From an uncultured Chthonomonas sp. (GTDB lineage: Bacteria > Armatimonadota > Chthonomonadetes > Chthonomonadales > Chthonomonadaceae): 64,000 nucleotides of DNA. Position numbers and translations under genes: made by a program. Numbering within the stretch: the stretch's first letter is position 1; every line of letters begins with the position of its first letter. A model generated the notes under the pieces. The model ran no database searches. It had not been told where the DNA came from and worked only from the letters and a program-made list of their open reading frames with translations. The DNA lies in NCBI GenBank assembly GCA_903859705.1, contig CAIONQ010000050.1:1-64000 (forward strand), given 5' to 3'. Of the stretch, positions 1 through 64,000 are shown in pieces.

Positions 1-456
1 ATGGGCTTTGATCCCTGCGCAGATTACCCCACACACCCCTACCACTACCGGCGTAATGTGAATGTGCTGGCATCAGAACTGGGTGTTGGGCCAAACTCTG
101 CCGCAGAGATTGAGATTGTTGGCGAGCAGCCAGAGGGGCACTGCCCGGCATTTGATGTGCACAAATATCAGGGAGAAACCCACCGGCCAGAACAGCTGCT
201 GCGGGGTGCAGAGTGTGTGGCCGCCTACCGCGCTAACCAGGATAACTTTGCCGATAGGTACCACAATCGGTATCTTGCACTTTTTGACGGCGAACTGCTA
301 TGGGATGGCGTAGATATGATTGAGATGCAGCGGCTGGAGCGGGAGAGCGGGCGCGATTGGCAAAGCGTTCCGCAGTATGTGGTGCGCTGCGTGCCCGCCG
401 CACAAGAGATTGAGCATACGCATTTTTATACCCAGGATGCCGCCTTTACCGGGTAA
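1..456 (+). CDS. DUF362-family protein, C-terminal part (cut by window edge)
   Basis: The reading frame is open from the first base, so the first ATG is probably internal and the true start lies outside the window. The beginning (MGFDP, then a GLG-like VLASELGVG and an IEIVGE motif) resembles the C-terminal end of the DUF362 iron-sulfur-associated family. The last 60 residues carry a YLALFDGELLWDG stretch reminiscent of the short DUF5678-type beta module (GxxVAxxDGEVVAxG). The stop is 23 bases before the next gene, on the same strand, so the two are probably cotranscribed. Family assignment is by remembered motif only; function is unknown. Confidence 0.5.
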   Translation: MGFDPCADYPTHPYHYRRNVNVLASELGVGPNSAAEIEIVGEQPEGHCPAFDVHKYQGETHRPEQLLRGAECVAAYRANQDNFADRYHNRYLALFDGELLWDGVDMIEMQRLERESGRDWQSVPQYVVRCVPAAQEIEHTHFYTQDAAFTG

Positions 457-479
457 ACGCCACCAGAGGAACAACGCTA

Positions 480-1256
480 TTGGCCCGCAAACTTAGAAAA
501 TCGGATGTAGATACAGAGCTGGATCTGCACGGCTACACCGCAGCTGAGGCCCGGACTTTGCTTCAGAGCGAATGGCCCGGCTGGCGTGGTATGCGTAAAG
601 TACGTGTAATTCATGGCCGTGGCGATGTGCTCCGATCCGAACTGGGGCGCTGGTGCCGCGAAATGGGGATTCCATTTCGCACGGAAGAGAATAACCCGGG
701 ATCTGCCTTGCTCTTCCCGCTTGAGCGCGAAGCCCAGGGGGCCGAACTGCGCATTACCCTGCGAGATAAGGGCCTCAACCTTACCCCGGAACAGGAAGCA
801 GAACTGCGCGATCCCGAGGCAATGAAACGAGCCCGGATTGCGGAGATGGAGCGCCGCCTGGAAGAGGAGCGCAAACGCCGCCAAACCGAAATGCAGAAGA
901 TGATGGAAAAGCGCCGCGATGAAGCGCTTTGGATGGCGGAAGTTGCCCGGCTGGATGGCATGGAGAAAAAGAGATCCGGCCGAATACTGGGTGATAACAA
1001 ACCTGCTGCCCCTGCAGTGCGCCCAACCTCCGAGATCAAACATCAGGAGGGCTGGTGGAAGGCAGAACTGGTACGCGTTGCAGATACCGATGAGGAAACT
1101 CTGAAGAAACAGAAGCGCACTGGGTTGGATAGGCTGGCCCCACCCGTAACCGCACAAAAACCAGAGAAATCGCCCGGGCCAAAACGCGCCCCACAGCGGA
1201 ATTTTGATACCGATAATGCCCTGTTTGAAGCCGCGTTACAGCAGTTGGATGATTAG
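480..1256 (+). CDS. Smr/MutS2-like nuclease-domain protein with coiled coil
   Basis: The TTG start at 480 is preceded by a GAGGAAC ribosome-binding site. Residues about 14-80 form an Smr domain: LDLHGYTAAEA near the start and VIHGRGD some 35 residues later match the two signature motifs of the MutS2 C-terminal endonuclease/DNA-binding domain, although the second motif reads HGRGD rather than HGxGxG. Residues about 115-165 are rich in Glu, Arg and Lys (MERRLEEERKRRQ) and should form a coiled coil. The C-terminus is basic and low in complexity. The MutS ATPase core is absent, so this is a stand-alone Smr protein, probably acting on branched DNA or RNA. It follows the upstream gene by 23 bases. 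Confidence 0.75.
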   Translation: MARKLRKSDVDTELDLHGYTAAEARTLLQSEWPGWRGMRKVRVIHGRGDVLRSELGRWCREMGIPFRTEENNPGSALLFPLEREAQGAELRITLRDKGLNLTPEQEAELRDPEAMKRARIAEMERRLEEERKRRQTEMQKMMEKRRDEALWMAEVARLDGMEKKRSGRILGDNKPAAPAVRPTSEIKHQEGWWKAELVRVADTDEETLKKQKRTGLDRLAPPVTAQKPEKSPGPKRAPQRNFDTDNALFEAALQQLDD

Positions 1257-1348
1257 CTTTCGAACGGCCAGTACCTTGCTATCGCATCAATTCGTTCGTT
1301 AAGTTTGAACCCCATATAAACTTTTTAAACTTTCATTATAAAGTGCTA

Positions 1349-1377
1349 TTGCCTCGACCATCTGTAGGGTGTATACT
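1349..1377 (+). promoter_or_regulatory. Sigma-70-type promoter of the xylose-isomerase-like gene
   Basis: TTGCCT at 1349-1354 and TATACT at 1372-1377 are separated by 17 bases, a good match to the sigma-70 consensus. Transcription would begin near 1384, just before the inverted repeat at 1390-1410 and about 55 bases before the start codon at 1439. Confidence 0.55.
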
Positions 1378-1389
1378 CAGGGTATCGCA

Positions 1390-1410
1390 GGTTATCACCA
1401 GCTGATAACC
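1390..1410. promoter_or_regulatory. Operator-like inverted repeat GGTTATC-n7-GATAACC
   Basis: A perfect 7-base inverted repeat with a 7-base spacer lies immediately downstream of the predicted transcription start and 28 bases before the sugar-isomerase start codon. Symmetry and position suit a repressor-binding site, for example a LacI- or GntR-type regulator of sugar genes. A small RNA hairpin is the alternative. No regulator gene is adjacent. Confidence 0.45.
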
Positions 1411-1438
1411 CCAGTACCCGAAAGGTGAATTTACCAGG

Positions 1439-2518
1439 ATGGCTTTCAAGAAGAATAGCGCAGGGCAATGGGTGCCCGAGCTGCCAGAGTATCAACTGGG
1501 CGAGGCGTTTGGTGCCGGTGTTTGGAACATTGGCCCGGGTGGAGGTCGGTTTGCACCGGCTATGCGGCCCGTTCTTTCTCTCGAAGAGACCCTTGCACAC
1601 CTCAAAACATCGGGGCTAACGCATGTAGAGTTTCATGATACCGAGGCAGAGCCCGCAGATGCCGAAAAGATTATGACTGCGGTTAACAATGCTGGCCTAA
1701 AAGTATCCATGTGCACCGCCAACCTGTTTAAGCGCGGCCCGGAGTTTGCAAACGGTAACTTTGGCTCAGAAGTAGAGCACAGCCGTAAAGAATCGGTGCG
1801 CCGCACTCAGGAGTACATCCGCACCGGTATCGAAATTTTTAATGCGGGCGTATATGTTTACTGGAACAGCAGCAACGGCTTCGGTGGCCCGCTGATGGTG
1901 AACTACAAAGATATGTTCCAGCGCACTGCCGATGGCCTTAACGAGGTAGTTGCCTGGATGCTCAAAGAGTATGGCCCGGAGCGCGCCCTGCCAATAGCCA
2001 TTGAGCCCAAGCCAAACGAGCCCGTTAGCTGGGGCGTACCCGCCGATTGCGGCGAGGCACTTGCCATTATTGGCCTTATGGAGCCCGAATATCAGCCATT
2101 TGTAGGCACCAACCTGGAAACCTGCCACTCTCTGATGGCGGGCAAGCGCTATGCGGCCGAACTTGGCCTGGCAGCAGCGGCTGGCAAGGTGTTTTATGTT
2201 CACCTCAACGGCGGTACCGGCCTGAAGTTTGATGAAGACCTGGCCTTTGGCGATAACGATTTTGGCGTTGCCGTAGAAACCGTGTACACCCTGCAAGAAG
2301 TGGGTTACAACGGTGTGGTTGCCATCGATGTTCAGCCACTGAACACGGATACCCCGGATCAGCAGGCAGCATCGCTTGGCAGAAGTATCCGCAATTTCAA
2401 GCGCGCTCAGCAGATCTGCACAGAGCGCATCGATGCAGCAAAGCTTCAGGCCCTGCGCTCCACTGCAAACCGGGCAGAGCTTTCGGAGTACTTTGTATCT
2501 ATAGTATCCGGCAAGTAA
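1439..2518 (+). CDS. Xylose-isomerase-like TIM-barrel protein
   Basis: The 359-residue product resembles class I xylose isomerases (aldose-ketose isomerases using two divalent metals). Visible landmarks are FGAGVWNIG near the N-terminus, the HD pair in VEFHDTE at about residue 63, the metal/catalytic signature IEPKPNEP at about residue 188, and NLETCHSLMAG at about residue 223. Some usual active-site surroundings are changed: YWGGREG reads YWNSSNG, and the usual DLNGQ reads HLNGG. The substrate may therefore not be xylose, and no gene symbol is assigned. The protein is slightly shorter than typical XylA. It has its own promoter and palindrome upstream and a hairpin terminator downstream, so it is probably monocistronic. 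Confidence 0.75.
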   Translation: MAFKKNSAGQWVPELPEYQLGEAFGAGVWNIGPGGGRFAPAMRPVLSLEETLAHLKTSGLTHVEFHDTEAEPADAEKIMTAVNNAGLKVSMCTANLFKRGPEFANGNFGSEVEHSRKESVRRTQEYIRTGIEIFNAGVYVYWNSSNGFGGPLMVNYKDMFQRTADGLNEVVAWMLKEYGPERALPIAIEPKPNEPVSWGVPADCGEALAIIGLMEPEYQPFVGTNLETCHSLMAGKRYAAELGLAAAAGKVFYVHLNGGTGLKFDEDLAFGDNDFGVAVETVYTLQEVGYNGVVAIDVQPLNTDTPDQQAASLGRSIRNFKRAQQICTERIDAAKLQALRSTANRAELSEYFVSIVSGK

Positions 2519-2543
2519 GCCATTCGTTTCTCTAACAATTAAA

Positions 2544-2575
2544 GCGGGCAGGCTCTCAATAGGGAGCCTGCCCGC
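2544..2575 (+). terminator. Hairpin terminator after the isomerase gene
   Basis: A 12-base perfect stem (GCGGGCAGGCTC at 2544-2555 with its complement at 2564-2575) encloses an 8-base loop and is followed only by a weak GTTATTAG tail. It sits between the end of the plus-strand isomerase gene and the end of the convergent minus-strand operon, so it may serve both. Confidence 0.65.
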
Positions 2576-2602
2576 GTTATTAGTGAGCTATGAAAACCCT
2601 GT

Positions 2603-3445
2603 TTACGGAAATGCAAAGAACTTGTGTGGCGCAGATAGTTTTGTCTTTTCTGTCTGGCAATAGGGAATGCGTGCAAATGCAGCATCTGCTTCTGCATTTT
2701 TGCCCAGGGCTTTCAGGGCGTAAGCCAGCCGGATTTGTGCCAGCATGTTGTGCCCATCTGCAGCGGCGGCAGCCTTTGCACGGGTAGCCTCGGCTGTTCC
2801 CGATATCTGCATTATCTGCACATACCGCTCACCAATCCACAGCTGTTTCAGAGGTAGGTAGGTTAGCTTCTGTGTTTGGGGAGATTCGTTGTGGCAGGAT
2901 TGACACGCTTTCTCTGGCCACAGGGGCATGTGCTCTATCATCTTATCGATGTACTTAAGCTCTGTAGGGATGTCACCTTTTAAACGGGCAATTCTGGCGC
3001 GCAGCGCGTAGATTCTGCGCTGATCTCTGGGATTGAGGTCTGCCAGGTGCTGTGCATCCAGTATCTCGAGGGTTCCGCTCAAATCGGCATCTCGCAGGCA
3101 GCCATACGCTTTCAAAATGGGGTCTCCGCCTGTTACGGTGCTGGTGCTGCCGGTTTTAGAAAGTGTTTGAAGTGCCGGCCAATCGCCCATTCTTATCGCC
3201 AGTGTGCGCTCTATCCAGTTGCTGCTTTGCTTTTCAGCAGGCGTTAAAGCCTGTTTGTTTAACTGCGTTAGTGCTGCCTTTGCCCGCAGGCAATCGGCCG
3301 AGTTTGCCATCAACATAGACAGGCGGATTTTATCCAGGGCGTCATCATGGTCAGATTTTGCCGGGATGCATGCCGCCAGCATAGGCACAGCCAGTGCGGC
3401 GGCAAGGGTTAGCAGCCACGTGGCTGTGCGGGTAATTCGGTTCAT
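2603..3445 (-). CDS. Exported lipoprotein with one heme c motif and TPR-like helices
   Basis: The 280-residue protein begins with a hydrophobic signal peptide ending in a lipobox (LAAC, Cys at about residue 25), so it should be a lipid-anchored exported protein. The body is Ala/Leu-rich and helical, with spacing suggestive of tetratricopeptide-like repeats. A single CQSCH at about residue 180 is a CXXCH heme c attachment motif. It is the last gene of a six-gene minus-strand operon; its ATG overlaps the upstream TGA by four bases (ATGA). The operon contains two other CXXCH proteins, so a role in periplasmic electron transfer is plausible. No exact family was recognised. Confidence 0.6.
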   Translation of the reverse strand: MNRITRTATWLLTLAAALAVPMLAACIPAKSDHDDALDKIRLSMLMANSADCLRAKAALTQLNKQALTPAEKQSSNWIERTLAIRMGDWPALQTLSKTGSTSTVTGGDPILKAYGCLRDADLSGTLEILDAQHLADLNPRDQRRIYALRARIARLKGDIPTELKYIDKMIEHMPLWPEKACQSCHNESPQTQKLTYLPLKQLWIGERYVQIMQISGTAEATRAKAAAAADGHNMLAQIRLAYALKALGKNAEADAAFARIPYCQTEKTKLSAPHKFFAFP

Positions 3446-4728
3446 AAACCATCTCCAAACTCTGCGTTCTTGCGTTGCTGCGCTGTTGCCGCGCGTTCCT
3501 GTTTCACAATGTTCAGGTAGGCATCGGAGGGCAGCCCCTCAAATCCCAGAAAGTGCGCCTGAGTGGGCGGATTGCTGGTTACTTTGAAAATGGCTGTGCC
3601 TTCGTCTACCTCATCAAACATGGCAACGTAAATGGTATTTTGCTTCATGAGTGCCAGGCGCTCAAACTGCTCTCTAAAAAAGGCTCCGCGCCGCCTCGGT
3701 ATAACGGATGTGCCGGGCTTTGAGTGCATCAGGTTGTCCCAGGCAAAACCGGGGTACACAGATGGTATCCACAACACCTTGCGGGCATCGCACAGCTTGC
3801 GATCTTCTTCCCAGGTGCCAACGCTTGCCGATTTTACCCCTGTGGATCTATCTATCGAGTAGTTGCCAATATTCCAGGGCACGTAGGCATCCATTCTGGC
3901 AAACATACGCTGCCACTCTGGTTCCGGGTTGCGCCTCCAGTCCCAGTCGCCACCGCCAACAAAATAAGCCCTGTACTTGCCCGGTGCCTTAAAGAAATCT
4001 ATCAGCCGGTTGCCAAGCTCGGCCGTCATGCGGTTGCTCTGGTTCCGGTAGTAGTATCCCCAAATCTGCACCACTGGCACGCGGCCATTGTGCAGGTAGC
4101 GCCCATCGGATACCACGCCGCTGTCTACCAGGTGTTTCCAATCCGTGGTGATGGTGTTGTAGATTGTTTCTGGCTGTGCACCTGCAATGTCGTAAGAAAG
4201 CGCCCAAACTCGCCCTGTTTTTATCGCAGCTTTGCGCACATGGGTCAAAACCCGCATGCGCGATTCATATCGGGAGGCATTGGGCTGCCCTGGCAAATCC
4301 ACAACAAAGTGCTGCAGCCATACGCCATCAATATCGTAATCCCGCATCCACTCAAAGTGGCGAAGTACCGTGCGCTCATTATCGGAGCTAAACAGCTCCG
4401 CTGGTTCTCCGCTTGGAAGCATGAAGCCAGGGGCTTTAAATTTTTCTGCCGCAGAAAGTTCGCTTACGTCTGGCCAGAGCTCAAAACTCAAGCTATCGGG
4501 GGTTATCTTTACAGAATCAAAACTCCAGTGCACCCAACCCTGGTTTGCTGCATCGCCAGGGCATCGAAACCAGCCCTGATACCCCGCCATAACTTTGCCT
4601 TTAAGGCCATTGCTGTTTACTTTGTGCGTTCTGTCTGCATTGGCTAATGTGCCAGCACAGGCTGCTATAGCAAAAAGCAGTGTTGATAGGCAAAGAACAA
4701 GTGCTGAGTACAAACGAGATCGGTTCAT
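3442..4728 (-). CDS. GH71/99-like glycoside hydrolase, exported (copy 1)
   Basis: The chosen ATG at 4728 begins a clear signal peptide (MNRSRLYSALVLCLSTLLF) ending near IAAC, a possible lipobox. An upstream in-frame ATG at 4815 would add a non-signal segment and overlap the preceding gene. The 428-residue product has the GYQGWF motif near the mature N-terminus, RHFEWMRDYDIDGVWLQ, YDIAGA, PSVYPGFAWDN and MFDEVDEGTAIFK. These match the (beta/alpha)8 proteins annotated as GH71/99-like, related to endo-alpha-mannosidase; Asp/Glu of the FDEVDEG motif are candidate catalytic acids. A paralogue at 32096-33367 shares all these motifs. Substrate unknown. The operon position among heme and PPC proteins suggests extracellular glycan processing. 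Confidence 0.72.
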   Translation of the reverse strand: MNRSRLYSALVLCLSTLLFAIAACAGTLANADRTHKVNSNGLKGKVMAGYQGWFRCPGDAANQGWVHWSFDSVKITPDSLSFELWPDVSELSAAEKFKAPGFMLPSGEPAELFSSDNERTVLRHFEWMRDYDIDGVWLQHFVVDLPGQPNASRYESRMRVLTHVRKAAIKTGRVWALSYDIAGAQPETIYNTITTDWKHLVDSGVVSDGRYLHNGRVPVVQIWGYYYRNQSNRMTAELGNRLIDFFKAPGKYRAYFVGGGDWDWRRNPEPEWQRMFARMDAYVPWNIGNYSIDRSTGVKSASVGTWEEDRKLCDARKVLWIPSVYPGFAWDNLMHSKPGTSVIPRRRGAFFREQFERLALMKQNTIYVAMFDEVDEGTAIFKVTSNPPTQAHFLGFEGLPSDAYLNIVKQERAATAQQRKNAEFGDGL

Positions 4729-4769
4729 ATGCTGCACACCGGCGCCCTGCAGCTTCGCTGCCGGGCCGC

Positions 4770-6920
4770 CTACTTCTTGGGAGTTACCGTAAGGCTTACA
4801 GGTGCAACATACCACACTTTCATCACGAAGTTAACACTCACGTTGGCCATTACCGCCATATTCCAGTTCTGAATGGGTTTTGCATCTGGCGCGGCCTTGA
4901 TAGTAATAACGCCTTTGTTCTGATTCTCCGGTATGGTTACGGCATCTGCCTCCACGGTGATCCCGGGTGGCAGTTGATTGGTGTGCACGCCGCCAAGGTG
5001 ATTTACTCGCAGATCCAGCGTTACAGGCTTTTTGTAATCTCCCCGGCGCTCTATCTGCACCTCAATCTTCGCTGTGCCGCCGGGTGCCAGAGAGATACTG
5101 GGGTTGGCAATTGTAACCGAAATATCGTTCTGTTCTGAAACCGCGATGGCGCAGGTATCCACCTCAAAAACGCCTCTGCCGCCACCGGGCAGATAGATCT
5201 CGGTTAGTGGGATCGCTGTACGCACTGCGGGGGCAGGCTTGCCATCGGGGCCGGACAACACAGCGGTGCCCGTAACCTTAACAAGGCCCATGTCTATCTT
5301 CGCGCCCGGGTCTGCTGAAAAGATAATGGCACCCTGCGTTATATCGGCAGGCAAGGTAGGCGTGGTGGCCGTAACCCCTGCGGGCAGGCCTGAAACCTCA
5401 ATTTTCACATCCCCGGCAAAGCCGTACTTTCGCTCCAGCATTACAAACCATGCGGTGCGATTTCCCGGGGCAATCATGCCCCTATCCGTATCGAAGCGAA
5501 CTCTGAAATCGGGGGCAAGCCGCTGGGCTGTAAGGTTGTAATAGTAGGTTGGGCCGGCATGGCCAGCCAGATCCCGCACATCTATGGTATAGTCGCCATC
5601 TGCCGGGGCCGACCAATCCAACCGCGAGTCTTTGCCAAACGCATCGTCGTTTGCAGCAAGCACATTGCCCTTTGCATCGCGGATTTTGATCTCTGAATCC
5701 AATTCGGAGTCTATCCGCCTTGCCGTTACCTCAAAGCCCCAGCCTTCCCCCTTTTTTGCATGGAAGGGATACCTATCCACTACACCGGCCGCTTCAATCC
5801 AGCTGTTTACACCACCCGGGAGGGCAAGTGCCCCCTTTTGTAGTGGGCCAGCCTTTGCTGTACCGGATGGTACAAAGCCCGTTTGTGGCGCATCTGTAAC
5901 CAGCAGGGGAACAAGGTTCGTGGTGCCATTCGGCATCTTTAACGGGGTGTACCAGATGCCGAGTGGCGCAGATGGGGGCACATCCAGGCGTGCGGATTTC
6001 GCGCCATTTAATGCAAAACCCACTAAGTTAAGCTCCACGCTTTGCCCGCGCCTTACTGCGCAGGGTACCGTAGCCACCACAAACGGGCGATTGGTGATGT
6101 TCAGCCGATAAACCCAGTTGGGGTTTCCCTTATAGCCAACATCGCGCACTTCGGCATAGTAGGTTCCTGCCGTGGGAAAAGTGCAGTGCACCATAGGGTC
6201 GGCACGGTAGTAATCATCGTTGCGAGCAAGCTCATGGCCAGCGCCATCCTTGATAATCACGAGCGGATCGGCATGGGGATCAATATCGTGGATCTTATCC
6301 TGAAGGCGGGCGCACTGTACCGCAAATGTTAGCTCCTGGCCGGCAGTAGCGGGGAATTTATAAACATCAACATCCTCGGCAGCCTGTATTTTGCCATTTA
6401 CTACACAGGGCACTGGCAATTGCTGAGCATGTTCCTTATCGTTATTGGGTTCTGCCTCAATAATTTCAGGCTCATCGCCAATAACAAGCTGCCCTACGGT
6501 AGAAGAGCCGTGATGTGGGGTTGCCACTCTGAACTCCCTAACCCCGGGCAGTGCATCGGCGGCAACGGTAACGCGCATGGTTACGGAGGGCACTGAGGGA
6601 ACCGCAAAAGGCGTTTTGGGATCTCGAGCTGGCCAGCCTTTTTCGGGAGGTACAATCTCGGCCTTTACGCCTTCCCCTTCAAACATCGCCTTGTAAGCAC
6701 CATAAAGGTTGTTGCCGCCTCCTCCGTTCTGCACGCCGGAGTTGATGGTAACATCGGTGGTTTTGCCGCGCTGCACGCCCGTTGGAAACGTGGACATTAT
6801 CATTGGGAACGAGGTTTGCGCCGTTGCCTGTGCCGCGAGTATGGCAAGCATTGTGCACGCTGCTGCGCGCGCTATTACACGGGCTAAAAGTGCGTTGTTT
6901 GGCTTTAGATCACGAAGCAT
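4770..6920 (-). CDS. Exported protein with PPC (pre-peptidase C-terminal) domains
   Basis: The 716-residue product starts with a signal peptide (cleavage near ATAQT, about residue 35) and has an AAGGAG ribosome-binding site. Residues about 155-275 contain a typical PPC beta-sandwich: AEPNND, DVDVYKFPATAGQ, then a GTYYAEVRD strand. A second PPC-like unit lies at about 370-460 (DRYPFHAKKGEG ... DYTIDVRDLAG). The C-terminal third is further Ig-like beta structure. No protease domain is visible, so it is probably a binding or structural exoprotein. Such PPC proteins commonly accompany DUF1501 and DUF1549 genes in Planctomycetota-like genomes, as here. Same operon as its neighbours, 48 bases from the upstream gene. 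Confidence 0.75.
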   Translation of the reverse strand: MLRDLKPNNALLARVIARAAACTMLAILAAQATAQTSFPMIMSTFPTGVQRGKTTDVTINSGVQNGGGGNNLYGAYKAMFEGEGVKAEIVPPEKGWPARDPKTPFAVPSVPSVTMRVTVAADALPGVREFRVATPHHGSSTVGQLVIGDEPEIIEAEPNNDKEHAQQLPVPCVVNGKIQAAEDVDVYKFPATAGQELTFAVQCARLQDKIHDIDPHADPLVIIKDGAGHELARNDDYYRADPMVHCTFPTAGTYYAEVRDVGYKGNPNWVYRLNITNRPFVVATVPCAVRRGQSVELNLVGFALNGAKSARLDVPPSAPLGIWYTPLKMPNGTTNLVPLLVTDAPQTGFVPSGTAKAGPLQKGALALPGGVNSWIEAAGVVDRYPFHAKKGEGWGFEVTARRIDSELDSEIKIRDAKGNVLAANDDAFGKDSRLDWSAPADGDYTIDVRDLAGHAGPTYYYNLTAQRLAPDFRVRFDTDRGMIAPGNRTAWFVMLERKYGFAGDVKIEVSGLPAGVTATTPTLPADITQGAIIFSADPGAKIDMGLVKVTGTAVLSGPDGKPAPAVRTAIPLTEIYLPGGGRGVFEVDTCAIAVSEQNDISVTIANPSISLAPGGTAKIEVQIERRGDYKKPVTLDLRVNHLGGVHTNQLPPGITVEADAVTIPENQNKGVITIKAAPDAKPIQNWNMAVMANVSVNFVMKVWYVAPVSLTVTPKK

Positions 6921-6968
6921 GGAGAGCGGGCTCCTTGAGGCAATGCGATTCTGAAAACAGGGCGAGGT

Positions 6969-8705
6969 CTATTTCTGCACGGTGGGCAGTTTCGGTGTGG
7001 CAACTGCCGTGCCGGCGGCAAGTTTGCTTACATTTTCTGCCGAAAGCAGGGTGCCTTTTACCCAGGCCTGTACGGCGGTGCTGCTGGCCGGCGCTGCTGC
7101 AGGTATGGTTTTGAAGGCGTTAGCCCATGTGGCCGAGGCCGCATAGTACCCATCCGGGGTAACTGCCGCCCATTCGGGCATGTCGCCCTTATCTGGCGGC
7201 CAGGCGAATAGCATAACGCGCAGTTTGCCGGTGGCGGTTTCCCACAATCTTACTATGCCATCCACACCAGCTCCGGCAGTCAGTTTCCCATCCGGGCTAA
7301 TGGCCACGGCAAACAACCAGTCTGCCGAGCCCTCCAGTGTGCGCTGCTGCCCGGTACCAATGGCATCCCACACTCTGGCCGTGTTATCTGCGGAGGCCGT
7401 AATCAGGGATTTGCCATCTTTGCTAATGGCCATTTCATTTACGGCAGCACTATGCCCGCTAGCGTTTGCGATTACATCTCCCGTATCGGCATTCCACCAC
7501 TTGAGGGCGGGCTCTATTCCTGCCGATACAAGCTTTTTGCCATCTGCACTCACCGCCATGGCAGATACGGCCTCGTTATGGCCAGAGTAGGTGCGCAGTA
7601 AGGTGCCCGCAGGCAAGTCGTATCTGCGCAGGTTATGATCTGTGCTTGCGGTGTAGAGCGCCTTGCCATCCGGGGCAAAGCAAACGCGGTTTACGGTATC
7701 CCCATGCTCTTTGAATGCAAACAGCTCTTTGCCACCGGGCCACTGCCACAATCTGGCAGATCGATCCTGGCTGCCCGATGCAAGCAGGGTGCCATCCGGG
7801 CTCCAGGCCACGCTCAGCACGGTTTCCAGATGCCCGGTAAGAACAGGCCCTTCCGGCGCCAGTGTTTTTGCATTCACAACGCGCAGCTCACCTGGCGAAC
7901 CTGCCAGGCCACCGCCAATGGCAAGCTGAGATCCATCTGGCTTAAATGCCAGCGATTGAACTGGCCCACGCAGGTGGGAAAGAGAGCGAATGGGTTGTGC
8001 GGTTGCTGCCGACCAGAGTGTGATGGCACGATACGTGCCAACCGCCAGGGTTTGACCATCCGGGCTGAACGCCAGAGCTGTTACGGGAGATACTGGCCCA
8101 AGGGGGAGAACCAGGCGCAACGGGGCTGTATCTGGCTTACCTGCGGCCTGAAGGCTGGCATCCAGATGCAGGTTGGTTTTAAAAACAAGCATCTGCCCGG
8201 CGGAGGGTGCCGGTGAGGGCATTGGGAAATCGGCGCTTACAGTTCGAACAGCAGCTGCCGGGCGTGGCCCCGCAGGGGCCCCGGCAGCAACCCAGCGCTT
8301 GAACAGCGCTATCTGGGTGGGAGATAGAGGCGGGCCGCCACGCGGCATAAGCCGTGTGGGGCTAACAGATTCCAGGCGCTCCATCAGGCTGCCGCCAGGC
8401 TTGCTGCCGCCTGTTAGAATTGATCGTGTGCCGCCTTTTTCTACTACTCCGCGCACAACTGCATCGTGCGTTTCCAGATCCAGCCCGCCAGATACCGCCG
8501 TATTGCCCAACGACTCGTGGTTATGGCATACAGTGCAGCGGTCGCGCAAAACAGGCAGAATATCTCTGGTAAACACTGGCGCCGGGAGTACCTGCTTTGG
8601 GGGCGCCGCCTGCGATGTTCCCCCGATTGCCAGCATGCAAACGGTGGCCAGGGAGAACAGTGCAGAACCGTATCCAAACTTAATAATCACACCGGGCCCC
8701 CACAT
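6969..8705 (-). CDS. Exported c-type cytochrome/WD40-repeat fusion
   Basis: A signal peptide is followed by a planctomycete-type cytochrome c domain (residues about 45-150) with the heme motif RCTVCHNHE and the downstream MPRGGPPLS segment that usually supplies the axial Met. Residues about 190-510 are WD40 repeats: VTALAFSPDGQTLAVG, VLSVAWSPDGTLLASGSQDRSARLWQ and others end in typical WD/LW dipeptides, enough for a seven-bladed propeller. The start codon shares one base with the stop of the upstream DUF1501 gene (TGATG), indicating translational coupling. The protein probably acts in the periplasm as an electron-transfer or scaffolding partner of the DUF1501/DUF1549 pair; the actual reaction is not known. 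Confidence 0.82.
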   Translation of the reverse strand: MWGPGVIIKFGYGSALFSLATVCMLAIGGTSQAAPPKQVLPAPVFTRDILPVLRDRCTVCHNHESLGNTAVSGGLDLETHDAVVRGVVEKGGTRSILTGGSKPGGSLMERLESVSPTRLMPRGGPPLSPTQIALFKRWVAAGAPAGPRPAAAVRTVSADFPMPSPAPSAGQMLVFKTNLHLDASLQAAGKPDTAPLRLVLPLGPVSPVTALAFSPDGQTLAVGTYRAITLWSAATAQPIRSLSHLRGPVQSLAFKPDGSQLAIGGGLAGSPGELRVVNAKTLAPEGPVLTGHLETVLSVAWSPDGTLLASGSQDRSARLWQWPGGKELFAFKEHGDTVNRVCFAPDGKALYTASTDHNLRRYDLPAGTLLRTYSGHNEAVSAMAVSADGKKLVSAGIEPALKWWNADTGDVIANASGHSAAVNEMAISKDGKSLITASADNTARVWDAIGTGQQRTLEGSADWLFAVAISPDGKLTAGAGVDGIVRLWETATGKLRVMLFAWPPDKGDMPEWAAVTPDGYYAASATWANAFKTIPAAAPASSTAVQAWVKGTLLSAENVSKLAAGTAVATPKLPTVQK

Positions 8706-10015
8706 CAGGATAGCAGCTCTTTAATTGGCACGCCGCCGTAGTTCACCTGAATTGGGCGCTCCTGGGGAGACATGTAGGCGGTTTCCGGATCCACACCCAT
8801 AGCGGTGTAGATGGTTGCAGCCACATCCTCAACACGCAGAGGTCTATCTTTTGGATACTCGCCACGCTCGTTGGAGGAGCCAACCACCATGCCCGTTTTA
8901 ACGCCGCCACCGCCCATACATACGGTGATGGCTCCGGGCCAGTGATCTCGGCCAGCGGAGCTGTTAACACGCGGTGTTCGGCCAAATTCTCCCATCCACA
9001 CCACCAGCGTAGTATCCAGAAGGCCTCTCTGCTGCAGGTCGTTAATAAGTGCGGCGTAGCCCATATCCATCGGTGGCAACAGCCCATTTTTGAGGGCGTT
9101 AAAGTTATCCTGATGGGTATCCCAGCCGTTGAAGTTGATGCTAACGCACCGTACCCCGGCCTCTACCAGGCGGCGAGCCAGCAGGCACGATTGCCCGAAG
9201 TAGTGTTTGCCGTACTCCTCGCGCAGTTTTGCGGGCTCTTCTGAGAGGTTGAAAGCCTTCTTCGCAACGGGAGAAGTAACCAGATCATACGCGCGGCTGT
9301 AAAACTCATCCATCGTCTGAGTGGCCTTGCTGGCCATCTCTTTGCTGCGCTGCCAGTCATCCAGCGAGGCGCGCAGCATACGGCGGCGCTCCAGCCTTAT
9401 GGTATCTACGCCAGAAGGTGGGCTCACATCCTGAACGCTAAAGTTGGGGCTGCTCGGATCTCCAGAGATAACAAATGGGTTGTAAACAGCGCCCATATAC
9501 CCGCCGCCGCCGTGATTGTTGGGCATAGCGCCAAACATGGCATAGGGCGGCATGCCATTCTGAAAACCCTTTTCACGGGCCACAACGCTGCCGTAGCCGG
9601 GATATTCTATGGCCGGGGTAAACGGATATCCGGTGAGCAGGTAGTGGGTAGCGGTTTCGTGCGTACCATCCGGTGAGGTAACAGAGCGGATAACCGATAG
9701 CTTATCCATCTGCTTTGCCAGCTTCGGCAGGTGCTCGCTTACCATTACGCCCGGCAGATTGGTTTTGATAGGGCTGAAGGGGCCACGGATATCTACGGGG
9801 GCTTCTGGCTTGGGATCGAAGGTATCGATATGGCTGGGGCCACCGCCCATCCACAGCAATATGCAGGAGATCTGCTTTTTAGGGGCTGCAGCAGCGTTCG
9901 CTTTTAGCAGGCCCGGCATGGTAATGCCAAGCGCAGAAAGGCCGCCGATGCGCAGCAGATCACGCCTGAAAATACCTTCACAATCTTTCTGACCGCCTAC
10001 CTCGATGTCGAGCAT
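8705..10015 (-). CDS. DUF1501 protein, Tat-exported, sulfatase-like fold
   Basis: The N-terminus carries FRRDLLRIGGLSALG, a twin-arginine signal, and the ATG is preceded by a strong GAGGTGA ribosome-binding site. The 436 residues match the DUF1501 family, distant relatives of alkaline phosphatases and sulfatases: LLWMGGGPSHIDTFDPKP near the mature start, SPDGTHETATHYLLTGY, NGWDTHQDNF, and EFGRTPRVN followed by GRDHWPG near the C-terminus. DUF1501 genes are normally paired with DUF1549/DUF1553 genes, and that partner is directly upstream. Biochemical function of the family is unestablished. Confidence 0.88.
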   Translation of the reverse strand: MLDIEVGGQKDCEGIFRRDLLRIGGLSALGITMPGLLKANAAAAPKKQISCILLWMGGGPSHIDTFDPKPEAPVDIRGPFSPIKTNLPGVMVSEHLPKLAKQMDKLSVIRSVTSPDGTHETATHYLLTGYPFTPAIEYPGYGSVVAREKGFQNGMPPYAMFGAMPNNHGGGGYMGAVYNPFVISGDPSSPNFSVQDVSPPSGVDTIRLERRRMLRASLDDWQRSKEMASKATQTMDEFYSRAYDLVTSPVAKKAFNLSEEPAKLREEYGKHYFGQSCLLARRLVEAGVRCVSINFNGWDTHQDNFNALKNGLLPPMDMGYAALINDLQQRGLLDTTLVVWMGEFGRTPRVNSSAGRDHWPGAITVCMGGGGVKTGMVVGSSNERGEYPKDRPLRVEDVAATIYTAMGVDPETAYMSPQERPIQVNYGGVPIKELLS

Positions 10016-10068
10016 ACGTCACCTCATCCCCGGCCCATCCGCGTACCGCGCTGTGTTAGCGCCTGCGG

Positions 10069-12402
10069 TCAGTGGTTAAACAGAAACTCTTTGCTGTTTA
10101 GCAGTGTCACCAGCACATCTTCAAATACTGCCTTGCGGCCATCATCTGGCGTGAATGCCAGCACGGAGAACACGGCACGCTTTTCAGAAAGCCGCGGTTT
10201 GCGCGCGAGGGCGGCAATATACAGGTCGCTCAAAATCGCTTCATCGCTCATTCCCTGCGCAAGCATGCCAGCAAGCCGCCCGCCCTGCTGGCCTGCCTTG
10301 CGGTTTACAAGCTCCCCATTCATCAGGCGCAGGGTTTGCGATAGGTTGGCTTCGGATTGGCGCTCGCATTCGCACGCTATTAGTCGCTGTGGCCTGCCGA
10401 ACACATCCAGAAAATCGGAAGATACGGTTGGATCTGGCAGTTGTATGGCGCGCGTGCCGTTGGGCAGATCCTGATACTTCTCCCGCGTTCCGCACACATA
10501 ATCGATGGCATCCAGCAGAGATTCTGCGGGCAGGCGTTTCGGTTGGTAGTGCGTTAAGAAGAGGTCGTCCGTCTCATTGCCCGGAACTGCCTCAGAGCTT
10601 CTTTGATAGGCAGCCGTGCCGCAGATGGTTTTAATAAGGTGTTTGAGATCGAAGCGATTCTTCACCAGATCATCGGCAAGCGCATCCAGCAACTGGGGGT
10701 TTGTTGGCGGGTTCGTAATGCGTTGGTCATCGATAGGGTTTACAATCCCCTTGCCAAACAGGTAGCCCCAGTAGCGGTTGGCAATGTTACGAGCGAACAG
10801 CCTGTTATCTGCAGAGGTTAGCCACTCTGCAAGCGCGGTACGGCGGTCGCCATCGGCATCAGGGTCTGGCAACTTGCCGCCCTCTTTCAAAACGGCCTGC
10901 TGCACTCCAAGTGCGGTTGGGCGCATGAGGGCACCAGTTTTGGGGTGGTATACCTCGCCGCCATCCTGCACTTTTACCACGTTTTCGTTGCCGAATATGC
11001 CGAAATCAGCACTGCCCTTGAGGCCAACCCTGGCAAAGAAGGCTGCGAACTGGTAGTAATCGCCCTGGCTCCATTTTTCAAATGGGTGGTGGTGGCAGCG
11101 TGCACACTGCATGCGCACACCCAGAAACACCTGGCTGGTGGTTTCGGCCAGGTCCTGCGGGTTAGAGGCCACTCGATAGTAGTTGCTTGGCCCATTGGTG
11201 AAGGTGCTGCCCTGGGCAAGAATAAGATCCTTCACCATGCCATTAACCGGCTGATTGGAGCGTACCTGCTCGTGAATCCAGTTGGTGAAGCTCCACATGC
11301 CTTTTGTGCCCAGGGCGGGGCGGTTGCTGCGCAGTAGGTCGCCCCATTTCAGGGTCCAGTAATCGGCATATTCCGGGCGATCGAGCAGTGCATCCACAAG
11401 CCGGGCACGCTTATCTGGCTTGCGATCGGCAACAAAGCCTTCCAGCTCGGCGCGCGTGGGCGGGGTGCCTATTAAATCGTAAGAGGCTCGCCGAATGAAG
11501 GTTGAGTCATCGCACAGACCCGAAACTGGCAGATTGAGCTGCTTTTGCTTACGCTCTATAATCGCATCTAACTGAGCGCTTATGGTATCTGCCCGGGCTG
11601 CATTGGCTGGCGTTGTTGCTGAGGAAGACTTCTTACGATAAGGAACAATCACTGTGGAAACAGTTGCCAGCCCCGAATACCGCACCATGATTGCGGTTTG
11701 CCCCTGCCCCACTGCGGATACATGGCCCTCAGGGGTGCAGGCTGCCGTGGCATCGTTAAGAGAAGATAGGCGCGCATGTGCCGTTACATCACGTTTCGAA
11801 CCATCAGAGTAGGTGGCTACTACTTTCAGGTCGATGGATTGCCCCTGTTTTTCCAGAATCTTCTCATTAGGGGTAACCGTTATTGCGGTGATATTTGGGT
11901 CTGCAGGATTGGGGCCCGGGGCGCCTTGCTTTAGCCAGCGCACCAACAGCGCATAATCTGCCGATGCCGGGTTCAGGCGCAGGCCGCCCCCATGCGGCAC
12001 CGCCATGGTGGGCTTCAGCAGCAGCAGACTGTGTGCAGGATCGGTAAGCGAAATTCGCCGACCTCGCGCCGCTTTAATCGTGTTCTGATAATCCAGATCT
12101 GTGTCAAACCCCGCCAGGGAAAGCTTGTATCCGCCCTTGCCAAACTGCGATCCATGGCATGCACCCATGGCGCATCCGGCGCGCGTTAGTATCGGCACAA
12201 CATCGTTATTGAAGCTGATGGCAGATGGCTTTGGCAATGGGGCTGGTTTAGCAGCGCCCCTTACCACAAAAGGAGTAGCAGAGTGGCGTGGAGGCGCAGC
12301 ACTGCCAGGCAAAGCGGCGTGCAACATTAGCCCGGCGGCCATTGCGGCCGATAGGCCAGTAGAGAATCGTCGAATCAAAGGCATAGAAACCACAGATCCC
12401 AC
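10069..12402 (-). CDS. DUF1549/DUF1553 cytochrome-type exported protein (PSD1-like)
   Basis: The product is 777 residues. The GTG start at 12402 is preceded by GGAGTG at good spacing, and an in-frame ATG six codons later is an alternative. After the signal peptide, residues about 65-160 form a cytochrome-like domain with the CAMGACHGS variant heme motif. Residues about 170-255 are an Ig-like Big_2 domain. DUF1549 follows (FIRRASYDLIGTPPT, WTLKWGDLLRSNRP) with a second heme motif, MQCARCHHHPFEKW, and then DUF1553 (NRYWGYLFGKGIVNPIDD, AYQRSS, RLPAESLLDAIDYVCG). It is the first gene of the operon, downstream of a promoter at 12498-12527, and its DUF1501 partner follows after 53 bases. Confidence 0.87.
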   Translation of the reverse strand: MGSVVSMPLIRRFSTGLSAAMAAGLMLHAALPGSAAPPRHSATPFVVRGAAKPAPLPKPSAISFNNDVVPILTRAGCAMGACHGSQFGKGGYKLSLAGFDTDLDYQNTIKAARGRRISLTDPAHSLLLLKPTMAVPHGGGLRLNPASADYALLVRWLKQGAPGPNPADPNITAITVTPNEKILEKQGQSIDLKVVATYSDGSKRDVTAHARLSSLNDATAACTPEGHVSAVGQGQTAIMVRYSGLATVSTVIVPYRKKSSSATTPANAARADTISAQLDAIIERKQKQLNLPVSGLCDDSTFIRRASYDLIGTPPTRAELEGFVADRKPDKRARLVDALLDRPEYADYWTLKWGDLLRSNRPALGTKGMWSFTNWIHEQVRSNQPVNGMVKDLILAQGSTFTNGPSNYYRVASNPQDLAETTSQVFLGVRMQCARCHHHPFEKWSQGDYYQFAAFFARVGLKGSADFGIFGNENVVKVQDGGEVYHPKTGALMRPTALGVQQAVLKEGGKLPDPDADGDRRTALAEWLTSADNRLFARNIANRYWGYLFGKGIVNPIDDQRITNPPTNPQLLDALADDLVKNRFDLKHLIKTICGTAAYQRSSEAVPGNETDDLFLTHYQPKRLPAESLLDAIDYVCGTREKYQDLPNGTRAIQLPDPTVSSDFLDVFGRPQRLIACECERQSEANLSQTLRLMNGELVNRKAGQQGGRLAGMLAQGMSDEAILSDLYIAALARKPRLSEKRAVFSVLAFTPDDGRKAVFEDVLVTLLNSKEFLFNH

Positions 12403-12497
12403 GTAGACACTCCAAAGCAGCGGATGAAATAGAGAACGAAGGCAGGGAAGGACCGCAGCCGGGTTTACGAAATGTAAACCGCACTACGCTGGTTGCT

Positions 12498-12527
12498 ATT
12501 GTATAGCGAGTGTGACGCAAAGGTCAA
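12498..12527 (-). promoter_or_regulatory. Promoter of the six-gene minus-strand operon
   Basis: Read on the minus strand, TTGACC (12527 to 12522) is followed after 16 bases by TATACA (12505 to 12500), or after 18 bases by TACAAT (12503 to 12498). Both are good sigma-70 boxes. The start site would be near 12490, leaving a leader of about 90 bases before the GTG start at 12402. Confidence 0.6.
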
Positions 12528-12925
12528 GCAATTGTTGCGCAATTTGGATGCATCCTGTGCATGCAGATTTGAATAGATGCAAAAGAGTCTCTTCTTATTT
12601 CGCAAATGTGGCTATGTGTCTGTGTGCCGACAGGCAGCATATCAACCTCCAACCCCCAGAACCGATATCCGCGCCTGCCGGGCACCACTAAATATCTAAG
12701 TATTGCTTAACAGCTGCTTACGAGCGTCGGAGCCTTCTCCGAAGCTCACTTTTCTATTGTGCTTGTTCTGTGCATTAAAGGTTCTGTTCCACATGCTTAA
12801 GAATTGCTTAATGCGCCATTAATGGCTTTCCGAGATACTGTGATCGAAGGTTATAGACAGCGTCCTGAAGCGTTGCACAAGACACAACACAACATTAGAT
12901 TTTTCAGAAGGGTTATATACAATTC
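12528..12925. other. Intergenic region between divergent operons
   Basis: This 400-base stretch separates the minus-strand cytochrome operon from the plus-strand lectin-like gene. No convincing coding frame is visible. A weak plus-strand promoter candidate is TTGCAC at 12873-12878 with TAGATT at 12896-12901 (17-base spacer), about 25 bases before the lectin start. TGCTTAA occurs several times between 12700 and 12820, possibly a binding site, but no regulator can be named. Confidence 0.3.
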
Positions 12926-14593
12926 ATGCTTCGGACAGTATCGAATATCAACGCTAACAAAATCTTCGCTGGTCGCCAGATCGGACTCCTGGCCGCCGCA
13001 GCCGCTCTCATATCCCCGATGGCCTCTATGGCAGATGGCATCGATTACTCAACCGGCTTCTCCTCAGATACCAACCTGATTGTAAATCAGAAAGCAGTTG
13101 CCGGCCTCAAGTGGGATGCCGTTCATGATAATGTTCTTCAGATGACCACCAACCAGATGGGCCCCGGCGGGGCATGGCCCTTCGAGCGCCAGTCGGTGTT
13201 CTTCAACAAGCAGGTAAACGTTTCTGCATTTAAAGTAAGCTTCGATTTCTCTTCGGTAGGCAACCCCGGTTACATGGCAGATGGCCTTACCTTCTGCATC
13301 CAGAACGGTGGCAAAGATGCCCTGGGCAGCGCCGGTGGCGGCCTGGCATACGGTGCGGACCCAACAGTGGGCAAGGGCGATCATATTGATAAGAGTGTAG
13401 CCGTTAAGTTCGATGTTTACCAGAACTGGCCGGATCCTTCCAGCACCTCCACCGGCCTATACCTGAATGGTCAGGTACCCACTGGCGGTGTAGATCTCTC
13501 CAAGTACAACATCGATCTTCGCAGCGGCCACCCGATGCACGTAACCATGCAGTACGATGGCAAGATCCTTGGCGTATCGATTACCGATACCAAAACCGGC
13601 GCAAACGCCTGGCAGCAGTATCAGGTAGATATCCCCGGCACCGTAGGCGGCAACCTGGCTTACGTAGGTTTCACCGGTGCAACCGGCGCAGCCACCAGCG
13701 ATACCGAAGTAAAGACCTGGCTGTTCGCGGCTCCCGATCTTACCCCCACGCTGAACACGGTTTCCATTGATGTAGATAGCATCTGCGGCGGCAAGGTTGC
13801 CAACGGAACCGTAAGCATTGTAAACGCAGTAGCTTCTGATACAGTTATAACGCTGAGCGCATCGGTTGCTCAGCTGGGTGTGCCGAAAACGGTAACCATC
13901 CCGGCAGGTAGCACCTCTGTAAACTTCCCGATCCAGACCATACAGGTAGCCACCAAGATCTCCGGCTCGATCGTTGCAACACTGGGTAAAGCAACCACCA
14001 AGGCTTCTCTGATGATCATGCCGATTACAGTGGACTTCGTACAGGTTCCTGTAGACTATGTTGCCGCAGGGCAGCCAAGCGAAGGCACTGTTACCCTGCA
14101 GTTGGCAGCCCCGGCCGGTGGCCTCACGGTTACCCTTACCAGCCAGAACGATGCAGTTGCATCCATCCCCGCAACGGTAACCATTCCGGAGGGCAGCATC
14201 TCTGCTAGCTTCCCAATCGCTACTGGCGCAGTAACCGTGAACACACCGAACCTGGTAACCGCAACCCTCAACGGCCAGCGCAGAACCAGCACGCTCACAG
14301 TTCGACCGCTGCGAGTGAACTCAGTAACAACATCTATCGCAGTAGCGGCAAGCGGCAAGGGCCTCACCGGTACAGTAACCATCGAGCACCCGGCAACCAG
14401 GGGCGGCGTAACCATCCTGCTCAGCAGCAACAACAGCAGCCTGCAGGTTCCGGCAAGCGTAGTGGTACCGGCCGGTGCCACCACGGTAACCTTCCCGATA
14501 ACCACCAGCGCAGTGAAGGCCGCCATCAAGGCAACCATCACCGCATCCTCCCCGGTGAACAATGTGTACAGCACAGTTGCAGTAAACCCGTAA
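12926..14593 (+). CDS. Exported L-type-lectin-like protein with three Ig-like repeats
   Basis: The 555-residue product has a long signal peptide ending near SMADG (about residue 37). Residues about 40-240 resemble bacterial legume-lectin-like domains: FFNKQVNVSAFKVSFDF, MADGLTFCIQN, a KFDVYQNW strand, and LAYVGFTGATG. The C-terminal 280 residues contain three divergent copies of a beta module of about 90 residues (VTIPAGSTSVNFPI, VTIPEGSISASFPI, VVVPAGATTVTFPI). No sortase signal or PEP-CTERM tail is present. It is probably a secreted or surface-bound carbohydrate-binding protein. AGAAGG precedes the ATG at a rather long distance. A strong terminator follows, so the gene is monocistronic. Confidence 0.7.
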   Translation: MLRTVSNINANKIFAGRQIGLLAAAAALISPMASMADGIDYSTGFSSDTNLIVNQKAVAGLKWDAVHDNVLQMTTNQMGPGGAWPFERQSVFFNKQVNVSAFKVSFDFSSVGNPGYMADGLTFCIQNGGKDALGSAGGGLAYGADPTVGKGDHIDKSVAVKFDVYQNWPDPSSTSTGLYLNGQVPTGGVDLSKYNIDLRSGHPMHVTMQYDGKILGVSITDTKTGANAWQQYQVDIPGTVGGNLAYVGFTGATGAATSDTEVKTWLFAAPDLTPTLNTVSIDVDSICGGKVANGTVSIVNAVASDTVITLSASVAQLGVPKTVTIPAGSTSVNFPIQTIQVATKISGSIVATLGKATTKASLMIMPITVDFVQVPVDYVAAGQPSEGTVTLQLAAPAGGLTVTLTSQNDAVASIPATVTIPEGSISASFPIATGAVTVNTPNLVTATLNGQRRTSTLTVRPLRVNSVTTSIAVAASGKGLTGTVTIEHPATRGGVTILLSSNNSSLQVPASVVVPAGATTVTFPITTSAVKAAIKATITASSPVNNVYSTVAVNP

Positions 14594-14621
14594 TCTAAGC
14601 CTCCCAACTACGCACAGAACG

Positions 14622-14664
14622 CACCCACGGCCCTTTCCGAAAGGAGAGGGCCGTGGGTGTTTTT
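14622..14664 (+). terminator. Intrinsic terminator of the lectin-like gene
   Basis: A 13-base perfect stem (CACCCACGGCCCT at 14622-14634 with its complement at 14647-14659) is followed directly by TTTTT at 14660-14664, 29 bases after the stop codon. Confidence 0.88.
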
Positions 14665-14864
14665 GGGTGGCTTGTTGTACTGCACCATCTTTTCCGCATC
14701 CGTCCGAAGGCGGCATCAAAGTCCCTCTCCAGGCACCATTCCCGTTGCGATAGCGACTACCGGTAAGGGCGGTAACATGCCACTATTCAGGTTTACCGCG
14801 GTGTACAGATTAGCTGCGGTATGCGCAGAAGAATAGGCCAGCAGATCGGATGCCCACAATAACA

Positions 14865-14903
14865 AAGAGCCCTGTGATAGAGTGGATCTATCACAGGGCT
14901 CTT
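14865..14903 (-). terminator. Terminator of the lysine-rich micropeptide gene
   Basis: A 16-base perfect stem (14865-14880 with 14888-14903, 7-base loop) is followed on the minus strand by TTTGTTATT. It lies about 80 bases downstream of the minus-strand micropeptide stop at 14986. The other flank (AAAAATATAT on the plus strand) gives no T-run for a plus-strand terminator, which favours the minus orientation. Confidence 0.7.
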
Positions 14904-14985
14904 AAAAATATATCGCGGGAACAAACCTAATCTCAAATGCGATCCATGCGACATTGGTAGATGGCAGCAGAAGTGCGTGGCGAGC

Positions 14986-15057
14986 CTACTTGCCCTTACC
15001 TTTGCCCTTGCCAGACTTCTTTGATTTCTTGTCGGACTTGTCGGATTTCTTGCTCAT
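14986..15057 (-). CDS. 23-residue lysine/serine/glycine-rich micropeptide
   Basis: The ATG at 15057 is preceded by GGGAG nine bases upstream. The frame encodes 23 residues: MSKKSDKSDKKSKKSG, then four Gly-Lys/Lys-Gly alternations, and a TAG stop. Thirteen of the 23 residues are Lys or Arg-like basics, with Ser, Asp and Gly making up the rest and no hydrophobic residue after Met. Upstream lie a TATAAT box and an 8-base inverted repeat; downstream is a strong hairpin, so the gene forms a complete transcription unit. Such a peptide could bind nucleic acid, ribosomes or polyanionic surfaces, but no family is recognised. The low-complexity composition makes chance similarity to other basic tails likely. 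Confidence 0.6.
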   Translation of the reverse strand: MSKKSDKSDKKSKKSGKGKGKGK

Positions 15058-15084
15058 TTTGATGGTCTCCCATTGTGCGAAGAG

Positions 15085-15110
15085 TACCGATAATAGGTAT
15101 CGGTATTATA
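15085..15110 (-). promoter_or_regulatory. TATAAT box and inverted repeat before the micropeptide
   Basis: On the minus strand TATAAT (15110 to 15105) is followed directly by an 8-base inverted repeat, TACCGATA-n5-TATCGGTA (15085-15105), which would overlap the transcription start as an operator or form a 5' hairpin. The -35 region is poor (ATACGT at 17 bases). A 14-base perfect palindrome, AAAAAGCGCTTTTT at 15142-15155, lies further upstream between this unit and the divergent gene at 15305. Confidence 0.45.
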
Positions 15111-15304
15111 GTATACGTGTGCAAATCACGTATAGTTTCATAAAAAGCGCTTTTTATTTGCTTTTATTTTGTTGGGTATATAAAAGCGAGAGTTCTTGTA
15201 GTGATGGATATCTTAGGTTGCTTGTTTGGCCGCAATCTCAGTATGTGCTTCAGGTACAATGCACTTAGCGTTAAGCGGTGCAAAAAGTAATTCAGGGAGC
15301 GAAA

Positions 15305-16243
15305 TTGACTGTGCAGGATAGCAACGGAGATTTACATAACGAAGCCACATCTGAAGGTGTGCTAGGCTTGCTTTTCCAATCGAAGAGCAGCAGCCCAGCC
15401 AGGCCCTTTGATAACATTCCGGATCTTGGGCGTGCTATTGCGAACCTGCCGGGCAGCCAGCATGTTGGTAAGGAAGCAGCGGTAACTTCATTTTTGCGGC
15501 AGGTATTTAATGGCCAGAGGTCCTGTTCAAACGAGTATATGAAGTTAATCGTTGCAGCTGTAAGGCTGAGGGCCGTAGAGCGTAATACACCAGATAGCGC
15601 AAATCTCACCGGTGAAGTTGAAAAGGCAATACAGGCGCTTAAGAAGCGGCGAGACAGGCATCCGAGGCTCAAACACGGTTTCGGTGCCAGGCCAGCACAT
15701 ACGTCGAACAGCGTCGCCTTAAGGTTTGTTATTAACCCTCCGCTGCGTGAGATTACCACGCCGTTACCCGATGGGAAGCCGCTGTCTCAGCTTATCGCCG
15801 AGAACATTGAAGCTGCAGAGATCAGTAAAAAGCAGCCCGTAATTTATAAACTCTGCTTCACCTCGGCAACCGATGCCGTCGACTTTTTGCGATTAATATT
15901 CGCCGATCTGCAATCCAAAAACGGAGAGGCTAGCACAAACACCACGCCAGATATCGCCGCAAATATTATGGCAAGGGCCGAGGCAGAAAACCTGTTGCAG
16001 GTTTACATAATCCCCTACTATCTTTGCCTCACATCGGCGCTAATCGATAACCCGGATAGCAGGGACGATTGCCAGGGCGTAACAATGCAGCTTGAAAAAT
16101 CTGGCCAGGTTCGGATCTACCCAATTGCGGAAAGGAACATCACCTACTGGCGCCAGATGTATTACGACCTTGAGAATGGCGTTTTCGGTGATTACAGCCG
16201 CATTGAGTTTGAGAAGTACCGCAACCTGATCGTACGAAGGTGA
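15305..16243 (+). CDS. Hypothetical protein, about 310 residues
   Basis: AGGGAG at 15294-15299 sits five bases before a TTG at 15305, the preferred start; an in-frame GTG at 15311 or an upstream GTG at 15278 are alternatives. The product is soluble, with no signal peptide or membrane segment. Residues near 115-135 are strongly basic (LKKRRDRHPRLKH). Elsewhere are helical segments and a final region rich in Tyr and Arg (NITYWRQMYYDLENGVFG). I recognise no family. It is divergently oriented to the micropeptide gene and followed by about 250 non-coding bases. Codon use resembles the neighbours. Confidence 0.6.
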   Translation: MTVQDSNGDLHNEATSEGVLGLLFQSKSSSPARPFDNIPDLGRAIANLPGSQHVGKEAAVTSFLRQVFNGQRSCSNEYMKLIVAAVRLRAVERNTPDSANLTGEVEKAIQALKKRRDRHPRLKHGFGARPAHTSNSVALRFVINPPLREITTPLPDGKPLSQLIAENIEAAEISKKQPVIYKLCFTSATDAVDFLRLIFADLQSKNGEASTNTTPDIAANIMARAEAENLLQVYIIPYYLCLTSALIDNPDSRDDCQGVTMQLEKSGQVRIYPIAERNITYWRQMYYDLENGVFGDYSRIEFEKYRNLIVRR

Positions 16244-16493
16244 TATCCGTATTGTGGGTGTATTATCGGCAGATTGCCGTTTGCTGTAAAGTTATCACCC
16301 AAAACAGAGAAGCCCATTAACACAAATTCTCGTTGCTGTTTTGGGCTCGTGAAATGCAAGCTGGCACCCCACAATTATTGTGAGATTCCACCATTTGTTA
16401 TTACATCGCGTTGGGCTTGATGATAGACGCACTTGATTATTGATGGCACTTTTCGTCAATTGATCACCAATACCCGGTGATGGCCGGTTTTCC

Positions 16494-17861
16494 TCACTTC
16501 CACCACATGGCCACTTCGCCGGCAGGCACTTTTACATTCTGTTTGCCGCCATCGAATTTGCCGGTTTTACCCACAGAGTAGATTACGAAACCGGCATCTA
16601 CGGTGCGGTATCGCAAGGGTTTCTGGTCATACGGATCGGTTGCAGGTGGGTTCATCGCCTCGGCAAGGGTGGCGGGCAGGTGGCCATGCTGCACCTTCCA
16701 GGCAATAACGGCCGCCGCGGCCCGCATTGTTTCTGCTGTTGCTGTGTGGCGGGCAGCTACTGTGGGAAGGTTGCCTACCATATCAATCACCATCCCTGCA
16801 AGTGTTTTGTCCGGGTTCTTTTCTAATGGCGATATCTCCGCAGCTACGGCGCCAATCCGTGCAATTGCTTCCGGGTAGGGCAGGTCGGCCGCCGGAATAA
16901 TGCGCCGCATGGCAGAAATAAAGTTGGCATCGTTCATATCAAACAGGCGTGCCGCCGCAAGCTTGGGATCCTTTGGATAGTGGTACTGAGCCATAGAATC
17001 CCGATAATCCGGATCTTTTGTGATGTCTGTATCGGCCGAATTTCCCTTTGCATTGAGTGCCGACTTCTTGTAACTGGCAGACCTGCCAAGGTAATCGGCA
17101 AGCTCTGCCCGCAATGTTGCACTCAGCGCCATAGCCGGGCGTGCTTCCACTGCCTGCTGAACGGCGGCTGCCACGGCCCCATCATCCTTTGAGATCTTTA
17201 GAACGCTACTCAGGGTTTTCACCCCTATCGCATCCACGGCAATTCCCACAAGGTAGGTAATTATTCCGCCTTTCTTAGCGGCCAATTGCGCAAGCCCAAA
17301 CGCCAGGCTGGCCTCCTTTACGCCCTCCATCGGTTTGCCATCGGCGGCAAGCAGTAGCGCTTTGTAGGATACCCAGCGTGCACAATCCCGTAACCGCGCC
17401 ATCTTCGGAAAATCGTCTTGAACGGTAATATCACCAACCGTAAGGCTACCGCTTTTTTGCGCGTAATCTGAGCTGCTCGCAATCTGCCTGATCAGCGCAT
17501 ACCTGTCGAGATGTGCCTCAAACGCCTTACGAGCCGCGGCAACCACATCCGGCGATTCAAAGCCACTGCCCAGCTTATCCAGCGCCTCTATATCCGTGCC
17601 AGAAACACGTGCGGTTTTATCAAGCGCTTCCAGCTTTGTTATATATGTGGCTGCATTCTGCTCCGGGGGAACAGGCTTTATAACGGGTGTGCCAGCGGGG
17701 GCCAGTATGCCTTCCCGCCTGGCCGCGGCTACCTGCTCGGCACGCGCTTTCTCCCATGGTTGCATGGTTTGGGCTCGTGCCACCCCACAGCAGCTAATCA
17801 GCAGTACTGCCAGTAATAGCTTTCCTTTTGCATCCACTGTGATGCGTCCTACCGTTCCCAT
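16494..17861 (-). CDS. Exported protein with a pseudopilin-like C-terminal motif
   Basis: The ATG at 17861 has AGGTGG immediately upstream and begins a signal peptide (KLLLAVLLISCCGVARA). The 455-residue mature part is mostly helical and Ala-rich. Its end contains HGHLPATLAEAMNP, DPYDQKPLRYR and GFVIYSVG, a motif set recurrent at the C-terminus of large exported hypothetical proteins of Planctomycetota/Armatimonadota and resembling the C-terminal part of type II secretion pseudopilins. There are no catalytic motifs I can identify. It appears to be monocistronic; the flanking gene at 17995-18978 is on the same strand, 133 bases upstream. Confidence 0.6.
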   Translation of the reverse strand: MGTVGRITVDAKGKLLLAVLLISCCGVARAQTMQPWEKARAEQVAAARREGILAPAGTPVIKPVPPEQNAATYITKLEALDKTARVSGTDIEALDKLGSGFESPDVVAAARKAFEAHLDRYALIRQIASSSDYAQKSGSLTVGDITVQDDFPKMARLRDCARWVSYKALLLAADGKPMEGVKEASLAFGLAQLAAKKGGIITYLVGIAVDAIGVKTLSSVLKISKDDGAVAAAVQQAVEARPAMALSATLRAELADYLGRSASYKKSALNAKGNSADTDITKDPDYRDSMAQYHYPKDPKLAAARLFDMNDANFISAMRRIIPAADLPYPEAIARIGAVAAEISPLEKNPDKTLAGMVIDMVGNLPTVAARHTATAETMRAAAAVIAWKVQHGHLPATLAEAMNPPATDPYDQKPLRYRTVDAGFVIYSVGKTGKFDGGKQNVKVPAGEVAMWWK

Positions 17862-17994
17862 CGGTCCACCTAACTGCTGCTAATCTGTTGGTATGCAGCG
17901 CATTCCGTCTTTAGTTTGTTACTACCATAATAGCAGCCTTCAGTTTCGAAACTGTGTTTCGGCCGCTGAGAATTGCAGCATTCCGCCCGGTTCA

Positions 17995-18978
17995 CTAACT
18001 GCCCAGCAGTGCCATTCGCATCGGCTCGGATTTTGCCACATCCAGCGGGGTGATACCCTTCTTATCTGGCAAGTACGGGTTGGCTCCCCTGCGGCTCAGC
18101 AGCCTAACAAGCTCCACATGCCCGCAGTTAACCGCGCGGCGCAAGGGTGTTTCTCCGTTCTTATCGGCAGCATCTATGGTGGCCCCGGCCTCAAGCAGTG
18201 CCTCTGCAATCCGCAGGGTGCCTCGTCTGGCACTCATATGCAGCGGCGTCATTCCGCCAACACCGGTAATCTGGTTTACATCTGCACCATATTGCAGCAG
18301 CAGTTTCACACCGGCACATCCATCCTCTTCTCTGCGTGTATCGCTGCTGTTTGTTACACGGTAAAGCGGGTTGTGTCCGCCACCCCCCGCCGTGTTTACG
18401 TCCGCTCCCAGCTCCAGCAGTAAACGCATACGGGGCACATCAAGATCGATGGCTGCAGCACAAATAAGGTTTCTGCCGTGGTGGTTGGCACGCACCAGCG
18501 ATGGATCAGATTCCAGAACCTGGCGCAAGCGCGCAACTGGCATTTTATAAAGCGGTAAAAATGGGTCTACCAGGGTAGCCGCCGTACTCGAGAGCTCCGC
18601 AAACAGCTTGTGCCGAACTTCGGCATCCACACCTGCCTCCTGCATGGCGGCATCCATCAGCTTCAACCAGCGCTCCGCCTCGGCATTGCCAATAGCAAGG
18701 TGTGCGTGCCGGCAAACAAGGCTATTTTTGCCCCGGGTTTCCGAGTAATCTGCCGCACCACCCGTAAACTCTGCGAGAAATAGTGCCAGTCTCTCCTCCA
18801 GGCTGTGCATACTTTCAGGGAAGAGCCCCCTCAATATCGGGTCTGATTCTACATTGTGGTGGAAGATCTGGGAGATCTTCCGAAAAACTTCGATACCCCC
18901 AACGGCCTCACACACTCCCTTAAGTGCGCTGTTGGCGAATTTGCCTGGCTTTGCAGTTTTGTTCGGTTTTGCAGCCAT
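17995..18978 (-). CDS. Group 2 truncated hemoglobin fused to ankyrin repeats
   Basis: The ATG at 18978 is favoured by GAAAGG upstream; an upstream in-frame start at 19035 lacks this. Residues about 18-135 match group 2 truncated hemoglobins: GGIEVFRKISQIFHHNV, DPILRGLFPE, LALFLAEFTGGAADYSETRG, then RHAHLAIG carrying the presumed proximal His, and ERWLKLMDAAM. The usual distal Tyr (B10) position appears to be His (FHH instead of FYx). From about residue 150 onward there are four to five ankyrin repeats (LLLELGADVNTAGGGGHNPL, GMTPLHMSARRGTLRIAEALL, NGETPLRRAVNCGHVELVRLL). The globin may sense or bind O2 or NO and pass the signal through the ankyrin surface. Cytoplasmic; no signal peptide. Confidence 0.82.
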   Translation of the reverse strand: MAAKPNKTAKPGKFANSALKGVCEAVGGIEVFRKISQIFHHNVESDPILRGLFPESMHSLEERLALFLAEFTGGAADYSETRGKNSLVCRHAHLAIGNAEAERWLKLMDAAMQEAGVDAEVRHKLFAELSSTAATLVDPFLPLYKMPVARLRQVLESDPSLVRANHHGRNLICAAAIDLDVPRMRLLLELGADVNTAGGGGHNPLYRVTNSSDTRREEDGCAGVKLLLQYGADVNQITGVGGMTPLHMSARRGTLRIAEALLEAGATIDAADKNGETPLRRAVNCGHVELVRLLSRRGANPYLPDKKGITPLDVAKSEPMRMALLGS

Positions 18979-19149
18979 ATTTGCCGACCTTTCTACCGCC
19001 AAACACCGGAGATTTGTTGCTCCATAATAGCCCATATCAACACTCTGGCCTTACGTCTCCTCCATGCAGAATTGTAATTGTTGCACTAAAATCAAAATCT
19101 GGGCTCATAATTGCTATCCGCTTACCATTACACCAGAGGCAAGTCACGC

Positions 19150-20700
19150 ATGATTCGCTCGTCAATTAAAACCGCACTGCTCCTCGCGGCAGTTATCTTT
19201 GGCGCTCACCGGCCCGCTGCCGCCGAGATCAATTACTTTTTGCGGCCTTCTGCCGATCTGCAAACTGTTTCTGTAAAGATGAAGGTGCCATCCCTTACGG
19301 GAATCCCGATTGAGGTTCAACTTCCCAGCTGGATGCCAGGGTTCTATGTGCTGGAAAACTACTGGCAATCGCTTACAGATGTGAAGGCCACCGATGCCGA
19401 AGGCCATGCTATCGCCGTTGCCCACCCAAAAGGGGATACCTGGAGTGTAGATCCCGGGCAATCTGCATTTGTAACCCTTGAATACACGCGCCCACTGCCA
19501 CGCGGCGAAGCGGCTTTTGGAATTTTCAGTGGCGATGCAGATACGGCGCTAATACAGGGTGCTCAGGTCTATTTGTATGCGGTGGGCCGTAAAGAAGAGC
19601 GATGCACACTGGATGTGGAGGCGCCACCCAACGCGCAGGTTGCCATTGGGCTGGAAGAAAACGTGCCCGGCAAATACACTGCTTTTGATTACGATACACT
19701 GGCAGATTGCCCGTTAACCATCGGCAAACTCCGAGTCGCAAACTACACCGTGCGCGGAATTCAACACACCATTGCGGTGCGTGGCAAGGCGCGTGCCAAT
19801 GTGGATATGCAAAAGGCGCTCAAACTGATGCGCTTTATATCCCTGGCCGAGTCGGATTTCTTTGAAGGATTGCCCTATCACAAGTATGTGTGGCAGATCA
19901 ACGCATCGCTCATACCCGATGGCGGAGGCGGCGTGGAACATGCCAACAGCAGCCAGGATTTTATGGCAGTTAGCATGGGCAATGCTGCAATGCGCGGTTT
20001 GGCGCATGAGTATTTTCACCTCTGGAATGTTAAACGCATTCGCTCTCAAGCCCTCGGCCCATTCGATTACACGGTTCTGCCGCGAACCGGAGCACTCTGG
20101 TGGCTGGAAGGCGTTACCGATTACTATGCCTCGCTGTTGCCTTACCGCTATGGCTGGTACGGAGAGAAGGACCTGCTGGGAAACGCCGCCTACACCATTG
20201 CATCCGTTCGGAACAATGTTAACAGGCTCAATGTTAGCCCTTACGAATCCAGTCTGCGGGTAGCAGATGCGGATGGCGGCAAGGGCAACAGCAACGGCTA
20301 CCTGGTTAGCTACTACGAAGAAGGCTGGGTGCTGGGCCTGATGTTTGATATTGAGCTGCGAGTTCGCTCTGAAGGCAAAGTAAGCCTGGATACCGTGGAA
20401 CGCGCTCTATGGAAGCAGTATCAGATTGGCAAACCGGGGTTTGAAGAGGATGAGATTCGCAAACAGCTAATCAGTGCTGGCGGCGAAGATTTTGGCCCAC
20501 TGTACGATGCCTGGGTAATGAAGCCCGGCGATCTGCCAGTAGAAAAACAGCTTGCAAAAATCGGCCTGCTCCTGCGTACGGTAGGTGGCCGAACAACCAT
20601 CACAATAGATCAAAACGCAAACCCGGCCGCTGTGGCCCTTAGGGCTGGCTGGCTTCAGCAAAAGCCCCTGCCAGAGGATCAAAAAATTGCCGAAAAGTAA
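19150..20700 (+). CDS. M61-family metallopeptidase (glycyl aminopeptidase type), exported
   Basis: The ATG at 19150 is chosen because it follows GAGGC and starts a signal peptide (cleavage near PAAAE); an ATG at 19111 would add non-signal residues. The 516-residue product has the M61 beta-sandwich N-domain (VEVQLPSWMPGFY, FVTLEYTRPL) and the zinc motif HEYFHLWNVKRIR, with the third ligand Glu in WWLEGVTDYY. Family members usually end in a PDZ domain that begins after a segment like FGPLYDAWV...GLLLR. Here the sequence stops about 45 residues later, so the PDZ is truncated or minimal. It overlaps the following small ORF by 14 bases. Confidence 0.85.
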   Translation: MIRSSIKTALLLAAVIFGAHRPAAAEINYFLRPSADLQTVSVKMKVPSLTGIPIEVQLPSWMPGFYVLENYWQSLTDVKATDAEGHAIAVAHPKGDTWSVDPGQSAFVTLEYTRPLPRGEAAFGIFSGDADTALIQGAQVYLYAVGRKEERCTLDVEAPPNAQVAIGLEENVPGKYTAFDYDTLADCPLTIGKLRVANYTVRGIQHTIAVRGKARANVDMQKALKLMRFISLAESDFFEGLPYHKYVWQINASLIPDGGGGVEHANSSQDFMAVSMGNAAMRGLAHEYFHLWNVKRIRSQALGPFDYTVLPRTGALWWLEGVTDYYASLLPYRYGWYGEKDLLGNAAYTIASVRNNVNRLNVSPYESSLRVADADGGKGNSNGYLVSYYEEGWVLGLMFDIELRVRSEGKVSLDTVERALWKQYQIGKPGFEEDEIRKQLISAGGEDFGPLYDAWVMKPGDLPVEKQLAKIGLLLRTVGGRTTITIDQNANPAAVALRAGWLQQKPLPEDQKIAEK

Positions 20701-20929
20701 GGGCAATACAGCAACAGTTTGCATAGCGGCAGCAATACTGGGCCTGCTGTTGTTTGTGCTGCTTACGGCCCCTCTAAAGGGAAGCAGTAAGACGATAGTG
20801 AAGGTGCGGGCGCTGCGCCCCGTTGATTGGCGTATTGGAGGGGTGTTTTACGACTACAAGGATGCTTCCGGATATGGATACAAGTATGTATTCTTCGAGA
20901 TAAGCAGGCAGCCGCGTTTTAGTAAGTAG
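20687..20929 (+). CDS. Small single-pass membrane protein
   Basis: The TTG start at 20687 lies inside the end of the M61 peptidase gene and is preceded by AGAGGAT at seven bases. The 80-residue product has one strong transmembrane segment at residues about 9-28 (ATVCIAAAILGLLLFVLL) and a short exposed tail rich in Tyr (YDYKDASGYGYKY). Overlap suggests coupled translation with the peptidase, and the two may act together at the membrane. No family recognised; the start is inferred. Confidence 0.5.
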   Translation: MPKSKGNTATVCIAAAILGLLLFVLLTAPLKGSSKTIVKVRALRPVDWRIGGVFYDYKDASGYGYKYVFFEISRQPRFSK

Positions 20930-20937
20930 GCTGCAAA

Positions 20938-20990
20938 TCCCCACCGGCATTTTGGGGGTGCTGCGTGGCACCTCTCCAAACCGGTGGGGA
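20938..20990. terminator. Structured bidirectional terminator
   Basis: A 10-base stem (TCCCCACCGG at 20938-20947 with its complement at 20981-20990) encloses a second hairpin (GGTGC...GGCACC). It lies between the convergent plus-strand small membrane protein gene and the minus-strand lipoprotein gene. There is no clear T-run on either side. Confidence 0.5.
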
Positions 20991-21007
20991 ACCTGCGCGG
21001 GCTTAAG

Positions 21008-21469
21008 TTACTCCGCCCCAATGGTAGAAACAAGCATGCCATTGTCAGATTTCACAACACGTATCCGCGTCATCTGGTCGCCACGTTTAGCGCTCACGAT
21101 AAAGTAGCGGGGGTTGGTTAACTCAAGTTTCCAGTCTGAAAATTGAGCAGCGTATATGCCCTTCGCTTCACATTCTGGCTTCCACTTCCTAATTATCATT
21201 GCCTTGTAGTCGTTCTTAGCCGTATCATCGCGCAGGCCACGGTATATCTCGCCATGATCCCTATACACAAGCCTCAGGTTCTCCCAATCAATGTTGGGCG
21301 CAACAAGCGGATCGCTGTTGGCCAGCCGGTTAAATGTAGTGTGCGCAAACTCTACCACGGTGAGGTTAGTGTCCTGACTAACCGTTGGCAAAGGGGCGGC
21401 ATGGCTGCAGCCTAATAAAACCAATGCAACACTGATAAGGGCAAAGCCTGAACACAGTTTGCGAACCAT
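21008..21469 (-). CDS. Small exported lipoprotein
   Basis: The ATG at 21469 has AAGGGAAC upstream and begins a lipoprotein signal (GFALISVALVLLGCS, Cys at about residue 20); an upstream in-frame start at 21592 would bury this signal. The 153-residue product is otherwise a small alpha/beta domain with ending strands LELTNPRYFIVSAKRGDQ and TRIRVVKSDNGM. No recognised family. Monocistronic, convergent with the peptidase unit. Confidence 0.6.
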   Translation of the reverse strand: MVRKLCSGFALISVALVLLGCSHAAPLPTVSQDTNLTVVEFAHTTFNRLANSDPLVAPNIDWENLRLVYRDHGEIYRGLRDDTAKNDYKAMIIRKWKPECEAKGIYAAQFSDWKLELTNPRYFIVSAKRGDQMTRIRVVKSDNGMLVSTIGAE

Positions 21470-21812
21470 CTTGAGTTCCCTTCTGAAAGTGCACCTGTCA
21501 CGGCCACAACCAATGGTAGCTCTTAGTGAGCGGCGTTGTGGTGAAACGTTAGCGTAACTATACTTTACTACAATAGTGCACAAAAATAGCAACAGGTGAA
21601 CGCCTGCTATGCAAACCCTTGCAAATTGTTTTGCGCTGTATTCGTTGATATCGTGGTGCGCACCGATAAAACTATGCTCAGCACGATATCAAGAAATTCT
21701 CAAGTTAATGTGGGAATAGCCCGGCGGTTACTGTCTCTGGTGTAAAATGATGCCGAACTACCTCGCATAGTCTGATAATTAACGAGCAGTTCCGGAAGAG
21801 TTAACCCACGCC
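21470..21812. other. Intergenic region between divergent genes
   Basis: About 340 bases separate the minus-strand lipoprotein from the plus-strand SET/NRPS operon. No coding frame is convincing. CACGATATCAAG near 21680 and GATATCGTGGTGC near 21648 form an imperfect inverted pair. TAAAAT at 21743-21748 could be a -10 box for the SET gene, but no matching -35 is seen. Confidence 0.3.
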
Positions 21813-22331
21813 ATGAGCAGCGATAAGACGGAAGCAGAAACAATCGATCTGGGAGTTTTGAGGAGCCACGGCGAGTTTCACCTTGTTTCCCTCACGGCCA
21901 TCCCCACTGGCACCCTGCTGTTTGATATCGTTGGAACTGAGACAAACACACCCTCCCGCCACTCCGTACAGGTTGGCCCCAATACCCACCTGGTGGTAGA
22001 TGCGGACATCGATACCGAGGCGCACCTGGATAGCTTTCGATGGCAGTTTATGAACCATCATTGTCAGCCCAACTGCGCACTTAAGGGCCGCTCCGTGGTG
22101 TCGGTTCGCAACATCGCACCGTACGAAGAGATCTCCTTTAACTACAATACTACGGAGTTCGAGATGTCTGTGCCGTTCGAATGCCGCTGTGGCAGTGCAG
22201 AATGTCTGGGTGTTATTCGCGGCTACAAGCATCTTTCAGATGCAGAGCGCGAGCGAATTCGGGTATGGACCGCTGAGCACCTCTCCGGGTTAGACGAACC
22301 AACCGTAACCTCCGAAAGTGGCGGCAGTTGA
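21813..22331 (+). CDS. SET-domain protein (lysine methyltransferase-like)
   Basis: The 172-residue protein has the core of a SET domain: FMNHHCQPNC (NHxCxPN signature, AdoMet pocket) at about residue 86, RNIAPYEEISFNYN (GEElxxdY-like motif with catalytic Tyr) at about 108, and a post-SET cysteine cluster, CRCGSAECLG, at about 132. SET enzymes transfer methyl groups from S-adenosylmethionine to lysine amines. Its stop overlaps the start of the giant NRPS-like gene (TTGA), so the two are translationally coupled. This makes a lysine-containing product or carrier of that enzyme a candidate substrate, although a protein target is equally possible. Cytoplasmic. Confidence 0.85.
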   Translation: MSSDKTEAETIDLGVLRSHGEFHLVSLTAIPTGTLLFDIVGTETNTPSRHSVQVGPNTHLVVDADIDTEAHLDSFRWQFMNHHCQPNCALKGRSVVSVRNIAPYEEISFNYNTTEFEMSVPFECRCGSAECLGVIRGYKHLSDAERERIRVWTAEHLSGLDEPTVTSESGGS

Positions 22332-25300
22332 ACGCGGTTGCCGCTGCCCCAAACTCAGAGCTGCTGACAGGCCTTTTCGAGGAAGCCGTTCGCCGCTTTG
22401 CAGATCGCATTGCCATCGATGTGCCGCCCGGCCTGGCCCGGCCAGAGCGATCAACACTAACCTACGCAGAACTGAATCAATGTTCGGATAGCCTCGCAAA
22501 CGCGGTTGTCGATATCCTCAACGGCCCCGGCGTAACGGCCATCCTCCTCTCCCGCCAATCTCCCTGGCTATATATTTCCATGCTGGCCGCGCTAAAAGCT
22601 GGCGCAACATACATCTGCCTGGATCCCTCTTTTCCAGATGCTCAGATTGTCGAGATCCTGCGCGATTCCGGCGCACGTATCCTTCTTACAGATCGTGATG
22701 GTTTTGATTGGGGCAACCACCCGGATCTCCCTGCGCTCCAGGCTCTGAACGTAACGTGTGCTCCCGCTTCTGCCGCCTTGCCTCAGCCGTTGTCGCCTAC
22801 GTGGCTCACTCCGCACACGCTTGCCTATATCATTTATACATCTGGCACAACCGGCAAGCCGAAGGGAGTGCAGATAACCCATCGCAGCATCACCAACCTT
22901 ATCCGCTCAGATGTTGCCGAGTTCACTCCTGGCCCCGGCGATAGAATTGCGCAGGGATCGTCTGCCGCCTATGATTCATCTGTAGAAGAGATCTGGATGG
23001 CGCTGGCATCCGGCGCAACCGTTGTGGCGATGGATGAGGACGCCGTACGCTCTGGCCCGGACCTTACGCAGTGGCTGAGGGAAGAGCGTATCACGGTGTT
23101 CTGCCCGCCGCCTACGCTGCTGCGTGCTGCCAGCTGTGAGGATCCCGCCGGCGAACTGCCGGAGCTAAGGCTGCTCTATGTTGGGGGCGAGGCGCTGCCA
23201 ACCGATGTCGTCGATCTCTGGGCCCCGGGCCGCAGGCTGGTGAATGGGTATGGGCCTACCGAGTGTACGGTTACGGCGCTCCGCACTGATATCCAACCTG
23301 GCGATCCGATCCGCATCGGCCGTCCGGTACCCGGTGCAAACGCATTCATTCTGGATGCCGATCTAAACCTGCTTCCAAATGGCGAACCAGGCGAACTGTG
23401 CATCTCAGGCATCGGCCTGGCGGTGGGATATCATGAACGGCCGGATCTTACATCCGAGCGGTTTCCCCTACACCCCGTATTCGGCAGGATCTACAGAACT
23501 GGCGACCTCGCATTACGTTCTGCCGATGGGGAGTTCACATACTGCGGTCGGCTCGATTCGCAGGTAAAACTACGCGGCTACCGCATCGAGCTGGAGGCGA
23601 TAGAGGCATGCCTTGCAGAGCAACCCGGTGTGCGAGAAGCAGCCTGCAGGGTGCAGGATACCGCCAGTCGGCAGGAGATAGCGGCGCACATCGTGCCCGC
23701 AAACAGCGCATCCCCACCCGATTTCGGCTCACTGAAGGCCGCCATCCGAACGGCGCTGCCTGCCTATATGGAGCCAGCGGTGTTCGGCCTGCTGAAGGAG
23801 CTTCCCAAATCCATTGGCGGCAAAATCAAGCGAGATGCGCTGCCCATTCTCAAGCTGCATGGCGCCGATTCAAAACGCCCCATCATTGCGCCCAGCACCG
23901 AGATCGAGGCTCTGCTCTGTGCGCTGATCTGTGAAGTGCTTGATTCCGACCGGGCCATCTCCACGGATGATGATTTCTTCCACGATCTGGGCGGAAGCTC
24001 TCTCACCGCTGCGCGCCTTATATCCAAACTGCGTAAAAGTGCGGCTACCTCTGGCCTCACCGTTCGCGATATCTACGAATCTCGAACCGTATCCGGGTTG
24101 GCGCAACGCGCCGGCGGGCACTCCGCCCCTGTCCAACGTGCACATCCCGAGAACAATGCCCGGGTTTCCTCCGTTCGCGCAACGGCAACTCAAACGCTTG
24201 TTCTATTGCTAAGGGCGGCTGGCCTATCCTATCTGGCGTATATATCTGCCTGGTTTGCCCTACCTGCAATCATAAGTTCTGTAGGTCCGAAGGCCATGCT
24301 GCTTTCGCTACCAATCGTACTTCCGCTTATTCTGGTGGCCTATACAGCTGCCGCAGTTGCCGGGGCCATTGTTGCAAAACGCCTATTTATCGGCACATAC
24401 AGGCCGCAAAAAGCGCCGGTATGGGGCGATTTCTACATTCGAAACTGGCTGGTTCAGCGCGCAGTGCACCTCGTTCCATGGCAGATTATTGCCGGCACCG
24501 AGTTTCAGTGCATGGCGCTGAGAGCGCTCGGCGCAAATATAGGTAAGCGGGTGCACATCCATCGTGGGGTAGATCTTACAGAGGGCGGGTGGGATCTGCT
24601 GCAGATAGGCGATGATGTTACATTGCAGCAAGATGTGGCGCTGCATTTGGTTCAGCTTGAAGATAGGCAGCTTGTTCTCGGCAACATAATTATTGGCGAT
24701 GGAGCAACGCTGCAAACGCGCGCCGCCATGGGGCCGCACACATCTATTGGTAGAAATGCGGTGCTCTCCGCGCTCTCTTACCTGCCGGAGGGTGGTTCCA
24801 TTCCGGATGGTGCCCTGTGGGATGGCATTGCGGCACAACCTGCGGGCGATGCGGCAAACCCGCCCGCAATATCCTACTCGCAGGATCTTGCACCCATGAT
24901 TGCAGCAATTGCAATGCTCACAGCCAATCTGGCGGTGGCGTTGCTAACCGGGTTGCCATATGTGGCGGCGGCTGCAATCTGGGTGTTTCGGCATGGCGTC
25001 AACTCCGCCGCCATCCACTATCTTTTGCTATATGGCGGGAGCAGTACCGATCTGGTTTCACTAATCGCCGCAGCAATACTGCCGTTCCCGGCTGCTCTGG
25101 CGCTTGAAGCGGCGGTAGCGCGCGCACTGGGCAAAGTGCCCGAGGGTGTCATCTCCCGGTGGTCAATCGCCTACATTCGGGTTTGGATAAAGGCGGGGCT
25201 GGTAGATTCTGCGGGTCACTGGCTCAGCGGTGCGCTCTTCTGGCCGCTCTGGCTACGGCTGGCCGGCATGAAGATAGGCAAGGGGTGCGAAATAAGCACC

Positions 25301-26365
25301 ATTATCGATGTGCTGCCGGAACTGGTAGAAATCGGCGAAGACACCTTTTTTGCCGATGGCATCTACCTTGGCGGGCCAGATATCCAGCGTGGGGCCGTAT
25401 CGCTTCGCAAAACCACCCTCAGCCCCAACACCTTCCTGGGGAACCACTCCGTTATCCGCTCGGGGGATCATCTTCCCGGCGATCTGCTGCTGGGGGTTTG
25501 CACCGTATCCGATGCATCGCGAATGAAGCAGGGCACCTCCTGGTTCGGGCATCCACCTTTCGAGCTACCCGTTCGGGAGATTGTGGAGTGCGATCGCAGC
25601 CTCACGCACAATCCAGGGGTGGTGCGATACACAAACCGCCTTATATGGGAGCTATCGCGGTTTGCCATCCCCGTGCCTGCCGCTTTGCTGGCGGTGGCCT
25701 GGTTTCACGCCGTTGGCGCTGTGTTCTTGCAAGGTAACATTGTTGGAGCGGCTGTAGAGCTGCCCTGCATTGCCCTTGTTTTTGAAATACTGCCCTGCAT
25801 GCTCATACTTGCGCTTAAATGGCTGCTGCTGGGGCGCGTGCGGCCTGGCACACATCCGCTGTGGTCCTGCTGGTGCAGCAGGTGGGATTTTCTGTACGTT
25901 GCGTGGGGATTTTATGGGAGAGCGCTGCTAACATCGCTGGAAGGTACAGAAATGCTCACCGCGTATCTGCGAGCGGTGGGAATGAAAATAGGAAAAGGCG
26001 TTGTGCTGGGGCACGGCTCGGCTCAGGTAGTCGATCCGGATATGCTCGAATTTGGCGATTACTCCACCATAAGCGCCATGTTTCAGGCGCATACCTTTGA
26101 GGATAGGGTGCTAAAGATTGATACGGTGGTTGTTGGTAAATACGCAACCCTCGGGGCCGCAACGGTTCCACTTTATGGGGCAGTGATAGGTGATAACACA
26201 CTCGTAACTCCGCACGGAGTTGTTATGAAGCAGGAGCTTCTGCTGCCCAACATCATCTACGAAGGCGCACCCACGCGAGCCCAGGTTGCGCCGCATCCGA
26301 TAGCCCAAACCAGAGCCCCACAACCGCATGAGATAGAGCCCGACATTGCAAGGCAAATGCGTTAA
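22328..26365 (+). CDS. Pls/PosA-type single-module NRPS with membrane and hexapeptide domains
   Basis: The TTG start overlaps the SET gene stop. In the 1345-residue product, residues about 15-520 are an adenylation domain with motifs YIIYTSGTTGKPKG, NGYGPTE, YRTGDLA, a GYRIELEAIE hinge and GGKIKRDAL. Residues about 530-600 are a carrier domain with the phosphopantetheine Ser in DLGGSSLTAARL (about 557). There is no condensation or thioesterase domain. The remainder alternates hydrophobic membrane stretches (about 620-690, 855-930, 1115-1185) with three left-handed beta-helix hexapeptide domains (about 732-830, 980-1067, 1216-1300). This is the architecture of epsilon-poly-lysine synthetase and related isopeptide polymer synthetases, where the tandem C-domains link monomers. 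Hand-read specificity residues are roughly D-S-E-C-L-V-G-V-T-K; Glu at the third position resembles Lys-activating codes, so a basic amino acid is likely. Confidence 0.85.
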   Translation: MNAVAAAPNSELLTGLFEEAVRRFADRIAIDVPPGLARPERSTLTYAELNQCSDSLANAVVDILNGPGVTAILLSRQSPWLYISMLAALKAGATYICLDPSFPDAQIVEILRDSGARILLTDRDGFDWGNHPDLPALQALNVTCAPASAALPQPLSPTWLTPHTLAYIIYTSGTTGKPKGVQITHRSITNLIRSDVAEFTPGPGDRIAQGSSAAYDSSVEEIWMALASGATVVAMDEDAVRSGPDLTQWLREERITVFCPPPTLLRAASCEDPAGELPELRLLYVGGEALPTDVVDLWAPGRRLVNGYGPTECTVTALRTDIQPGDPIRIGRPVPGANAFILDADLNLLPNGEPGELCISGIGLAVGYHERPDLTSERFPLHPVFGRIYRTGDLALRSADGEFTYCGRLDSQVKLRGYRIELEAIEACLAEQPGVREAACRVQDTASRQEIAAHIVPANSASPPDFGSLKAAIRTALPAYMEPAVFGLLKELPKSIGGKIKRDALPILKLHGADSKRPIIAPSTEIEALLCALICEVLDSDRAISTDDDFFHDLGGSSLTAARLISKLRKSAATSGLTVRDIYESRTVSGLAQRAGGHSAPVQRAHPENNARVSSVRATATQTLVLLLRAAGLSYLAYISAWFALPAIISSVGPKAMLLSLPIVLPLILVAYTAAAVAGAIVAKRLFIGTYRPQKAPVWGDFYIRNWLVQRAVHLVPWQIIAGTEFQCMALRALGANIGKRVHIHRGVDLTEGGWDLLQIGDDVTLQQDVALHLVQLEDRQLVLGNIIIGDGATLQTRAAMGPHTSIGRNAVLSALSYLPEGGSIPDGALWDGIAAQPAGDAANPPAISYSQDLAPMIAAIAMLTANLAVALLTGLPYVAAAAIWVFRHGVNSAAIHYLLLYGGSSTDLVSLIAAAILPFPAALALEAAVARALGKVPEGVISRWSIAYIRVWIKAGLVDSAGHWLSGALFWPLWLRLAGMKIGKGCEISTIIDVLPELVEIGEDTFFADGIYLGGPDIQRGAVSLRKTTLSPNTFLGNHSVIRSGDHLPGDLLLGVCTVSDASRMKQGTSWFGHPPFELPVREIVECDRSLTHNPGVVRYTNRLIWELSRFAIPVPAALLAVAWFHAVGAVFLQGNIVGAAVELPCIALVFEILPCMLILALKWLLLGRVRPGTHPLWSCWCSRWDFLYVAWGFYGRALLTSLEGTEMLTAYLRAVGMKIGKGVVLGHGSAQVVDPDMLEFGDYSTISAMFQAHTFEDRVLKIDTVVVGKYATLGAATVPLYGAVIGDNTLVTPHGVVMKQELLLPNIIYEGAPTRAQVAPHPIAQTRAPQPHEIEPDIARQMR

Positions 26366-26499
26366 AACAAGGCCAGAAATATAGGTGCGGGTTCGGGGGC
26401 TGGGTTTAGGGCATTGGTGAAATGCAAGCTGCATTTCTTTGCTTCCCTGCGGCCTTGTGTGCGATATTCCTCTCATAGTCAGGATGAAGATCCAGATAA

Positions 26500-26880
26500 G
26501 GTGACGGTACGTCTCCAGCCGGGTTACAAGGCTTGTAAGGCCCTTAGCTTTAAACGTCGAAAGATAGTTTTCAACTGATTTTGGTGGGCGGTTCAGGGAA
26601 GCGCGTTGCTCGCGTACGGCCATCAAGAATAGGTCTGCTGCTTGCTCACAGAGAGCCGTAAGATAATTGTCCGGGTGCATGCACGGGTGCCATAAGGCTT
26701 CAATACCGATTCCGGAAAATCTGATAGGGTTGCAGGTTACAATCACAGATGCCTTAGCTTCTATGGCAGCCACAAGAACATGACGCAATATACGAAGCAA
26801 ATGAAATCTCTGTTGTAGCCTAATCTGAGTCCCAGAGTTCAACATGGCAGTTGCCACCCGTAATAATCCTGAACAATCCT
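26500..26880 (-). pseudogene. Decayed PIN-domain (VapC-like) toxin gene
   Basis: On the minus strand a frame from about 26790 to 26500 encodes the second half of a PIN-domain protein: RHVLVAAIEAKASVIVTCN, then HPDNYLTAL, REQRASLNRPPKSVENYLS and GLTSLVTRL, as in the C-terminal half of COG1569-type PIN proteins. Just upstream, another frame reads VELWDSD and then a stop, which matches the segment normally directly before RHVLAAA, so a frameshift and a stop separate the halves. The catalytic N-terminus (LDANVL-like) is absent. The frame runs on into the NRPS gene end, which is fortuitous. No antitoxin partner is visible. Confidence 0.6.
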
Positions 26881-27092
26881 GTCGAACGCACGCCTATGTG
26901 CATCATGCTGTACCGGAACTCTCAATCAGATCGTCCTGTGCTGGAGGTTGCATGGTTATGTTTCCGTTCCAAACCGCTTTAACTCACCATTTGCAGGACC
27001 TCCGTAACCGTTCGTTGAATCAGCCTTCTGTTGGCGGCTAAGTTTGTGCGTGCTCTGCCGCATGTATCCGGATTGTGCTGGAGGTTTACTCT

Positions 27093-29315
27093 ATGAAATT
27101 GCGATTGTGGGCAGGCGCACTTAGCGCTGTCCTCACCACTCTGTTTGCCGGCGTTGCAAACGCAGATGTGAAGCTGCCTCATGTATTCAGCAGCCACATG
27201 GTGCTTCAGCGGGATACGCCGCTAACCGTTTGGGGCTGGGATAACCCCGGCCAAAAGGTTAGCGTAGAAATCGCGGGCCAAAGTGTATCGGCCGCAGCCA
27301 ATGCGCAGGGCGAATGGCGCTTAAAGCTGGCTCCCCTTAAGCTCGGCGCTCCGCTGGTGATGACGGTTGCTGGCTCCAGCACCGTTAAGCTGGAAGATGT
27401 GCTTGTGGGCGAGGTCTGGCTGTGCAGTGGCCAATCCAACATGGAGATGGGCATTGGCATGTGCAATAATGCACAGGCAGAGATCGCGGCGGCAAACCAC
27501 CCTCAAATTCGCCTGTTAATGGTGCCAAACCGCTTTACACCACAGCCAATGGCAGATTTTGAAGTGAACGCGGCAGGCAACGAAGGCATTTGGAAAGCCT
27601 GCACGCCAAAGGGCGTTTCCGAAGGTGGATGGAGCGGCTTCTCCGCCGCCGCCTACTACTTTGCCCGGGAACTGCAGAGCAAACTCAAAATCCCGATCGG
27701 CGTAATCGATGCCACCTGGGGTGGCACCGTTATTCAATCATGGACCCCGCCCGCGGGCTTCTCCCTGGTGCCGGCGCTTGCCAACCGGCACGAGCGTGGT
27801 ATGTATGCCGATCCTGCTTCTGCGCAGTATCAGCAGCGCATCGATGGCGTTCTGCGGGGATATCAGGAGTGGCTCACAAAATCGCAGCAGGCCGCCGCAG
27901 CGCACAAAGCCGCCCCTGCGCTGCCAGCCTTCCCCGAGGAGCTAACCCCACCCACCGACCTGCAGCAGAACACCGCACTCTTTAATGGCATGATCCACCC
28001 GGTGGCCCCGTTTGCTATCCGTGGTGCGCTCTGGTATCAGGGCGAATCCAACCTTGGCGAAGGCAAACTGTACACCGAACGCATGAAAGCGCTTATCGGT
28101 GGATGGCGCTCTCTGTGGGCTCAGGGAGATTTCCCGTTCTACTATGTGCAGGTGGCACCCTACAACTATGGCCCCAACGCGGTGCAAACCGAGCCGGAGT
28201 TCTGGGAGGCACAAACCGCCGCCATGGCCATCCCCAACACGGGCATGGTAGTTACTAACGACATCGGCAACCCCAACGATATACACCCCAAAAACAAGCA
28301 GGAGGTAGGCAGGCGCCTGGCGCTATGGGCGCTGGCCAAAACCTACGGCAAAACGGGCACAGTCCACTTTGGCCCAACCTTCAAATCGATGCGCACCGAT
28401 GGCAACAAGCTCATCATTAGCTTCGATAACGTTGGCGGTGGGCTAAAAAGCCGCGATGGCCAGCCCCTAACCTGGTTCGATATTATCGATGCAGAAGATG
28501 GTGGCTTTGTGCGGGCAAACGCGCAGATTGAGGGCGCCACAGTGGTGCTTACCGCGCCAGATGTTAAGCGGCCTGTGGCGGTACGCTACGCATGGCATAT
28601 GCTTGCCGAACCCAACCTCAGCAATGCAGAGGGCCTGCCTGCCAACTCTTTCCGCGCTGGCGAAGTTCCAAAGCGAGATGTGATGTCGCTGCATGTTCCA
28701 GAATCCAAAACCTATGCACTGGTGTACGATATGGACCTCAACAAGCTGGCACATGATGTTAAGTACGATGTGGATAACCACCGCAAGCTAACAAAGGCAT
28801 TCGATAGAATTGCCTACTGCCTGGAGCTCACAAAGGCCGATGGTTCCACGCAGTTTGTGTACACCTCTATGGATGCATTCACCACAGATGCCTCCAAAAT
28901 AGGCATCCCAACGCTGGCCTCTGGCGCTCGGTTCCAACAGAACGTTAAAAACCTCAACGTCTACTCAAATGTGCCATCCATTGCGGCAGGGCTTAACATT
29001 GCGGGTGGCAACATAGAGTTCTGGCCAGATAACTATGAAATGACCAACGGCGGCAAGGTCCCTGGAGCATCCAGCGAATTCTTCGATTTTGGGGATCAGC
29101 CCACCGCCCCCGCCGATGGTTATGGCTGCATGCAGGTGCACAACCACGATGCAAAGCAAACCATATTTGCCATCAATCACTGGGTAAACGGCAGCAATGC
29201 CGATCTTGGCATCGGCAACCAACCCGCACCGGGCCAGCCCGATTGGACCTTTGCAAGCAACGGCAACACCTACATCGCAAAGCGGCTACGCGTTCTGGTG
29301 CACTACACACCCTGA
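27093..29315 (+). CDS. Sialate O-acetylesterase family protein, exported
   Basis: The ATG at 27093 follows GGAGG at eight bases and begins a signal peptide (cleavage near ANADV). The 740-residue protein belongs to the SGNH-type sialate O-acetylesterase (SASA) family: VFSSHMVLQRD near the start, catalytic Ser in CSGQSNMEMGI (about residue 120), GALWYQGESN (about 320), and the His in DIHPKNKQEVGRRLA (about 398). An N-terminal Ig-like part and a beta-rich C-terminal extension of about 200 residues (from about 540) flank the esterase core. It should remove O-acetyl groups from sialic acids or other acetylated sugars outside the cytoplasm. A terminator follows. Confidence 0.86.
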   Translation: MKLRLWAGALSAVLTTLFAGVANADVKLPHVFSSHMVLQRDTPLTVWGWDNPGQKVSVEIAGQSVSAAANAQGEWRLKLAPLKLGAPLVMTVAGSSTVKLEDVLVGEVWLCSGQSNMEMGIGMCNNAQAEIAAANHPQIRLLMVPNRFTPQPMADFEVNAAGNEGIWKACTPKGVSEGGWSGFSAAAYYFARELQSKLKIPIGVIDATWGGTVIQSWTPPAGFSLVPALANRHERGMYADPASAQYQQRIDGVLRGYQEWLTKSQQAAAAHKAAPALPAFPEELTPPTDLQQNTALFNGMIHPVAPFAIRGALWYQGESNLGEGKLYTERMKALIGGWRSLWAQGDFPFYYVQVAPYNYGPNAVQTEPEFWEAQTAAMAIPNTGMVVTNDIGNPNDIHPKNKQEVGRRLALWALAKTYGKTGTVHFGPTFKSMRTDGNKLIISFDNVGGGLKSRDGQPLTWFDIIDAEDGGFVRANAQIEGATVVLTAPDVKRPVAVRYAWHMLAEPNLSNAEGLPANSFRAGEVPKRDVMSLHVPESKTYALVYDMDLNKLAHDVKYDVDNHRKLTKAFDRIAYCLELTKADGSTQFVYTSMDAFTTDASKIGIPTLASGARFQQNVKNLNVYSNVPSIAAGLNIAGGNIEFWPDNYEMTNGGKVPGASSEFFDFGDQPTAPADGYGCMQVHNHDAKQTIFAINHWVNGSNADLGIGNQPAPGQPDWTFASNGNTYIAKRLRVLVHYTP

Positions 29316-29346
29316 TAAGTGGTGCTACGGTTCCCGTTTAATTGGT

Positions 29347-29388
29347 TGCGGCCCATAGCGCATTGCGCGGTGGGCCGCATCCCTTTTT
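29347..29388 (+). terminator. Intrinsic terminator after the esterase gene
   Basis: TGCGGCCCA at 29347-29355 pairs with TGGGCCGCA at 29371-29379, with an inner GCGC-ATT-GCGC hairpin, and TTTTT follows at 29384-29388. Confidence 0.75.
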
Positions 29389-29440
29389 GGTTCCCTTGCA
29401 GGAATCCGCACCGTTTATGCCAGAATAATGTACACATATT

Positions 29441-30430
29441 ATGGAACCACAAATACATGTAGAAAATCTGCGCAAGGTGTACCGTGTGCACGAGCGCGAA
29501 TCGGGCGCCAAAGCATCGGTAACCAGCCTGTTTCGCCGCAAGTACCGAGAGGTACAGGCGGTGGAATCGGTTTCGTTCAACATAGAGGCCGGGGAGGTAG
29601 TGGGGTTTCTGGGCCCAAACGGAGCCGGCAAAACCACCAGCCTTAAGATGCTTGCCGGGCTGCTACACCCAACTTCAGGTACTGCAGGCGTGTTAGGCCA
29701 CACACCCTGGAAGCGCGAACCGGAGTTTTTGCGCAACATTAGCCTGGTTATGGGCAACCGCAACCAGCTGATGTGGGATATTCCGGCCATGGATTCATTT
29801 CAGGTGAACCGGGCCATCTACGATATCCCCGAGGCACAGTTTAAGCAAACCCTGGATGAGCTGATTGCCCTGCTGGAGCTGGAGCCGCTGCTAAAGAAGC
29901 CTGTGCGCGGCCTATCGCTTGGCGAGCGCATGAAGTGCGAGCTGGCAGCTGCATTGCTCCACCGCCCCAGGGTGCTGTTTTTGGATGAGCCTACTCTGGG
30001 GGTAGACGTAACCATGCAGGGCAGAATTCGGCAGTTTGTTGCCGAGCAAAACCGCCGCCATGGCTCTACTGTGCTGCTAACCAGCCACTACATGGCAGAT
30101 GTTACCGCGCTGTGCAAGCGCATCATTGTTATTCATCATGGCAAAATTCTGTACGATGGTCAGCTAAGCGCCCTATCCGATCGTATTGCGCCCTACAAGC
30201 GCGTTATGCTGGATATGGAAAATGCAGAGGCTGCCGCAAAGGCAGAGGCATATGGCGAGGTGATAGAGCGCAACGATGCAAAGATTACCCTGCGCATCAA
30301 GCGGGATCAAACCTCCGAGGTGGTGGCACGCCTGTTATCAGATCTGCCAGTGCGGGATATGACGGTGGAAGACCCACCCATTGAAGATGTGATAGAACAG
30401 GTATTTCAACAGGCGAAAGAGGCACAGTGA
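29441..30430 (+). CDS. ABC-2 exporter ATP-binding protein (COG4586 type)
   Basis: The 329-residue ATPase has Walker A GPNGAGKTT (about residue 67), the Q-loop region NRNQLMWD, the signature LSLGERMK (about 168), Walker B VLFLDEP and the H-loop LLTSHYM. The insertion MDSFQVNRAIYDIP and the signature LSLGERMKCELAAALLH are typical of the COG4586 subgroup that pairs with COG4587 and COG3694 permeases, which follow here. No clear ribosome-binding site precedes the ATG. It powers export of an unidentified substrate; the last gene of this operon is a glycosidase-like exoprotein. Confidence 0.9.
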   Translation: MEPQIHVENLRKVYRVHERESGAKASVTSLFRRKYREVQAVESVSFNIEAGEVVGFLGPNGAGKTTSLKMLAGLLHPTSGTAGVLGHTPWKREPEFLRNISLVMGNRNQLMWDIPAMDSFQVNRAIYDIPEAQFKQTLDELIALLELEPLLKKPVRGLSLGERMKCELAAALLHRPRVLFLDEPTLGVDVTMQGRIRQFVAEQNRRHGSTVLLTSHYMADVTALCKRIIVIHHGKILYDGQLSALSDRIAPYKRVMLDMENAEAAAKAEAYGEVIERNDAKITLRIKRDQTSEVVARLLSDLPVRDMTVEDPPIEDVIEQVFQQAKEAQ

Positions 30431-31248
30431 AGTACTGGATCACCGTGTATCGAGAAAACCTGAAGATCTCCATAGCTCAGATGCTCCAGTACCGGTTCGG
30501 TATTCTCATCTGGGCCATCTGGGGATTTGTGGGGCCGCTAATATCGCTTGCAGTGTGGTCTGCCGCCAGCGCTGCGCGTGGCGGCGGCAGCATCGGCGCC
30601 GCGGCCGGGGCCAGCTACTCTCGTGCCGATTTTGCCGCCTACTTCCTTACCTTTATGATTGTAGGGCACCTCACCATGAGCTGGGATGCCTTTGAGTTTG
30701 CCTTTCGAGTGCGGGATGGAAACCTCTCTCCCAAACTGCTGCGCCCCCTGCACCCCATCCACTCGGATGTAACCTTTAATCTGGCTTTCAAACTCACCAC
30801 CAGTATGATGATTTTGCCAGCCTGGATTCTGCTTTTTGTGGTTCTGCGCCCAACACCCCCGCACTCGCTGCTCAGCTTTTGCCTGGGCATACCGGCGGTA
30901 ATTCTGGCTGGCCTGCTGCGTTACATACTGCAATATAGCCTTGCGGTAATCGCTTTCTGGACCACCCGCGTAGAAGCAATCAACCAGCTTTACTTTACGC
31001 TGGATGCCTTTTTGGCTGGCCGAATAGCGCCCCTGGCATTGCTGCCGGGGTGGATGGGGCTGGCGGCGGCCTACCTGCCGTTTAGAAGCATGGGCTCATT
31101 CCCCGTAGAGCTGCTGCTGGGCAGAGTGCCAGCAAACCAGATATTGCCCGGTTTCGCCATGCAGCTTGTATGGCTGGCCGCGGCCATTGGCCTTCTGCGC
31201 ATAATGTGGCGTGCAGGCATCAAACAGTACTCTGCCGTTGGTGCCTGA
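30427..31248 (+). CDS. ABC-2 permease, first subunit (COG4587 type)
   Basis: The GTG start overlaps the ATPase stop by four bases. The 273-residue protein has six hydrophobic segments; the N-terminal YRENLKISIAQMLQYRFG and the cytoplasmic RDGNLSPKLLRPLHPIH are typical of the permease partnering COG4586 ATPases. A Gly/Ala-rich external loop (AARGGGSIGAAAGASYS) follows TM1-2. Forms the membrane part of the exporter with the next gene. Confidence 0.82.
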   Translation: MKYWITVYRENLKISIAQMLQYRFGILIWAIWGFVGPLISLAVWSAASAARGGGSIGAAAGASYSRADFAAYFLTFMIVGHLTMSWDAFEFAFRVRDGNLSPKLLRPLHPIHSDVTFNLAFKLTTSMMILPAWILLFVVLRPTPPHSLLSFCLGIPAVILAGLLRYILQYSLAVIAFWTTRVEAINQLYFTLDAFLAGRIAPLALLPGWMGLAAAYLPFRSMGSFPVELLLGRVPANQILPGFAMQLVWLAAAIGLLRIMWRAGIKQYSAVGA

Positions 31249-31287
31249 TCTAACAGCACCCGGCACCAGGAAAGAAAAGCAAACCAT

Positions 31288-32073
31288 ATGCGGTATCTCC
31301 GCCTCATGGCAGTCTTCTTCAAAACCAGCGTTCAAACCGACATGGAGTATCGGGTGGATTTCTTCACCCGTATTATTGCCAGCCTGCTCGGCCTGCTCAC
31401 CACACTTGGTGGGCTTACGGTTGTGTTTACGTACACCAGCAATATCCGTGGTTGGAAGATGGCAGATATGGTGGTGCTGCTCTCCGTCTACTATCTGATG
31501 GATGGCATCATTGAAATGTTTATTGGCCCAAACATGCGCCAGATTATGGAGCAGGTACGGCAGGGCACGCTGGATTTTGTGCTGCTAAAGCCCATTAGCG
31601 CCCAGTTTTTGGCTACCACGCGCCAGGTAAACGTATGGCGCATTGCCAACGTGCTGATTGGTGCAGGCCTCTCTATCTTCTCAGTTTTTCGATTATCACT
31701 CAACATAGGGCCCTCTCAGGCCGCTGCATTTGCCATCACCATGGCAGCATCGTTTGGCATCATCTACTCGTTCTGGCTGTTTCTGGTAACGCTCACCTTC
31801 TGGGTGGTGCGCATAGATAACCTGGAACAGATTGTTGCGCAGGCATTTGAGGCCGGCCGCTACCCAATAGATATCTACCCTGGCTGGCTGCGTGGCGGGC
31901 TTACTTATGTAGTGCCGGTAGTGTTTATGATAACCGTGCCAGCTGGTGCGCTTGCTGGCAGGGTTCATGGCGCGCAGATAACAACATCGGTCGTGGTTTC
32001 GTTGTGCGCAGTAATACTCTCATCGTGGTTCTGGCGCTTTGGCCTCAAACACTATTCTGGCGCCAGCGCATAA
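31288..32073 (+). CDS. ABC-2 permease, second subunit (COG3694 type)
   Basis: The 261-residue protein has about six membrane segments and the family landmarks FFKTSVQTDMEYRVDFFTRI near the start, MRQIMEQVRQGTLDFVLLKPIS in the first cytoplasmic loop, and RYPIDIYPGWLRG before the last helices. It pairs with the preceding permease as a heterodimer. AGGAAAG lies upstream at slightly long distance. The glycosidase gene follows after 22 bases. Confidence 0.82.
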   Translation: MRYLRLMAVFFKTSVQTDMEYRVDFFTRIIASLLGLLTTLGGLTVVFTYTSNIRGWKMADMVVLLSVYYLMDGIIEMFIGPNMRQIMEQVRQGTLDFVLLKPISAQFLATTRQVNVWRIANVLIGAGLSIFSVFRLSLNIGPSQAAAFAITMAASFGIIYSFWLFLVTLTFWVVRIDNLEQIVAQAFEAGRYPIDIYPGWLRGGLTYVVPVVFMITVPAGALAGRVHGAQITTSVVVSLCAVILSSWFWRFGLKHYSGASA

Positions 32074-32095
32074 GGCATTTGCCGGAGGAACAGCA

Positions 32096-33367
32096 ATGCT
32101 CCGATACCTATCCTCAATGCTTGTAACGCTCTGTGTCTGTGCCCTATTTCTGCACGGTTCTGGGGCGCTCGCCCAGGCCAATGTAGATGCAACCACGCTG
32201 GATGGCAAGGTACTGTTCGGGTATCAGGGCTGGTTTCGCACCCCGGCCGATGGTTCTGGCGTGGGCTGGAGCCACTGGGCACGCGGCGTTCCCTCGCCAA
32301 ATACAATTACGGTAGACCTCTATCCAGACCTTTCCGAGTTAGATCCCGGAGATCTGTATGCCATCCCCAACGAAACAATCGGTGCCAAACCCGCCTATCT
32401 GTTTTCATCTTACAACCGCAATGTGGTAATGAAACACTTTGAATGGATGAAGCAGTACGGGCTGGATGGCGTTCTGGTTCAGCGCTTTTTAAGCGATATC
32501 CCCGGAAGCAAGGCCCAGAACGATGGCGTGCTGAAGAACATCATTGCCGCGGCAGAGAAAACAGGCAGAACCTTTGCCATAGAATACGATATCAGCGGCG
32601 CCCATGCAGATACCATGGCCGGAATTTTGCAGGCAGATTGGAACTACCTGGTAAACGATCTGCACATAACCTCCAGCCCCAGATATCTGCGCCATGCAGG
32701 CAAGCCAGTGGTCTCCGTTTGGGGCATGGGCCTGAACGATAGTGGGCATCCACCTGCCAACACGGCGGCTGCAATCGATATTATCCGCTGGTTTCAAACC
32801 ACGGGTGGGGCCACATACATTGGGGGCACTCCCTCTTTCTGGCGATCCCGCACGCGAGATGCCAATCCAGATCCCGCGTGGGATGCCGTTTACCGCACCA
32901 TGGATGTGATTCAACCCTGGAGCGTTGGCAGGTACGGAGATCTGGCCGGGGTGGAACGGTGGAAAACCGAGCAGATAGTGCCGGATCTTGCGCTCACTAC
33001 AGCCAACAAACAGCTCTACATGCCCGTTATCTTCCCCGGCTTCTCATGGCATAACCTCAATCCTGCGTCGCCACGCAATCAAATTCCGAGGCTAAAGGGC
33101 GAGTTCTTGTGGAAGCAGGCAGTAAATGCGCGCGCTGCTGGTGTGCGTGTGCTTAAAATTGCCATGTTTGATGAAGTGAATGAAGGCACCGCCATGTTTA
33201 AGGCCGCCCCTCGCCGGGCGGATGCGCCCGATCAGGGCTACTGGCTAACGCTGGATGCCGATGGGGCAGAACTGCCTTCGGATTGGTACCTGAAGCTGGC
33301 AACGGAAATTACGCGTGCATTCCACCGCAACACAAAGCTGCCAACCTCTGTGCCGGCTTTAAAATAG
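32096..33367 (+). CDS. GH71/99-like glycoside hydrolase, exported (copy 2)
   Basis: The ATG at 32096 follows GGAGGAACAGC and starts a signal peptide (cleavage near ALAQA). The 423-residue product shares the motifs of the copy at 3442-4728: GYQGWF, KHFEWMKQYGLDGVLVQ, YDISGA, PVIFPGFSWHN and MFDEVNEGTAMFK. The fold is a (beta/alpha)8 barrel related to endo-alpha-mannosidases; the substrate is unknown. It is the last gene of the ABC-2 exporter operon, whereas copy 1 sits in a heme-protein operon, so the two are probably specialised. Duplication is old; identity is confined largely to motifs. Confidence 0.75.
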   Translation: MLRYLSSMLVTLCVCALFLHGSGALAQANVDATTLDGKVLFGYQGWFRTPADGSGVGWSHWARGVPSPNTITVDLYPDLSELDPGDLYAIPNETIGAKPAYLFSSYNRNVVMKHFEWMKQYGLDGVLVQRFLSDIPGSKAQNDGVLKNIIAAAEKTGRTFAIEYDISGAHADTMAGILQADWNYLVNDLHITSSPRYLRHAGKPVVSVWGMGLNDSGHPPANTAAAIDIIRWFQTTGGATYIGGTPSFWRSRTRDANPDPAWDAVYRTMDVIQPWSVGRYGDLAGVERWKTEQIVPDLALTTANKQLYMPVIFPGFSWHNLNPASPRNQIPRLKGEFLWKQAVNARAAGVRVLKIAMFDEVNEGTAMFKAAPRRADAPDQGYWLTLDADGAELPSDWYLKLATEITRAFHRNTKLPTSVPALK

Positions 33368-33530
33368 CCTTCAAAGCGGCAACTTTATTGCAATAGTTCC
33401 CAATAGGCATGTTTGTGTATAATAAAATAGTGGTGATCTCCCGTGATATGAATTCGGCAAGAACTCAGATGAAATAATCCAGATTAATGCAGCTGGTTTA
33501 GCCCGAAACCAGATTCACCCCCCACCCGTT

Positions 33531-34742
33531 ATGGCGTGTATGGTTTCAAAAAAACGCAAGGTCCTTTTGATTATCCTTCCGGTCTCTTTGCTGCTTATCT
33601 GGGGTGCAATTTCGCTCCAGCATAAAGCTAAGCAGGCCGGGCTGGATCATGGTTTGTTTGTAGCCATAGGCACAGATGATACCGCAACCGCCCTAAAGCT
33701 ATTGGAGCAGGGGGCCAATGCTGATGGCCATGATCCGGGCAACCACTACAACCTTGATAGGCCAGTCCCGAGGCTCATTTCTAAGCTGCGGCGCCTTGTG
33801 GATGGCGAGCATGAGCAGCAGGATGATACGTCCGCACTTCTCTATCTGTGTATGTGTGCACGGCCAACCTTCGACCCCGTAACGCCTGCCGGAACCGGCC
33901 CGGATCTCACCCTCGCGCGCTCCCTGATCAAGCACGGTGCGCGGGCAAATGCTTCTTCAGCTTACTGCTCGTCACTGGGGATAGCAGTCACTTTTCAAAA
34001 CCTTGATCTGGCAAAGCTGCTTATTGAGTGCGGTGCCGAGGTTAATATCAGAGACCAAAATGGGGCTACCCCTGTTTTTGATGCCGCAAAGGTTGGCAGT
34101 ATTCCCGCGCTGCTTCTTTTGAAGGCGCATGGGGCAAATCTTGATCCGCACGATAGCGATGGAGCTACCCCGCTCATGAATGCGGCCGCATCCGGCAAGC
34201 CGGAGGCGGTGGCTTTTTTGTTGGAAAATGGTGCCGCTGTCAATGCCGCCAGTACAGATGGCAATACGCCCATTCTTCAAGCGGCAAGAAACAACCATTT
34301 TGAAGCAGCAAGGATACTGTTGGATCACGGTGCTTCGCCAGAAGTGCAGGATATTAAAGGAAAAACGCCACTAACCAATGCTGCCGAAAATGCAGACATG
34401 CGCATGGTTAGGTTGCTGGTGGAGCACGGTGCAAAAATAGAAACACGCAACTGCACCGCGCAAACACCTCTCATTGTGGCCTCACTACAGGGCAAACTCG
34501 ATGTTGTGCAATACCTTATTGGCAGGGGTGCAAACATAGAAGCTTTTGATGATAATGGAGATACCCCGCTTACATGGGCCACCTTTAACGGCCAAAACAG
34601 CGTGGCGCGCTTTCTGTTGGATCACCATGCAAACTGGCGCCATACCGATAAGCACGGCATGAACGCCCTGACTATTGTGGATAAAAACGGGGCCGATTGG
34701 CAATCTACCATTCAGCTGCTTGCCACGTACGGAATTAAGTAG
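33531..34742 (+). CDS. Membrane-anchored ankyrin-repeat protein
   Basis: The first 25 residues contain a positively charged start (KKRK) and one transmembrane segment (VLLIILPVSLLLIWGAI); no cleavage site is obvious, so the protein is membrane-anchored. From about residue 40 to the end there are eight to nine ankyrin repeats (NGATPVFDAAKVGSIPALLLL, DGATPLMNAAASGKPEAVAFLL, DGNTPILQAARNNHFEAARILL and others), interrupted by a non-repeat insert at about 65-105. The likely role is protein binding. A TATAAT at 33418-33423 upstream may be its -10 box, but no good -35 is seen. No clear ribosome-binding site for either ATG (33531 or 33540). Confidence 0.75.
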   Translation: MACMVSKKRKVLLIILPVSLLLIWGAISLQHKAKQAGLDHGLFVAIGTDDTATALKLLEQGANADGHDPGNHYNLDRPVPRLISKLRRLVDGEHEQQDDTSALLYLCMCARPTFDPVTPAGTGPDLTLARSLIKHGARANASSAYCSSLGIAVTFQNLDLAKLLIECGAEVNIRDQNGATPVFDAAKVGSIPALLLLKAHGANLDPHDSDGATPLMNAAASGKPEAVAFLLENGAAVNAASTDGNTPILQAARNNHFEAARILLDHGASPEVQDIKGKTPLTNAAENADMRMVRLLVEHGAKIETRNCTAQTPLIVASLQGKLDVVQYLIGRGANIEAFDDNGDTPLTWATFNGQNSVARFLLDHHANWRHTDKHGMNALTIVDKNGADWQSTIQLLATYGIK

Positions 34743-34802
34743 GGCCAGGACACACACTTGCAGACTCCCGCCCGGCTACACCACTACCGCCCAACCCCTT
34801 TC

Positions 34803-34831
34803 TTGACATCAATACCCCTGTCAGGTAGACT
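34803..34831 (+). promoter_or_regulatory. Promoter of lysA
   Basis: A perfect TTGACA at 34803-34808 and TAGACT at 34826-34831 are separated by 17 bases. Transcription from about 34838 would give a leader of about 180 bases before the lysA start. Confidence 0.7.
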
Positions 34832-34855
34832 CACGGTATATCAATTATCAGAGCA

Positions 34856-34950
34856 ATGAACCGAATCGCTCACTGCTGGGCGGTGCGGTTCGTTTTATAT
34901 TACGCGGGTTTCGGCGGCCAACCGGATTGCAGTGGGCCGCCGTTTTGCCG
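34856..34950 (+). promoter_or_regulatory. Structured lysA leader with two terminator-like hairpins
   Basis: Hairpin 1 pairs GAACCG (34858-34863) with CGGTTC (34886-34891) around an inner CACTG/CGGTG stem and is followed by GTTTTATATT. Hairpin 2 pairs GGCGGCC (34913-34919) with GGCCGCC (34935-34941) and is followed by GTTTTGCC. Both look like transcription attenuators. The lysine riboswitch core was not recognised, and the short frame from ATG 34856 contains no Lys codon run, so the signal sensed is unknown. Confidence 0.45.
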
Positions 34951-35015
34951 AACATTAGAGCTCGCAAGGGCTAAATTACCGGGCCCGAAGCAAGCGAAGG
35001 GATATCAGCGCACAG

Positions 35016-36338
35016 ATGTTACTTGGAACGCAGCAAGTTGGAGACAATGGCCACCTTTTTGTAGGAGGCTGCGATACCGTTGAGCTGGCAAAAGAGTTCG
35101 GCACACCCCTCTACGTGGTGGATGAGGCAACCATCCGAGCAAACTGCCGCGCCTACAAAGCCGCGTTTGATGCGCGCTACCCCAAAAATGAGATTTATTA
35201 CGCCAGCAAGGCGTTCCTCACCACCGCAATGGCTGCCGTTATTGCCAGCGAAGGCCTGTGCATGGATGTTGCCAGCGCTGGCGAGCTTTACGTAGCCCTG
35301 CAGGGCGGCTTCCCAGCAGATCGGCTGGCACTGCACGGCAACAATAAATCCCGCGCTGAGCTGGAGCTTGCAGTTAAATCCGGCATTCGCCACATCATTC
35401 TGGATAACTTCCTTGAGATTGAGATCCTCACCGATGTGCTTAAGGAGCTGAACGCGGAGATCGATGTGCTGGTGCGCGCAGCGCCGGGCGTAGATCCTAA
35501 AACACATCGCCTTATCCGCACCGGCCAGGCAGATACCAAGTTCGGCTTCAACATCGCCACCGGCGCTGCTCTGGAGGCCGTAAAGAAGGCGATTGCCGCA
35601 CCTGGCATGCACTTCAAGGGCATCCACTGCCACGTTGGCTCACAGCTGCTGGATACCGAAACCCATGAGCAGGCCGTAGAGATTATGGTAAACCTGCTGC
35701 AGGCAGTGGTTAACGAAACAGGCGCTACGGTAGAAGAGCTCAATATCGGTGGTGGCCTTGGCGTTCGCTACCTGGGCAAGCACGAGCCCCCGAGCTATGA
35801 TGCCTTTGCAGAAAGCATTACCACCCCGCTTAAGGCCGCTCTGGATAAGGCCGGGCTGCCTTACCCGGTGCTGGAGCAGGAACCGGGCCGCTCGCTGGTG
35901 GGCGAAGCCGGAGTAACGCTTTACACCCTTGGCGCCATAAAAACGGTTCCTATCGGCGAAGATCCTGGCACGCGCACCTATGCGGCCATTGATGGCGGTA
36001 TGTCCGATAATCCGCGCCCACAGCTTTACGAGGCGGTTTACGAGTGTATTCTTGCCAACAAGGCCGCCGAGCCGGCAGAATCCACCATTACCATAGCTGG
36101 CAAGCATTGCGAAACAGATATCCTGATTTGGAATGCGAAGCTGGCCGCCCCGGAAACGGGCGATGTGCTGGCGGTGCAAACTACCGGTGCATACAACCAC
36201 GCCATGGTAAGCAACTACAACCGCTTCCGCAAGCCGGCCGTTGTGTTTGTGGTAGATGGCCAGGCAGATCTGGTTGTTGAGCGCGAGAAACTGGAAGACC
36301 TGGTACGCAATGAGCGCGTTCCCGCAAGATTGCGCTAA
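35016..36338 (+). CDS. lysA: Diaminopimelate decarboxylase
   Basis: The 440-residue PLP enzyme converts meso-diaminopimelate to lysine, the last step of lysine synthesis. The PLP lysine is in YYASKAFLT (about residue 70); HCHVGSQLLD, GGGLGVRY and EQEPGRSLVGEAG bind cofactor and substrate; CETDILIWNAKL and TGAYNHAMVSNYN near the end complete the two-chain active site of the alanine-racemase-like fold. The N-terminus MLLGTQ...GHLFVGGCD is typical of the family, which supports the ATG at 35016 despite a weak ribosome-binding site. The site-2 protease follows after 24 bases and then trpS, suggesting one operon. Confidence 0.95.
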   Translation: MLLGTQQVGDNGHLFVGGCDTVELAKEFGTPLYVVDEATIRANCRAYKAAFDARYPKNEIYYASKAFLTTAMAAVIASEGLCMDVASAGELYVALQGGFPADRLALHGNNKSRAELELAVKSGIRHIILDNFLEIEILTDVLKELNAEIDVLVRAAPGVDPKTHRLIRTGQADTKFGFNIATGAALEAVKKAIAAPGMHFKGIHCHVGSQLLDTETHEQAVEIMVNLLQAVVNETGATVEELNIGGGLGVRYLGKHEPPSYDAFAESITTPLKAALDKAGLPYPVLEQEPGRSLVGEAGVTLYTLGAIKTVPIGEDPGTRTYAAIDGGMSDNPRPQLYEAVYECILANKAAEPAESTITIAGKHCETDILIWNAKLAAPETGDVLAVQTTGAYNHAMVSNYNRFRKPAVVFVVDGQADLVVEREKLEDLVRNERVPARLR

Positions 36339-36362
36339 TTCTACAGGCAAGGAAGGCACGCA

Positions 36363-37010
36363 TTGAGAGGATTCGACCCCACAGAGTTTATTATCCATGT
36401 GCTGGTTGTTGTGCTCTCTGTAACGCTGCATGAGTTTGGCCATGCCATTGCCGCGGATATGCTGGGCGATCCTACCCCACGGTATCAGGGCCGGATAACC
36501 CTGCGCCCAGATAAGCATCTGGATCCGCTGGGCTTTGTCATGATCCTTCTAACCAGCATGGGCATGGTGGGGCTGGGCTGGGGCAAGCCGGTTCAGGTAA
36601 ACACTGGCCGGTTCAAACACCCGCGCCGAGATCTGGTAATAGTGGCCCTGGCAGGGCCAGTAATGAACCTTGCGCTGGCGGTGGTGTTCGGCCTGATGCT
36701 GCGCTTCTTGCTGAATGCAAGCCCCAATCCGGAAGCCTGGATGCAGGAAACGGATCCTGGCCGGTTTATGTTCAGCCTGGTATGGATTAACCTTGTGCTG
36801 CTGTTCTTTAACCTGCTGCCACTCCACCCATTGGATGGTGGCAAACTGTTCAGCGGCATGCTCCCCAGATCGCAGGCCGATACCTACGATCGATTTATGG
36901 GGCAATACGGGATGGTGATACTGCTGGTGCTGGTTGTTTCCGGCTCTATGCTTTCATCCATCATCTCACCGCCGGTAAACGGCTTCTTTAAATTACTCAC
37001 GGGGTACTGA
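36363..37010 (+). CDS. Site-2 protease family (M50) membrane metalloprotease
   Basis: A TTG start at 36363 is preceded by GGAAGG. The 215-residue protein is a compact M50B intramembrane zinc protease: HEFGH at about residue 23 in the first membrane helix gives two zinc ligands and the catalytic Glu, and NLLPLHPLDGG at about 151 supplies the Asp ligand. Four to five membrane segments, no PDZ domain. This short form is regularly found beside trpS in many genomes; its physiological substrate is not established. Lies between lysA and trpS with short gaps. Confidence 0.9.
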   Translation: MRGFDPTEFIIHVLVVVLSVTLHEFGHAIAADMLGDPTPRYQGRITLRPDKHLDPLGFVMILLTSMGMVGLGWGKPVQVNTGRFKHPRRDLVIVALAGPVMNLALAVVFGLMLRFLLNASPNPEAWMQETDPGRFMFSLVWINLVLLFFNLLPLHPLDGGKLFSGMLPRSQADTYDRFMGQYGMVILLVLVVSGSMLSSIISPPVNGFFKLLTGY

Positions 37011-37044
37011 AGTACGATCTTCCCTCGTGAATAGGAGAAAAACC

Positions 37045-38064
37045 TTGGCTTCGGAAGTGAAACCACCAAAGCGCCTCCTCAGTGGCATGCAGCCAACAGG
37101 ATCCGGCGCGCTGCACCTGGGCAACCTCGAAGGAGCGCTCAAAAACTGGGTGCGCCTGCAGAATGATTATGAAATGTTCTGCTGTGTGGTGGATTGGCAC
37201 GCCCTTACCACAAGGTTTCATGAGTCCAAAAAAATCGCCCCGGCCTGCCGAGAGGTAGCCGCAGATTACATCGCTTATGGTCTGGACCCGGATAAGTGCG
37301 CCATCTTCATTCAAAGCCATGTAAAAGAGCATGCAGAGCTGCATCTTCTGCTCTCCATGATAACCCCGCTTGGCTGGCTGGAGCGTGTGCCTACTTTCAA
37401 AGAGAAGCGCGAGCTCATGGTTGAGAAGGGCGAGGGAGATGAAACCGTATCTTACGGTTTGCTTGGCTACCCCTGCCTGCAAACGGCCGATATTCTGGTA
37501 TACCGCGCCAATGTTGTGCCGGTAGGCAAAGATCAGGCCGCACACCTGGAGATTAGCCGCGAAATCTGCCGCCGGTTTAACAACCTTTACGGCCCTGTTT
37601 TTCCGGAGCCACAAACTCTGATTAATGAGGACGCTGCGGTACTGCCCGGGGTAGATGGCCGTAAAATGAGCAAATCCTACGGCAACGCAGTATACGCTGC
37701 AGATTCTGCCGAAAAGGTTGCCGAAACCATCAAGAGCGCCTTTACCACGCCCACCAAGCTGCGCAAAACAGATCCCGGTGTGCCAGAAGGCTGCGTTGTT
37801 TGCCAGTGGCGCAAAGTGTTTGATCCCGAGGGGTACATCACCTCGTGGGATGAAGATCGCGCCGGCGAGCGCGGCTGCATGCAGAGCAAAAAAGAGCTCA
37901 CCGAGATTCTAAACGCCTACCTGGATCCTATCCGAAAGCGGCGTGCAGAACTGCTGGATGATCCCGCAGAGCTGGATCGTATTCTGCTGCGTGGCGCCGA
38001 AAAGGCACGCGCGGTGGCCTCAGAAACCCTGCGGCTTGTTAACGAGGCCATCGGCCTGCGCTAA
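37045..38064 (+). CDS. trpS: Tryptophanyl-tRNA synthetase
   Basis: The TTG at 37045, six bases after AGGAGA, is preferred over the in-frame GTG at 37027, which has no ribosome-binding site. The 339-residue class I synthetase charges tRNA-Trp. The HIGH-like motif is in GSGALHLGNLEG (about residue 27) and the KMSKS motif in DGRKMSKSYGN (about 210). GYPCLQTADILVY and VPVGKDQAAHLEISREI are typical of bacterial TrpRS. It contains a Cys-containing insert near CVVCQWRKVF. Last gene of the lysA-M50-trpS group; a strong terminator follows. Confidence 0.95.
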   Translation: MASEVKPPKRLLSGMQPTGSGALHLGNLEGALKNWVRLQNDYEMFCCVVDWHALTTRFHESKKIAPACREVAADYIAYGLDPDKCAIFIQSHVKEHAELHLLLSMITPLGWLERVPTFKEKRELMVEKGEGDETVSYGLLGYPCLQTADILVYRANVVPVGKDQAAHLEISREICRRFNNLYGPVFPEPQTLINEDAAVLPGVDGRKMSKSYGNAVYAADSAEKVAETIKSAFTTPTKLRKTDPGVPEGCVVCQWRKVFDPEGYITSWDEDRAGERGCMQSKKELTEILNAYLDPIRKRRAELLDDPAELDRILLRGAEKARAVASETLRLVNEAIGLR

Positions 38065-38072
38065 CACATTTT

Positions 38073-38123
38073 AAAAAGCCCCTGCATAGCAGAACCAACC
38101 GGTTCACCATGCAGGGGCTTTTT
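38073..38123. terminator. Bidirectional intrinsic terminator
   Basis: A 15-base perfect stem (AAAAAGCCCCTGCAT at 38073-38087 with its complement at 38109-38123) carries an inner GAACC-AACC-GGTTC hairpin. A-tract and T-tract flank it, so it can end both trpS and the convergent M42 gene. Confidence 0.9.
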
Positions 38124-38147
38124 GTTTTTCCAATTGCCCGTTATTTT

Positions 38148-39194
38148 TTAGGTTACGTTGGCAAGGTAATCCAGCAACAGGCGCAGCATCTGCGCCGGGG
38201 CCCCTTTGTGCATTATCTCGTACCCGTGAGAGTTCTCTACCGGCAGCCCGAAAGTAACTGGCCGGGCAGTAAATCCCTTTGCCGCCGCGCAGGATGCATC
38301 GGATCCGCCTCGGCTTAAGTACTGCCAGTGCGGCTGTATGCCAATTTCGGCACAGCGCTGTTCCAGCAAAAATCCATCCACGGCTTCCATAGCGGCATAA
38401 CCATCCCGCACCCATATGGTGGGCTGCGCATCAATGGGGAAATCCGCATCAATGGTTTTGGGGCCAATCTCCAGCGCAACACAAACATCGGCGGGGTGCG
38501 TGCGCAAAAGATACTGAGCGCCCTCGCCGCCCACCTCTTCGGAGGTGGTGGCCGCAAATGTGAGAGAACCATAAGCTTCATCGCCAGTTTCTTGAATGGC
38601 TTCCAGTGCCATTAGCCATACTGCTATGGGTGCCCTGTCGTCCAAAAAGTAGCTGGCAATGCAATCGCCAATTTCAGTTACCACTCTTCGGCTTCGGCTC
38701 AGCGCCACGCGCAGGCCGGGGCGCACGCCGGCCGCCGCAAGCTGATCGGCCGTTAAGCCTGTAAAAAGATAAGCATTTTCCCAGGGAAAGGGCTCTTTGC
38801 GCGCCTGATCTATCACGCTTCCCTTTGTGTTTGAGTGAATGCTGCCGTAGGATAGAATGGCCTCCATCGGACCCCTTGATGTGAGGATCTCCACCGGGCC
38901 TTCTCCCCATTTGTAAGGGTAGGTGCCGCCAACTGCAGCCACGCGTACCTTGCCATCCGCATCCACTCCGGTAACAAGCAAGCCAATCTCATCCAGATGC
39001 GCGGTTATCACAACATGCGGCCTATCCGATCCGCCAACAACCCGAACCACCAGGTTACCCTTCGGGTCTATCTCCGGTTCCCATCCGGATCGGCGCAATC
39101 GCTCTGCCAGCCAGGATGTTACGGCAAACTCCTGGCCGCTGGGGCCAGGCAGGGCAATAAGCTCATGAATCAGTTCAATGGGGTCAGAAAGCAT
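38148..39194 (-). CDS. M42-family metallo-aminopeptidase
   Basis: The ATG at 39194 is chosen for its GGAGG five bases upstream; a start at 39236 is possible but lacks this. The 348-residue product has the dinuclear zinc site of M42 peptidases: His and Asp in TAHLDEIG (about residue 67), bridging Asp in FLDDRAP, catalytic Glu pair in TSEEVG, Glu/Asp ligand in ALEIGP, and His in NSHGYEIMH near the C-terminus. GGSDASCAA is also typical. Members form large tetrahedral cytoplasmic aminopeptidase particles that trim peptides; some were formerly annotated as endoglucanase. Monocistronic, convergent with trpS. Confidence 0.9.
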   Translation of the reverse strand: MLSDPIELIHELIALPGPSGQEFAVTSWLAERLRRSGWEPEIDPKGNLVVRVVGGSDRPHVVITAHLDEIGLLVTGVDADGKVRVAAVGGTYPYKWGEGPVEILTSRGPMEAILSYGSIHSNTKGSVIDQARKEPFPWENAYLFTGLTADQLAAAGVRPGLRVALSRSRRVVTEIGDCIASYFLDDRAPIAVWLMALEAIQETGDEAYGSLTFAATTSEEVGGEGAQYLLRTHPADVCVALEIGPKTIDADFPIDAQPTIWVRDGYAAMEAVDGFLLEQRCAEIGIQPHWQYLSRGGSDASCAAAKGFTARPVTFGLPVENSHGYEIMHKGAPAQMLRLLLDYLANVT

Positions 39195-39466
39195 AATGGC
39201 CTCCAGCGCGGCAACACGAACCGGCAAAACCGGCAACCGTGCCAGTAAGTAATAAGGGTTTTACTGTACAACCCTTCCACCCGGGCCGCCGAGATTCCTT
39301 GTATGGTGGCGCAGAGCGGTTGTACACAGGCCGCGCAGATATAATCCACCACTGCACCATTTACGCATCGCTATGCGGATTAATCCCCATCCGTGTCGAA
39401 TGCTACCGCAACTTTCTGGCTTCGGCCGCACTCCTGAATTGATCTCGTGTATTAAAGGGAAAACGC

Positions 39467-42400
39467 ATGCCGTTCCTCGGTTTTAAATCCGCCCTGGCCC
39501 TCTCCATAGCAGCAGTGGGAGCCGTACTCATGTCCTCAACCATCGAAGCTTCTGCAAAACCCGCACCTGCGGGCCACACCCGCAAGATAGTGCTTATCGC
39601 CGGAACAATGACAGGGCATGATAAGCACACGCACGAGTATGAAAAGAACGTAATTCTGCTCAAACATCTACTGGATACCGCCCCCAACCTGCATGGCATC
39701 CGCACGGAGGCCTGCTTTCATGGCTGGCCAGAGAATGAGGCCACACTGGATGATGCCGATTCAATAGTGTTTGTAACGGATGGCAGCGATCGTAACGAAG
39801 CGGATCACCCCCTCTTTGTGGGCCATCGTATGCAGGTTATCGAGAAGCAGATGCGGCGAGGCTGCGGGCTCATGCAGTTCCACTGGTCTACGTTCGCACC
39901 GGTAAAGTACGATAAGCAGATAACAGACTGGGTTGGCGGTTATTTCGATTATGAAACCGGCTCGGCACCCAACCACTGGCGCTCGGCAATTCAAACCTAC
40001 ACCGCGCCCGTTAAGCTGGCCGAGAGCCACCCCATAGTAAACGGCGTGAAGCCCTTTACCGTTCAGGAAGAGTTCTATTACAAAATTCGGTTTGCCGAGG
40101 GTGATAAGCGCGTAACGCCAGTGCTGTTTACCCGCCCACCCGGCGAGCAGCAGGATTACCCGGTTGCATGGGCCGTTCAGCGTGCAGATGGCGGGCGCGG
40201 CTTTGGGTTAACAGGCGGGCATTTTTATAAAAACTGGAACCTGGACGATTATCGCAGGCTTATCCTCAACGCCATTGTGTGGAGCAGCGGTATGGAGGTC
40301 CCCGCGGGCGGCGTCCAATCCGTAATGGAAAAGCCAATAAAAGCGCTTATCCTTACGGGATATCACCACCCTGGCCACGATTGGCGGCAGCTTACGGCAG
40401 CGCTTATTCAGAGCCTGGAGCTGGATCCGCGTGTTACTGTAGACGTTTCAGAAAACATTGAAGATCTGGCCTCTGCCAGCATCTCTGGCTACGATCTGCT
40501 GGTTCTTAACTACTGTAACTGGGATAAGCCGGGCCTATCGCAAGCTGCAAAGGATGGATTTGTAAAGTATCTGCGTGCAGGAGGCGGCCTCAGCATTATC
40601 CACTTTGCAAACGGGGCATTTAACTACACCCTGCCAGCAAAGGATTCGGATTGGAAAGAGTTTAGAACCGGCATTGTCCGGCGCGCCTGGATGCACGATC
40701 TGCCCAGCGGGCACGATGCACACGGTCCGTTTACAGTGAACATATCTGCCGAAAAGAGCCCCATAACCGCGGGCTTGAAGCCGTTTGATACCAGCGATGA
40801 GCTGTACTTCCATCAGGTCGGTCCTGAGCCGATTACACCGCTTGCCACGGCGCACTCCAGAGTAACTGGTAACGATGAGCCGATGGCGTGGGCCTACAAC
40901 TATGGCAAAGGCCGCATCTTCCAAACGGTGCTCGGGCACGATGCCGAGGCAGTGAGGCATGCAGGGGCGCTTATCCGTCGTGGCTCGGTATGGGCGGCAA
41001 AGCGCGGGCAGATATCTTTTGATCCGCCCACATCCCTTACCGAAAATGCACCTTTCCGCAATGGAAGCAGCTGGAGCGTGGCCCTTAGCCTGCAGCGTTC
41101 AACCGTCGCTGGCATCAACTCTGCCGAGCCTACCAGTGATGGCAGATTTGGCAAAGCGCTGGATGCCCGTGCAGGCGGCGCATTTGCGCCCGCCCGCGCT
41201 GCATACCACACCCCGCCTATAACAGTGGAGCTGTGGGCAAAACTATTCAGTAAAACCGGCTTCAACATCCTGATGGCCAACCAGGCAAAAAGCTCACCCA
41301 CTCACTGGGAGCTATTCACATTTGCAGGCAGCGGTTTCTTAACGGCCTACATGCCAGGCATGACTCCGGATCACATCCGCAGCAGTGTGGATATCTGCGA
41401 TGGCAAGTGGCACTACCTCAGTATGGTGTTCACGGCGGGAAGCGTGCGCCTGTACGTGGATGCAAAGCTTGTTTCGGATACTCCCATAAAGTTTAACGGG
41501 GGCGAACCCAGGCCGGGTGAACTGGCGTTTGGCAACGAGCCAACAAAAGAGATGCGCTGCGATGGGCTGATAGATGATGTAAAAATATCTCAATCTGCGC
41601 TGGATATCCGTACGGTGCCAGCCAGCCCGCTTGCTGTTGACGATGCTTCCATAGGTGTGTGGCGCTTTGATGCGCTGGAGCAGGGCAAGTTTGCCGATAT
41701 TGGCAGGCTTAACAATGCCGCCGCCATCTCGGCACCTGCGCAGGTAACTGCCGAACCAAACCCGGTGCGCAGCGGCACACTGCCACGCATAGATAGCAAG
41801 CATTCGGTAGATTGGCGCATGGTTAACAACGATGCAGGCGGCCAGCGCTACTCTACGCTAACGCAAATAAATGCCAGTAACGTTACAAAACTAAAGCCTG
41901 TTTGGAGCTATCATGGCAACGATGCCTCGCCCGGAAGCACCATAGAGTGCTGCCCGGTGGTGGTGGATGGCGTTATGTATGCCACCACCTCTGGCTTAAA
42001 AGTGGTGGCGCTGGATGCCGCAACTGGCAAAGAGATTTGGCGTTACAACCCGCATAGCGGCGGTGTAAACAGGGGCATAGCCTACTGGAGCGACGGCCGC
42101 AAAAACGGCAAGCGCCGCGTGTTTATGGGCACACCGGATGGGCGCCTGCTATCTCTGGATGCAGCAACGGGCGAGCCAGACAAAGACTTTGGCAAAGAGG
42201 GCGCACTGGATTTGCGGATCGGCATTGAGCGCGACATTCGCGGGTTGACCTACGGTGTAACCTCCGCCCCCGTAATCTTTGAAAACCTGATCTACGTTGG
42301 CTTTCTGGTTACCGAGGGCCAGCCCGGAGCCCCTGGTGATATTCGGGCATTTGATGTGCGCACCGGCAAAGAGATGTGGCGCTTCCACACTGTGCCCAGG

Positions 42401-43552
42401 CCCGGCGAGGTAGGAAATGAGACCTGGGAAAAAGATGGCTGGAAAGAGCGCAGCGGCGTAAACGCCTGGCCCGGCTTTACCCTGGATGCCAAACGAGGCA
42501 TTCTGTTTGCGGGCCTTGGCTCCGCTGCCTCCGATTTCTATGGGGCAGATAGGCCCGGCGCGAACCTCTATGCCAACAGCACACTTGCCCTGGATGCTCG
42601 AACCGGCAAGCGAATATGGCATTTTCAGGAAATCCACCACGATCTGTGGGATCACGATAACCCGTGCCCACCCATTATGGTCACCATTAAGCGAGATGGC
42701 AAACTTATAGATGCGGTGGCACAGCTTACAAAAACCGGCTTCTGCTACATATTTGATAGAGTAACTGGCAAGCCTATCTTCGATGTGCTGGAAAAACCCG
42801 CACCTGCCTCCGCCATTCCTGGCGAAAGAGCATATCCTACGCAGCCAGAGCCGGTGAAACCGCCCGCCTTCTCACCCGGGCTGTTTACCACCAACGATAT
42901 AACCAATATATCGGCAGAATCCCACGATTATGTGGCGAAGCTCACCCAGAAGCTGCACACCGGTATAAAGAACGAGCCGCCCACGGTGGAAGGCACGGTG
43001 GTATCACCGGGCTTCCATGGCGGGGCAACCTGGAGTGGAGGCAGCTTTGATCCTACTACCGGGCTCCTATATGTAAACTCCAACAACGTGTTGTACACCT
43101 CTGTGCTGCGGCCCAATACCAATGGAGGGTATGACTTTGGTGGGTACGCCTACTTTAACGATCAGTTCGGGTACCCGGCCAACCGCCCACCGTGGGGATC
43201 GCTTACAGCCATCGATGTAAGCAAAGGCGAGTTTGCCTGGCAGGTTCCGTTGGGAGAGTATCCGGAGTTAACTGCAAAGGGAGTGCCGCAAACCGGCACC
43301 GAAAACTTTGGCGGCACTATAGTAACGGCAGGTGGCCTGCTGTTTGTGGGCGGCACAAAAGATGAAATGCTGCATGCGTTTGATAAGAAAACCGGCAAAC
43401 TGCTGTGGCAATACCACCTGCCGGCGGGTGGATATGCCACGCCCAGCACCTACATGGTAAACGGCAAGCAGTACCTTGTAATTGCAGCGGGAGGCGGCGG
43501 TAAGCTGCGCACCAAAAGCGGCGATAGCTTTGTTGCATTTGCAATACAGTAG
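39467..43552 (+). CDS. Exported ThuA-ThuA-LamG-PQQ quinoprotein fusion
   Basis: The 1361-residue protein starts with a signal peptide (cleavage near IEASA). Residues about 38-280 are a ThuA (trehalose utilisation/glutamine-amidotransferase-like) domain (IVLIAGTMTGHDKHTHEY, RGCGLMQFHW), and about 290-505 a second ThuA unit (KALILTGYHHPGHDWRQL, FVKYLRAGGGLSIIHF, WAYNYGKGRIFQTVLGH). Residues about 530-745 form a concanavalin/LamG domain (ITVELWAKLF, GKWHYLSMVF). From about 782 to the end is a PQQ-dependent dehydrogenase propeller (DWRMVNNDAGGQRYS, VVALDAATGKEIWRY, FGGTIVTAGGLLFVGGT, FDKKTGKLLWQYHLP). No CXXCH heme motif is present. It probably oxidises sugars or alcohols in the periplasm. The next gene starts 30 bases downstream. 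Confidence 0.85.
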   Translation: MPFLGFKSALALSIAAVGAVLMSSTIEASAKPAPAGHTRKIVLIAGTMTGHDKHTHEYEKNVILLKHLLDTAPNLHGIRTEACFHGWPENEATLDDADSIVFVTDGSDRNEADHPLFVGHRMQVIEKQMRRGCGLMQFHWSTFAPVKYDKQITDWVGGYFDYETGSAPNHWRSAIQTYTAPVKLAESHPIVNGVKPFTVQEEFYYKIRFAEGDKRVTPVLFTRPPGEQQDYPVAWAVQRADGGRGFGLTGGHFYKNWNLDDYRRLILNAIVWSSGMEVPAGGVQSVMEKPIKALILTGYHHPGHDWRQLTAALIQSLELDPRVTVDVSENIEDLASASISGYDLLVLNYCNWDKPGLSQAAKDGFVKYLRAGGGLSIIHFANGAFNYTLPAKDSDWKEFRTGIVRRAWMHDLPSGHDAHGPFTVNISAEKSPITAGLKPFDTSDELYFHQVGPEPITPLATAHSRVTGNDEPMAWAYNYGKGRIFQTVLGHDAEAVRHAGALIRRGSVWAAKRGQISFDPPTSLTENAPFRNGSSWSVALSLQRSTVAGINSAEPTSDGRFGKALDARAGGAFAPARAAYHTPPITVELWAKLFSKTGFNILMANQAKSSPTHWELFTFAGSGFLTAYMPGMTPDHIRSSVDICDGKWHYLSMVFTAGSVRLYVDAKLVSDTPIKFNGGEPRPGELAFGNEPTKEMRCDGLIDDVKISQSALDIRTVPASPLAVDDASIGVWRFDALEQGKFADIGRLNNAAAISAPAQVTAEPNPVRSGTLPRIDSKHSVDWRMVNNDAGGQRYSTLTQINASNVTKLKPVWSYHGNDASPGSTIECCPVVVDGVMYATTSGLKVVALDAATGKEIWRYNPHSGGVNRGIAYWSDGRKNGKRRVFMGTPDGRLLSLDAATGEPDKDFGKEGALDLRIGIERDIRGLTYGVTSAPVIFENLIYVGFLVTEGQPGAPGDIRAFDVRTGKEMWRFHTVPRPGEVGNETWEKDGWKERSGVNAWPGFTLDAKRGILFAGLGSAASDFYGADRPGANLYANSTLALDARTGKRIWHFQEIHHDLWDHDNPCPPIMVTIKRDGKLIDAVAQLTKTGFCYIFDRVTGKPIFDVLEKPAPASAIPGERAYPTQPEPVKPPAFSPGLFTTNDITNISAESHDYVAKLTQKLHTGIKNEPPTVEGTVVSPGFHGGATWSGGSFDPTTGLLYVNSNNVLYTSVLRPNTNGGYDFGGYAYFNDQFGYPANRPPWGSLTAIDVSKGEFAWQVPLGEYPELTAKGVPQTGTENFGGTIVTAGGLLFVGGTKDEMLHAFDKKTGKLLWQYHLPAGGYATPSTYMVNGKQYLVIAAGGGGKLRTKSGDSFVAFAIQ

Positions 43553-43581
43553 CGGACGGATACAATGGATCAGGAGGCAAG

Positions 43582-44448
43582 ATGCCGTACCAGCAGAACA
43601 GCCAGAATGCACCAGAGCAGCCCGTGGAGAAGGTTACTCCTAAATACTATGCGGCAGTAAACTCTGTTCTGTTTGTTATCATTATCCTCTCCATGCTGTT
43701 AACCACCAGCGGCCTTATATCTGTTGTTAAGGCCGTAAATAGCGGTGGTATGGCGCAGCTAATTCTGGGAGGGCTGGCTGCTGCCATCGCATTTCTAACT
43801 CTCATCGTCAGGGTGTCCAACGTACAGCCGCTGGATGCAGGCACTGGTCATGACGCGGCAAAATGGACAGACGATTGGGTGGATGAGGTACCCACACGGG
43901 TTACCAGCATGGGTATGTGGCTGGAAGGTACAGAGGGGCAGTTCGAGTCGCTTCAAGCTCTGGTAAACCTCTCCATGTATCTCGATACTTCGGTAAGCCC
44001 CGGCAGGCTCTCGATAGAAAAGCGCACAGAGTTCTGGCAAAGGCTGGAAGCCTGCAAGGCTATGTCTGAAAGTCAGCCTGAGATCGTAACCAGATACCTA
44101 CCATCGTTTGTCGGCGATCAGCGCCGGCTGCTTGTAACGGTACTCAACTCCTTGCGTAAGCTTGCCGGGGTTGCATCCACCCCGCGCGTAGGCAAACAGG
44201 AGCTGCCACAGCTTACAGCATCCGGAGAAAAGAGCGGGCCAATATTAGTGGAGCTGCATATAACTGCAATCCAGTGCGAGCGGGCACTTTCGACCTTAGA
44301 AGCCCTATTTGAAGATTCAGAAACCCTATTGCGCGCTTCCGGCGTAGATAATGAAACGCTGAAACAGGAGCTTTTACGCCCGGTCGACCACTCCGATAAC
44401 GATACATCCCGAGCTGAGCTAATGCGCGCTGCAAACGATCACAAGTGA
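43582..44448 (+). CDS. Hypothetical membrane protein with two TM helices
   Basis: GGAGG precedes the ATG at 43582. The 288-residue product has two adjacent membrane segments at about 27-50 and 58-78 (SVLFVIIILSMLLTTSGLI and QLILGGLAAAIAFLTLIV), then a soluble helical domain (LNSLRKLAGVAS, ERALSTLEALFEDSETLLRA) likely to lie in the cytoplasm. It resembles phage- or plasmid-type small hypothetical membrane proteins only loosely; no family recognised. It may share a transcript with the quinoprotein gene, 30 bases upstream. Confidence 0.55.
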   Translation: MPYQQNSQNAPEQPVEKVTPKYYAAVNSVLFVIIILSMLLTTSGLISVVKAVNSGGMAQLILGGLAAAIAFLTLIVRVSNVQPLDAGTGHDAAKWTDDWVDEVPTRVTSMGMWLEGTEGQFESLQALVNLSMYLDTSVSPGRLSIEKRTEFWQRLEACKAMSESQPEIVTRYLPSFVGDQRRLLVTVLNSLRKLAGVASTPRVGKQELPQLTASGEKSGPILVELHITAIQCERALSTLEALFEDSETLLRASGVDNETLKQELLRPVDHSDNDTSRAELMRAANDHK

Positions 44449-44740
44449 TGGAGGCGCTTCCGGCAGCATTAACTCCCAGGTTACCTGCCTATTGTGTTAG
44501 CAAATACATGGTAGGGGCACCCCGGCGAGCGAAGCCATCGGCGACCTGCCGATAAAGCACAAGCAAAGTGGAAAAAGACTACCTGCGCTGTAACTCTCCC
44601 CTGCACTCGGCCACATATCTCCTCACAAAAACTATTTTCTACCGTTAAAAGCACTCTGCCATACAGTTGTCACGGTCCATTTGTTACCATGTGAGTGTGC
44701 GAAGCAACGAACCGTAGGTACACAGTTGAGGAGGCTATAC

Positions 44741-45430
44741 ATGCAACCGGAACCCAACCAACCGCTTCAAGAACTGCACAATCCTGAGCCAGCCCACTAT
44801 GATGTGAACTGGATCTGGGGTCTATTTTGCGAGTATGCAGAACAGGATTTTCCAGAATCACTGATGCTGGCGCCGCTACTGTTTGCCATTGATGATGAAG
44901 GCAATAAACTTGGCCGCTATCTCGAGAACGAAGAGATCTGCGCCCTCATTGAAGGGGAAGTGGAAGTAATTGTCGATGAAGAAGACGAAGAAACCGAAGG
45001 TCCAGACCATCAATATCCTTGCCACATACTGGCAATGGCAGACACAAAAATCGATGAACTCCCATCGCACATTGCCAACCTGTTCAAACCAAAGATAAAT
45101 CGCCATCCGTGGCAGGGCAAACTGTTTGCTAAGGATCTGGGCTACACCGTAGAACCCAACACCCGCGAGCAGATATCAGAAATTTACGACACCCTTGCAG
45201 GTTCGGGGCTGATCATCCATTCGGAAAAAGACTACATTCTTGATGCCCTTGTGGAAACTGTAGAGATCGAAGGCAACTACATCGGCCGCCCGCTTACAGA
45301 AAAAGAGATCCGGTACACGGTTCTTGATGATGATGATGGAAATTCAGACTGGCCCTGCGACACCCCCTGGTGGTGGAGCCAACAAATCGAAAGGAAACTG
45401 GAGTTAGCTCAACAGGCACCAACCACCTAA
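44741..45430 (+). CDS. Acidic hypothetical protein
   Basis: GGAGG eleven bases upstream supports the ATG at 44741 over one at 44681. The 229-residue soluble protein is very acidic, with IEGEVEVIVDEEDEETEG near residue 70 and VLDDDDGNSD near the end. Residues about 15-45 (VNWIWGLFCEYAEQDFPESLMLAPLLF) and 180-200 look like globular structure. No family recognised. It stands alone between non-coding regions just upstream of the defence island; no link to it can be shown. Confidence 0.55.
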   Translation: MQPEPNQPLQELHNPEPAHYDVNWIWGLFCEYAEQDFPESLMLAPLLFAIDDEGNKLGRYLENEEICALIEGEVEVIVDEEDEETEGPDHQYPCHILAMADTKIDELPSHIANLFKPKINRHPWQGKLFAKDLGYTVEPNTREQISEIYDTLAGSGLIIHSEKDYILDALVETVEIEGNYIGRPLTEKEIRYTVLDDDDGNSDWPCDTPWWWSQQIERKLELAQQAPTT

Positions 45431-46069
45431 CCAGCAAACGCTATTTGCACAAAGGGTAGCAACACACTTCCTCCGGAAGCTCACTTAAGCTTCGGATACC
45501 TTGCTGTGCTGATCTCATCATAAACCGAACGGAAGGTAACCACAATACTCAGGCGTTTAAGCACGGTGCCATTCGCTGCGGAGTTGTGGCGAGTGCATAT
45601 CGTAGTCGGTGTTATCCTTTAATGCCGATGATCCTTAGATGTTCATCTACATCATCCAAATCACTCCAACTACCCGCACCTATACGCGATGTAATACTAT
45701 AGAGTTCGGGGTTGGCCAGCTCCCGTGTTTCCGCGCAACCTTAGGCACCATTCGCAGGGTAACACGGGATCAACGGAGCGCTGTAAGGCAACTGGCAGGG
45801 TGTGATTGAGGGGTGGTGCTTATTCAGCCAGCGGGGCTGCAAACACAAAGCGCACCCCTAGAGTCCAGTGCAGGAAATAGCACCCATGCAACGAATATTG
45901 CGGTATAAGTTTCTTTTGATCAGTCGGCGGATTGCGCATTGCGTCCTGCCGTGTGACAATTACTGTACCTGGCGCTGTTTGTCTGCTTAATAGATTAATC
46001 CGGGCGGTGTTCTTTCAGGCACCGATAAACGGCACCAACCCCTTACGCTCAGGTTTAGAAAGCCAATTC
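45431..46069. other. Non-coding region before the restriction-modification island
   Basis: About 640 bases contain no gene I can support. On the minus strand short open stretches near 45480-45745 read like coding sequence (ANPELYSITSRIG and FRSVYDEISTARY) in different frames without starts, possibly a decayed gene. The hsdM promoter was not identified; a frame upstream of hsdM (from 45932) is in phase but lacks family similarity. Confidence 0.35.
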
Positions 46070-48223
46070 ATGGAACAGCAACAGCTCGGCTGGATCACCA
46101 ACTTCATCTGGGGCATCGCAGACGACGTCCTTAGAGATGTATATGTGCGTGGTAAATACCGGGACGTAATTTTGCCAATGGTAGTTATCAGGCGCCTGGA
46201 TGCCGTTCTGGAGCCCAGCAAGCAGGCGGTGCTCAGCATGAAAGCACAGCTAAACAAGGCAAATATTGCTAACCAGGATGCGGCCCTGCGCCACGCCTCC
46301 GGCCAGGCGTTTTACAACAGCTCTCAGTTCACCCTGAGGGATTTGAAAGCCCGTACACGCATTCAGCAGCTTAAAGCAGATTTTGAGGATTACCTGGATG
46401 GCTTCTCACCCAACGTTCAGGAGATCCTTGAGAAGTTCAAATTCAGAAACCAGATAGCCACGCTGGTAGATGCAGAAATTCTGGGTGGCATGCTGGATAA
46501 GTTTCTGGATCATAGCATCAACCTTGCACCGCAGCCAGTTTATGATTCCGCAGGCAACGTTCGCCTGCCCGCCCTGGATAACCACGCCATGGGCACCATG
46601 TTTGAAGAGCTCATCCGCAGGTTTAACGAAGAAAACAACGAGGAAGCCGGAGAGCACTTCACCCCGCGTGATGTGGTGAAGCTCATGGCAGATCTCATCT
46701 TCCGCCCTATTGCCTCCGAAATTACGGATGGAACCTACACAGTTTACGATGCCGCTTGCGGTACCGGCGGCATGCTAACCGTTGCAGAAGAACGGCTAAA
46801 GCAGCTGGCAGAAGAACAGGGCAAACAGGTTTCCGTACACCTGTTCGGGCAAGAGGTACAGCCAGAAACATACGCCATCACACGTGCAGACCTGCTGTTG
46901 AAAGGCGAGGGTGCCGAAGCAGATAACTTTGTGTATGGCTCTACACTTTCTGCCGATGGTTTTGCACGCAACGAATTCGATTTCATGCTCTCCAATCCAC
47001 CGTACGGCAAAAGCTGGAAAAACGACATGGAGAAAATGGGCGGCAAAGGAGACATGCGCGATCCTCGCTTTCACGTTATGCATCACGGCGAGCAGCTATC
47101 ACTTATAACCCGCAGCAGTGATGGCCAGCTGATGTTTCTGGTAAACAAGCTTACCAAAATGAAGCAGAGCGGCCGCCACGGCAGCCGTATTGCAGAGGTT
47201 CATAACGGTAGCTCACTGTTCACAGGGGATGCTGGCCAGGGCGAGAGCAATATTCGGCGCTGGATATTGGAAAACGACTGGCTGGAGGCCATTATCGCCC
47301 TGCCGCTCAACATGTTTTACAACACCGGCATCGCCACCTACATCTGGGTGCTCACCAATAAAAAGCCAGAGCATCGGAAAGGCAAAGTGCAGTTAATCGA
47401 TGCCTCAGGCTGGTTTAAGCCGCTTCGCAAAAACCTTGGCAGCAAAAACTGTGAGCTTGCGGATGAGCACATCCAGCAAATTGTAGATACCTTCCTCGCA
47501 TTTGAAGACAGCACGCAGTCTAAGATCTTTCCGAATGCCGCTTTCGGATATTGGAAAGTAACAGTAGAGCGCCCACTGCGCCTCCGCATAGACCTGTCAC
47601 CCGCAAAACGCGCCGCGTTTCGCAACGCGTGTGCTGGTGCAGCAGACCTGCCGCTGGCAACCCTGGCCGTGCACCTCGCTGAAAAGCTGGGTGCTGGCCC
47701 CCATTACGATTGGAACAGTTTTCTTGCTGCCGCAGAAAAGGCCGGCGAAGAGTGCAAGTGCAAGCTGAACGCAAAACGTATAAAGATGCTTCAAACCGAA
47801 CTTGCCGTAAGGGACGAATCCGCGCAGCCCGTTATACGCAAGGTTCACAGAGCCACGGTTACGCCAGACCCGTTCCATGGCACCTACGAAGTGCAGCTCA
47901 ACGGCAAGCCAGGCGTGGTGGAATATGAGCCAGATTCAGAACTTCGAGATTCCGAGAGTGTGCCGCTGCTGGAACCGGGGGGGATAGAAGCGTTCATCCG
48001 CAGAGAAGTGCTGCCGCATGTTCCCGATGCCTGGGTTGTGGCCGATAAAACACAGATAGGCTACGAAATCAGCTTTACCCGCTACTTCTACAAACCAAAG
48101 CCAATGCGCACGCTCGCCGAAATCCGTGCAGACATAGAAGCACTGGAGAGAGAAACCGAGGGCCTGCTGCAAGAAGTTCTGGTGGAGGTGGAAGGCACAG
48201 GGATGATTGGCAATGCCGATTGA
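46070..48223 (+). CDS. hsdM: Type I restriction-modification DNA methyltransferase subunit
   Basis: The ATG at 46070 gives the family N-terminus (LGWITNFIWGIADDVLRDVYVRGKYRDVILPM); the longer frame adds 46 unrelated residues. The 717-residue product is an N6-adenine methyltransferase: DAACGTGGML (AdoMet binding, motif I) at about residue 232 and SNPPYGKSW (catalytic motif IV) at about 307; the HFTPRDVVKLMADL segment is typical of HsdM. The C-terminal region includes a variable domain and a helical end (AEIRADIEALERETEGLL) that contacts HsdS. It overlaps the next ORF by 11 bases. First gene of the six-gene defence operon. Confidence 0.93.
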   Translation: MEQQQLGWITNFIWGIADDVLRDVYVRGKYRDVILPMVVIRRLDAVLEPSKQAVLSMKAQLNKANIANQDAALRHASGQAFYNSSQFTLRDLKARTRIQQLKADFEDYLDGFSPNVQEILEKFKFRNQIATLVDAEILGGMLDKFLDHSINLAPQPVYDSAGNVRLPALDNHAMGTMFEELIRRFNEENNEEAGEHFTPRDVVKLMADLIFRPIASEITDGTYTVYDAACGTGGMLTVAEERLKQLAEEQGKQVSVHLFGQEVQPETYAITRADLLLKGEGAEADNFVYGSTLSADGFARNEFDFMLSNPPYGKSWKNDMEKMGGKGDMRDPRFHVMHHGEQLSLITRSSDGQLMFLVNKLTKMKQSGRHGSRIAEVHNGSSLFTGDAGQGESNIRRWILENDWLEAIIALPLNMFYNTGIATYIWVLTNKKPEHRKGKVQLIDASGWFKPLRKNLGSKNCELADEHIQQIVDTFLAFEDSTQSKIFPNAAFGYWKVTVERPLRLRIDLSPAKRAAFRNACAGAADLPLATLAVHLAEKLGAGPHYDWNSFLAAAEKAGEECKCKLNAKRIKMLQTELAVRDESAQPVIRKVHRATVTPDPFHGTYEVQLNGKPGVVEYEPDSELRDSESVPLLEPGGIEAFIRREVLPHVPDAWVVADKTQIGYEISFTRYFYKPKPMRTLAEIRADIEALERETEGLLQEVLVEVEGTGMIGNAD

Positions 48224-51200
48224 CTTTAAGGCTCTGAGCGAAGAAAACCTTCGACGATATGGCACGGATGTTGGTTTGTGGGCACCAGGATTGCTCGCGA
48301 ATCTTTATCACGAACGAATTCACTTCGTTTTTGAGTTGCTGCAGAACGCAGAAGATGCCATTCGCAAACGTGTAGCAGACGGGCCGAACTCCGTTAGATT
48401 CCACTTGTCGCGCGCTGGTTTAACCGTTACACATTATGGCAAACCCTTTGACGAGTCAGACGTAAGAGGACTTTGCGGAATAAGTCAGAGTACCAAACGA
48501 GACGAACTAACGGCTATAGGTAGGTTCGGAATTGGATTTAAGTCTGTTTACGCAGTTACGAATGAGCCGCAGATAAGTTCTGGAGGACATCATTTTGCCG
48601 TCGAAAACTATGTTCATCCCGTAGAACTGCCGCCCACTACCCTGGAGTCTTCCTGCACCCGCTTCTGGCTGCCATTTAGAGATGGGGATGGTTCTATTTA
48701 TGACGAGATTGCAGAAGGCCTTCAGTCACTCGATTCGCGAACGTTGCTGTTCTTAAAATACATTGATGCTGTGAACTGGGAGATTGAGGACGGGGAAACG
48801 GGTAACTACGTCCGGCACGCCGAAGATATGCAGCCGGGGGTGAAGATAGTTACGCTGGCTTCTTCGGCAAGCATTGGCCGCGAGTCGGCGACTGAACGTT
48901 GGCTCGTTTTCGCCAACAAGGTTGAATTTGAAGGTAACGCTGTTGGATTTGTTGAGGTGGGGTATGCCCTCAATTCAGCGGGCGCAGAGCGTGATCTCTC
49001 AATAAAATATGCATCGAACTCACGGATCGTCGCTTCTTTCCCCACCGGTGTCTCTACCAACCTTGGCGTGCTGTTGCAGGGTCCGTACAGAACAACACCA
49101 GCTCGAGATAATGTGCCACCCAAAGATGATTGGAACCAGCATTTGGTCCATGAAACTGCGCGACTACTGGTAGCTTCACTGGGGATACTGCGGGATCTGA
49201 ATGCACTTTCTGTCGATGTACTTGGTTGCCTTCCAATCGACAAAAAGACCTTTGGTCCAGGGAGTATGTTTGAGCCCTTGTACTTACAAGTCGCTGATGC
49301 AATACGCTCACAGCAACTGCTTCCATCCTATAGATCTGGATGGGTGGCCAGTACGCAGGCTGCACTTGCTGGCACACGTGGAATCGCCGACCTCTTGGAT
49401 GCGAATCAGCTAATGACGGTGCTTGAATTGCCAAATTGCATCGAATGGCTTAATCCATCAATTACTGTTGATCGTTCCCCAAAGCTGCGCACGTATCTGA
49501 TTGAAGAACACGCCGTTCAAGAACTGCAGCCACAGTATTTACTAAGTAAATTCACGAAGGAATTTCTGGAAGCACAGACAGATGAGTGGATACAGCGTCT
49601 TTACGCGTTTTTGAATGGACATCCACAACTATTTAAACAAACAACTATTGCCAACAAGCCATGGGTGAGGTTGGAAGGTGGCACCCATGTAACTGCCTTC
49701 ATCGGAAGACAACCGAATGCCTTCTTGCCTACAGGCTCCCCATCTGGATTTCCAACCGTGCGGGCAGCACTTTGCACAAGTGAAACCGCACTCAATTTCC
49801 TGAAAGAGACTCTAAACCTAACAGTGCCAGATCCTGTAGATGATGTAATTGCGAATATACTTCCGTATTACAGCGCAAATGATAGCCAAGAACATGATCT
49901 GGCCATATTTGAGGAACACCTGAAGGCGATTGCGGTTGCCTACAAAACTGATTCGCGCACCCAACGCGAGCGATTAGTTGCAGCATTATCAGAAGCGAAT
50001 TGGGTACCAGCAGATTGTTACGATTCGGATCGACATTGGCTAAAACCAGCGGAATGTTATTGGCCAACCCAGAGACTAAAGGCACTCTTTGACGGTATTA
50101 CCGGTATTCCCTTTGTCGATCTGTCAATCACGGGTCTTAAAGACGACAGTGTTCGGACAATTATGGTTTCCAGCGGTGTTGCCAGTAGCTTACGGCTTGT
50201 GCAACACACGCCCAGGCTTTCGGATGAGTATAAACGAGAACTTAGAAAACAGACTGGCAACTCCGGGTTAACAGGCAACGAACAGGTGGATGATCGCACG
50301 CTCCTGGGATTGAACGCAATTCTTGCAGGAATAAACACAGATCCTCAAGACCTTGCCTGTGCACGCGGCCAGCTATTGTGGCAAGCCCTCGGCGATGTAA
50401 TTAGTGCAAGGGGCGAGAACATTCTTCAGGCAACGTACTCTTGGGCATTCTACTCGGGCAGACAGGTGAAGTTCCCGGCAAAATTTATACGTTTGCTCAA
50501 GGAAACCAAATGGATACCTTCATCCAGCGGCAGCCTTGTTAAGCCTAAAGACACAGAGTTTGAGGAAATCGAGCCTAACTGGTCTCCAAATGCGGCGCTG
50601 CAATCTGCCCTAAAGTTTCTTCCGGCGGCGGCGAACCTGCTTGCAAAAGAATTTGGTTTGGACTCGGACCTGCTACGCATGTTAAAAACAAACGGTATTA
50701 CAAGTATCGTAGAACTAAAGCAACGCACAGGCTTGAGTCTGGCTGCATCACCTGCTGTGGCAACAATCGCACCTGGGACCGTTGCTGGTGGACACAAGCC
50801 GGCCGAGCCAGGAGTTAGCCATTTAACCAATAATGTACCTGCAACCAGCCTTGCCGCAAACACCATTGAAAACAAGCTTGCCACAGCGCAAGGATCAGAG
50901 GTCCAGGGCTCGCCGTATACTGCAGGTAAAGTTGTCTCCAATTACAGCGGAGTTACTAACAACCCCAGGCACACAGGTAGTGGGGCACGCGAATTTGTAT
51001 CCTATATCGCAGTGCATCCTGTTGCCGATGATGAACATACCCAGGGTGACGCTGATGTCCAGGCTGCAAGAATGGAAATTGAGGAACATGCCATAACGCA
51101 TATATTGAACCTTGAGCCAACCCTCAAACGAACAGCCGCCGGAAACCCTGGTTTCGATCTTTTTGGAGTTGACGAGGCAGGCAATTACAATCGATGGATT

Positions 51201-51452
51201 GAGGTAAAGGCGATGACCGGCAGCTTGGACGACCATCCGGTTGCCATATCGAGAAAACAGTTTGAAATGGCACAAGATAAGGGCACCTGCTTCTGGCTTT
51301 ACATTGTGGAAGCTGCAACCTCAACTTCACCGCGCATCGTCAAGATCCAGAACCCTGCGGGCGTAGTTCGGTCATACACATTCGACCGTGGTTGGCGCGA
51401 ATATGCGATCACAAGTATTGTCGATACAAATACAGGTGAGGTCATCGTATGA
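48213..51452 (+). CDS. Sacsin-like GHKL ATPase fused to DUF3883 (putative defence protein)
   Basis: The ATG at 48213 is inside the hsdM end with GGGATGA upstream. The 1079-residue product begins with a GHKL/Bergerat ATPase: HFVFELLQNAEDA (N-box) at about 40-52, RGLCGISQSTKR and GRFGIGFKSVYAVT (G2) at about 109-122, as in sacsin-type proteins. A long middle region of about 700 residues has no recognised motif. The C-terminal 160 residues match DUF3883, a nuclease-like fold, with GFDLFGVDE and IEVKAMTG forming a D...ExK pattern. Placement between hsdM and hsdS strongly suggests a role in phage or plasmid defence. Not a known subunit of type I enzymes. Biochemical activity is unproven. Confidence 0.8.
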   Translation: MPIDFKALSEENLRRYGTDVGLWAPGLLANLYHERIHFVFELLQNAEDAIRKRVADGPNSVRFHLSRAGLTVTHYGKPFDESDVRGLCGISQSTKRDELTAIGRFGIGFKSVYAVTNEPQISSGGHHFAVENYVHPVELPPTTLESSCTRFWLPFRDGDGSIYDEIAEGLQSLDSRTLLFLKYIDAVNWEIEDGETGNYVRHAEDMQPGVKIVTLASSASIGRESATERWLVFANKVEFEGNAVGFVEVGYALNSAGAERDLSIKYASNSRIVASFPTGVSTNLGVLLQGPYRTTPARDNVPPKDDWNQHLVHETARLLVASLGILRDLNALSVDVLGCLPIDKKTFGPGSMFEPLYLQVADAIRSQQLLPSYRSGWVASTQAALAGTRGIADLLDANQLMTVLELPNCIEWLNPSITVDRSPKLRTYLIEEHAVQELQPQYLLSKFTKEFLEAQTDEWIQRLYAFLNGHPQLFKQTTIANKPWVRLEGGTHVTAFIGRQPNAFLPTGSPSGFPTVRAALCTSETALNFLKETLNLTVPDPVDDVIANILPYYSANDSQEHDLAIFEEHLKAIAVAYKTDSRTQRERLVAALSEANWVPADCYDSDRHWLKPAECYWPTQRLKALFDGITGIPFVDLSITGLKDDSVRTIMVSSGVASSLRLVQHTPRLSDEYKRELRKQTGNSGLTGNEQVDDRTLLGLNAILAGINTDPQDLACARGQLLWQALGDVISARGENILQATYSWAFYSGRQVKFPAKFIRLLKETKWIPSSSGSLVKPKDTEFEEIEPNWSPNAALQSALKFLPAAANLLAKEFGLDSDLLRMLKTNGITSIVELKQRTGLSLAASPAVATIAPGTVAGGHKPAEPGVSHLTNNVPATSLAANTIENKLATAQGSEVQGSPYTAGKVVSNYSGVTNNPRHTGSGAREFVSYIAVHPVADDEHTQGDADVQAARMEIEEHAITHILNLEPTLKRTAAGNPGFDLFGVDEAGNYNRWIEVKAMTGSLDDHPVAISRKQFEMAQDKGTCFWLYIVEAATSTSPRIVKIQNPAGVVRSYTFDRGWREYAITSIVDTNTGEVIV

Positions 51453-52858
51453 ATACTACCTTGAGGCCGTACGAACATTATGTGGACATGGGCTTGCCCT
51501 TGGCGCAGCGGTACCCAGGGCATTGGGCGCTACAGAGAATCAAGTTTTTATTTAATGAGCGGTCTGAAAAGGGCTTTCCAGATGAGCCCCTGCTTGCATC
51601 TTCGCAAAGCCACGGAGTAATAGCAAAGTCAGATTATGCCACGCGCACGGTTGAAGCTCAGAAGGACCTCCACCTACTAAAGCTCGTTGAGATCGGCGAC
51701 TATGTCATCTCATTGAGATCATTTCAAGGGGGCATCGAGTACTCGCACGCAAGGGGCATTATCAGTCCGGCTTATACCGTGCTGGCCCCAGGACCAATGA
51801 GTCAGCGCGGTTATTTCGAGCACCTATTCAAATCTGCACCGTTTGTCGGGAGCATGTCATTATACGTTACAGGCATCCGTGAAGGTCAGAATATTGATTA
51901 CGTGCGGCTTAGCAGGGAATACATACCAGTTCCGCCTCCTGATGAACAAGAGTCAATTGGTCGTTTCATCCGCTACATTGACCTCCGTGTGAACCGGCTT
52001 ATCAAAGCAAAGAAGCGCCTCATCGAGCTGCTGAACGAGCAGAAGCAGGCCATTATTCATCAGGCTGTTACACGGGGCCTCGACCCGGACGTGCCGATGA
52101 AACCAGGTGGCGAGGTATGGCCCGGTACCACGGTACCCAGGCACTGGCACCTGCATCGTCTGAAGGACATCTGTACTATTCAATCCGGTCTGACTCTCGG
52201 TAAGCAATATCTTGTTTCCGACGGTACCGAGTACCCATATTTGCGGGTCGCGAACGTGCAAGCTGAAAGATTGTCGCTAAAGGATGTCAAAACGTTACGT
52301 TTGCCGTCAACGGAAGCTGGCAGGCGTATGTTGCGATATGGAGATTTGCTGCTTACGGAAGGTGGTGATCCGGACAAGCTTGGTCGGGCGTGCATTTGGC
52401 GTGGGGAAATTCATAATTGCCTGCATCAAAACCATGTTTTCGCATTGCGTTGCTATCAGAACGCGATGCCAGAATATGTCCAGATGCTTCTCAATTCCAG
52501 CCACGGCCGTCTGTATTTTGAACGCACCGCAAAGCAAACGACAAATCTGGCAGCAACCAACAAGTCTATGGTTTACGCCTTCGCTGTCTATCTGCCCACT
52601 CCGCTGGAGCAGGCTGCAATCGTCGAATATGTATCGCAGGCAGTCGCTGGCATCGATCACGTACTCGGTACCGCAAGTTCAGAAATCAACCTACTCCGTG
52701 AATACCGCACTCGATTAGTGGCGGATGTGGTTACCGGGCAACTGGATGTGCGCCATCTGCAACTCGCCGACGTTCCAGAAGTTGAAGAAAGCTGTACTGA
52801 TGATGAAAGCGACGATAGTGAAGCAATAGGTGAGCAGGACAGCCTGGAACTGGAGTAA
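51449..52858 (+). CDS. hsdS: Type I restriction-modification specificity subunit
   Basis: ATGA overlap with the preceding gene. The 469-residue product has two target-recognition domains: each is followed by a conserved helical spacer (RVNRLIKAKKRLIELLNEQKQAIIHQAVTRGLDPD at about 172-205 and the C-terminal AEYVSQAVAGIDHVL...REYRTRLVADVVTGQLDVR). Both halves start with a WALQRIKFLF or WHLHRLKDIC type strand. These recognise the two halves of a bipartite DNA sequence; the sequence cannot be read from the protein. An acidic tail (ESCTDDESDDSEAIGEQD) is unusual. Confidence 0.92.
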   Translation: MNTTLRPYEHYVDMGLPLAQRYPGHWALQRIKFLFNERSEKGFPDEPLLASSQSHGVIAKSDYATRTVEAQKDLHLLKLVEIGDYVISLRSFQGGIEYSHARGIISPAYTVLAPGPMSQRGYFEHLFKSAPFVGSMSLYVTGIREGQNIDYVRLSREYIPVPPPDEQESIGRFIRYIDLRVNRLIKAKKRLIELLNEQKQAIIHQAVTRGLDPDVPMKPGGEVWPGTTVPRHWHLHRLKDICTIQSGLTLGKQYLVSDGTEYPYLRVANVQAERLSLKDVKTLRLPSTEAGRRMLRYGDLLLTEGGDPDKLGRACIWRGEIHNCLHQNHVFALRCYQNAMPEYVQMLLNSSHGRLYFERTAKQTTNLAATNKSMVYAFAVYLPTPLEQAAIVEYVSQAVAGIDHVLGTASSEINLLREYRTRLVADVVTGQLDVRHLQLADVPEVEESCTDDESDDSEAIGEQDSLELE

Positions 52859-52862
52859 CCCC

Positions 52863-53501
52863 GTGACGCAGGTACCCAATGATCCCAAAATCTACCATAT
52901 AGTACATGTCAATAATCTGCCATCGATTATCGCGGATGGGTATATCTGGAGCCATGCGAAGGCCATCACACAAGGCATTGCCTATACAGAAATAGGCATG
53001 TCACGGATAAAAAGCCGCCGCCTGTCGATGCCGGTTAGGTCTCACCCAGGACTGATGGTTGGCGCATGTGTGCCATTTTACTTTTGTGCCAGATCAGTCA
53101 TGTTGTACACACTTGCAGGCAACCATCCTGAGCTAGCCTACAAGGGTGGAGATGAGCCGATTGTTCATCTTGAGCTCAGCATGCGTAAAGTCATCGCATG
53201 GGCGGAACAAAGTAATCATAGGTGGGCATTCACTACATCTACGGCAGCGGCTTATCACTTTAACGATTATGTGAAAATTGAGGACCTCACAAAAATTGAC
53301 TGGACTGCAGTGAACGCCCGCTATTGGCCAGAATGCAGCGAGCAGAAGCAGGCGGAGTTCCTGCTGGAAGAAAAGTTGCCATGGGAGCTGGTGCAGACGA
53401 TTGGGGTAAAATCCAAGTGGGCACTGGCAAGGGTTGCGGATGTGCTGCCCGAAAACGCCAATCGACCGCATGTAAGTCTTAAGCCTGAGTGGTACTATTA
53501 G
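52863..53501 (+). CDS. darT: DarT-like DNA ADP-ribosyltransferase toxin (DUF4433)
   Basis: The GTG at 52863, with GGAG seven bases upstream and directly after the hsdS stop, gives the normal family start (PNDPKIYHIVHVNNLPSII); a GTG at 52830 would overlap hsdS. The 212-residue product has the NAD-binding YHIVHVNNL and ARSVMLYT segments and the catalytic Glu in EQKQAEFLLEEKLPW (about 160). DarT modifies thymidine in single-stranded DNA using NAD+, halting replication; in known systems it causes abortive infection by phages. Its antidote darG follows. Confidence 0.9.
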   Translation: MTQVPNDPKIYHIVHVNNLPSIIADGYIWSHAKAITQGIAYTEIGMSRIKSRRLSMPVRSHPGLMVGACVPFYFCARSVMLYTLAGNHPELAYKGGDEPIVHLELSMRKVIAWAEQSNHRWAFTTSTAAAYHFNDYVKIEDLTKIDWTAVNARYWPECSEQKQAEFLLEEKLPWELVQTIGVKSKWALARVADVLPENANRPHVSLKPEWYY

Positions 53502-53518
53502 AAGGGTTTGACGCACGC

Positions 53519-54568
53519 ATGATCGTATTCAAACAGGGCAACCTGCTTACCGAAGATGCCGAAGCCTTGGTAAACACCGTTAACTGCGTGGGCGTTATGG
53601 GCCGTGGAGTGGCGCTTCAGTTTAAGAACGTCTATCCTTCGAACTTCACCGCATATGAGCTTGCCTGCAAGCAAGGCGTGGTAAGACCTGGCAGAATGTT
53701 TGTTTATGAAACTGGCCAGCTGGTTAATCCGAAATTTATTGTCAATTTCCCAACAAAGCGCGACTGGCGCGGCAAGAGCCGCATGGAAGATATTGAAGCT
53801 GGGCTCGCAGCGCTGGTAACTGAAATAGAAGCCCGAGGTATTCGTTCCATCGCATTACCACCGCTCGGCAGCGGTCTCGGCGGTCTCGACTGGGCAACGG
53901 TTCGCCCTTTGATTGTAGGCACGCTGAGCAAGATAAATAACCTGAATGTCGTAATCTTCGAACCGGGCGATAACGCAGGCGACCTGCGCCCCAATATGTC
54001 GACACAGGCCCCAAAAATGACGGCTGGCCGTGCTCTTCTTGTAACCATGATAAATCGCTATTTAGCCGGGCTCCTGGATCCATTTGTAACGCTGCTGGAA
54101 GTTCACAAATTGATGTACTTTTTGCAGGTTGCTGGCCAGCCGCTCAAACTCAATTACGTTAAGCACAAGTACGGACCGTACGCAGAGAACCTGCGACACG
54201 TGCTGAAGAGCATTGAAGGCCACATGGTTACGGGGTATTCCGACGGCGGCGACTACCCTACCAAGCCGCTGCAGCTTGTGCCTGGCGCACTGGAGGATGC
54301 CACTGCATACCTGGATGGCAAAGAGGATCTGCAGAGGCTGGATCGGGTGTGCAAGCTCGTTGATGGTTTTGAAACGCCTACGGGACTGGAACTGCTCGCC
54401 ACCGTGCACTGGGTGGTGGCGGAGCAGGGGGCAAGCAACATTTCTGCCGTGGTTCATGCAGTACATGCCTGGAACACACGCAAAACGCAGTTTACGGAAT
54501 ATCAGATAGACCTGGCACTCCGAGTGCTTGCCCGGCACAACTTTGTGGATAAGCAAATCCTCGCATGA
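53519..54568 (+). CDS. darG: DarG-like macro-domain antitoxin
   Basis: The ATG at 53519 starts the macro domain correctly (MIVFKQGNLLTEDAEALVNTVN); a GTG at 53489 would overlap darT. The 349-residue product has the ADP-ribose binding macro domain with NTVNCVGVMGRG (about 20) and LPPLGSGLGGLDW (about 118), which removes ADP-ribose from DNA. The C-terminal 180 residues form a domain that in DarG binds and blocks DarT (LLEVHKLMYFLQVAGQPL). Its stop overlaps hsdR by four bases (ATGA), placing the pair inside the restriction operon. Confidence 0.9.
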   Translation: MIVFKQGNLLTEDAEALVNTVNCVGVMGRGVALQFKNVYPSNFTAYELACKQGVVRPGRMFVYETGQLVNPKFIVNFPTKRDWRGKSRMEDIEAGLAALVTEIEARGIRSIALPPLGSGLGGLDWATVRPLIVGTLSKINNLNVVIFEPGDNAGDLRPNMSTQAPKMTAGRALLVTMINRYLAGLLDPFVTLLEVHKLMYFLQVAGQPLKLNYVKHKYGPYAENLRHVLKSIEGHMVTGYSDGGDYPTKPLQLVPGALEDATAYLDGKEDLQRLDRVCKLVDGFETPTGLELLATVHWVVAEQGASNISAVVHAVHAWNTRKTQFTEYQIDLALRVLARHNFVDKQILA

Positions 54569-57500
54569 CTACAGACACCACTGAAAAAGGCCTTGAGCTA
54601 ACCATAATGCGTGCCCTTACGGGCCTCTCGGACGCGCAGATAGTTGGTGGCTCGAACACGGCTGTAGCACTGCGACGGGGCGGGTATGGCGGCGGCCTTT
54701 ATTACCCTGGCATAAGCGGTGATTACAACCGGGACCATGCTGTGGATACCGTGCAGCTGTTCACCTTTCTTGAAGAAACCCAGCCTGTAGAATTTGCACA
54801 ACTGGGGTTGGATACCGCTGGCACAAAACGTAATCAGTTCTTGAACCGACTGCAGGGCGAAGTTGCAAAACGTGGAATCCTATCCGTTTTACTTAAAGGC
54901 ATATCCCATGGGCCGGCAACTGTAAAGCTGTTTTATGGCACGCCCTCTGCAGGCAACCCTACAGCAAAACAACTGTGGGAGGGCAACCGCTTCAGTGTTA
55001 CGCGCCAGCTGCAATACAGCAACGATAACACACGGCGCGCGCTGGATATGGTTATCTTTATAAACGGCCTGCCGCTGGCAACGTTTGAGCTAAAAAATAG
55101 GCTCACCAACCAAAACGTTTTTGATGCTGTTCAGCAATATTGCCGGGATCGCGATCCCCGTGAGCTGCTGTTTCAGTTTCCACGCTGCCTGGTCCACTTT
55201 GCAGTGGATGATGACCAGGTGATGTTTTGCACCCGACTTTCTGGTAAAAGCTCCCGGTTTTTTCCGTTCAATATTGGCTGGAGAGGCGGAGCTGGCAACC
55301 CGCCGAACCCCGGAGGGCTAAAAACGGATTATCTGTGGAAAACCATCCTTACCCGGGAGGGCCTTACAGATATTCTGGAGAACTACGCCCAGTTTGTGGT
55401 TATACCGGCTGATAAGCAATCGCCCAGACGCGAGGAGCTAATTTTCCCCCGTTACCATCAGCTGGATGCCGTGCGTACCCTGCTGGCACACGCGCAAGAG
55501 CATGGCCCTGGCAAAAGGTACCTTGTACAACACTCGGCTGGCAGCGGCAAATCCAACACAATAGCATGGTTGGCCCGGCAGCTTGTTGGGCTGGAAAAAC
55601 AGGGTGCAAACGTATTCAATGCTGTGATTGTAGTTACCGACCGGGTGCTGCTGGATAAACAGATCCGGGATACGATAAGAGGGTTTACACAGCTTGCAAA
55701 CACTGTTGGCCATGCCGAACATTCTGGTAAGTTGAAGGAGTATTTGCAGGGTGGCAAACAGATTGTAATAACCACTGTGCAGAAGTTTCCGTTTATCCTG
55801 GATGATATTGGCAACCTGCATAGAGACCGCAGCTTCGCTATCATTATTGATGAGGCACACTCCAGCCAGGGCGGCAAAACCGCTGCAAAAATGAACCAGG
55901 CTCTTTCGGCAGATGGCAAATCCGAAGAAGATGAGGATACCGAAGACCAGATAAACCGCTTAATGGAAGCACGCAAAATGCTGCCCAATGCAAGCTACTT
56001 TGCTTTCACAGCTACCCCTAAGCCGAAAACACTGGAGGTGTTTGGTGTGCCAATGCCGGCCGGGGAGGCTGTAAAGTTTCGTGCCATTCATAACTACACC
56101 ATGAAGCAGGCCATTGAGGAGCAATTTATTCTGGATGTGCTGGCCAACTACACCTCTTACAAGAGCTACTATAGCCTGGTAAAAACGGTGGAAGAAGACC
56201 CGGAATTTGACGCAAATAAAGCCCACCGCAAACTAAAAAGCTACGTAGAGGGGCACGAATATGCCATCCGTCAAAAAGCCGAAATCATGGTGGATCATTT
56301 CCATGATCATGTGCTGAACAAGCAAAAAATTGGTGGCCAGGCACGTGCCATGGTGGTTACTGGCAGCATTCAGCGTGCCATTGAGTACTTTCAGGCATTC
56401 CAGCAGTACCTTACAGAACGCAAAAGCCCATACCAGGCAATAGTCGCATTCTCTGGCGAGCCAGAATTTAGAGGCAATAAAGTTACCGAAGCCACTTTAA
56501 ACGGTTTTCCCAGCGCCAAAATATCTGAAAAGATTAAACAGGAGCCCTACCGCTTCTTAATATGCGCCGATAAGTTCCAAACCGGTTACGATGAACCGCT
56601 GCTGCACACCATGTATGTAGACAAGGTTTTGACTGGTATTAAAGCAGTGCAAACCCTTTCTCGCCTGAACCGCTCATGGCAAAACAAGCACGATACGTTT
56701 GTGTTGGATTTTGTGAACGAGCCAGACACAATCCGTGAAGCATTCTCGCCTTTTTACAAAACCACCATCCTGAGCGGGGAAACCGATCCAAATAGACTGC
56801 ATGATCTGAAAGCAGATCTCGATGGGTATCTGGTTTACTCGCCCGCGGATATCGATACTCTGGTGGAACGGTACCTCGGTGGTGACGCGCGGAATAGGCT
56901 GGACCCAATACTGGACCAATGCGTTGCTAACTACATGGATGATCTTGATGAAGATCAGCAGGTGGATTTTAAAGGCAAGGCTAAGGGATTTTTGCGAACA
57001 TACGGATTCCTTTCTTCAGTCTTGCCGTACTCGCATGCTGCCTGGGAGAAGCTGAGCATATTCCTTAATTTTTTGGTACCCAAACTACCTGCCCCAAAAG
57101 AGACGGACCTCTCGAAAGGCGTGCTTGAGAGCATTGACATGGACAGCTACCGTGTTGAGGCACGGAGTGCCATGGCAATTGCCCTTGCAGATGAGGATGT
57201 AGAAATCGGACCACAGGCTGTTACAGCGGGCGGGAAATTGCCTGAGCCGGAATTAGACCGCCTTAGCAACATCCTGCGCTCTTTCAACGAGCTATTTGGC
57301 AATATAGAGTGGAAAGATGATGACAAAATACGGCGGGTAATAACCGAAGAGATACCGGCAAAAGTGGCCGCCGATAAGGCCTACCAGAACGCAATGAAAA
57401 ACTCTGACAAAGCGAACGCCAGGATTGAACACGACAGAGCCCTTGAGAATGTGCTTGTGACGCTGGTTGCCGATCATATGGAACTGTTCAAACAGTTCTC

Positions 57501-57579
57501 AGACAACCCATCGTTCAAGAAATGGCTTGCGGAAAGTAACTTTGCGACTACGTATGTAGAGCGTGAGGCAGGCGGGTAG
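54565..57579 (+). CDS. hsdR: Type I restriction enzyme, endonuclease and motor subunit
   Basis: The 1004-residue product starts at the ATGA overlap. An N-terminal PD-(D/E)XK nuclease is visible (ALDMVIFINGLP followed by FELKNRLTN at about 170-190). SF2 helicase motifs follow: Walker A SAGSGKSNT (about 325), IIIDEAHSSQGGKTA (motif II), and AFTATPKPKTLEVFG (motif III). The helicase C part includes CADKFQTGYDEP and QTLSRLNRSWQNKHDTFVLDF. It translocates DNA and cleaves at a distance when the recognition site is unmethylated, with HsdM and HsdS. Last gene of the six-gene operon. No frameshifts seen. Confidence 0.94.
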   Translation: MTTDTTEKGLELTIMRALTGLSDAQIVGGSNTAVALRRGGYGGGLYYPGISGDYNRDHAVDTVQLFTFLEETQPVEFAQLGLDTAGTKRNQFLNRLQGEVAKRGILSVLLKGISHGPATVKLFYGTPSAGNPTAKQLWEGNRFSVTRQLQYSNDNTRRALDMVIFINGLPLATFELKNRLTNQNVFDAVQQYCRDRDPRELLFQFPRCLVHFAVDDDQVMFCTRLSGKSSRFFPFNIGWRGGAGNPPNPGGLKTDYLWKTILTREGLTDILENYAQFVVIPADKQSPRREELIFPRYHQLDAVRTLLAHAQEHGPGKRYLVQHSAGSGKSNTIAWLARQLVGLEKQGANVFNAVIVVTDRVLLDKQIRDTIRGFTQLANTVGHAEHSGKLKEYLQGGKQIVITTVQKFPFILDDIGNLHRDRSFAIIIDEAHSSQGGKTAAKMNQALSADGKSEEDEDTEDQINRLMEARKMLPNASYFAFTATPKPKTLEVFGVPMPAGEAVKFRAIHNYTMKQAIEEQFILDVLANYTSYKSYYSLVKTVEEDPEFDANKAHRKLKSYVEGHEYAIRQKAEIMVDHFHDHVLNKQKIGGQARAMVVTGSIQRAIEYFQAFQQYLTERKSPYQAIVAFSGEPEFRGNKVTEATLNGFPSAKISEKIKQEPYRFLICADKFQTGYDEPLLHTMYVDKVLTGIKAVQTLSRLNRSWQNKHDTFVLDFVNEPDTIREAFSPFYKTTILSGETDPNRLHDLKADLDGYLVYSPADIDTLVERYLGGDARNRLDPILDQCVANYMDDLDEDQQVDFKGKAKGFLRTYGFLSSVLPYSHAAWEKLSIFLNFLVPKLPAPKETDLSKGVLESIDMDSYRVEARSAMAIALADEDVEIGPQAVTAGGKLPEPELDRLSNILRSFNELFGNIEWKDDDKIRRVITEEIPAKVAADKAYQNAMKNSDKANARIEHDRALENVLVTLVADHMELFKQFSDNPSFKKWLAESNFATTYVEREAGG

Positions 57580-57930
57580 CAGTGGAACGGCACAGTCTGC
57601 CTATCCACACCACAACAACTATACAGGCTATTACAGCTATACATGGATCTGTTTGCATACGCTCTGCTGGTAGGCATGTTGATAAAGTAATGTGCGACGT
57701 GATTTAAGGACATCGTTTTGTTCATCATGCAATTGGCCCGAATCAGGTCGATCGCTATTGCAAATCCCGCCAACATGAGGGTTGCACACCAGGACAGACT
57801 GGCGAATAACATCCCAGCTCGCAGAATAACGTTTGTCGCCGTACGAGAGCCGAACAATCTAACAACGTAAGTATAACTTTCCTTCGGCCAATGATCTGTT
57901 AATGGGTTCGTAAATAGTATATAAAATATC
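57580..57930. other. Non-coding region after hsdR
   Basis: About 350 bases with no supported gene. A minus-strand frame (57474-57857) overlaps hsdR and shows no family resemblance. No clear terminator hairpin for hsdR was found. The stretch ends at the strong promoter starting at 57931. Confidence 0.4.
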
Positions 57931-57960
57931 TTGACACTTTTTGTAATCCGCGCTTATAAT
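57931..57960 (+). promoter_or_regulatory. Near-perfect sigma-70 promoter of the paralogue cluster
   Basis: TTGACA at 57931-57936 and TATAAT at 57955-57960 are separated by 18 bases; both hexamers are exact consensus. Transcription would begin near 57967, about 90 bases before the 30-residue ORF at 58057 and about 200 bases before the first paralogue. Confidence 0.85.
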
Positions 57961-58056
57961 ATGCTTGCCAAATTGCAATCCTGCGCAGGCCACTTTGCGC
58001 GCAGTCCTTAAGTAATTCGATTGCAATGGCAATAAAAATCAATCAGGAGCACAACC

Positions 58057-58149
58057 ATGAAGTTCGTGCATGTTATCAGCAAATGGCTGATATTGGCTGT
58101 GGCAATCGTTGCGACTGTAGTTTTGTTACCTTTTTTGTCTTTTGCGTAG
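58057..58149 (+). CDS. 30-residue hydrophobic small ORF
   Basis: ATG 58057 is preceded by AGGAG seven bases upstream. The frame encodes 30 residues, starting MKFVHVISKWLILAVAIVAT and ending LLPFLSFA, then TAG. It is a lone signal-peptide-like or membrane segment. The stop codon is part of the AGGAG of the next gene (TAGGAG), so its translation probably delivers ribosomes to the paralogue start at 58164. It could be a functional small membrane protein or just a leader. Not seen before the other two copies. Confidence 0.5.
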   Translation: MKFVHVISKWLILAVAIVATVVLLPFLSFA

Positions 58150-58163
58150 GAGAAGCTTTCACT

Positions 58164-59114
58164 ATGCCAAGAGATAACACTCTCACCTCCACGGTGTGGA
58201 TTACCCTGATGGTCGCTATGGCCATGGTAGTGCTCCCCGGCTTTGCGTTTGCAGGTATCCGCCCGTTGGGCCCGAATCCGCCCATAAAGATCCACTCCTA
58301 CGGGTCCGTGCGCAAAGGTTACATCGATTCAGTGCCATTGTATTATCTTGTATCCGAACCCGCAAGAATGGCTGTGCTTAACCTTAGGCTGCATACCCTC
58401 AGCCCTGCTGAAGTTTCGGAACTTGTGCAATTGAGTAACAGCTATCCGGATGATCTCGCCCTCTGGGTAGCCGCTATTCAGGCAGATGATGCCTTGAGGA
58501 AACAGGAGACAGACCGACTGCTTCCCGCTGATGTGCACGGCATGCAGGAGCAGTTTAAACGCGCAACGTTGCAATGGTACGATTTTGAGCTGCATGAAAT
58601 GACAGACCTAAATTGGTACGTGAATAAGCTCAAGAGGGCAACTGATGCCACGGTGCCACCAACTACTACCCTGTATTCACTCTGGCTCAAAACCAGAAAC
58701 ATCACCATAGGACTCATGACACTGGACGCGAATTCAACGAACGGGGCGGCAAAGGGCTTTGAACCGGATGTTATCTTAAAAGGTGTAGCACCAAAGTCTG
58801 TTATATCCGAATATGAGGCCGCACGCCTCAAGGATTGGAACGGTGCTATCCCCTCCTGGCGTGATTGCTCAGACGACCGGATGCGGGCAGTTTACGCCGC
58901 CTTAATTACCATCGCAGATCACTCTCATTATTACTGGCAGAAGTGTGAGCTGGTGAATGGCAGATGGACGCCAACAGGCCCCCATCTGTTCAACAAGCAA
59001 ACGGTGAAGGAGGGCAAGTATATAGAGCGATGGATCGACAACATCGATTCCAGCAGGACCATCAAAATCGCGGACAACGACTTCCGTCACTATGGATTCA
59101 CCCATAAAAAATAA
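58164..59114 (+). CDS. Exported hypothetical protein, paralogue 1
   Basis: The ATG at 58164 follows AGGAG (longer frame from 58026 overlaps the small ORF and lacks a signal peptide). The 316-residue product has an N-terminal signal or anchor (WITLMVAMAMVVLPGFAFAG). The mature part repeats across the paralogues: SYGSVRKGYIDSVPLYYL, LNLRLHTLSPAEVSEL, DDLALWVAAIQADD, RATLQWYDFELHEMTDLNWYV, KLKRATDATVPPTT and WRDCSDDRMRAVYAAL, ending DSSRTIKIADNDFRHYGFTHKK. It is a small soluble domain with two Cys in the C-terminal half. No known family recognised. Confidence 0.7.
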   Translation: MPRDNTLTSTVWITLMVAMAMVVLPGFAFAGIRPLGPNPPIKIHSYGSVRKGYIDSVPLYYLVSEPARMAVLNLRLHTLSPAEVSELVQLSNSYPDDLALWVAAIQADDALRKQETDRLLPADVHGMQEQFKRATLQWYDFELHEMTDLNWYVNKLKRATDATVPPTTTLYSLWLKTRNITIGLMTLDANSTNGAAKGFEPDVILKGVAPKSVISEYEAARLKDWNGAIPSWRDCSDDRMRAVYAALITIADHSHYYWQKCELVNGRWTPTGPHLFNKQTVKEGKYIERWIDNIDSSRTIKIADNDFRHYGFTHKK

Positions 59115-59132
59115 CGGGTTTAACGCCATTGC

Positions 59133-59162
59133 AGCCTCTGCCGGAGATACCTGGCAGAGACT
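59133..59162 (+). terminator. Repeat hairpin after paralogue 1
   Basis: AGCCTCTGCC at 59133-59142 pairs with GGCAGAGACT at 59153-59162 (one C-A mismatch), followed by GTTTGTC. The same element, without the mismatch, follows paralogues 2 and 3. Confidence 0.6.
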
Positions 59163-59257
59163 GTTTGTCGTAGCTGGTTAATGCTCGACGTGGTTTACCA
59201 GCACTTTATATCCAGAAACGTGTGTTTGGTAATAATATGTAGAAAGGGGTAAACGAG

Positions 59258-60217
59258 TTGCAAACTGTAATTTCCCGAGCTGCAGCTAACAGCCGCGTGA
59301 TACAAACTCTGCTGCGTGTATTGTGGTTGTTCGTGGCCTCTGCCTATGGCTTTAGCGGAGCATGTGCGAACCCGCCAGTCAAACTGGAATCCTACGGTTT
59401 TGTGGCGCAAGGATACGTTGATGCTGTTCCGCTCTTGTATCTGGTACCTGAAGAGGCCCGGCTGCTTGTGTTACGGCTCAAGCTGCATACAATAAACAGC
59501 GCACAATTAGCTGAGCTGGTTACGTTAAGTGAGAAGAATTCGGATAATTTACCACTCTGGCTTGCGGCAGTGCAGGGGGATGACACGTTCAGAAATCACG
59601 AAACAGCAAGATTGCTTCCGTCGGTTGTGCATGGAGATACCGAGGAATTCAAACGTGCAACTTTGCAACTGTACGACTTCAAACTCCACAAAATGACAGA
59701 TCCGAAATGGTACGTGAATAAGCTGAAACGTGCTACTGATGCCACTATTCCGCCAACCCAGGTGTTCTACAAACTGTGGCGCAAAACGAAAGACATTACA
59801 ATCGGACTGATGCTGCTGGACGCTAATGATTTGAATGGCAGTGCAAAGGGCTTCGATCCTGATCAGTTGCTGCGTGGTGTTGCACCGCGGTCGGTCCTGA
59901 GCGTTTTTGAATCTGCCCGCGAAAATGGTTGGCAAGGAGATATCCCTTCATGGCGTGACTGCTCTGATGAGAGAATGAGAAGCCTGTATGCAGCTCTTGT
60001 CTCAATCTCAGAACGAAGCTTGACCTGCTGGCAGAAGTGTGAGCTTGTAAACGGCTCATGGACTCCTACTGGTCCGGAGATTTACAACCAGCAAAAGCTA
60101 AGGGAAAACAAGTATTTGAAGAGATGGTTTGATAGCATCGAAACAACCAGAACCATCAAAATTGCGGCAAACGACACACGGCGATATGGATTTACCCGAA
60201 AGAAGAATCACGGGTGA
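59258..60217 (+). CDS. Exported hypothetical protein, paralogue 2
   Basis: A TTG start with AAAGGGG eight bases upstream. The 319-residue product has an N-terminal hydrophobic segment (LLRVLWLFVASAYGFSGACA). Residues from about 45 align along their length with paralogue 1: ESYGFVAQGYVDAVPLLYL, LRLKLHTINSAQLAEL, NLPLWLAAVQGDD, RATLQLYDFKLHKMTDPKWYV, KLKRATDATIPPTQ, WRDCSDERMRSLYAAL, and a similar C-terminal DTRRYGFTRKK. It is clearly more divergent than copies 1 and 3 are from each other, and has a different signal peptide. Unknown function. Confidence 0.7.
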   Translation: MQTVISRAAANSRVIQTLLRVLWLFVASAYGFSGACANPPVKLESYGFVAQGYVDAVPLLYLVPEEARLLVLRLKLHTINSAQLAELVTLSEKNSDNLPLWLAAVQGDDTFRNHETARLLPSVVHGDTEEFKRATLQLYDFKLHKMTDPKWYVNKLKRATDATIPPTQVFYKLWRKTKDITIGLMLLDANDLNGSAKGFDPDQLLRGVAPRSVLSVFESARENGWQGDIPSWRDCSDERMRSLYAALVSISERSLTCWQKCELVNGSWTPTGPEIYNQQKLRENKYLKRWFDSIETTRTIKIAANDTRRYGFTRKKNHG

Positions 60218-60230
60218 GAGTGATCAATCA

Positions 60231-60267
60231 CAGCCTCTGCCGGGGATACCTGGCAGAGGCTGGATTT
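60231..60267 (+). terminator. Repeat hairpin after paralogue 2
   Basis: CAGCCTCTGCC at 60231-60241 pairs perfectly with GGCAGAGGCTG at 60252-60262 across a 10-base loop, followed by GATTTTG. Confidence 0.75.
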
Positions 60268-60352
60268 TGTCGCTGGCAAACGCGGCACCGGTGCTCCAGC
60301 GCTGTATCTCCAACACAACGTGACGGGCCCACGGTGAAAGGCACCTATAACT

Positions 60353-61303
60353 ATGCCAAGAGATAACACTCTCACCTCCACGGTGTGGATTACCCTGATG
60401 GTCGCTATGGCCATGGTAGCGCTCCCCGGCTTAGCGTTTGCAGGTATCCGCCCGTTAGGCCCGAATCCGCCAACTCCGATACGCTCCTACGGGTCCGTGC
60501 GCAAAGGTTACATCGATTCAGTGCCATTGTATTATCTTGTATCCGAACCCGCAAGAATGGCTGTGCTTAACCTTAGGCTACATACCCTCAGCCCTGCTGA
60601 AGTCTCGGAACTGATACAACTGAGTAACAGCTATCCGGATGATCTCGCCCTCTGGGTAGCCGCAATTCAGGCAGATGATGCCTTCAAGAAACTGGAGACA
60701 GACCGACTGCTTCCCTCTGAGGCGCACGGCATGTAGGAGCAGTTTAAACGCGCAACGTTGCAATGGTACGATTTTAAACTGCACGATTGGGACGATCCAA
60801 CATGGTATGTGAAAAAACTCAAGAGAGCAACTGATGCCACCGTGCCACCAACTACTACCCTGTATTCACTCTGGCTCAAAACCAGAAACATCACCATAGG
60901 GCTCATGGCATTGGCAGCGAATTCTATGAATGGGAGTGCAAAGGGTTTTGACGCGGAAGCTATCTTAAGAGGTGTTGCCCCAAAGTCTGTTATATCCGAA
61001 TATGAGGCCGCACGCCTCAAGGATTGGAACGGTGCTATCCCCTCCTGGCGTGATTGCTCAGACGACCGGATGCGGGCAGTTTACGCCGCCTTAATTACCA
61101 TCGCAGATCACGCTCAGACTTACTGGCAGAAGTGTGAAGTGGTGAATGGCAAATTGATAACAATTGGGACTCGTCTGTACAACAAGCAAAAGGTGAAGGA
61201 GGGAAAGTATATAGAGCGATGGATCGACAACATCGATTCCAGCAGGACCATCAAAATCGCGGATAACGACTTCCGTCACTATGGATTCACCCACAAAAAA
61301 TAA
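60353..61303 (+). pseudogene. Exported hypothetical protein, paralogue 3, interrupted by amber codon
   Basis: The frame from ATG 60353 is nearly identical to paralogue 1 (signal WITLMVAMAMVALPGLAFAG, same RKGYIDSVPLYYL and so on) but reads HGM-TAG-EQF at 60734-60736 where copy 1 has HGM-CAG-EQF. After this single CAG-to-TAG change the frame stays open and conserved to 61303 (317 codons in total), with the same C-terminal end. It is thus a recent nonsense mutation, suppressed readthrough, or a sequencing error. The 5' flank differs from copy 1 (no 30-residue ORF; AAAGG site). Confidence 0.8.
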
Positions 61304-61320
61304 CGGGTTTAACGCCATTG

Positions 61321-61352
61321 CAGCCTCTGCCGGAGATACCTGGCAGAGGCTG
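61321..61352 (+). terminator. Repeat hairpin after paralogue 3
   Basis: CAGCCTCTGCC at 61321-61331 pairs with GGCAGAGGCTG at 61342-61352, then GATTTTG. The whole 3' flank from AACGGGTTTAACGCC onward is shared with copy 1, showing that the duplication included this region. Confidence 0.75.
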
Positions 61353-61441
61353 GATTTTGTCCAATCCCAAAACTCCGCACCACCTGCATTTCCCTTCCTT
61401 TCCTAAGCTCCTAACTAAGCGAGACGGCCGGACCTACTCCG

Positions 61442-61565
61442 TGCAAACTTAGGCACGAAAAATGCAAACTTAGCAGCATAATCCGGTATGATAACATCAA
61501 TTAATATCATTATATAACAATAGATATCAAAATAATGGGGATCATGCACAAACATGCAATCTTAG
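61442..61565. repeat. Three short direct repeats TGCAAACTTAG in an A+T-rich stretch
   Basis: TGCAAACTTAG occurs at 61442-61452 and 61463-61473, and with one change (TGCAATCTTAG) at 61555-61565. Between the second and third lies an unusually A+T-rich block (about 61485-61545). Could be protein-binding sites or remnants; no replication or recombination gene is nearby. Confidence 0.45.
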
Positions 61566-61771
61566 CATCTTAGCACCGAGGCAGGCTCTGTCAGGGGGAT
61601 TTTCTTGCAGGTCTCAGACTTCCACGCAGGTACGAAAATTGGTTGCCGGTAAAGTTGCCGTGACGTTACCGGCGGTCTGATTAAGGCTCTCATAATCAAG
61701 CGGGCGCAGTAAACCAGGCGCCCCAGCGCTCATCCATTGGCGTCACTTTACGGCATACTGGACCGCGTTCC

Positions 61772-62034
61772 CTCGCAGGCTCGGAGTTACAGCGCGAGTG
61801 GTTCTGGCTGTTTTGCCTGGGTTTTATCGCCGGGTCGGGAGGGGAGGCTTTGTACGGTTTGGCGCTGCTATACACTCCTCGCAGGCTCGGAGTTACAGCG
61901 CGAGTGGTTCTGGCTGTTTTGCCTGGGTTTTAGCGGCAGATCGCTGCTTGTTTTAGCGGCAGATCGCCGATAGGTGATTGCGGTACTGGCGTTGCTATAC
62001 ACTGTTCGTACCTCACAGTTACAGCGCGGGCGGT
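61772..62034. repeat. Repeated hairpin-like element, two identical 55-base copies and one diverged copy
   Basis: The segment beginning CTCGCAGGCTCGGAGTTACA is present at 61772-61826 and again, identical over 55 bases, at 61878-61932. A third, diverged copy sits at about 62004-62034 and keeps the core CAGTTACAGCGCG. In the first two, CTCGC pairs with GCGAG around the core; in the third, CGTACC pairs with GGTACG around a similar core, so the arms differ but complementarity is kept. GCTATACACT precedes copies 2 and 3, and GCGGCAGATCGC is repeated between them. No terminator T-run. Function unknown. Confidence 0.6.
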
Positions 62035-62149
62035 ACGTATTGGTTTGCAAGTTTTTTATCGCCAGGTCGGCGATTATGATAAAATAGATGCGTATTCTGT
62101 TCATAGCCTTGCTGTGTGGTGTTCTGGAGAACGGAAGCGGTTTTTAAGC

Positions 62150-63934
62150 ATGAATGTTCGATCTGTGGTAATTCTGATTTCTGGTGCTGCGCTGGCTGCG
62201 CTCGGTTTTACCGTGTCTGCGCCGCGCCGGGCTGTGGCAGCCCTGCCCTCCGCGCATGCACCTGCCGCTGGCCCAGGTTTCCTGGCTCTTAAGGGCAACC
62301 GGGGTCCGTTTTCTGTTGCCTTTTCGGCCGATGGCCGTATTGCCTGCGTTACTGAGTTTGATGAGGGTGCGGTTGCGGTAATTGATGCCACAAGCGGTAA
62401 GGTGCTGGAGCATATCTCCACCGGTGGCCTGCAGCCTACCGGCATCGCTGTTTCGCCAGATGGCACGAAGGCGGTTGCTGCCAATAGCCTCAGCGGTTCT
62501 GTTGCGTTTTTAGATCTGCAGAAGCACTCTGCCGTTACCGTTCCGCAACCCGGAGCACCCTGGGGAGTGGCAATCTCACCGCAGGGCGATAAGGCGTATA
62601 TTACCGTTAGCCAGCTGGACCTGGTTGCCGTTTACGATATGGCAACACATCAGAAAACCGGCGAGGTTCACTGTGGCCGCCACCCGCGCGCGCTGGATTT
62701 AAGCGCCGATGGGGCAACACTGGTTACTGCCAACCTCTCGGCTGGTTCTGTTACGTACATCAACACGCAAGATCTTTCTGTTAGGGGAGAAGGAGCCACC
62801 CCCGCCGTGAATCTGCGCGGCGTGGCGCTGTATCCCGATTCCAGAACGGTGTTTGCTGTGGGACAGCGCGCACAGAATGAGCGACCCACGGAAACTGCCG
62901 TTGGAATATGGTCTAACCAGGCGTTCATTCAGGTGCCGAATGGCCCTCGCAATGGTATTCAAAACCTGTGGCTGGATTTGATGGGCAGCGATGTGGCAGA
63001 CCCCGATAGCTGTGTGCTGGATGCACGTTCTAACCGCGTTTTTGTTACCTGCAGTGGGGGAGACAGCCTGAATGTGCTGCCGCTGCGTGGCGATGGGGAT
63101 ACCGTTACTGTTAAGCATATTGGCGCACAACCACGCGGCCTGGCGCTGAGTCCGGATAGGCGCTCTGTATGGGTTGCCTGCCTGCTGAGCAACAAGATTG
63201 CTGTGGTGGATACCGAAACGCTGAAGGTTACGCGCGAAATTCCACTCGGGCAGGCCGCGAAGGGTGGGCAGGATATTGAGGGCCGATACCTGTTCGGCAC
63301 CGCATCCATTGTTAAGGGAGAGCAGTTTAGCTGCAACTCCTGCCACCCGGATGGTGGCTCCGATGGCATCAGCTGGAAGTTTGTGCATGTGCCCGATGCC
63401 CTGGGCAAAACCACCGATCGCAATGTTAAGGGGCTTCGTGGGCATATTGGGGCAGATCCACCGTATCGGTGGTCGGGCCGGGATGCCACACTTTCTCAGT
63501 TTATTTCCGAAGAGGCCACTGGGCTGTTGCAGGGCGCGCCGCTTACTCCGCAGCAAACTTCGGCGCTGGCAAACTATGTTGGCACCCTGCCTTTATCGGC
63601 TAACCCGTTCAGGGAGCCGGGGGGCAAGCTAACTGCCACCGCAGAGCGGGGCAAAGGGCTGTTTGAGGGCAAGGGTGGCTGCGCCGCCTGCCATACGCGG
63701 GTGGCGGGAAAACAGGCACAGAAGGCCTGGGTGGGCACCACTCCGGAAGGCGTAACCCTGCTGCCACCGCGGTTAGATGGGGTGTATGATACAGACCCTT
63801 ACCTGCACAACGGCAGCGCTCGTACCCTGGAAGAGATTTTTACGCTTCGAAATAGCAGGCATTTGCATGGAAAAGCACATCTGCTTTCCGATTCTGAGAT
63901 GAAAGACCTGCTGGAGTACGTAAAAGAGATGTAA
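62150..63934 (+). CDS. Exported YncE-like beta-propeller/di-heme cytochrome c fusion
   Basis: The ATG at 62150 starts a signal peptide (VVILISGAALAALGFTVSA); the frame upstream runs into the repeats. In the 594-residue product, residues about 45-385 form a YVTN/YncE-type propeller (FSVAFSADGRIACVTEFDEGAVAVID, GIAVSPDGTKAVAANSLSGSVAFLD). Two heme c motifs follow: CNSCHPDGG (about 404) and CAACHTRVA (about 510), as in MauG/di-heme cytochrome c peroxidase-related proteins. DGVYDTDPYLHNGSARTLEEIF near the end is typical of that class. Likely periplasmic electron transfer or peroxidase. A -10-like TATGAT at 62075-62080 lies upstream. The heme content resembles the operon at 2.6-12.5 kb. Confidence 0.85.
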   Translation: MNVRSVVILISGAALAALGFTVSAPRRAVAALPSAHAPAAGPGFLALKGNRGPFSVAFSADGRIACVTEFDEGAVAVIDATSGKVLEHISTGGLQPTGIAVSPDGTKAVAANSLSGSVAFLDLQKHSAVTVPQPGAPWGVAISPQGDKAYITVSQLDLVAVYDMATHQKTGEVHCGRHPRALDLSADGATLVTANLSAGSVTYINTQDLSVRGEGATPAVNLRGVALYPDSRTVFAVGQRAQNERPTETAVGIWSNQAFIQVPNGPRNGIQNLWLDLMGSDVADPDSCVLDARSNRVFVTCSGGDSLNVLPLRGDGDTVTVKHIGAQPRGLALSPDRRSVWVACLLSNKIAVVDTETLKVTREIPLGQAAKGGQDIEGRYLFGTASIVKGEQFSCNSCHPDGGSDGISWKFVHVPDALGKTTDRNVKGLRGHIGADPPYRWSGRDATLSQFISEEATGLLQGAPLTPQQTSALANYVGTLPLSANPFREPGGKLTATAERGKGLFEGKGGCAACHTRVAGKQAQKAWVGTTPEGVTLLPPRLDGVYDTDPYLHNGSARTLEEIFTLRNSRHLHGKAHLLSDSEMKDLLEYVKEM

Positions 63935-64000
63935 TGCGGTGCTGTGCCTGGCCAATAAGTCAGGGGCAGCGAACCTGTGCACGGATGCGCACACTGTTCC
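63935..64000. other. Window end, non-coding as far as visible
   Basis: The last 66 bases contain no recognisable gene start or hairpin. Confidence 0.3.

Follow-up and report, generated by a model that had tools for sequence, protein, structure and literature searches.

The window analysed here, a stretch of 64,000 nucleotides from contig CAIONQ010000050.1 of an uncultured Chthonomonas sp. (GCA_903859705.1), belongs to a genome of 6.2 Mb in 179 contigs. On its forward strand, a small gene for a SET-domain methyltransferase runs directly into the gene for a large NRPS of the Pls/PosA type. As the earlier note had described, the stop codon of the SET gene overlaps the TTG start of a 1345-residue enzyme; the four shared bases are TTGA. 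The features of the pair are as follows:

21813..22331 (+): SET-domain methyltransferase gene, 172 aa, BurB-like subtype, ATG start (Pfam SET, 36.8 bits, 5.4e-9)
22053..22064 (+): NHxC motif, N81 H82 H83 C84 (in a 44-row alignment H82 and four Cys are invariant and N81 nearly so)
22143..22157 (+): putative catalytic-site Tyr111, then T114-E115 (TTE motif; per-column counts in the alignments)
22328..22331 (+): TTGA, 4-base stop/start overlap of the SET TGA with the NRPS TTG (sequence)
22328..26365 (+): Pls/PosA-like NRPS, whole gene, 1345 aa, TTG start (open reading frame and domain matches)
22376..23842 (+): adenylation (A) domain (AMP-binding match and code alignment)
23912..24109 (+): peptidyl carrier domain (PCP) with the predicted phosphopantetheine Ser558 in LGGSSL, codon 23999-24001 (PP-binding 2.3e-10; motif count)
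24143..26293 (+): membrane polymerisation/transfer domain, in which helix pairs alternate with three left-handed beta-helix domains; His1255 in QAHTFED (TIGR02353; AlphaFold2 model)

The window also contains a type I restriction-modification operon with HsdM, HsdS and HsdR (45932-57579). A sacsin-like/NOV_C TmtA-type protein is encoded between HsdM and HsdS, and a DarT-DarG toxin-antitoxin pair between HsdS and HsdR. A truncated haemoglobin (Bac_globin) domain fused to ankyrin repeats is encoded at 17995-19035 on the reverse strand, and a bacterial protein with a legume-lectin domain at 12926-14593.

The NRPS is a divergent member of the Pls/PosA family

Pfam and NCBIfam matches placed AMP-binding at residues 17-369 of the NRPS, followed by AMP-binding_C, PP-binding at 529-594 and TIGR02353 at 622-1315. 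The resulting order, A-PCP-(TM/beta-helix)3, is shared with epsilon-poly-L-lysine synthetase (Pls) and delta-poly-L-ornithine synthetase (PosA). The epsilon-poly-lysine-synthetase architecture read by the earlier note was therefore borne out, from the A domain and PCP to a TIGR02353 terminal domain with three beta-helix segments. In the AlphaFold2 model of residues 606-1322 (pLDDT 89, pTM 0.90), pairs of helices alternate with segments of left-handed beta-helix, and the best PDB matches of this model in Foldseek were hexapeptide acyltransferases. The same alternation is reported for PosA in the PosA study (PMC10522769).

The window NRPS also differs from Pls and PosA. Its match to TIGR02353, the Pls/PosA terminal domain, covered positions 3-694 of 695 and scored 359-362 bits, below the curated cut-off of 423.1. 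It has a SET partner and a near-invariant code of its own, DSECYGGVTK, and its end-to-end identity to canonical Pls-type enzymes is about 31%. The SET-linked NRPSs form their own clade, with at least 38% identity among themselves and at most 35% to canonical Pls members. In the terminal domain, 39 invariant positions are common to the window NRPS and six canonical sequences; one of these is H1255 of QAHTFED, which is invariant in the SET-linked and canonical sets compared. The same genome encodes a second, canonical Pls/PosA synthetase (G000:C170:36048-38117, locus L018) with the code DGESLGTVGK and a TIGR02353 score of 556 bits, so the window enzyme is not simply the Pls of this organism.

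The adenylation code and its pocket

Alignment over the A3-A6 motifs gave the code D216 S217 E220 C259 Y284 G286 G307 V315 T316 K499, or DSECYGGVTK. The alignment was anchored on the core motifs AYDSSVEEIW, CPPPT, LYVGGEAL, NGYGPTECTVTA and GGK. The code read by hand in the earlier note, DSECLVGVTK, was out of register and hence wrong at positions 5 and 6; its other positions stand. The Glu at position 3 is real, but it is common to all members of the family and does not point to lysine as the note had taken it to.

The code hardly varies. Among 52 NRPSs, the window's own and 51 encoded directly downstream of a SET gene, 48 carry DSECYGGVTK, three are truncated but agree as far as they go, and the last begins DSES, with Ser at position 4. 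Thirteen further NRPSs of the same clade have their SET gene elsewhere in the genome; eleven of these have the identical code, one has Met at position 4 and one is incomplete.

According to the PosA study, the position-1 Asp of PosA binds the alpha-amine and the position-3 Glu the side-chain cation, Asp and Glu at these positions being the Pls/PosA rule, while Thr (position 7) and Ser (position 9) hydrogen-bond the terminal amine (PMC10522769). The window A domain keeps the Asp (D216) and the Glu (E220). It lacks the position-7 Thr and its hydrogen bond to a side-chain amine, with Gly in its place; position 2, which determines length, is Ser, and position 5 is Tyr. An Asp at position 1 indicates that the substrate is an alpha-amino acid, and a Glu at position 3 that it is cationic.

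The same study assayed a domain that carries this very code, DSECYGGVTK. This was Bdello_A, the A domain alone of the Bdellovibrionales Pls homologue OFZ39577.1. None of four diamino acids tested was favoured, activity with L-Arg was modest, and the authors proposed another substrate, possibly a larger analogue; neither S-methylmethionine nor a methyltransferase is mentioned in the text consulted (PMC10522769). Lysine or another diamino acid as the monomer is therefore not supported, and, by proxy, activation of a diamino acid and assembly of an isopeptide homopolymer by the window NRPS appear unlikely.

Among the canonical codes compared, the closest to the window's is DFECLSAVTK. It occurs in a Pls-type gene on a plasmid of Streptomyces sp. 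NBC_01527 (locus L200), followed by genes for diaminobutyrate aminotransferase and aspartate kinase. This locus is likely a poly-diaminobutyrate operon, and it provides a precedent for a neighbouring gene that supplies the monomer of such a synthetase.

The SET enzyme is closest to a methionine S-methyltransferase

When the profile of the SET family was compared with the PDB, the best match was BurB (66.5 bits), followed by a histone methyltransferase (50.9 bits). The AlphaFold2 model of the SET protein (pLDDT 90) had BurB at rank 1 in Foldseek, and VIA-align of the model gave Z 14.3 for BurB and 12.9 for ASH1L. BurB is thus the nearest solved relative in both sequence and fold. It is the SET methionine S-methyltransferase of malleicyprol/DMSP biosynthesis (PDB 9l4t, 9l4v) and converts free methionine to S-methylmethionine, with specificity for Met among the substrates tested (PMC12542666; PMC7496086). 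Its pathway feeds a thiotemplate enzyme (PMC7496086). Like the window SET protein, BurB is a stand-alone SET domain of about 172 aa that serves such an enzyme.

A motif and the core spacing are shared. Y111, T114 and E115 of the window SET protein match Y124, T127 and E128 of BurB, and the TE motif is missing from the aligned histone methyltransferases. The spacing between the core anchors G41 and Q53 is exactly 11 residues in all 83 SET rows and in BurB. Over the SET core, the histone methyltransferases that were aligned are longer than the window family by about 14 residues, a segment that we take to be SET-I, which forms the peptide groove. The histone-lysine enzymes (ASH1L, SETD2, NSD, MLL) do share the SET fold, the NHxC motif, the catalytic Tyr and the four-Cys post-SET with the window protein, in which C84 would form a post-SET zinc site with C124, C126 and C131, judging from the SET fold. 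Their scores are lower, however. The earlier note had been guided by the lysine-amine methylation of SET enzymes, and this guide loses its hold with BurB as the nearest solved relative and the histone-type extra core segment missing.

There are also differences from BurB. Identity is only about 25%, the window family has an extra segment or helix of about 11 residues before NHxC, and BurB was placed weakly in the tree, on a long branch. Of the BurB active-site residues, Y124 and the SAM contact H93 are invariant in the SET family, S88 is replaced by an invariant Trp, and the SAM contacts H72, R133 and H138 are mostly Tyr, Glu and Arg, respectively; BurB L92 is Asn. In BurB itself, S88A and Y124F stay active, and Met is bound mainly through main-chain atoms (PMC12542666). 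BurB feeds decarboxylase, aminotransferase and dehydrogenase steps that lead to DMSP, whereas the window pair lacks such genes and no downstream gene for S-methylmethionine accompanies it.

More distant SET genes were seen beside PKS or NRPS genes in Streptomyces clusters (L180, L181, L183 and L184), two of which include a thiamine-diphosphate enzyme. These loci suggest that there are more natural-product SET methyltransferases. The Streptomyces loci L180-L184 were examined for clues to the substrate; their SET genes lie in thiotemplate clusters, where no DMSP-type gene set was found. The A domains beside the SET gene of L184 have codes unrelated to DSECYGGVTK.

SET and NRPS form a conserved cassette

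A scan of named genomes that used SET motifs and patterns alone returned 80 loci, and the NRPS lay directly downstream of the SET gene in 51 of them. By their record titles, the 51 adjacent pairs include Actinomycetota, Verrucomicrobiota, Planctomycetota, Armatimonadota, Acidobacteriota and others; the Actinomycetota are represented by Lentzea, Kutzneria, Amycolatopsis, Kibdelosporangium, Streptomyces nanshensis and Gandjariella. A candidate NRPS start overlaps the SET stop or sits at most 20 nt away in 44 of the 51 cassettes, a generous count in that the nearest possible start was taken for each. The SET gene is not adjacent in the other 29 loci, and 13 of these genomes encode an NRPS of 44-55% identity elsewhere. 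One contig of Streptomyces melanogenes carries both genes with about 14 kb between them, a spacing that recurs on a 220,250-base Streptomyces replicon.

Co-occurrence was followed in two groups. Among 291 Armatimonadota genomes, 11 have the SET gene, and all 11 have the NRPS as well, matched at E<=1e-200 in 10 and cut at a contig end in the eleventh (hypergeometric p ~1e-17, with no correction for shared ancestry). Three further Armatimonadota genomes, one of them 96% complete, have the NRPS and no detected SET gene. In the actinobacterial family to which a Kutzneria genome belongs, the SET gene was found in 23 of 390 genomes and the NRPS in exactly those 23, a few kb away at most (p ~1e-37, not corrected for phylogeny). 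Pairwise SET and NRPS identities are correlated (r=0.83; the maximum of 2000 permutations was 0.21), although shared history alone would raise this value too.

Clustering of all open reading frames at the 80 loci revealed no generally conserved neighbour besides SET and NRPS, and no consistent partner gene was found at the solo SET loci. The SET gene occurs without an NRPS of the SET-linked clade in about 16 genomes, most of which are MAGs with few exceptions; SET genes that lack the NRPS were seen in Gemmatimonadota. A targeted search detected a DUF418/HGSNAT-like membrane acyltransferase after the NRPS, or fused to it, in a minority of loci. The loci concerned are L061, L073, L096, L108, L011, L012, L023, L134 and L140-L142, with the protein either joined to the C-terminal end of the SET-linked NRPS or encoded by the next gene; it is absent beside the window's pair.

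SET and NRPS are therefore a conserved two-gene cassette found in many bacterial phyla. The earlier note had treated the two genes as belonging together, and adjacency and co-occurrence uphold this, with SET-Pls pairing far beyond chance (51 of 80 loci; 23 of 23 among 390 genomes). We found no paper on this pairing among the open-licence papers searched. The family of each part is already known, and attention had been drawn earlier to the DSECYGGVTK pocket. The same papers yielded no account of a SET partnership, of its breadth or of the hypothesis of an onium monomer.

A possible route through S-methylmethionine

The pair probably produces an amino acid that is methylated and positively charged and then links it, giving a kind of product that is not yet described. 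A cationic, methylated product, as anticipated in the earlier note, is still the most economical reading. We consider it reasonably likely that the NRPS receives a small methylated amino acid from the SET enzyme. More tentatively, at somewhat under an even chance, this would be S-methyl-L-methionine, made by the SET enzyme and activated and joined by the NRPS.

The side chain of S-methylmethionine is that of diaminobutyrate with S+(CH3)2 in place of NH3+. Of the monomers weighed, it fits best with a diaminobutyrate-like code that is opened at positions 2 and 5-7. The SET enzyme would S-methylate free L-methionine with SAM, as BurB does. The A domain could then bind the product, D216 holding the alpha-amine and E220 facing the onium side chain, while S217, G286 and G307 would open room for the methyls. 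The adenylated amino acid would be loaded on the carrier Ser558, as expected for this class of enzyme. By analogy with the Pls family, the membrane beta-helix domain may condense or transfer it. The bond may be an alpha-peptide, giving an oligo- or polysulfonium, or the step may be a single transfer; the sulfonium could also act as a leaving group. In some lineages the DUF418/HGSNAT-like membrane acyltransferase would finish or export the product.

Several observations count against S-methylmethionine. Lacking an amine in its side chain, it could not form the isopeptide that Pls products typically contain. The SET enzyme has low identity to BurB and a weak placement in the tree, with Trp for Ser88, Asn for L92 and the extra segment before NHxC. 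The SET-only genomes and the 96% complete NRPS-only genome also do not sit easily with this reading. Finally, just one A domain with this code has been measured, and its activity, with L-Arg, was modest (PMC10522769).

Other explanations must be weighed against these data. SET domains classically methylate lysine, and the Pls-like architecture and the Glu at code position 3 would suit an NRPS that activates lysine or another diamino acid, with the SET enzyme N-methylating the monomer or the polymer to give the methylated poly-lysine-like isopeptide of the earlier note. N-methyl-lysine would also be a larger analogue of the kind that the PosA authors suspected (PMC10522769). We nevertheless regard this explanation as unlikely, and methylated poly-lysine as unsupported, because Bdello_A, whose code is identical, favoured none of the four diamino acids it was tested with, the amine-holding Thr of PosA is Gly in the window NRPS, and the SET enzyme is nearer to BurB than to the histone methyltransferases with their longer core. 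If instead the monomer were arginine or methylated arginine, and the SET enzyme methylated arginine or acted on an arginine product, the preference of Bdello_A for L-Arg among the substrates tried would be explained. We think this improbable, since we know of no SET enzyme established as an arginine methyltransferase and the authors of the assay called the activity modest and suspected another substrate (PMC10522769).

The SET enzyme could also act in regulation or maturation by methylating a protein, either the NRPS itself (on its carrier or membrane domain) or a different one. Translational coupling and correlated divergence fit an enzyme and its protein substrate as well. This explanation seems no more probable than the arginine one, given that the extra core segment of histone methyltransferases is missing, that BurB, the solved protein most like it, methylates a free amino acid, and that SET genes persist in genomes without an NRPS of the SET-linked clade. 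The Gemmatimonadota SET genes without the NRPS would suit an enzyme that makes S-methylmethionine for general use, as an osmolyte, a methyl store or part of a DMSP-like pathway, next to an NRPS that uses something else, the linkage reflecting shared regulation. We give this very little weight, because shared regulation alone would hardly suffice to keep both genes close together in the same 23 of 390 genomes, with no other conserved neighbour. A chance neighbourhood in the source genome is refuted by the adjacency, co-occurrence and identity-correlation data and carries practically no weight.

Significance

The true substrate of the DSECYGGVTK synthetases was left open in the PosA study (PMC10522769). 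The SET partner offers a concrete candidate that can be tested cheaply, namely a methylated onium amino acid, most likely S-methylmethionine. If the S-methylmethionine reading is true, the combination of a SET gene and DSECYGGVTK would be a marker with which to look for producers among actinomycetes that can be cultured, for example Lentzea, Kutzneria and Kibdelosporangium. In that case, sulfonium would be a new class of monomer in the biosynthesis of cationic homopolymers, the A domain would be one for a sulfonium alpha-amino acid, and the product would be a permanently charged counterpart of poly-lysine. It is possible, though we hold it with some doubt, that oligo- or polysulfonium peptides, or S-methylmethionyl lipids or glycans, constitute a widespread and unrecognised class of products built at the membrane by a SET enzyme and a Pls-like synthetase. 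The roles of SET enzymes would then extend beyond protein lysine to the supply of natural-product building blocks across phyla.

Follow-up and report, generated by a model that had tools for sequence, protein, structure and literature searches.

A type I restriction-modification operon with DarTG and a Tiamat-like GHKL/DUF3883 gene in two gaps that hold other cargo in relatives

The window studied here is a 64,000-nucleotide stretch of DNA from an uncultured Chthonomonas sp. (Armatimonadota). Six intact open reading frames lie on one strand (+) at positions 46070-57579, in the order hsdM, a GHKL/DUF3883 gene, hsdS, darT, darG, and hsdR. Matches to Pfam, NCBIfam, or PADLOC families provide the gene identities and bear out all six that had been proposed in an earlier, sequence-only reading, together with its view that type I restriction-modification (RM) and DarTG, two separate systems, lie in one unit. 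The junctions, read directly from the bases, are -11 (hsdM/tmtA), -4 (tmtA/hsdS), +4 (hsdS/darT), +17 (darT/darG), and -4 (darG/hsdR), exactly the three overlaps of 4-11 bases and other gaps of 4-17 bases that had been described.

The type I N6-adenine methyltransferase subunit is encoded by hsdM (46070..48223, + strand, 717 aa; Pfam N6_Mtase and HsdM_N; PADLOC MTase_I, E 6e-254) and has the motif NPPY at residue 309. The specificity subunit is encoded by hsdS (51449..52858, +, 469 aa; Pfam Methylase_S; PADLOC Specificity_I), and the restriction and translocation subunit by hsdR (54565..57579, +, 1004 aa; Pfam HSDR_N, SWI2_SNF2, and T1R_D3-like; PDB EcoR124 HsdR), in which the motifs GSGKS, DEAH, and FELK were located. 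With methylase, specificity, and translocase/nuclease domains all present, this is a type I RM gene set, and sequence-specific methylation and restriction activities are predicted for it. The G+C content is ~0.48-0.54 across 44-62 kb, compared with ~0.55 before. Over 45300-58100, neither promoter-like patterns (9, vs 12.3 in shuffles) nor terminator-like patterns (14, vs 14.1) exceed chance. Apart from the frame of hsdM itself, which extends upstream, the gap at 45431-46069 contains no complete ORF of 60 aa; beyond the other end of the operon, the first large gene (58026-59114) has no Pfam match.

The gap between hsdM and hsdS (slot 1, 48224..51448) holds a tmtA-like gene (48213..51452, +, 1079 aa) for a sacsin-type GHKL/Hsp90 ATPase with a C-terminal DUF3883 domain (Pfam SACS and NOV_C, the latter being DUF3883). 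The best PADLOC family for this protein is Tiamat (TmtA), a stand-alone single-gene phage defense. The protein matches nine TmtA profiles (best E 3e-68) but covers these profiles, of 1063-1782 positions, only in part, and it differs further from Tiamat in being RM-linked. Invariant in seven aligned sequences are E41, N45, D48, FGIGFKS (105-111), D982, E997, K999, and Q1016. The full-length model (mean pLDDT 57.7) was left out of the fold search, and the C-terminal part was folded alone. This part resembles PD-(D/E)XK nucleases with VIA Z scores up to 10.4, on a scale where best Z scores of 7-8 are common without a clear match, and TM-scores are low. Foldseek with the same model returned nothing at E<=0.001, the best match being at 0.0026 (Hjc, TM about 0.5). 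On the VIA comparison, on which the fold claim rests, the C-terminus is predicted to be a PD-(D/E)XK nuclease.

The gap between hsdS and hsdR (slot 2, 52859..54564) holds darT and darG. The toxin gene darT (52863..53501, +) encodes a DNA ADP-ribosyltransferase (Pfam DarT, E 4e-58; NCBIfam NF048013); the open frame used for searches begins at GTG 52830, and GTG 52863 is 4 bases past the hsdS stop. The catalytic Glu of the DarT family is present, the Glu in KQAEFL aligning with an Ala in the crystallized DarT of 7omv and 7yk3, which we take to be inactivating mutations. The antitoxin gene darG (53519..54568, +; searched from 53516, one codon ahead of the ATG) encodes a macro domain and a C-terminal DarT-binding domain (Pfam Macro; NCBIfam NF048014, E 1e-133; PDB 5m3i, 7yk3_B), residues 2-153 matching 5m3i/5m31 and residues 168-335 matching 7yk3_B. 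Judged by these matches, the module is DarTG2 with intact motifs. It shares with DarTG2 a DarT and a two-domain DarG, but is embedded in an RM operon, whereas most DarG places opened have no recognized RM neighbor.

Among 291 genomes of the phylum and the plasmids searched, the full six-gene order turned up nowhere but in the window, and no other genome of the 291 has HsdR and DarG matches together at the limits used. The order hsdM-[..]-tmtA-hsdS-[..]-hsdR is present in three further genomes of the phylum, and TmtA in slot 1 was seen in this one phylum only (4 genomes). The order hsdS-[..]-darT-darG-[..]-hsdR occurs in one further genome of the phylum, on a Meiothermus plasmid, on Synechocystis pSYSG, and also in E. 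coli, there with a distant RM family. The sequence-only reading had put forward shared gene order as the check on a chance island, and the outcome is divided: confinement of the full order to the window favors chance, while each half recurs, and therefore the operon is not a mere chance island.

Of 13 opened operons in the window's HsdR clade, 10, the window's own among them, have extra genes in both gaps; the other three have no cargo. All three hsd genes are at least partly present in these 13 operons. The set was not sampled at random: it leaves aside many near-identical copies on Enterobacterales plasmids (HsdR about 56%), which look compact when judged from hsdM and hsdR coordinates. HsdR matches were found in 17 genomes, 12 of them opened (unopened: G265, G087, G145, G008, and G041); in one genome, G245, HsdR is represented only by a fragment where a contig stops. 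Left out of the two-slot count were L089, L090, L091, and L095 (contig ends) and L083, where hsdM is cut by a Tn3 transposase gene, and a PDDEXK gene is in slot 1 but none in slot 2. Cargo in the two slots includes Kiwa, TIR, GmrSD, Schlafen-like, DarTG, TmtA, and others, in some cases a complete known system (KwaA with KwaB, DarT with DarG) and in others single defense-type genes (TIR, GmrSD-type, Schlafen-like). Where cargo meets hsdM, the junction is -4 or -1 in six of seven tabulated cargo operons, and where it meets hsdR, -4 in four of five; junctions are looser within slot 2 of L017, L086, and L105, with gaps of 176-324 bases.

Exchange of cargo is seen between L018 and L086, whose backbones are 86.5% (hsdM) and 87.3% (hsdR) identical in nucleotide sequence. 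Their slot 1 cargo differs, being IrrE, DUF4411, and TmtA in L018 and DUF262, KwaA, and KwaB in L086; the first match stops at the hsdM stop codon, and within slot 1 no match over 200 bases was found. In the HsdR tree, G125, which carries TmtA, clusters with the Kiwa carriers G072 and G117 (100*) and not with G112 and G108, which also carry TmtA. The DarG and HsdR trees are in conflict: the window DarG pairs as sister with that of Meiothermus (86/86), but the HsdRs of the two belong to separate clades (each 99*). In the 35-row DarG tree, which includes six RM-linked DarGs, RM linkage changed at least five times, all five changes being forced by starred branches, and the RM-linked DarGs are scattered among the others, with clustering no greater than for shuffled labels.

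Two distant RM families have DarTG in the hsdS/hsdR gap (window/L080/L105/L095 in one, L111 in the other), and in a further family (L139) it follows hsdR directly. The survey of DarG in the phylum gave 37 places in 34 genomes, of which 31 including the window's were opened (unopened: G074, G047:C252, G166, G067:C154, G158, and G055, the last with TmtA and DarG matches on separate contigs). A random gene would lie inside a type I operon in about 0.12% of cases, on the basis of 75 HSDR_N matches in 121 genomes and an assumed 8 kb operon and 4.3 Mb genome. With the window excluded, DarG is inside a type I operon at 1 of 30 opened places against 0.03 expected (P about 0.03); with the window, which had been chosen for this trait, included, the figures are 2 of 31 (P about 0.0006). 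No RM neighbor was recognized at 29 of the 30 other places, a count that may miss some, given the shortness of several contigs and the small number of RM families used as queries, and no type I RM was found at 9 of 13 DarG loci from the plasmid collection (13 of 72 records opened, mostly top matches). The proposal that DarTG fires on inhibited restriction, with the GHKL protein as its sensor or effector, is possible but unsupported by these settings; the repeated changes in RM linkage and the unrelated cargo on the same RM backbone elsewhere also speak against such coupling. Among the plasmid loci without type I RM, the Xanthobacter one carries a gene for a DNA methyltransferase about 2.8 kb ahead of darT, and the Leptolyngbya one has a DUF1156 gene nearby.

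For TmtA relatives with at least about 36% identity, 11 of 14 loci lie within type I or type III-like RM operons; the three counted as being without RM (L031, L144, L146) are all on short or cut contigs. This gene neighborhood tends to speak against a stand-alone Tiamat role. By the queries used, none of nine remoter homologs (25-34%) is in such an operon; L025 has an HsdM-like match about 7 kb off, and L085 is accompanied by genes for helicase, restriction, and methyltransferase functions. The TmtA search of plasmids gave seven records, none covering >80% of the query (one opened), and a scan of named genomes gave three loci. Viral contigs yielded no locus when scanned with the single TmtA protein as query and six when scanned with the alignment.

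DarTG inside a type I RM system has already been published: the RRDM island of EPEC E2348/69 (RptR-type I RMS-DarTG2-M48), described in 2025, protects E. coli DH5alpha from phages (PMC12255303). According to the available text, darTG2 is present in 12 of 54 RptR-linked type I RMS, and another gene pair occupies that gap in four genomes (PMC12255303). RRDM and the window share darT-darG between hsdS and hsdR (PMC12255303). However, RRDM is flanked by rptR (79 aa) on its upstream side and by a gene for an M48 peptidase on its downstream side (PMC12255303). The window showed a counterpart of neither: the ORF list and the bases of 45431-46069 contain no RptR-sized ORF upstream of hsdM, and the first large downstream gene has no Pfam match. 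The available text reports no GHKL gene, whereas the window has one (PMC12255303). GHKL (MORC/paraMORC) ATPases are encoded in RM operons (PMC2292703), as is DUF3883 fused to an SNF2 helicase (PMC3710099); compared with what the accessible parts of these papers describe, the window has GHKL and DUF3883 combined in a single protein of the sacsin type, encoded amid type I hsd genes. Among the titles and abstract openings searched, which did not extend to bioRxiv or most subscription journals, none deals with a GHKL/DUF3883 gene embedded in an hsd operon or with a pair of exchangeable slots.

PrrC in EcoprrI and the Campylobacter rlo genes are likewise toxic effector genes within a type I RM locus (PMC12707154, PMC2610378), and PrrC, which is physically associated with EcoprrI and switched on when T4 Stp neutralizes it, provides the precedent for a guard: RM proteins would silence DarT (with DarG) or TmtA, and a phage anti-restriction protein that disables HsdMSR would free them, leading to abortive infection. 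The recurrence of DarTG in or directly behind distant RM operons and the overlap of darG with the hsdR start are consistent with this, but we consider it unlikely. It is the RM enzyme itself that silences PrrC, whereas DarT has its own inhibitor in DarG, whose DarT-binding domain is present, and the protein families are unrelated; the scatter of RM-linked DarGs also argues against it, and since the same RM slots hold unrelated modules, a conserved RM-toxin interface is not expected. The available text on RRDM describes RptR as a shared repressor and mentions no coupling of RM to DarTG (PMC12255303). A broader version, in which the HsdMS(R) complex or its inhibition is a common sensor that arms whichever effector occupies a slot (DarTG, Kiwa, TIR, TmtA, Schlafen-like), with effectors exchanged and one trigger staying, appears decidedly improbable.

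Much of the cargo resembles TA genes (IrrE/DUF4411, NTP-transferase and zeta genes; in Cyanobacterium HL-69, stacks with a toxin-antitoxin annotation), several carriers are plasmids, and G+C is lower at the window operon, as would suit an island in which DarTG and similar cargo chiefly stabilize the RM operon and element against loss, with defense secondary. Kiwa, GmrSD-type, TIR, and TmtA cargo is, however, of defense type and not classic addiction, and the three flanking genes compared with Pfam gave no match; we regard this reading as quite unlikely. Chance stacking of three unrelated defenses in one genome would account for the absence of the six-gene order elsewhere, but the reappearance of both halves at the same position in other genomes already goes most of the way to refuting it; DarTG is also in type I operons more often than random landing predicts, and the reading has very little probability left. 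TmtA may be a dedicated RM partner, with ATP-driven DNA clamping or looping and a second nuclease acting on RM-marked targets, a doubtful but conceivable reading that is compatible with the explanation preferred below for the DarTG half. The RM linkage of its closer relatives, the modeled C-terminal PD-(D/E)XK fold, and the DNA looping proposed for MORC-type GHKL ATPases of RM operons (PMC2292703) point in its favor; the lack of TmtA in 9 of 13 opened operons of the RM clade and the settings of the remoter homologs point against it. Since TmtA in slot 1 was seen in one phylum only, a co-adapted TmtA-RM partnership is worth keeping in view, and tight junctions could be a sign of a functional complex instead.

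The operon is probably a mobile type I RM system whose hsdM/hsdS and hsdS/hsdR gaps are landing places for self-sufficient defense or toxin-antitoxin modules co-expressed with RM. As the same gaps hold other anti-virus or toxin modules in relatives, it looks like a carrier of exchangeable defenses, not one machine. This proposal builds on the genes present and their intact motifs, on the close junctions, on the exchange of cargo, on the repeated association with DarTG, and on the predicted nuclease fold; the activities, triggers, and additive logic would be as follows. HsdM2S would methylate host DNA, and unmethylated phage DNA would be translocated and cut by HsdR2M2S. In slot 2, DarG of DarTG2 would hold DarT off until release by the module's own phage-dependent trigger, upon which DarT would ADP-ribosylate thymidines in single-stranded DNA and stop replication of phages that escaped cutting. 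The RM-linked GHKL-ATPase/PD-(D/E)XK protein in slot 1 may close on ATP and thereby permit its nuclease to act on DNA that is foreign or damaged. Together, the layers would sum through common expression and common transfer, with no obligatory RM-toxin switch. The "layered unit" of the sequence-only reading stands as stacked, co-translated defenses; the specific RM-DarTG coupling is not directly supported.

With this operon and its relatives, the single reports of PrrC, the rlo genes, and RRDM become a testable pattern, in which one type I RM family exchanges whole defense modules at two defined gaps, and junctions with the hsd genes mostly stay tight through the exchange. The operon and its relatives also link a GHKL protein of the sacsin type, with its predicted PD-(D/E)XK nuclease, to type I and type III-like RM. 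Plasmid pSYSG of Synechocystis PCC 6803, which carries darTG in slot 2 of an operon from this RM family, offers a test case in a model organism.

The type I restriction-modification (RM) operon (46070-57579, + strand) comprises six intact genes by ORF calls and profile searches, hsdM-tmtA-hsdS-darT-darG-hsdR, where tmtA is the GHKL/DUF3883 gene, whose best PADLOC family is TmtA. Successive junctions read off the sequence are -11, -4, +4, +17, and -4 bases, taking GTG 52863 as the darT start and ATG 53519 as the darG start. HsdM retains NPPY, HsdR retains GSGKS, DEAH, and FELK, and DarG has both its macro domain and its DarT-binding domain. In alignment, DarT carries a glutamate where crystallised DarT sequences have alanine; we take these alanines to be deliberate mutations. 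The G+C content of the operon region is lower than in most of the preceding 40 kb. Between hsdR and three tandem gene copies (58026-61303; spacing ~1.09 kb), each for a protein of ~320-360 residues, lies a perfect consensus sigma-70 pattern (TTGACA-18-TATAAT; 57931-57960, + strand). Over the repeats found, the outer copies are 84-94% alike and the middle copy 72-77%; the first gave no Pfam match, and the third is present as two ORFs. The genome has three further HSDR_N matches (G000 contigs C143, C102, and C87), and the RM operon on C102 is compact except for one 209-residue ORF between hsdS and hsdR.

An HsdR match at E<=1e-100 was found in 17 of the 291 genomes of the phylum sample; 12 of these were opened and plasmid relatives added. 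Among 13 operons including the window's (HsdR at least 53% identical; hsdM, hsdS, and hsdR each at least partly there), a non-random sample with many near-identical, apparently compact Enterobacterales plasmid copies (HsdR ~56%; judged from hsdM and hsdR coordinates) left unopened, 10 carry extra genes, or cargo, in both the hsdM-hsdS gap (slot 1) and the hsdS-hsdR gap (slot 2), and three are compact (Niallia L084, Aeromonas L109, and L093 of G094). Cargo was identified by profile, record annotation, or similarity to a profiled copy, and ORFs without assignment are also present. Slot 1 holds TmtA in the window; an IrrE-type peptidase, DUF4411 (presumably PIN-like), and TmtA in genomes G112 and G125; IrrE and TmtA in G108; a DUF262/GmrSD-type gene, KwaA, and KwaB in G072 and in G117, where the DUF262/GmrSD-type gene is in pieces; TIR, DUF262, and IrrE in G090; a Schlafen-like gene in G142; DUF262 in Meiothermus; and DUF433 with a PIN-like gene in Synechocystis. 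Slot 2 holds DarTG in the window; DarTG, AAA, and DUF4276 in Meiothermus; an NTP-transferase, a zeta-like toxin gene, and darTG on Synechocystis sp. PCC 6803 pSYSG (L105); Schlafen-like and HTH genes in G112 and G108; a second hsdS, HTH, and a 199-residue gene without assignment in G125; a second hsdS, HTH, and other genes in G072 and G117; DUF4062 and a Schlafen-like gene in G090; and IrrE with DUF4411 in G142. The nested KwaA-KwaB (Kiwa) pairs lie in slot 1 at L086 5117-6573 and L088 10214-11670. The second hsdS-like genes of slot 2 (L018 5859-7274, L086 7936-9270, L088 6419-7743) are 83-86% alike in nucleotides, that of L088 being two ORFs. In G245, hsdS is followed by a DEAD-box helicase gene and DarTG and then by an HsdR-like start, which meets the contig end; a GmrSD gene lies 5' of hsdS. 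A more distant RM clade has cargo in three of four opened operons: both slots carry toxin-antitoxin stacks in Cyanobacterium HL-69, slot 2 carries two DUF262 genes in E. coli pLAO4 and DUF4268 in Vibrio gigantis, and Acetobacter has none. By eye, an ArdC-like gene was seen upstream of hsdM at loci L017, L018, and L019, and a serine-recombinase-like gene, also upstream, at L017 and L019.

Exchange of cargo is seen directly. The G125 locus with TmtA (L018) and the G072 locus with Kiwa (L086) share 86.5% of nucleotides in hsdM and 87.3% in hsdR; the first match ends at the hsdM stop codon, and slot 1 gave no match over 200 bases. In the HsdR tree, built by a quick method from 21 rows of which some are partial, G125 falls together with G072 and G117 (100, starred), apart from the other TmtA carriers. 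Cargo begins at -4 or -1 after hsdM in six of seven tabulated cargo operons (Synechocystis has a 50-base gap) and ends at -4 before hsdR in four of five (+5 in Synechocystis); the window has -11 and -4. Gaps of 324 (L017), 176 (L086), and 214 bases (L105) occur within slot 2, and cargo may therefore have its own promoters as well.

DarTG is a recurrent, not constant, tenant. DarG matches occur at 37 places in 34 of the 291 genomes; of the 30 places opened besides the window, a type I RM operon encloses one (G245). Four of 13 opened plasmid-collection DarG loci (72 records) are linked to type I RM: Meiothermus and Synechocystis pSYSG, in the window's RM family; E. coli H240, with a distant RM and the same slot; and a Vibrio campbellii plasmid (L139), where darT-darG directly follows hsdR of another type I family after a 3-base gap. 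With assumed operon and genome sizes, ~0.12% of genes would be expected inside a type I operon by chance. The 35-row DarG tree needs at least five changes for the six RM-linked DarGs, all five forced by starred branches, versus a mean of 5.7 with shuffled labels, and RM linkage is therefore not clustered; on this tree, gains are indistinguishable from losses. The DarGs of the window and Meiothermus are sisters (86/86); in the HsdR tree the window groups with G142 (84) and Meiothermus with L091/L083 (99, starred).

The sequence-only reading was that DarTG could fire once restriction is inhibited. PrrC is a toxin of this kind, kept silent by the RM enzyme until phage disables that enzyme (PMC12707154, PMC2610378). 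The location of DarTG fits such a guard, which is nevertheless improbable here, as it sits poorly with a private antitoxin in DarG, the scatter of RM-linked DarGs, and exchangeable cargo. More probably, restriction would be a first barrier and DarTG a second one behind it, set off by a trigger of its own.

Profile searches identify the TmtA N-terminus as a sacsin/Hsp90-type ATPase (best PDB sequence match, lizard sacsin, 3e-13) and the C-terminus as NOV_C/DUF3883, described as a novel REase domain (PMC3710099). D982, E997-x-K999, and Q1016 are invariant across seven sequences. A model of the C-terminal part (mean pLDDT 78.5) aligns in VIA with the nucleases SPARDA, Hjc, DpnI, RecU, and PvuII, at Z from 10.4 down to 7.0; taken by itself, the Foldseek result is weak, with a best E of 0.0026. 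At ~36% identity or more, TmtA relatives occupy 14 loci including the window. Type I hsd operons account for four of them (window, G112, G125, G108), and seven (L020, L021 and L022 of one genome, L029, L030, L141, L142, L143) are type III-like, with UvrD, Mod, and Res genes. Their recurrent set of UvrD-PDDEXK helicase, TmtA, N4/N6 methylase, and ResIII helicase, found also on viral-collection contigs, appears to be a type III-like RM system with a predicted GHKL nuclease; in L030, L141, and L142, tmtA is oriented away from the other three genes. No RM gene was recognised at the remaining three (L031, L144, L146), on short or cut contigs. The queries used placed none of the nine more distant relatives (25-34%) in a type I or type III-like RM operon; L025 has an HsdM-like match ~7 kb off, and L085 has helicase, restriction, and methyltransferase genes nearby. 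The GHKL protein would probably act as a nuclease that is gated by ATP and tied to DNA-modification systems; DNA looping has been proposed for MORC-type GHKL ATPases of RM operons (PMC2292703).

DarTG inside an E. coli type I RM operon has been published (PMC12255303), in a paper that also describes another gene pair in the hsdS-hsdR gap in four genomes and calls this site a potential recombination hotspot. As far as the literature search shows, what is new is the GHKL/DUF3883 gene within the hsdM-hsdS gap, its combination with DarTG, two-slot exchange across one RM family, the RM linkage of the window's TmtA branch, and the RM-nested DarTG of Meiothermus and Synechocystis. With pSYSG, a darTG-bearing hsdS-hsdR gap is present in a laboratory model strain, Synechocystis sp. 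PCC 6803.
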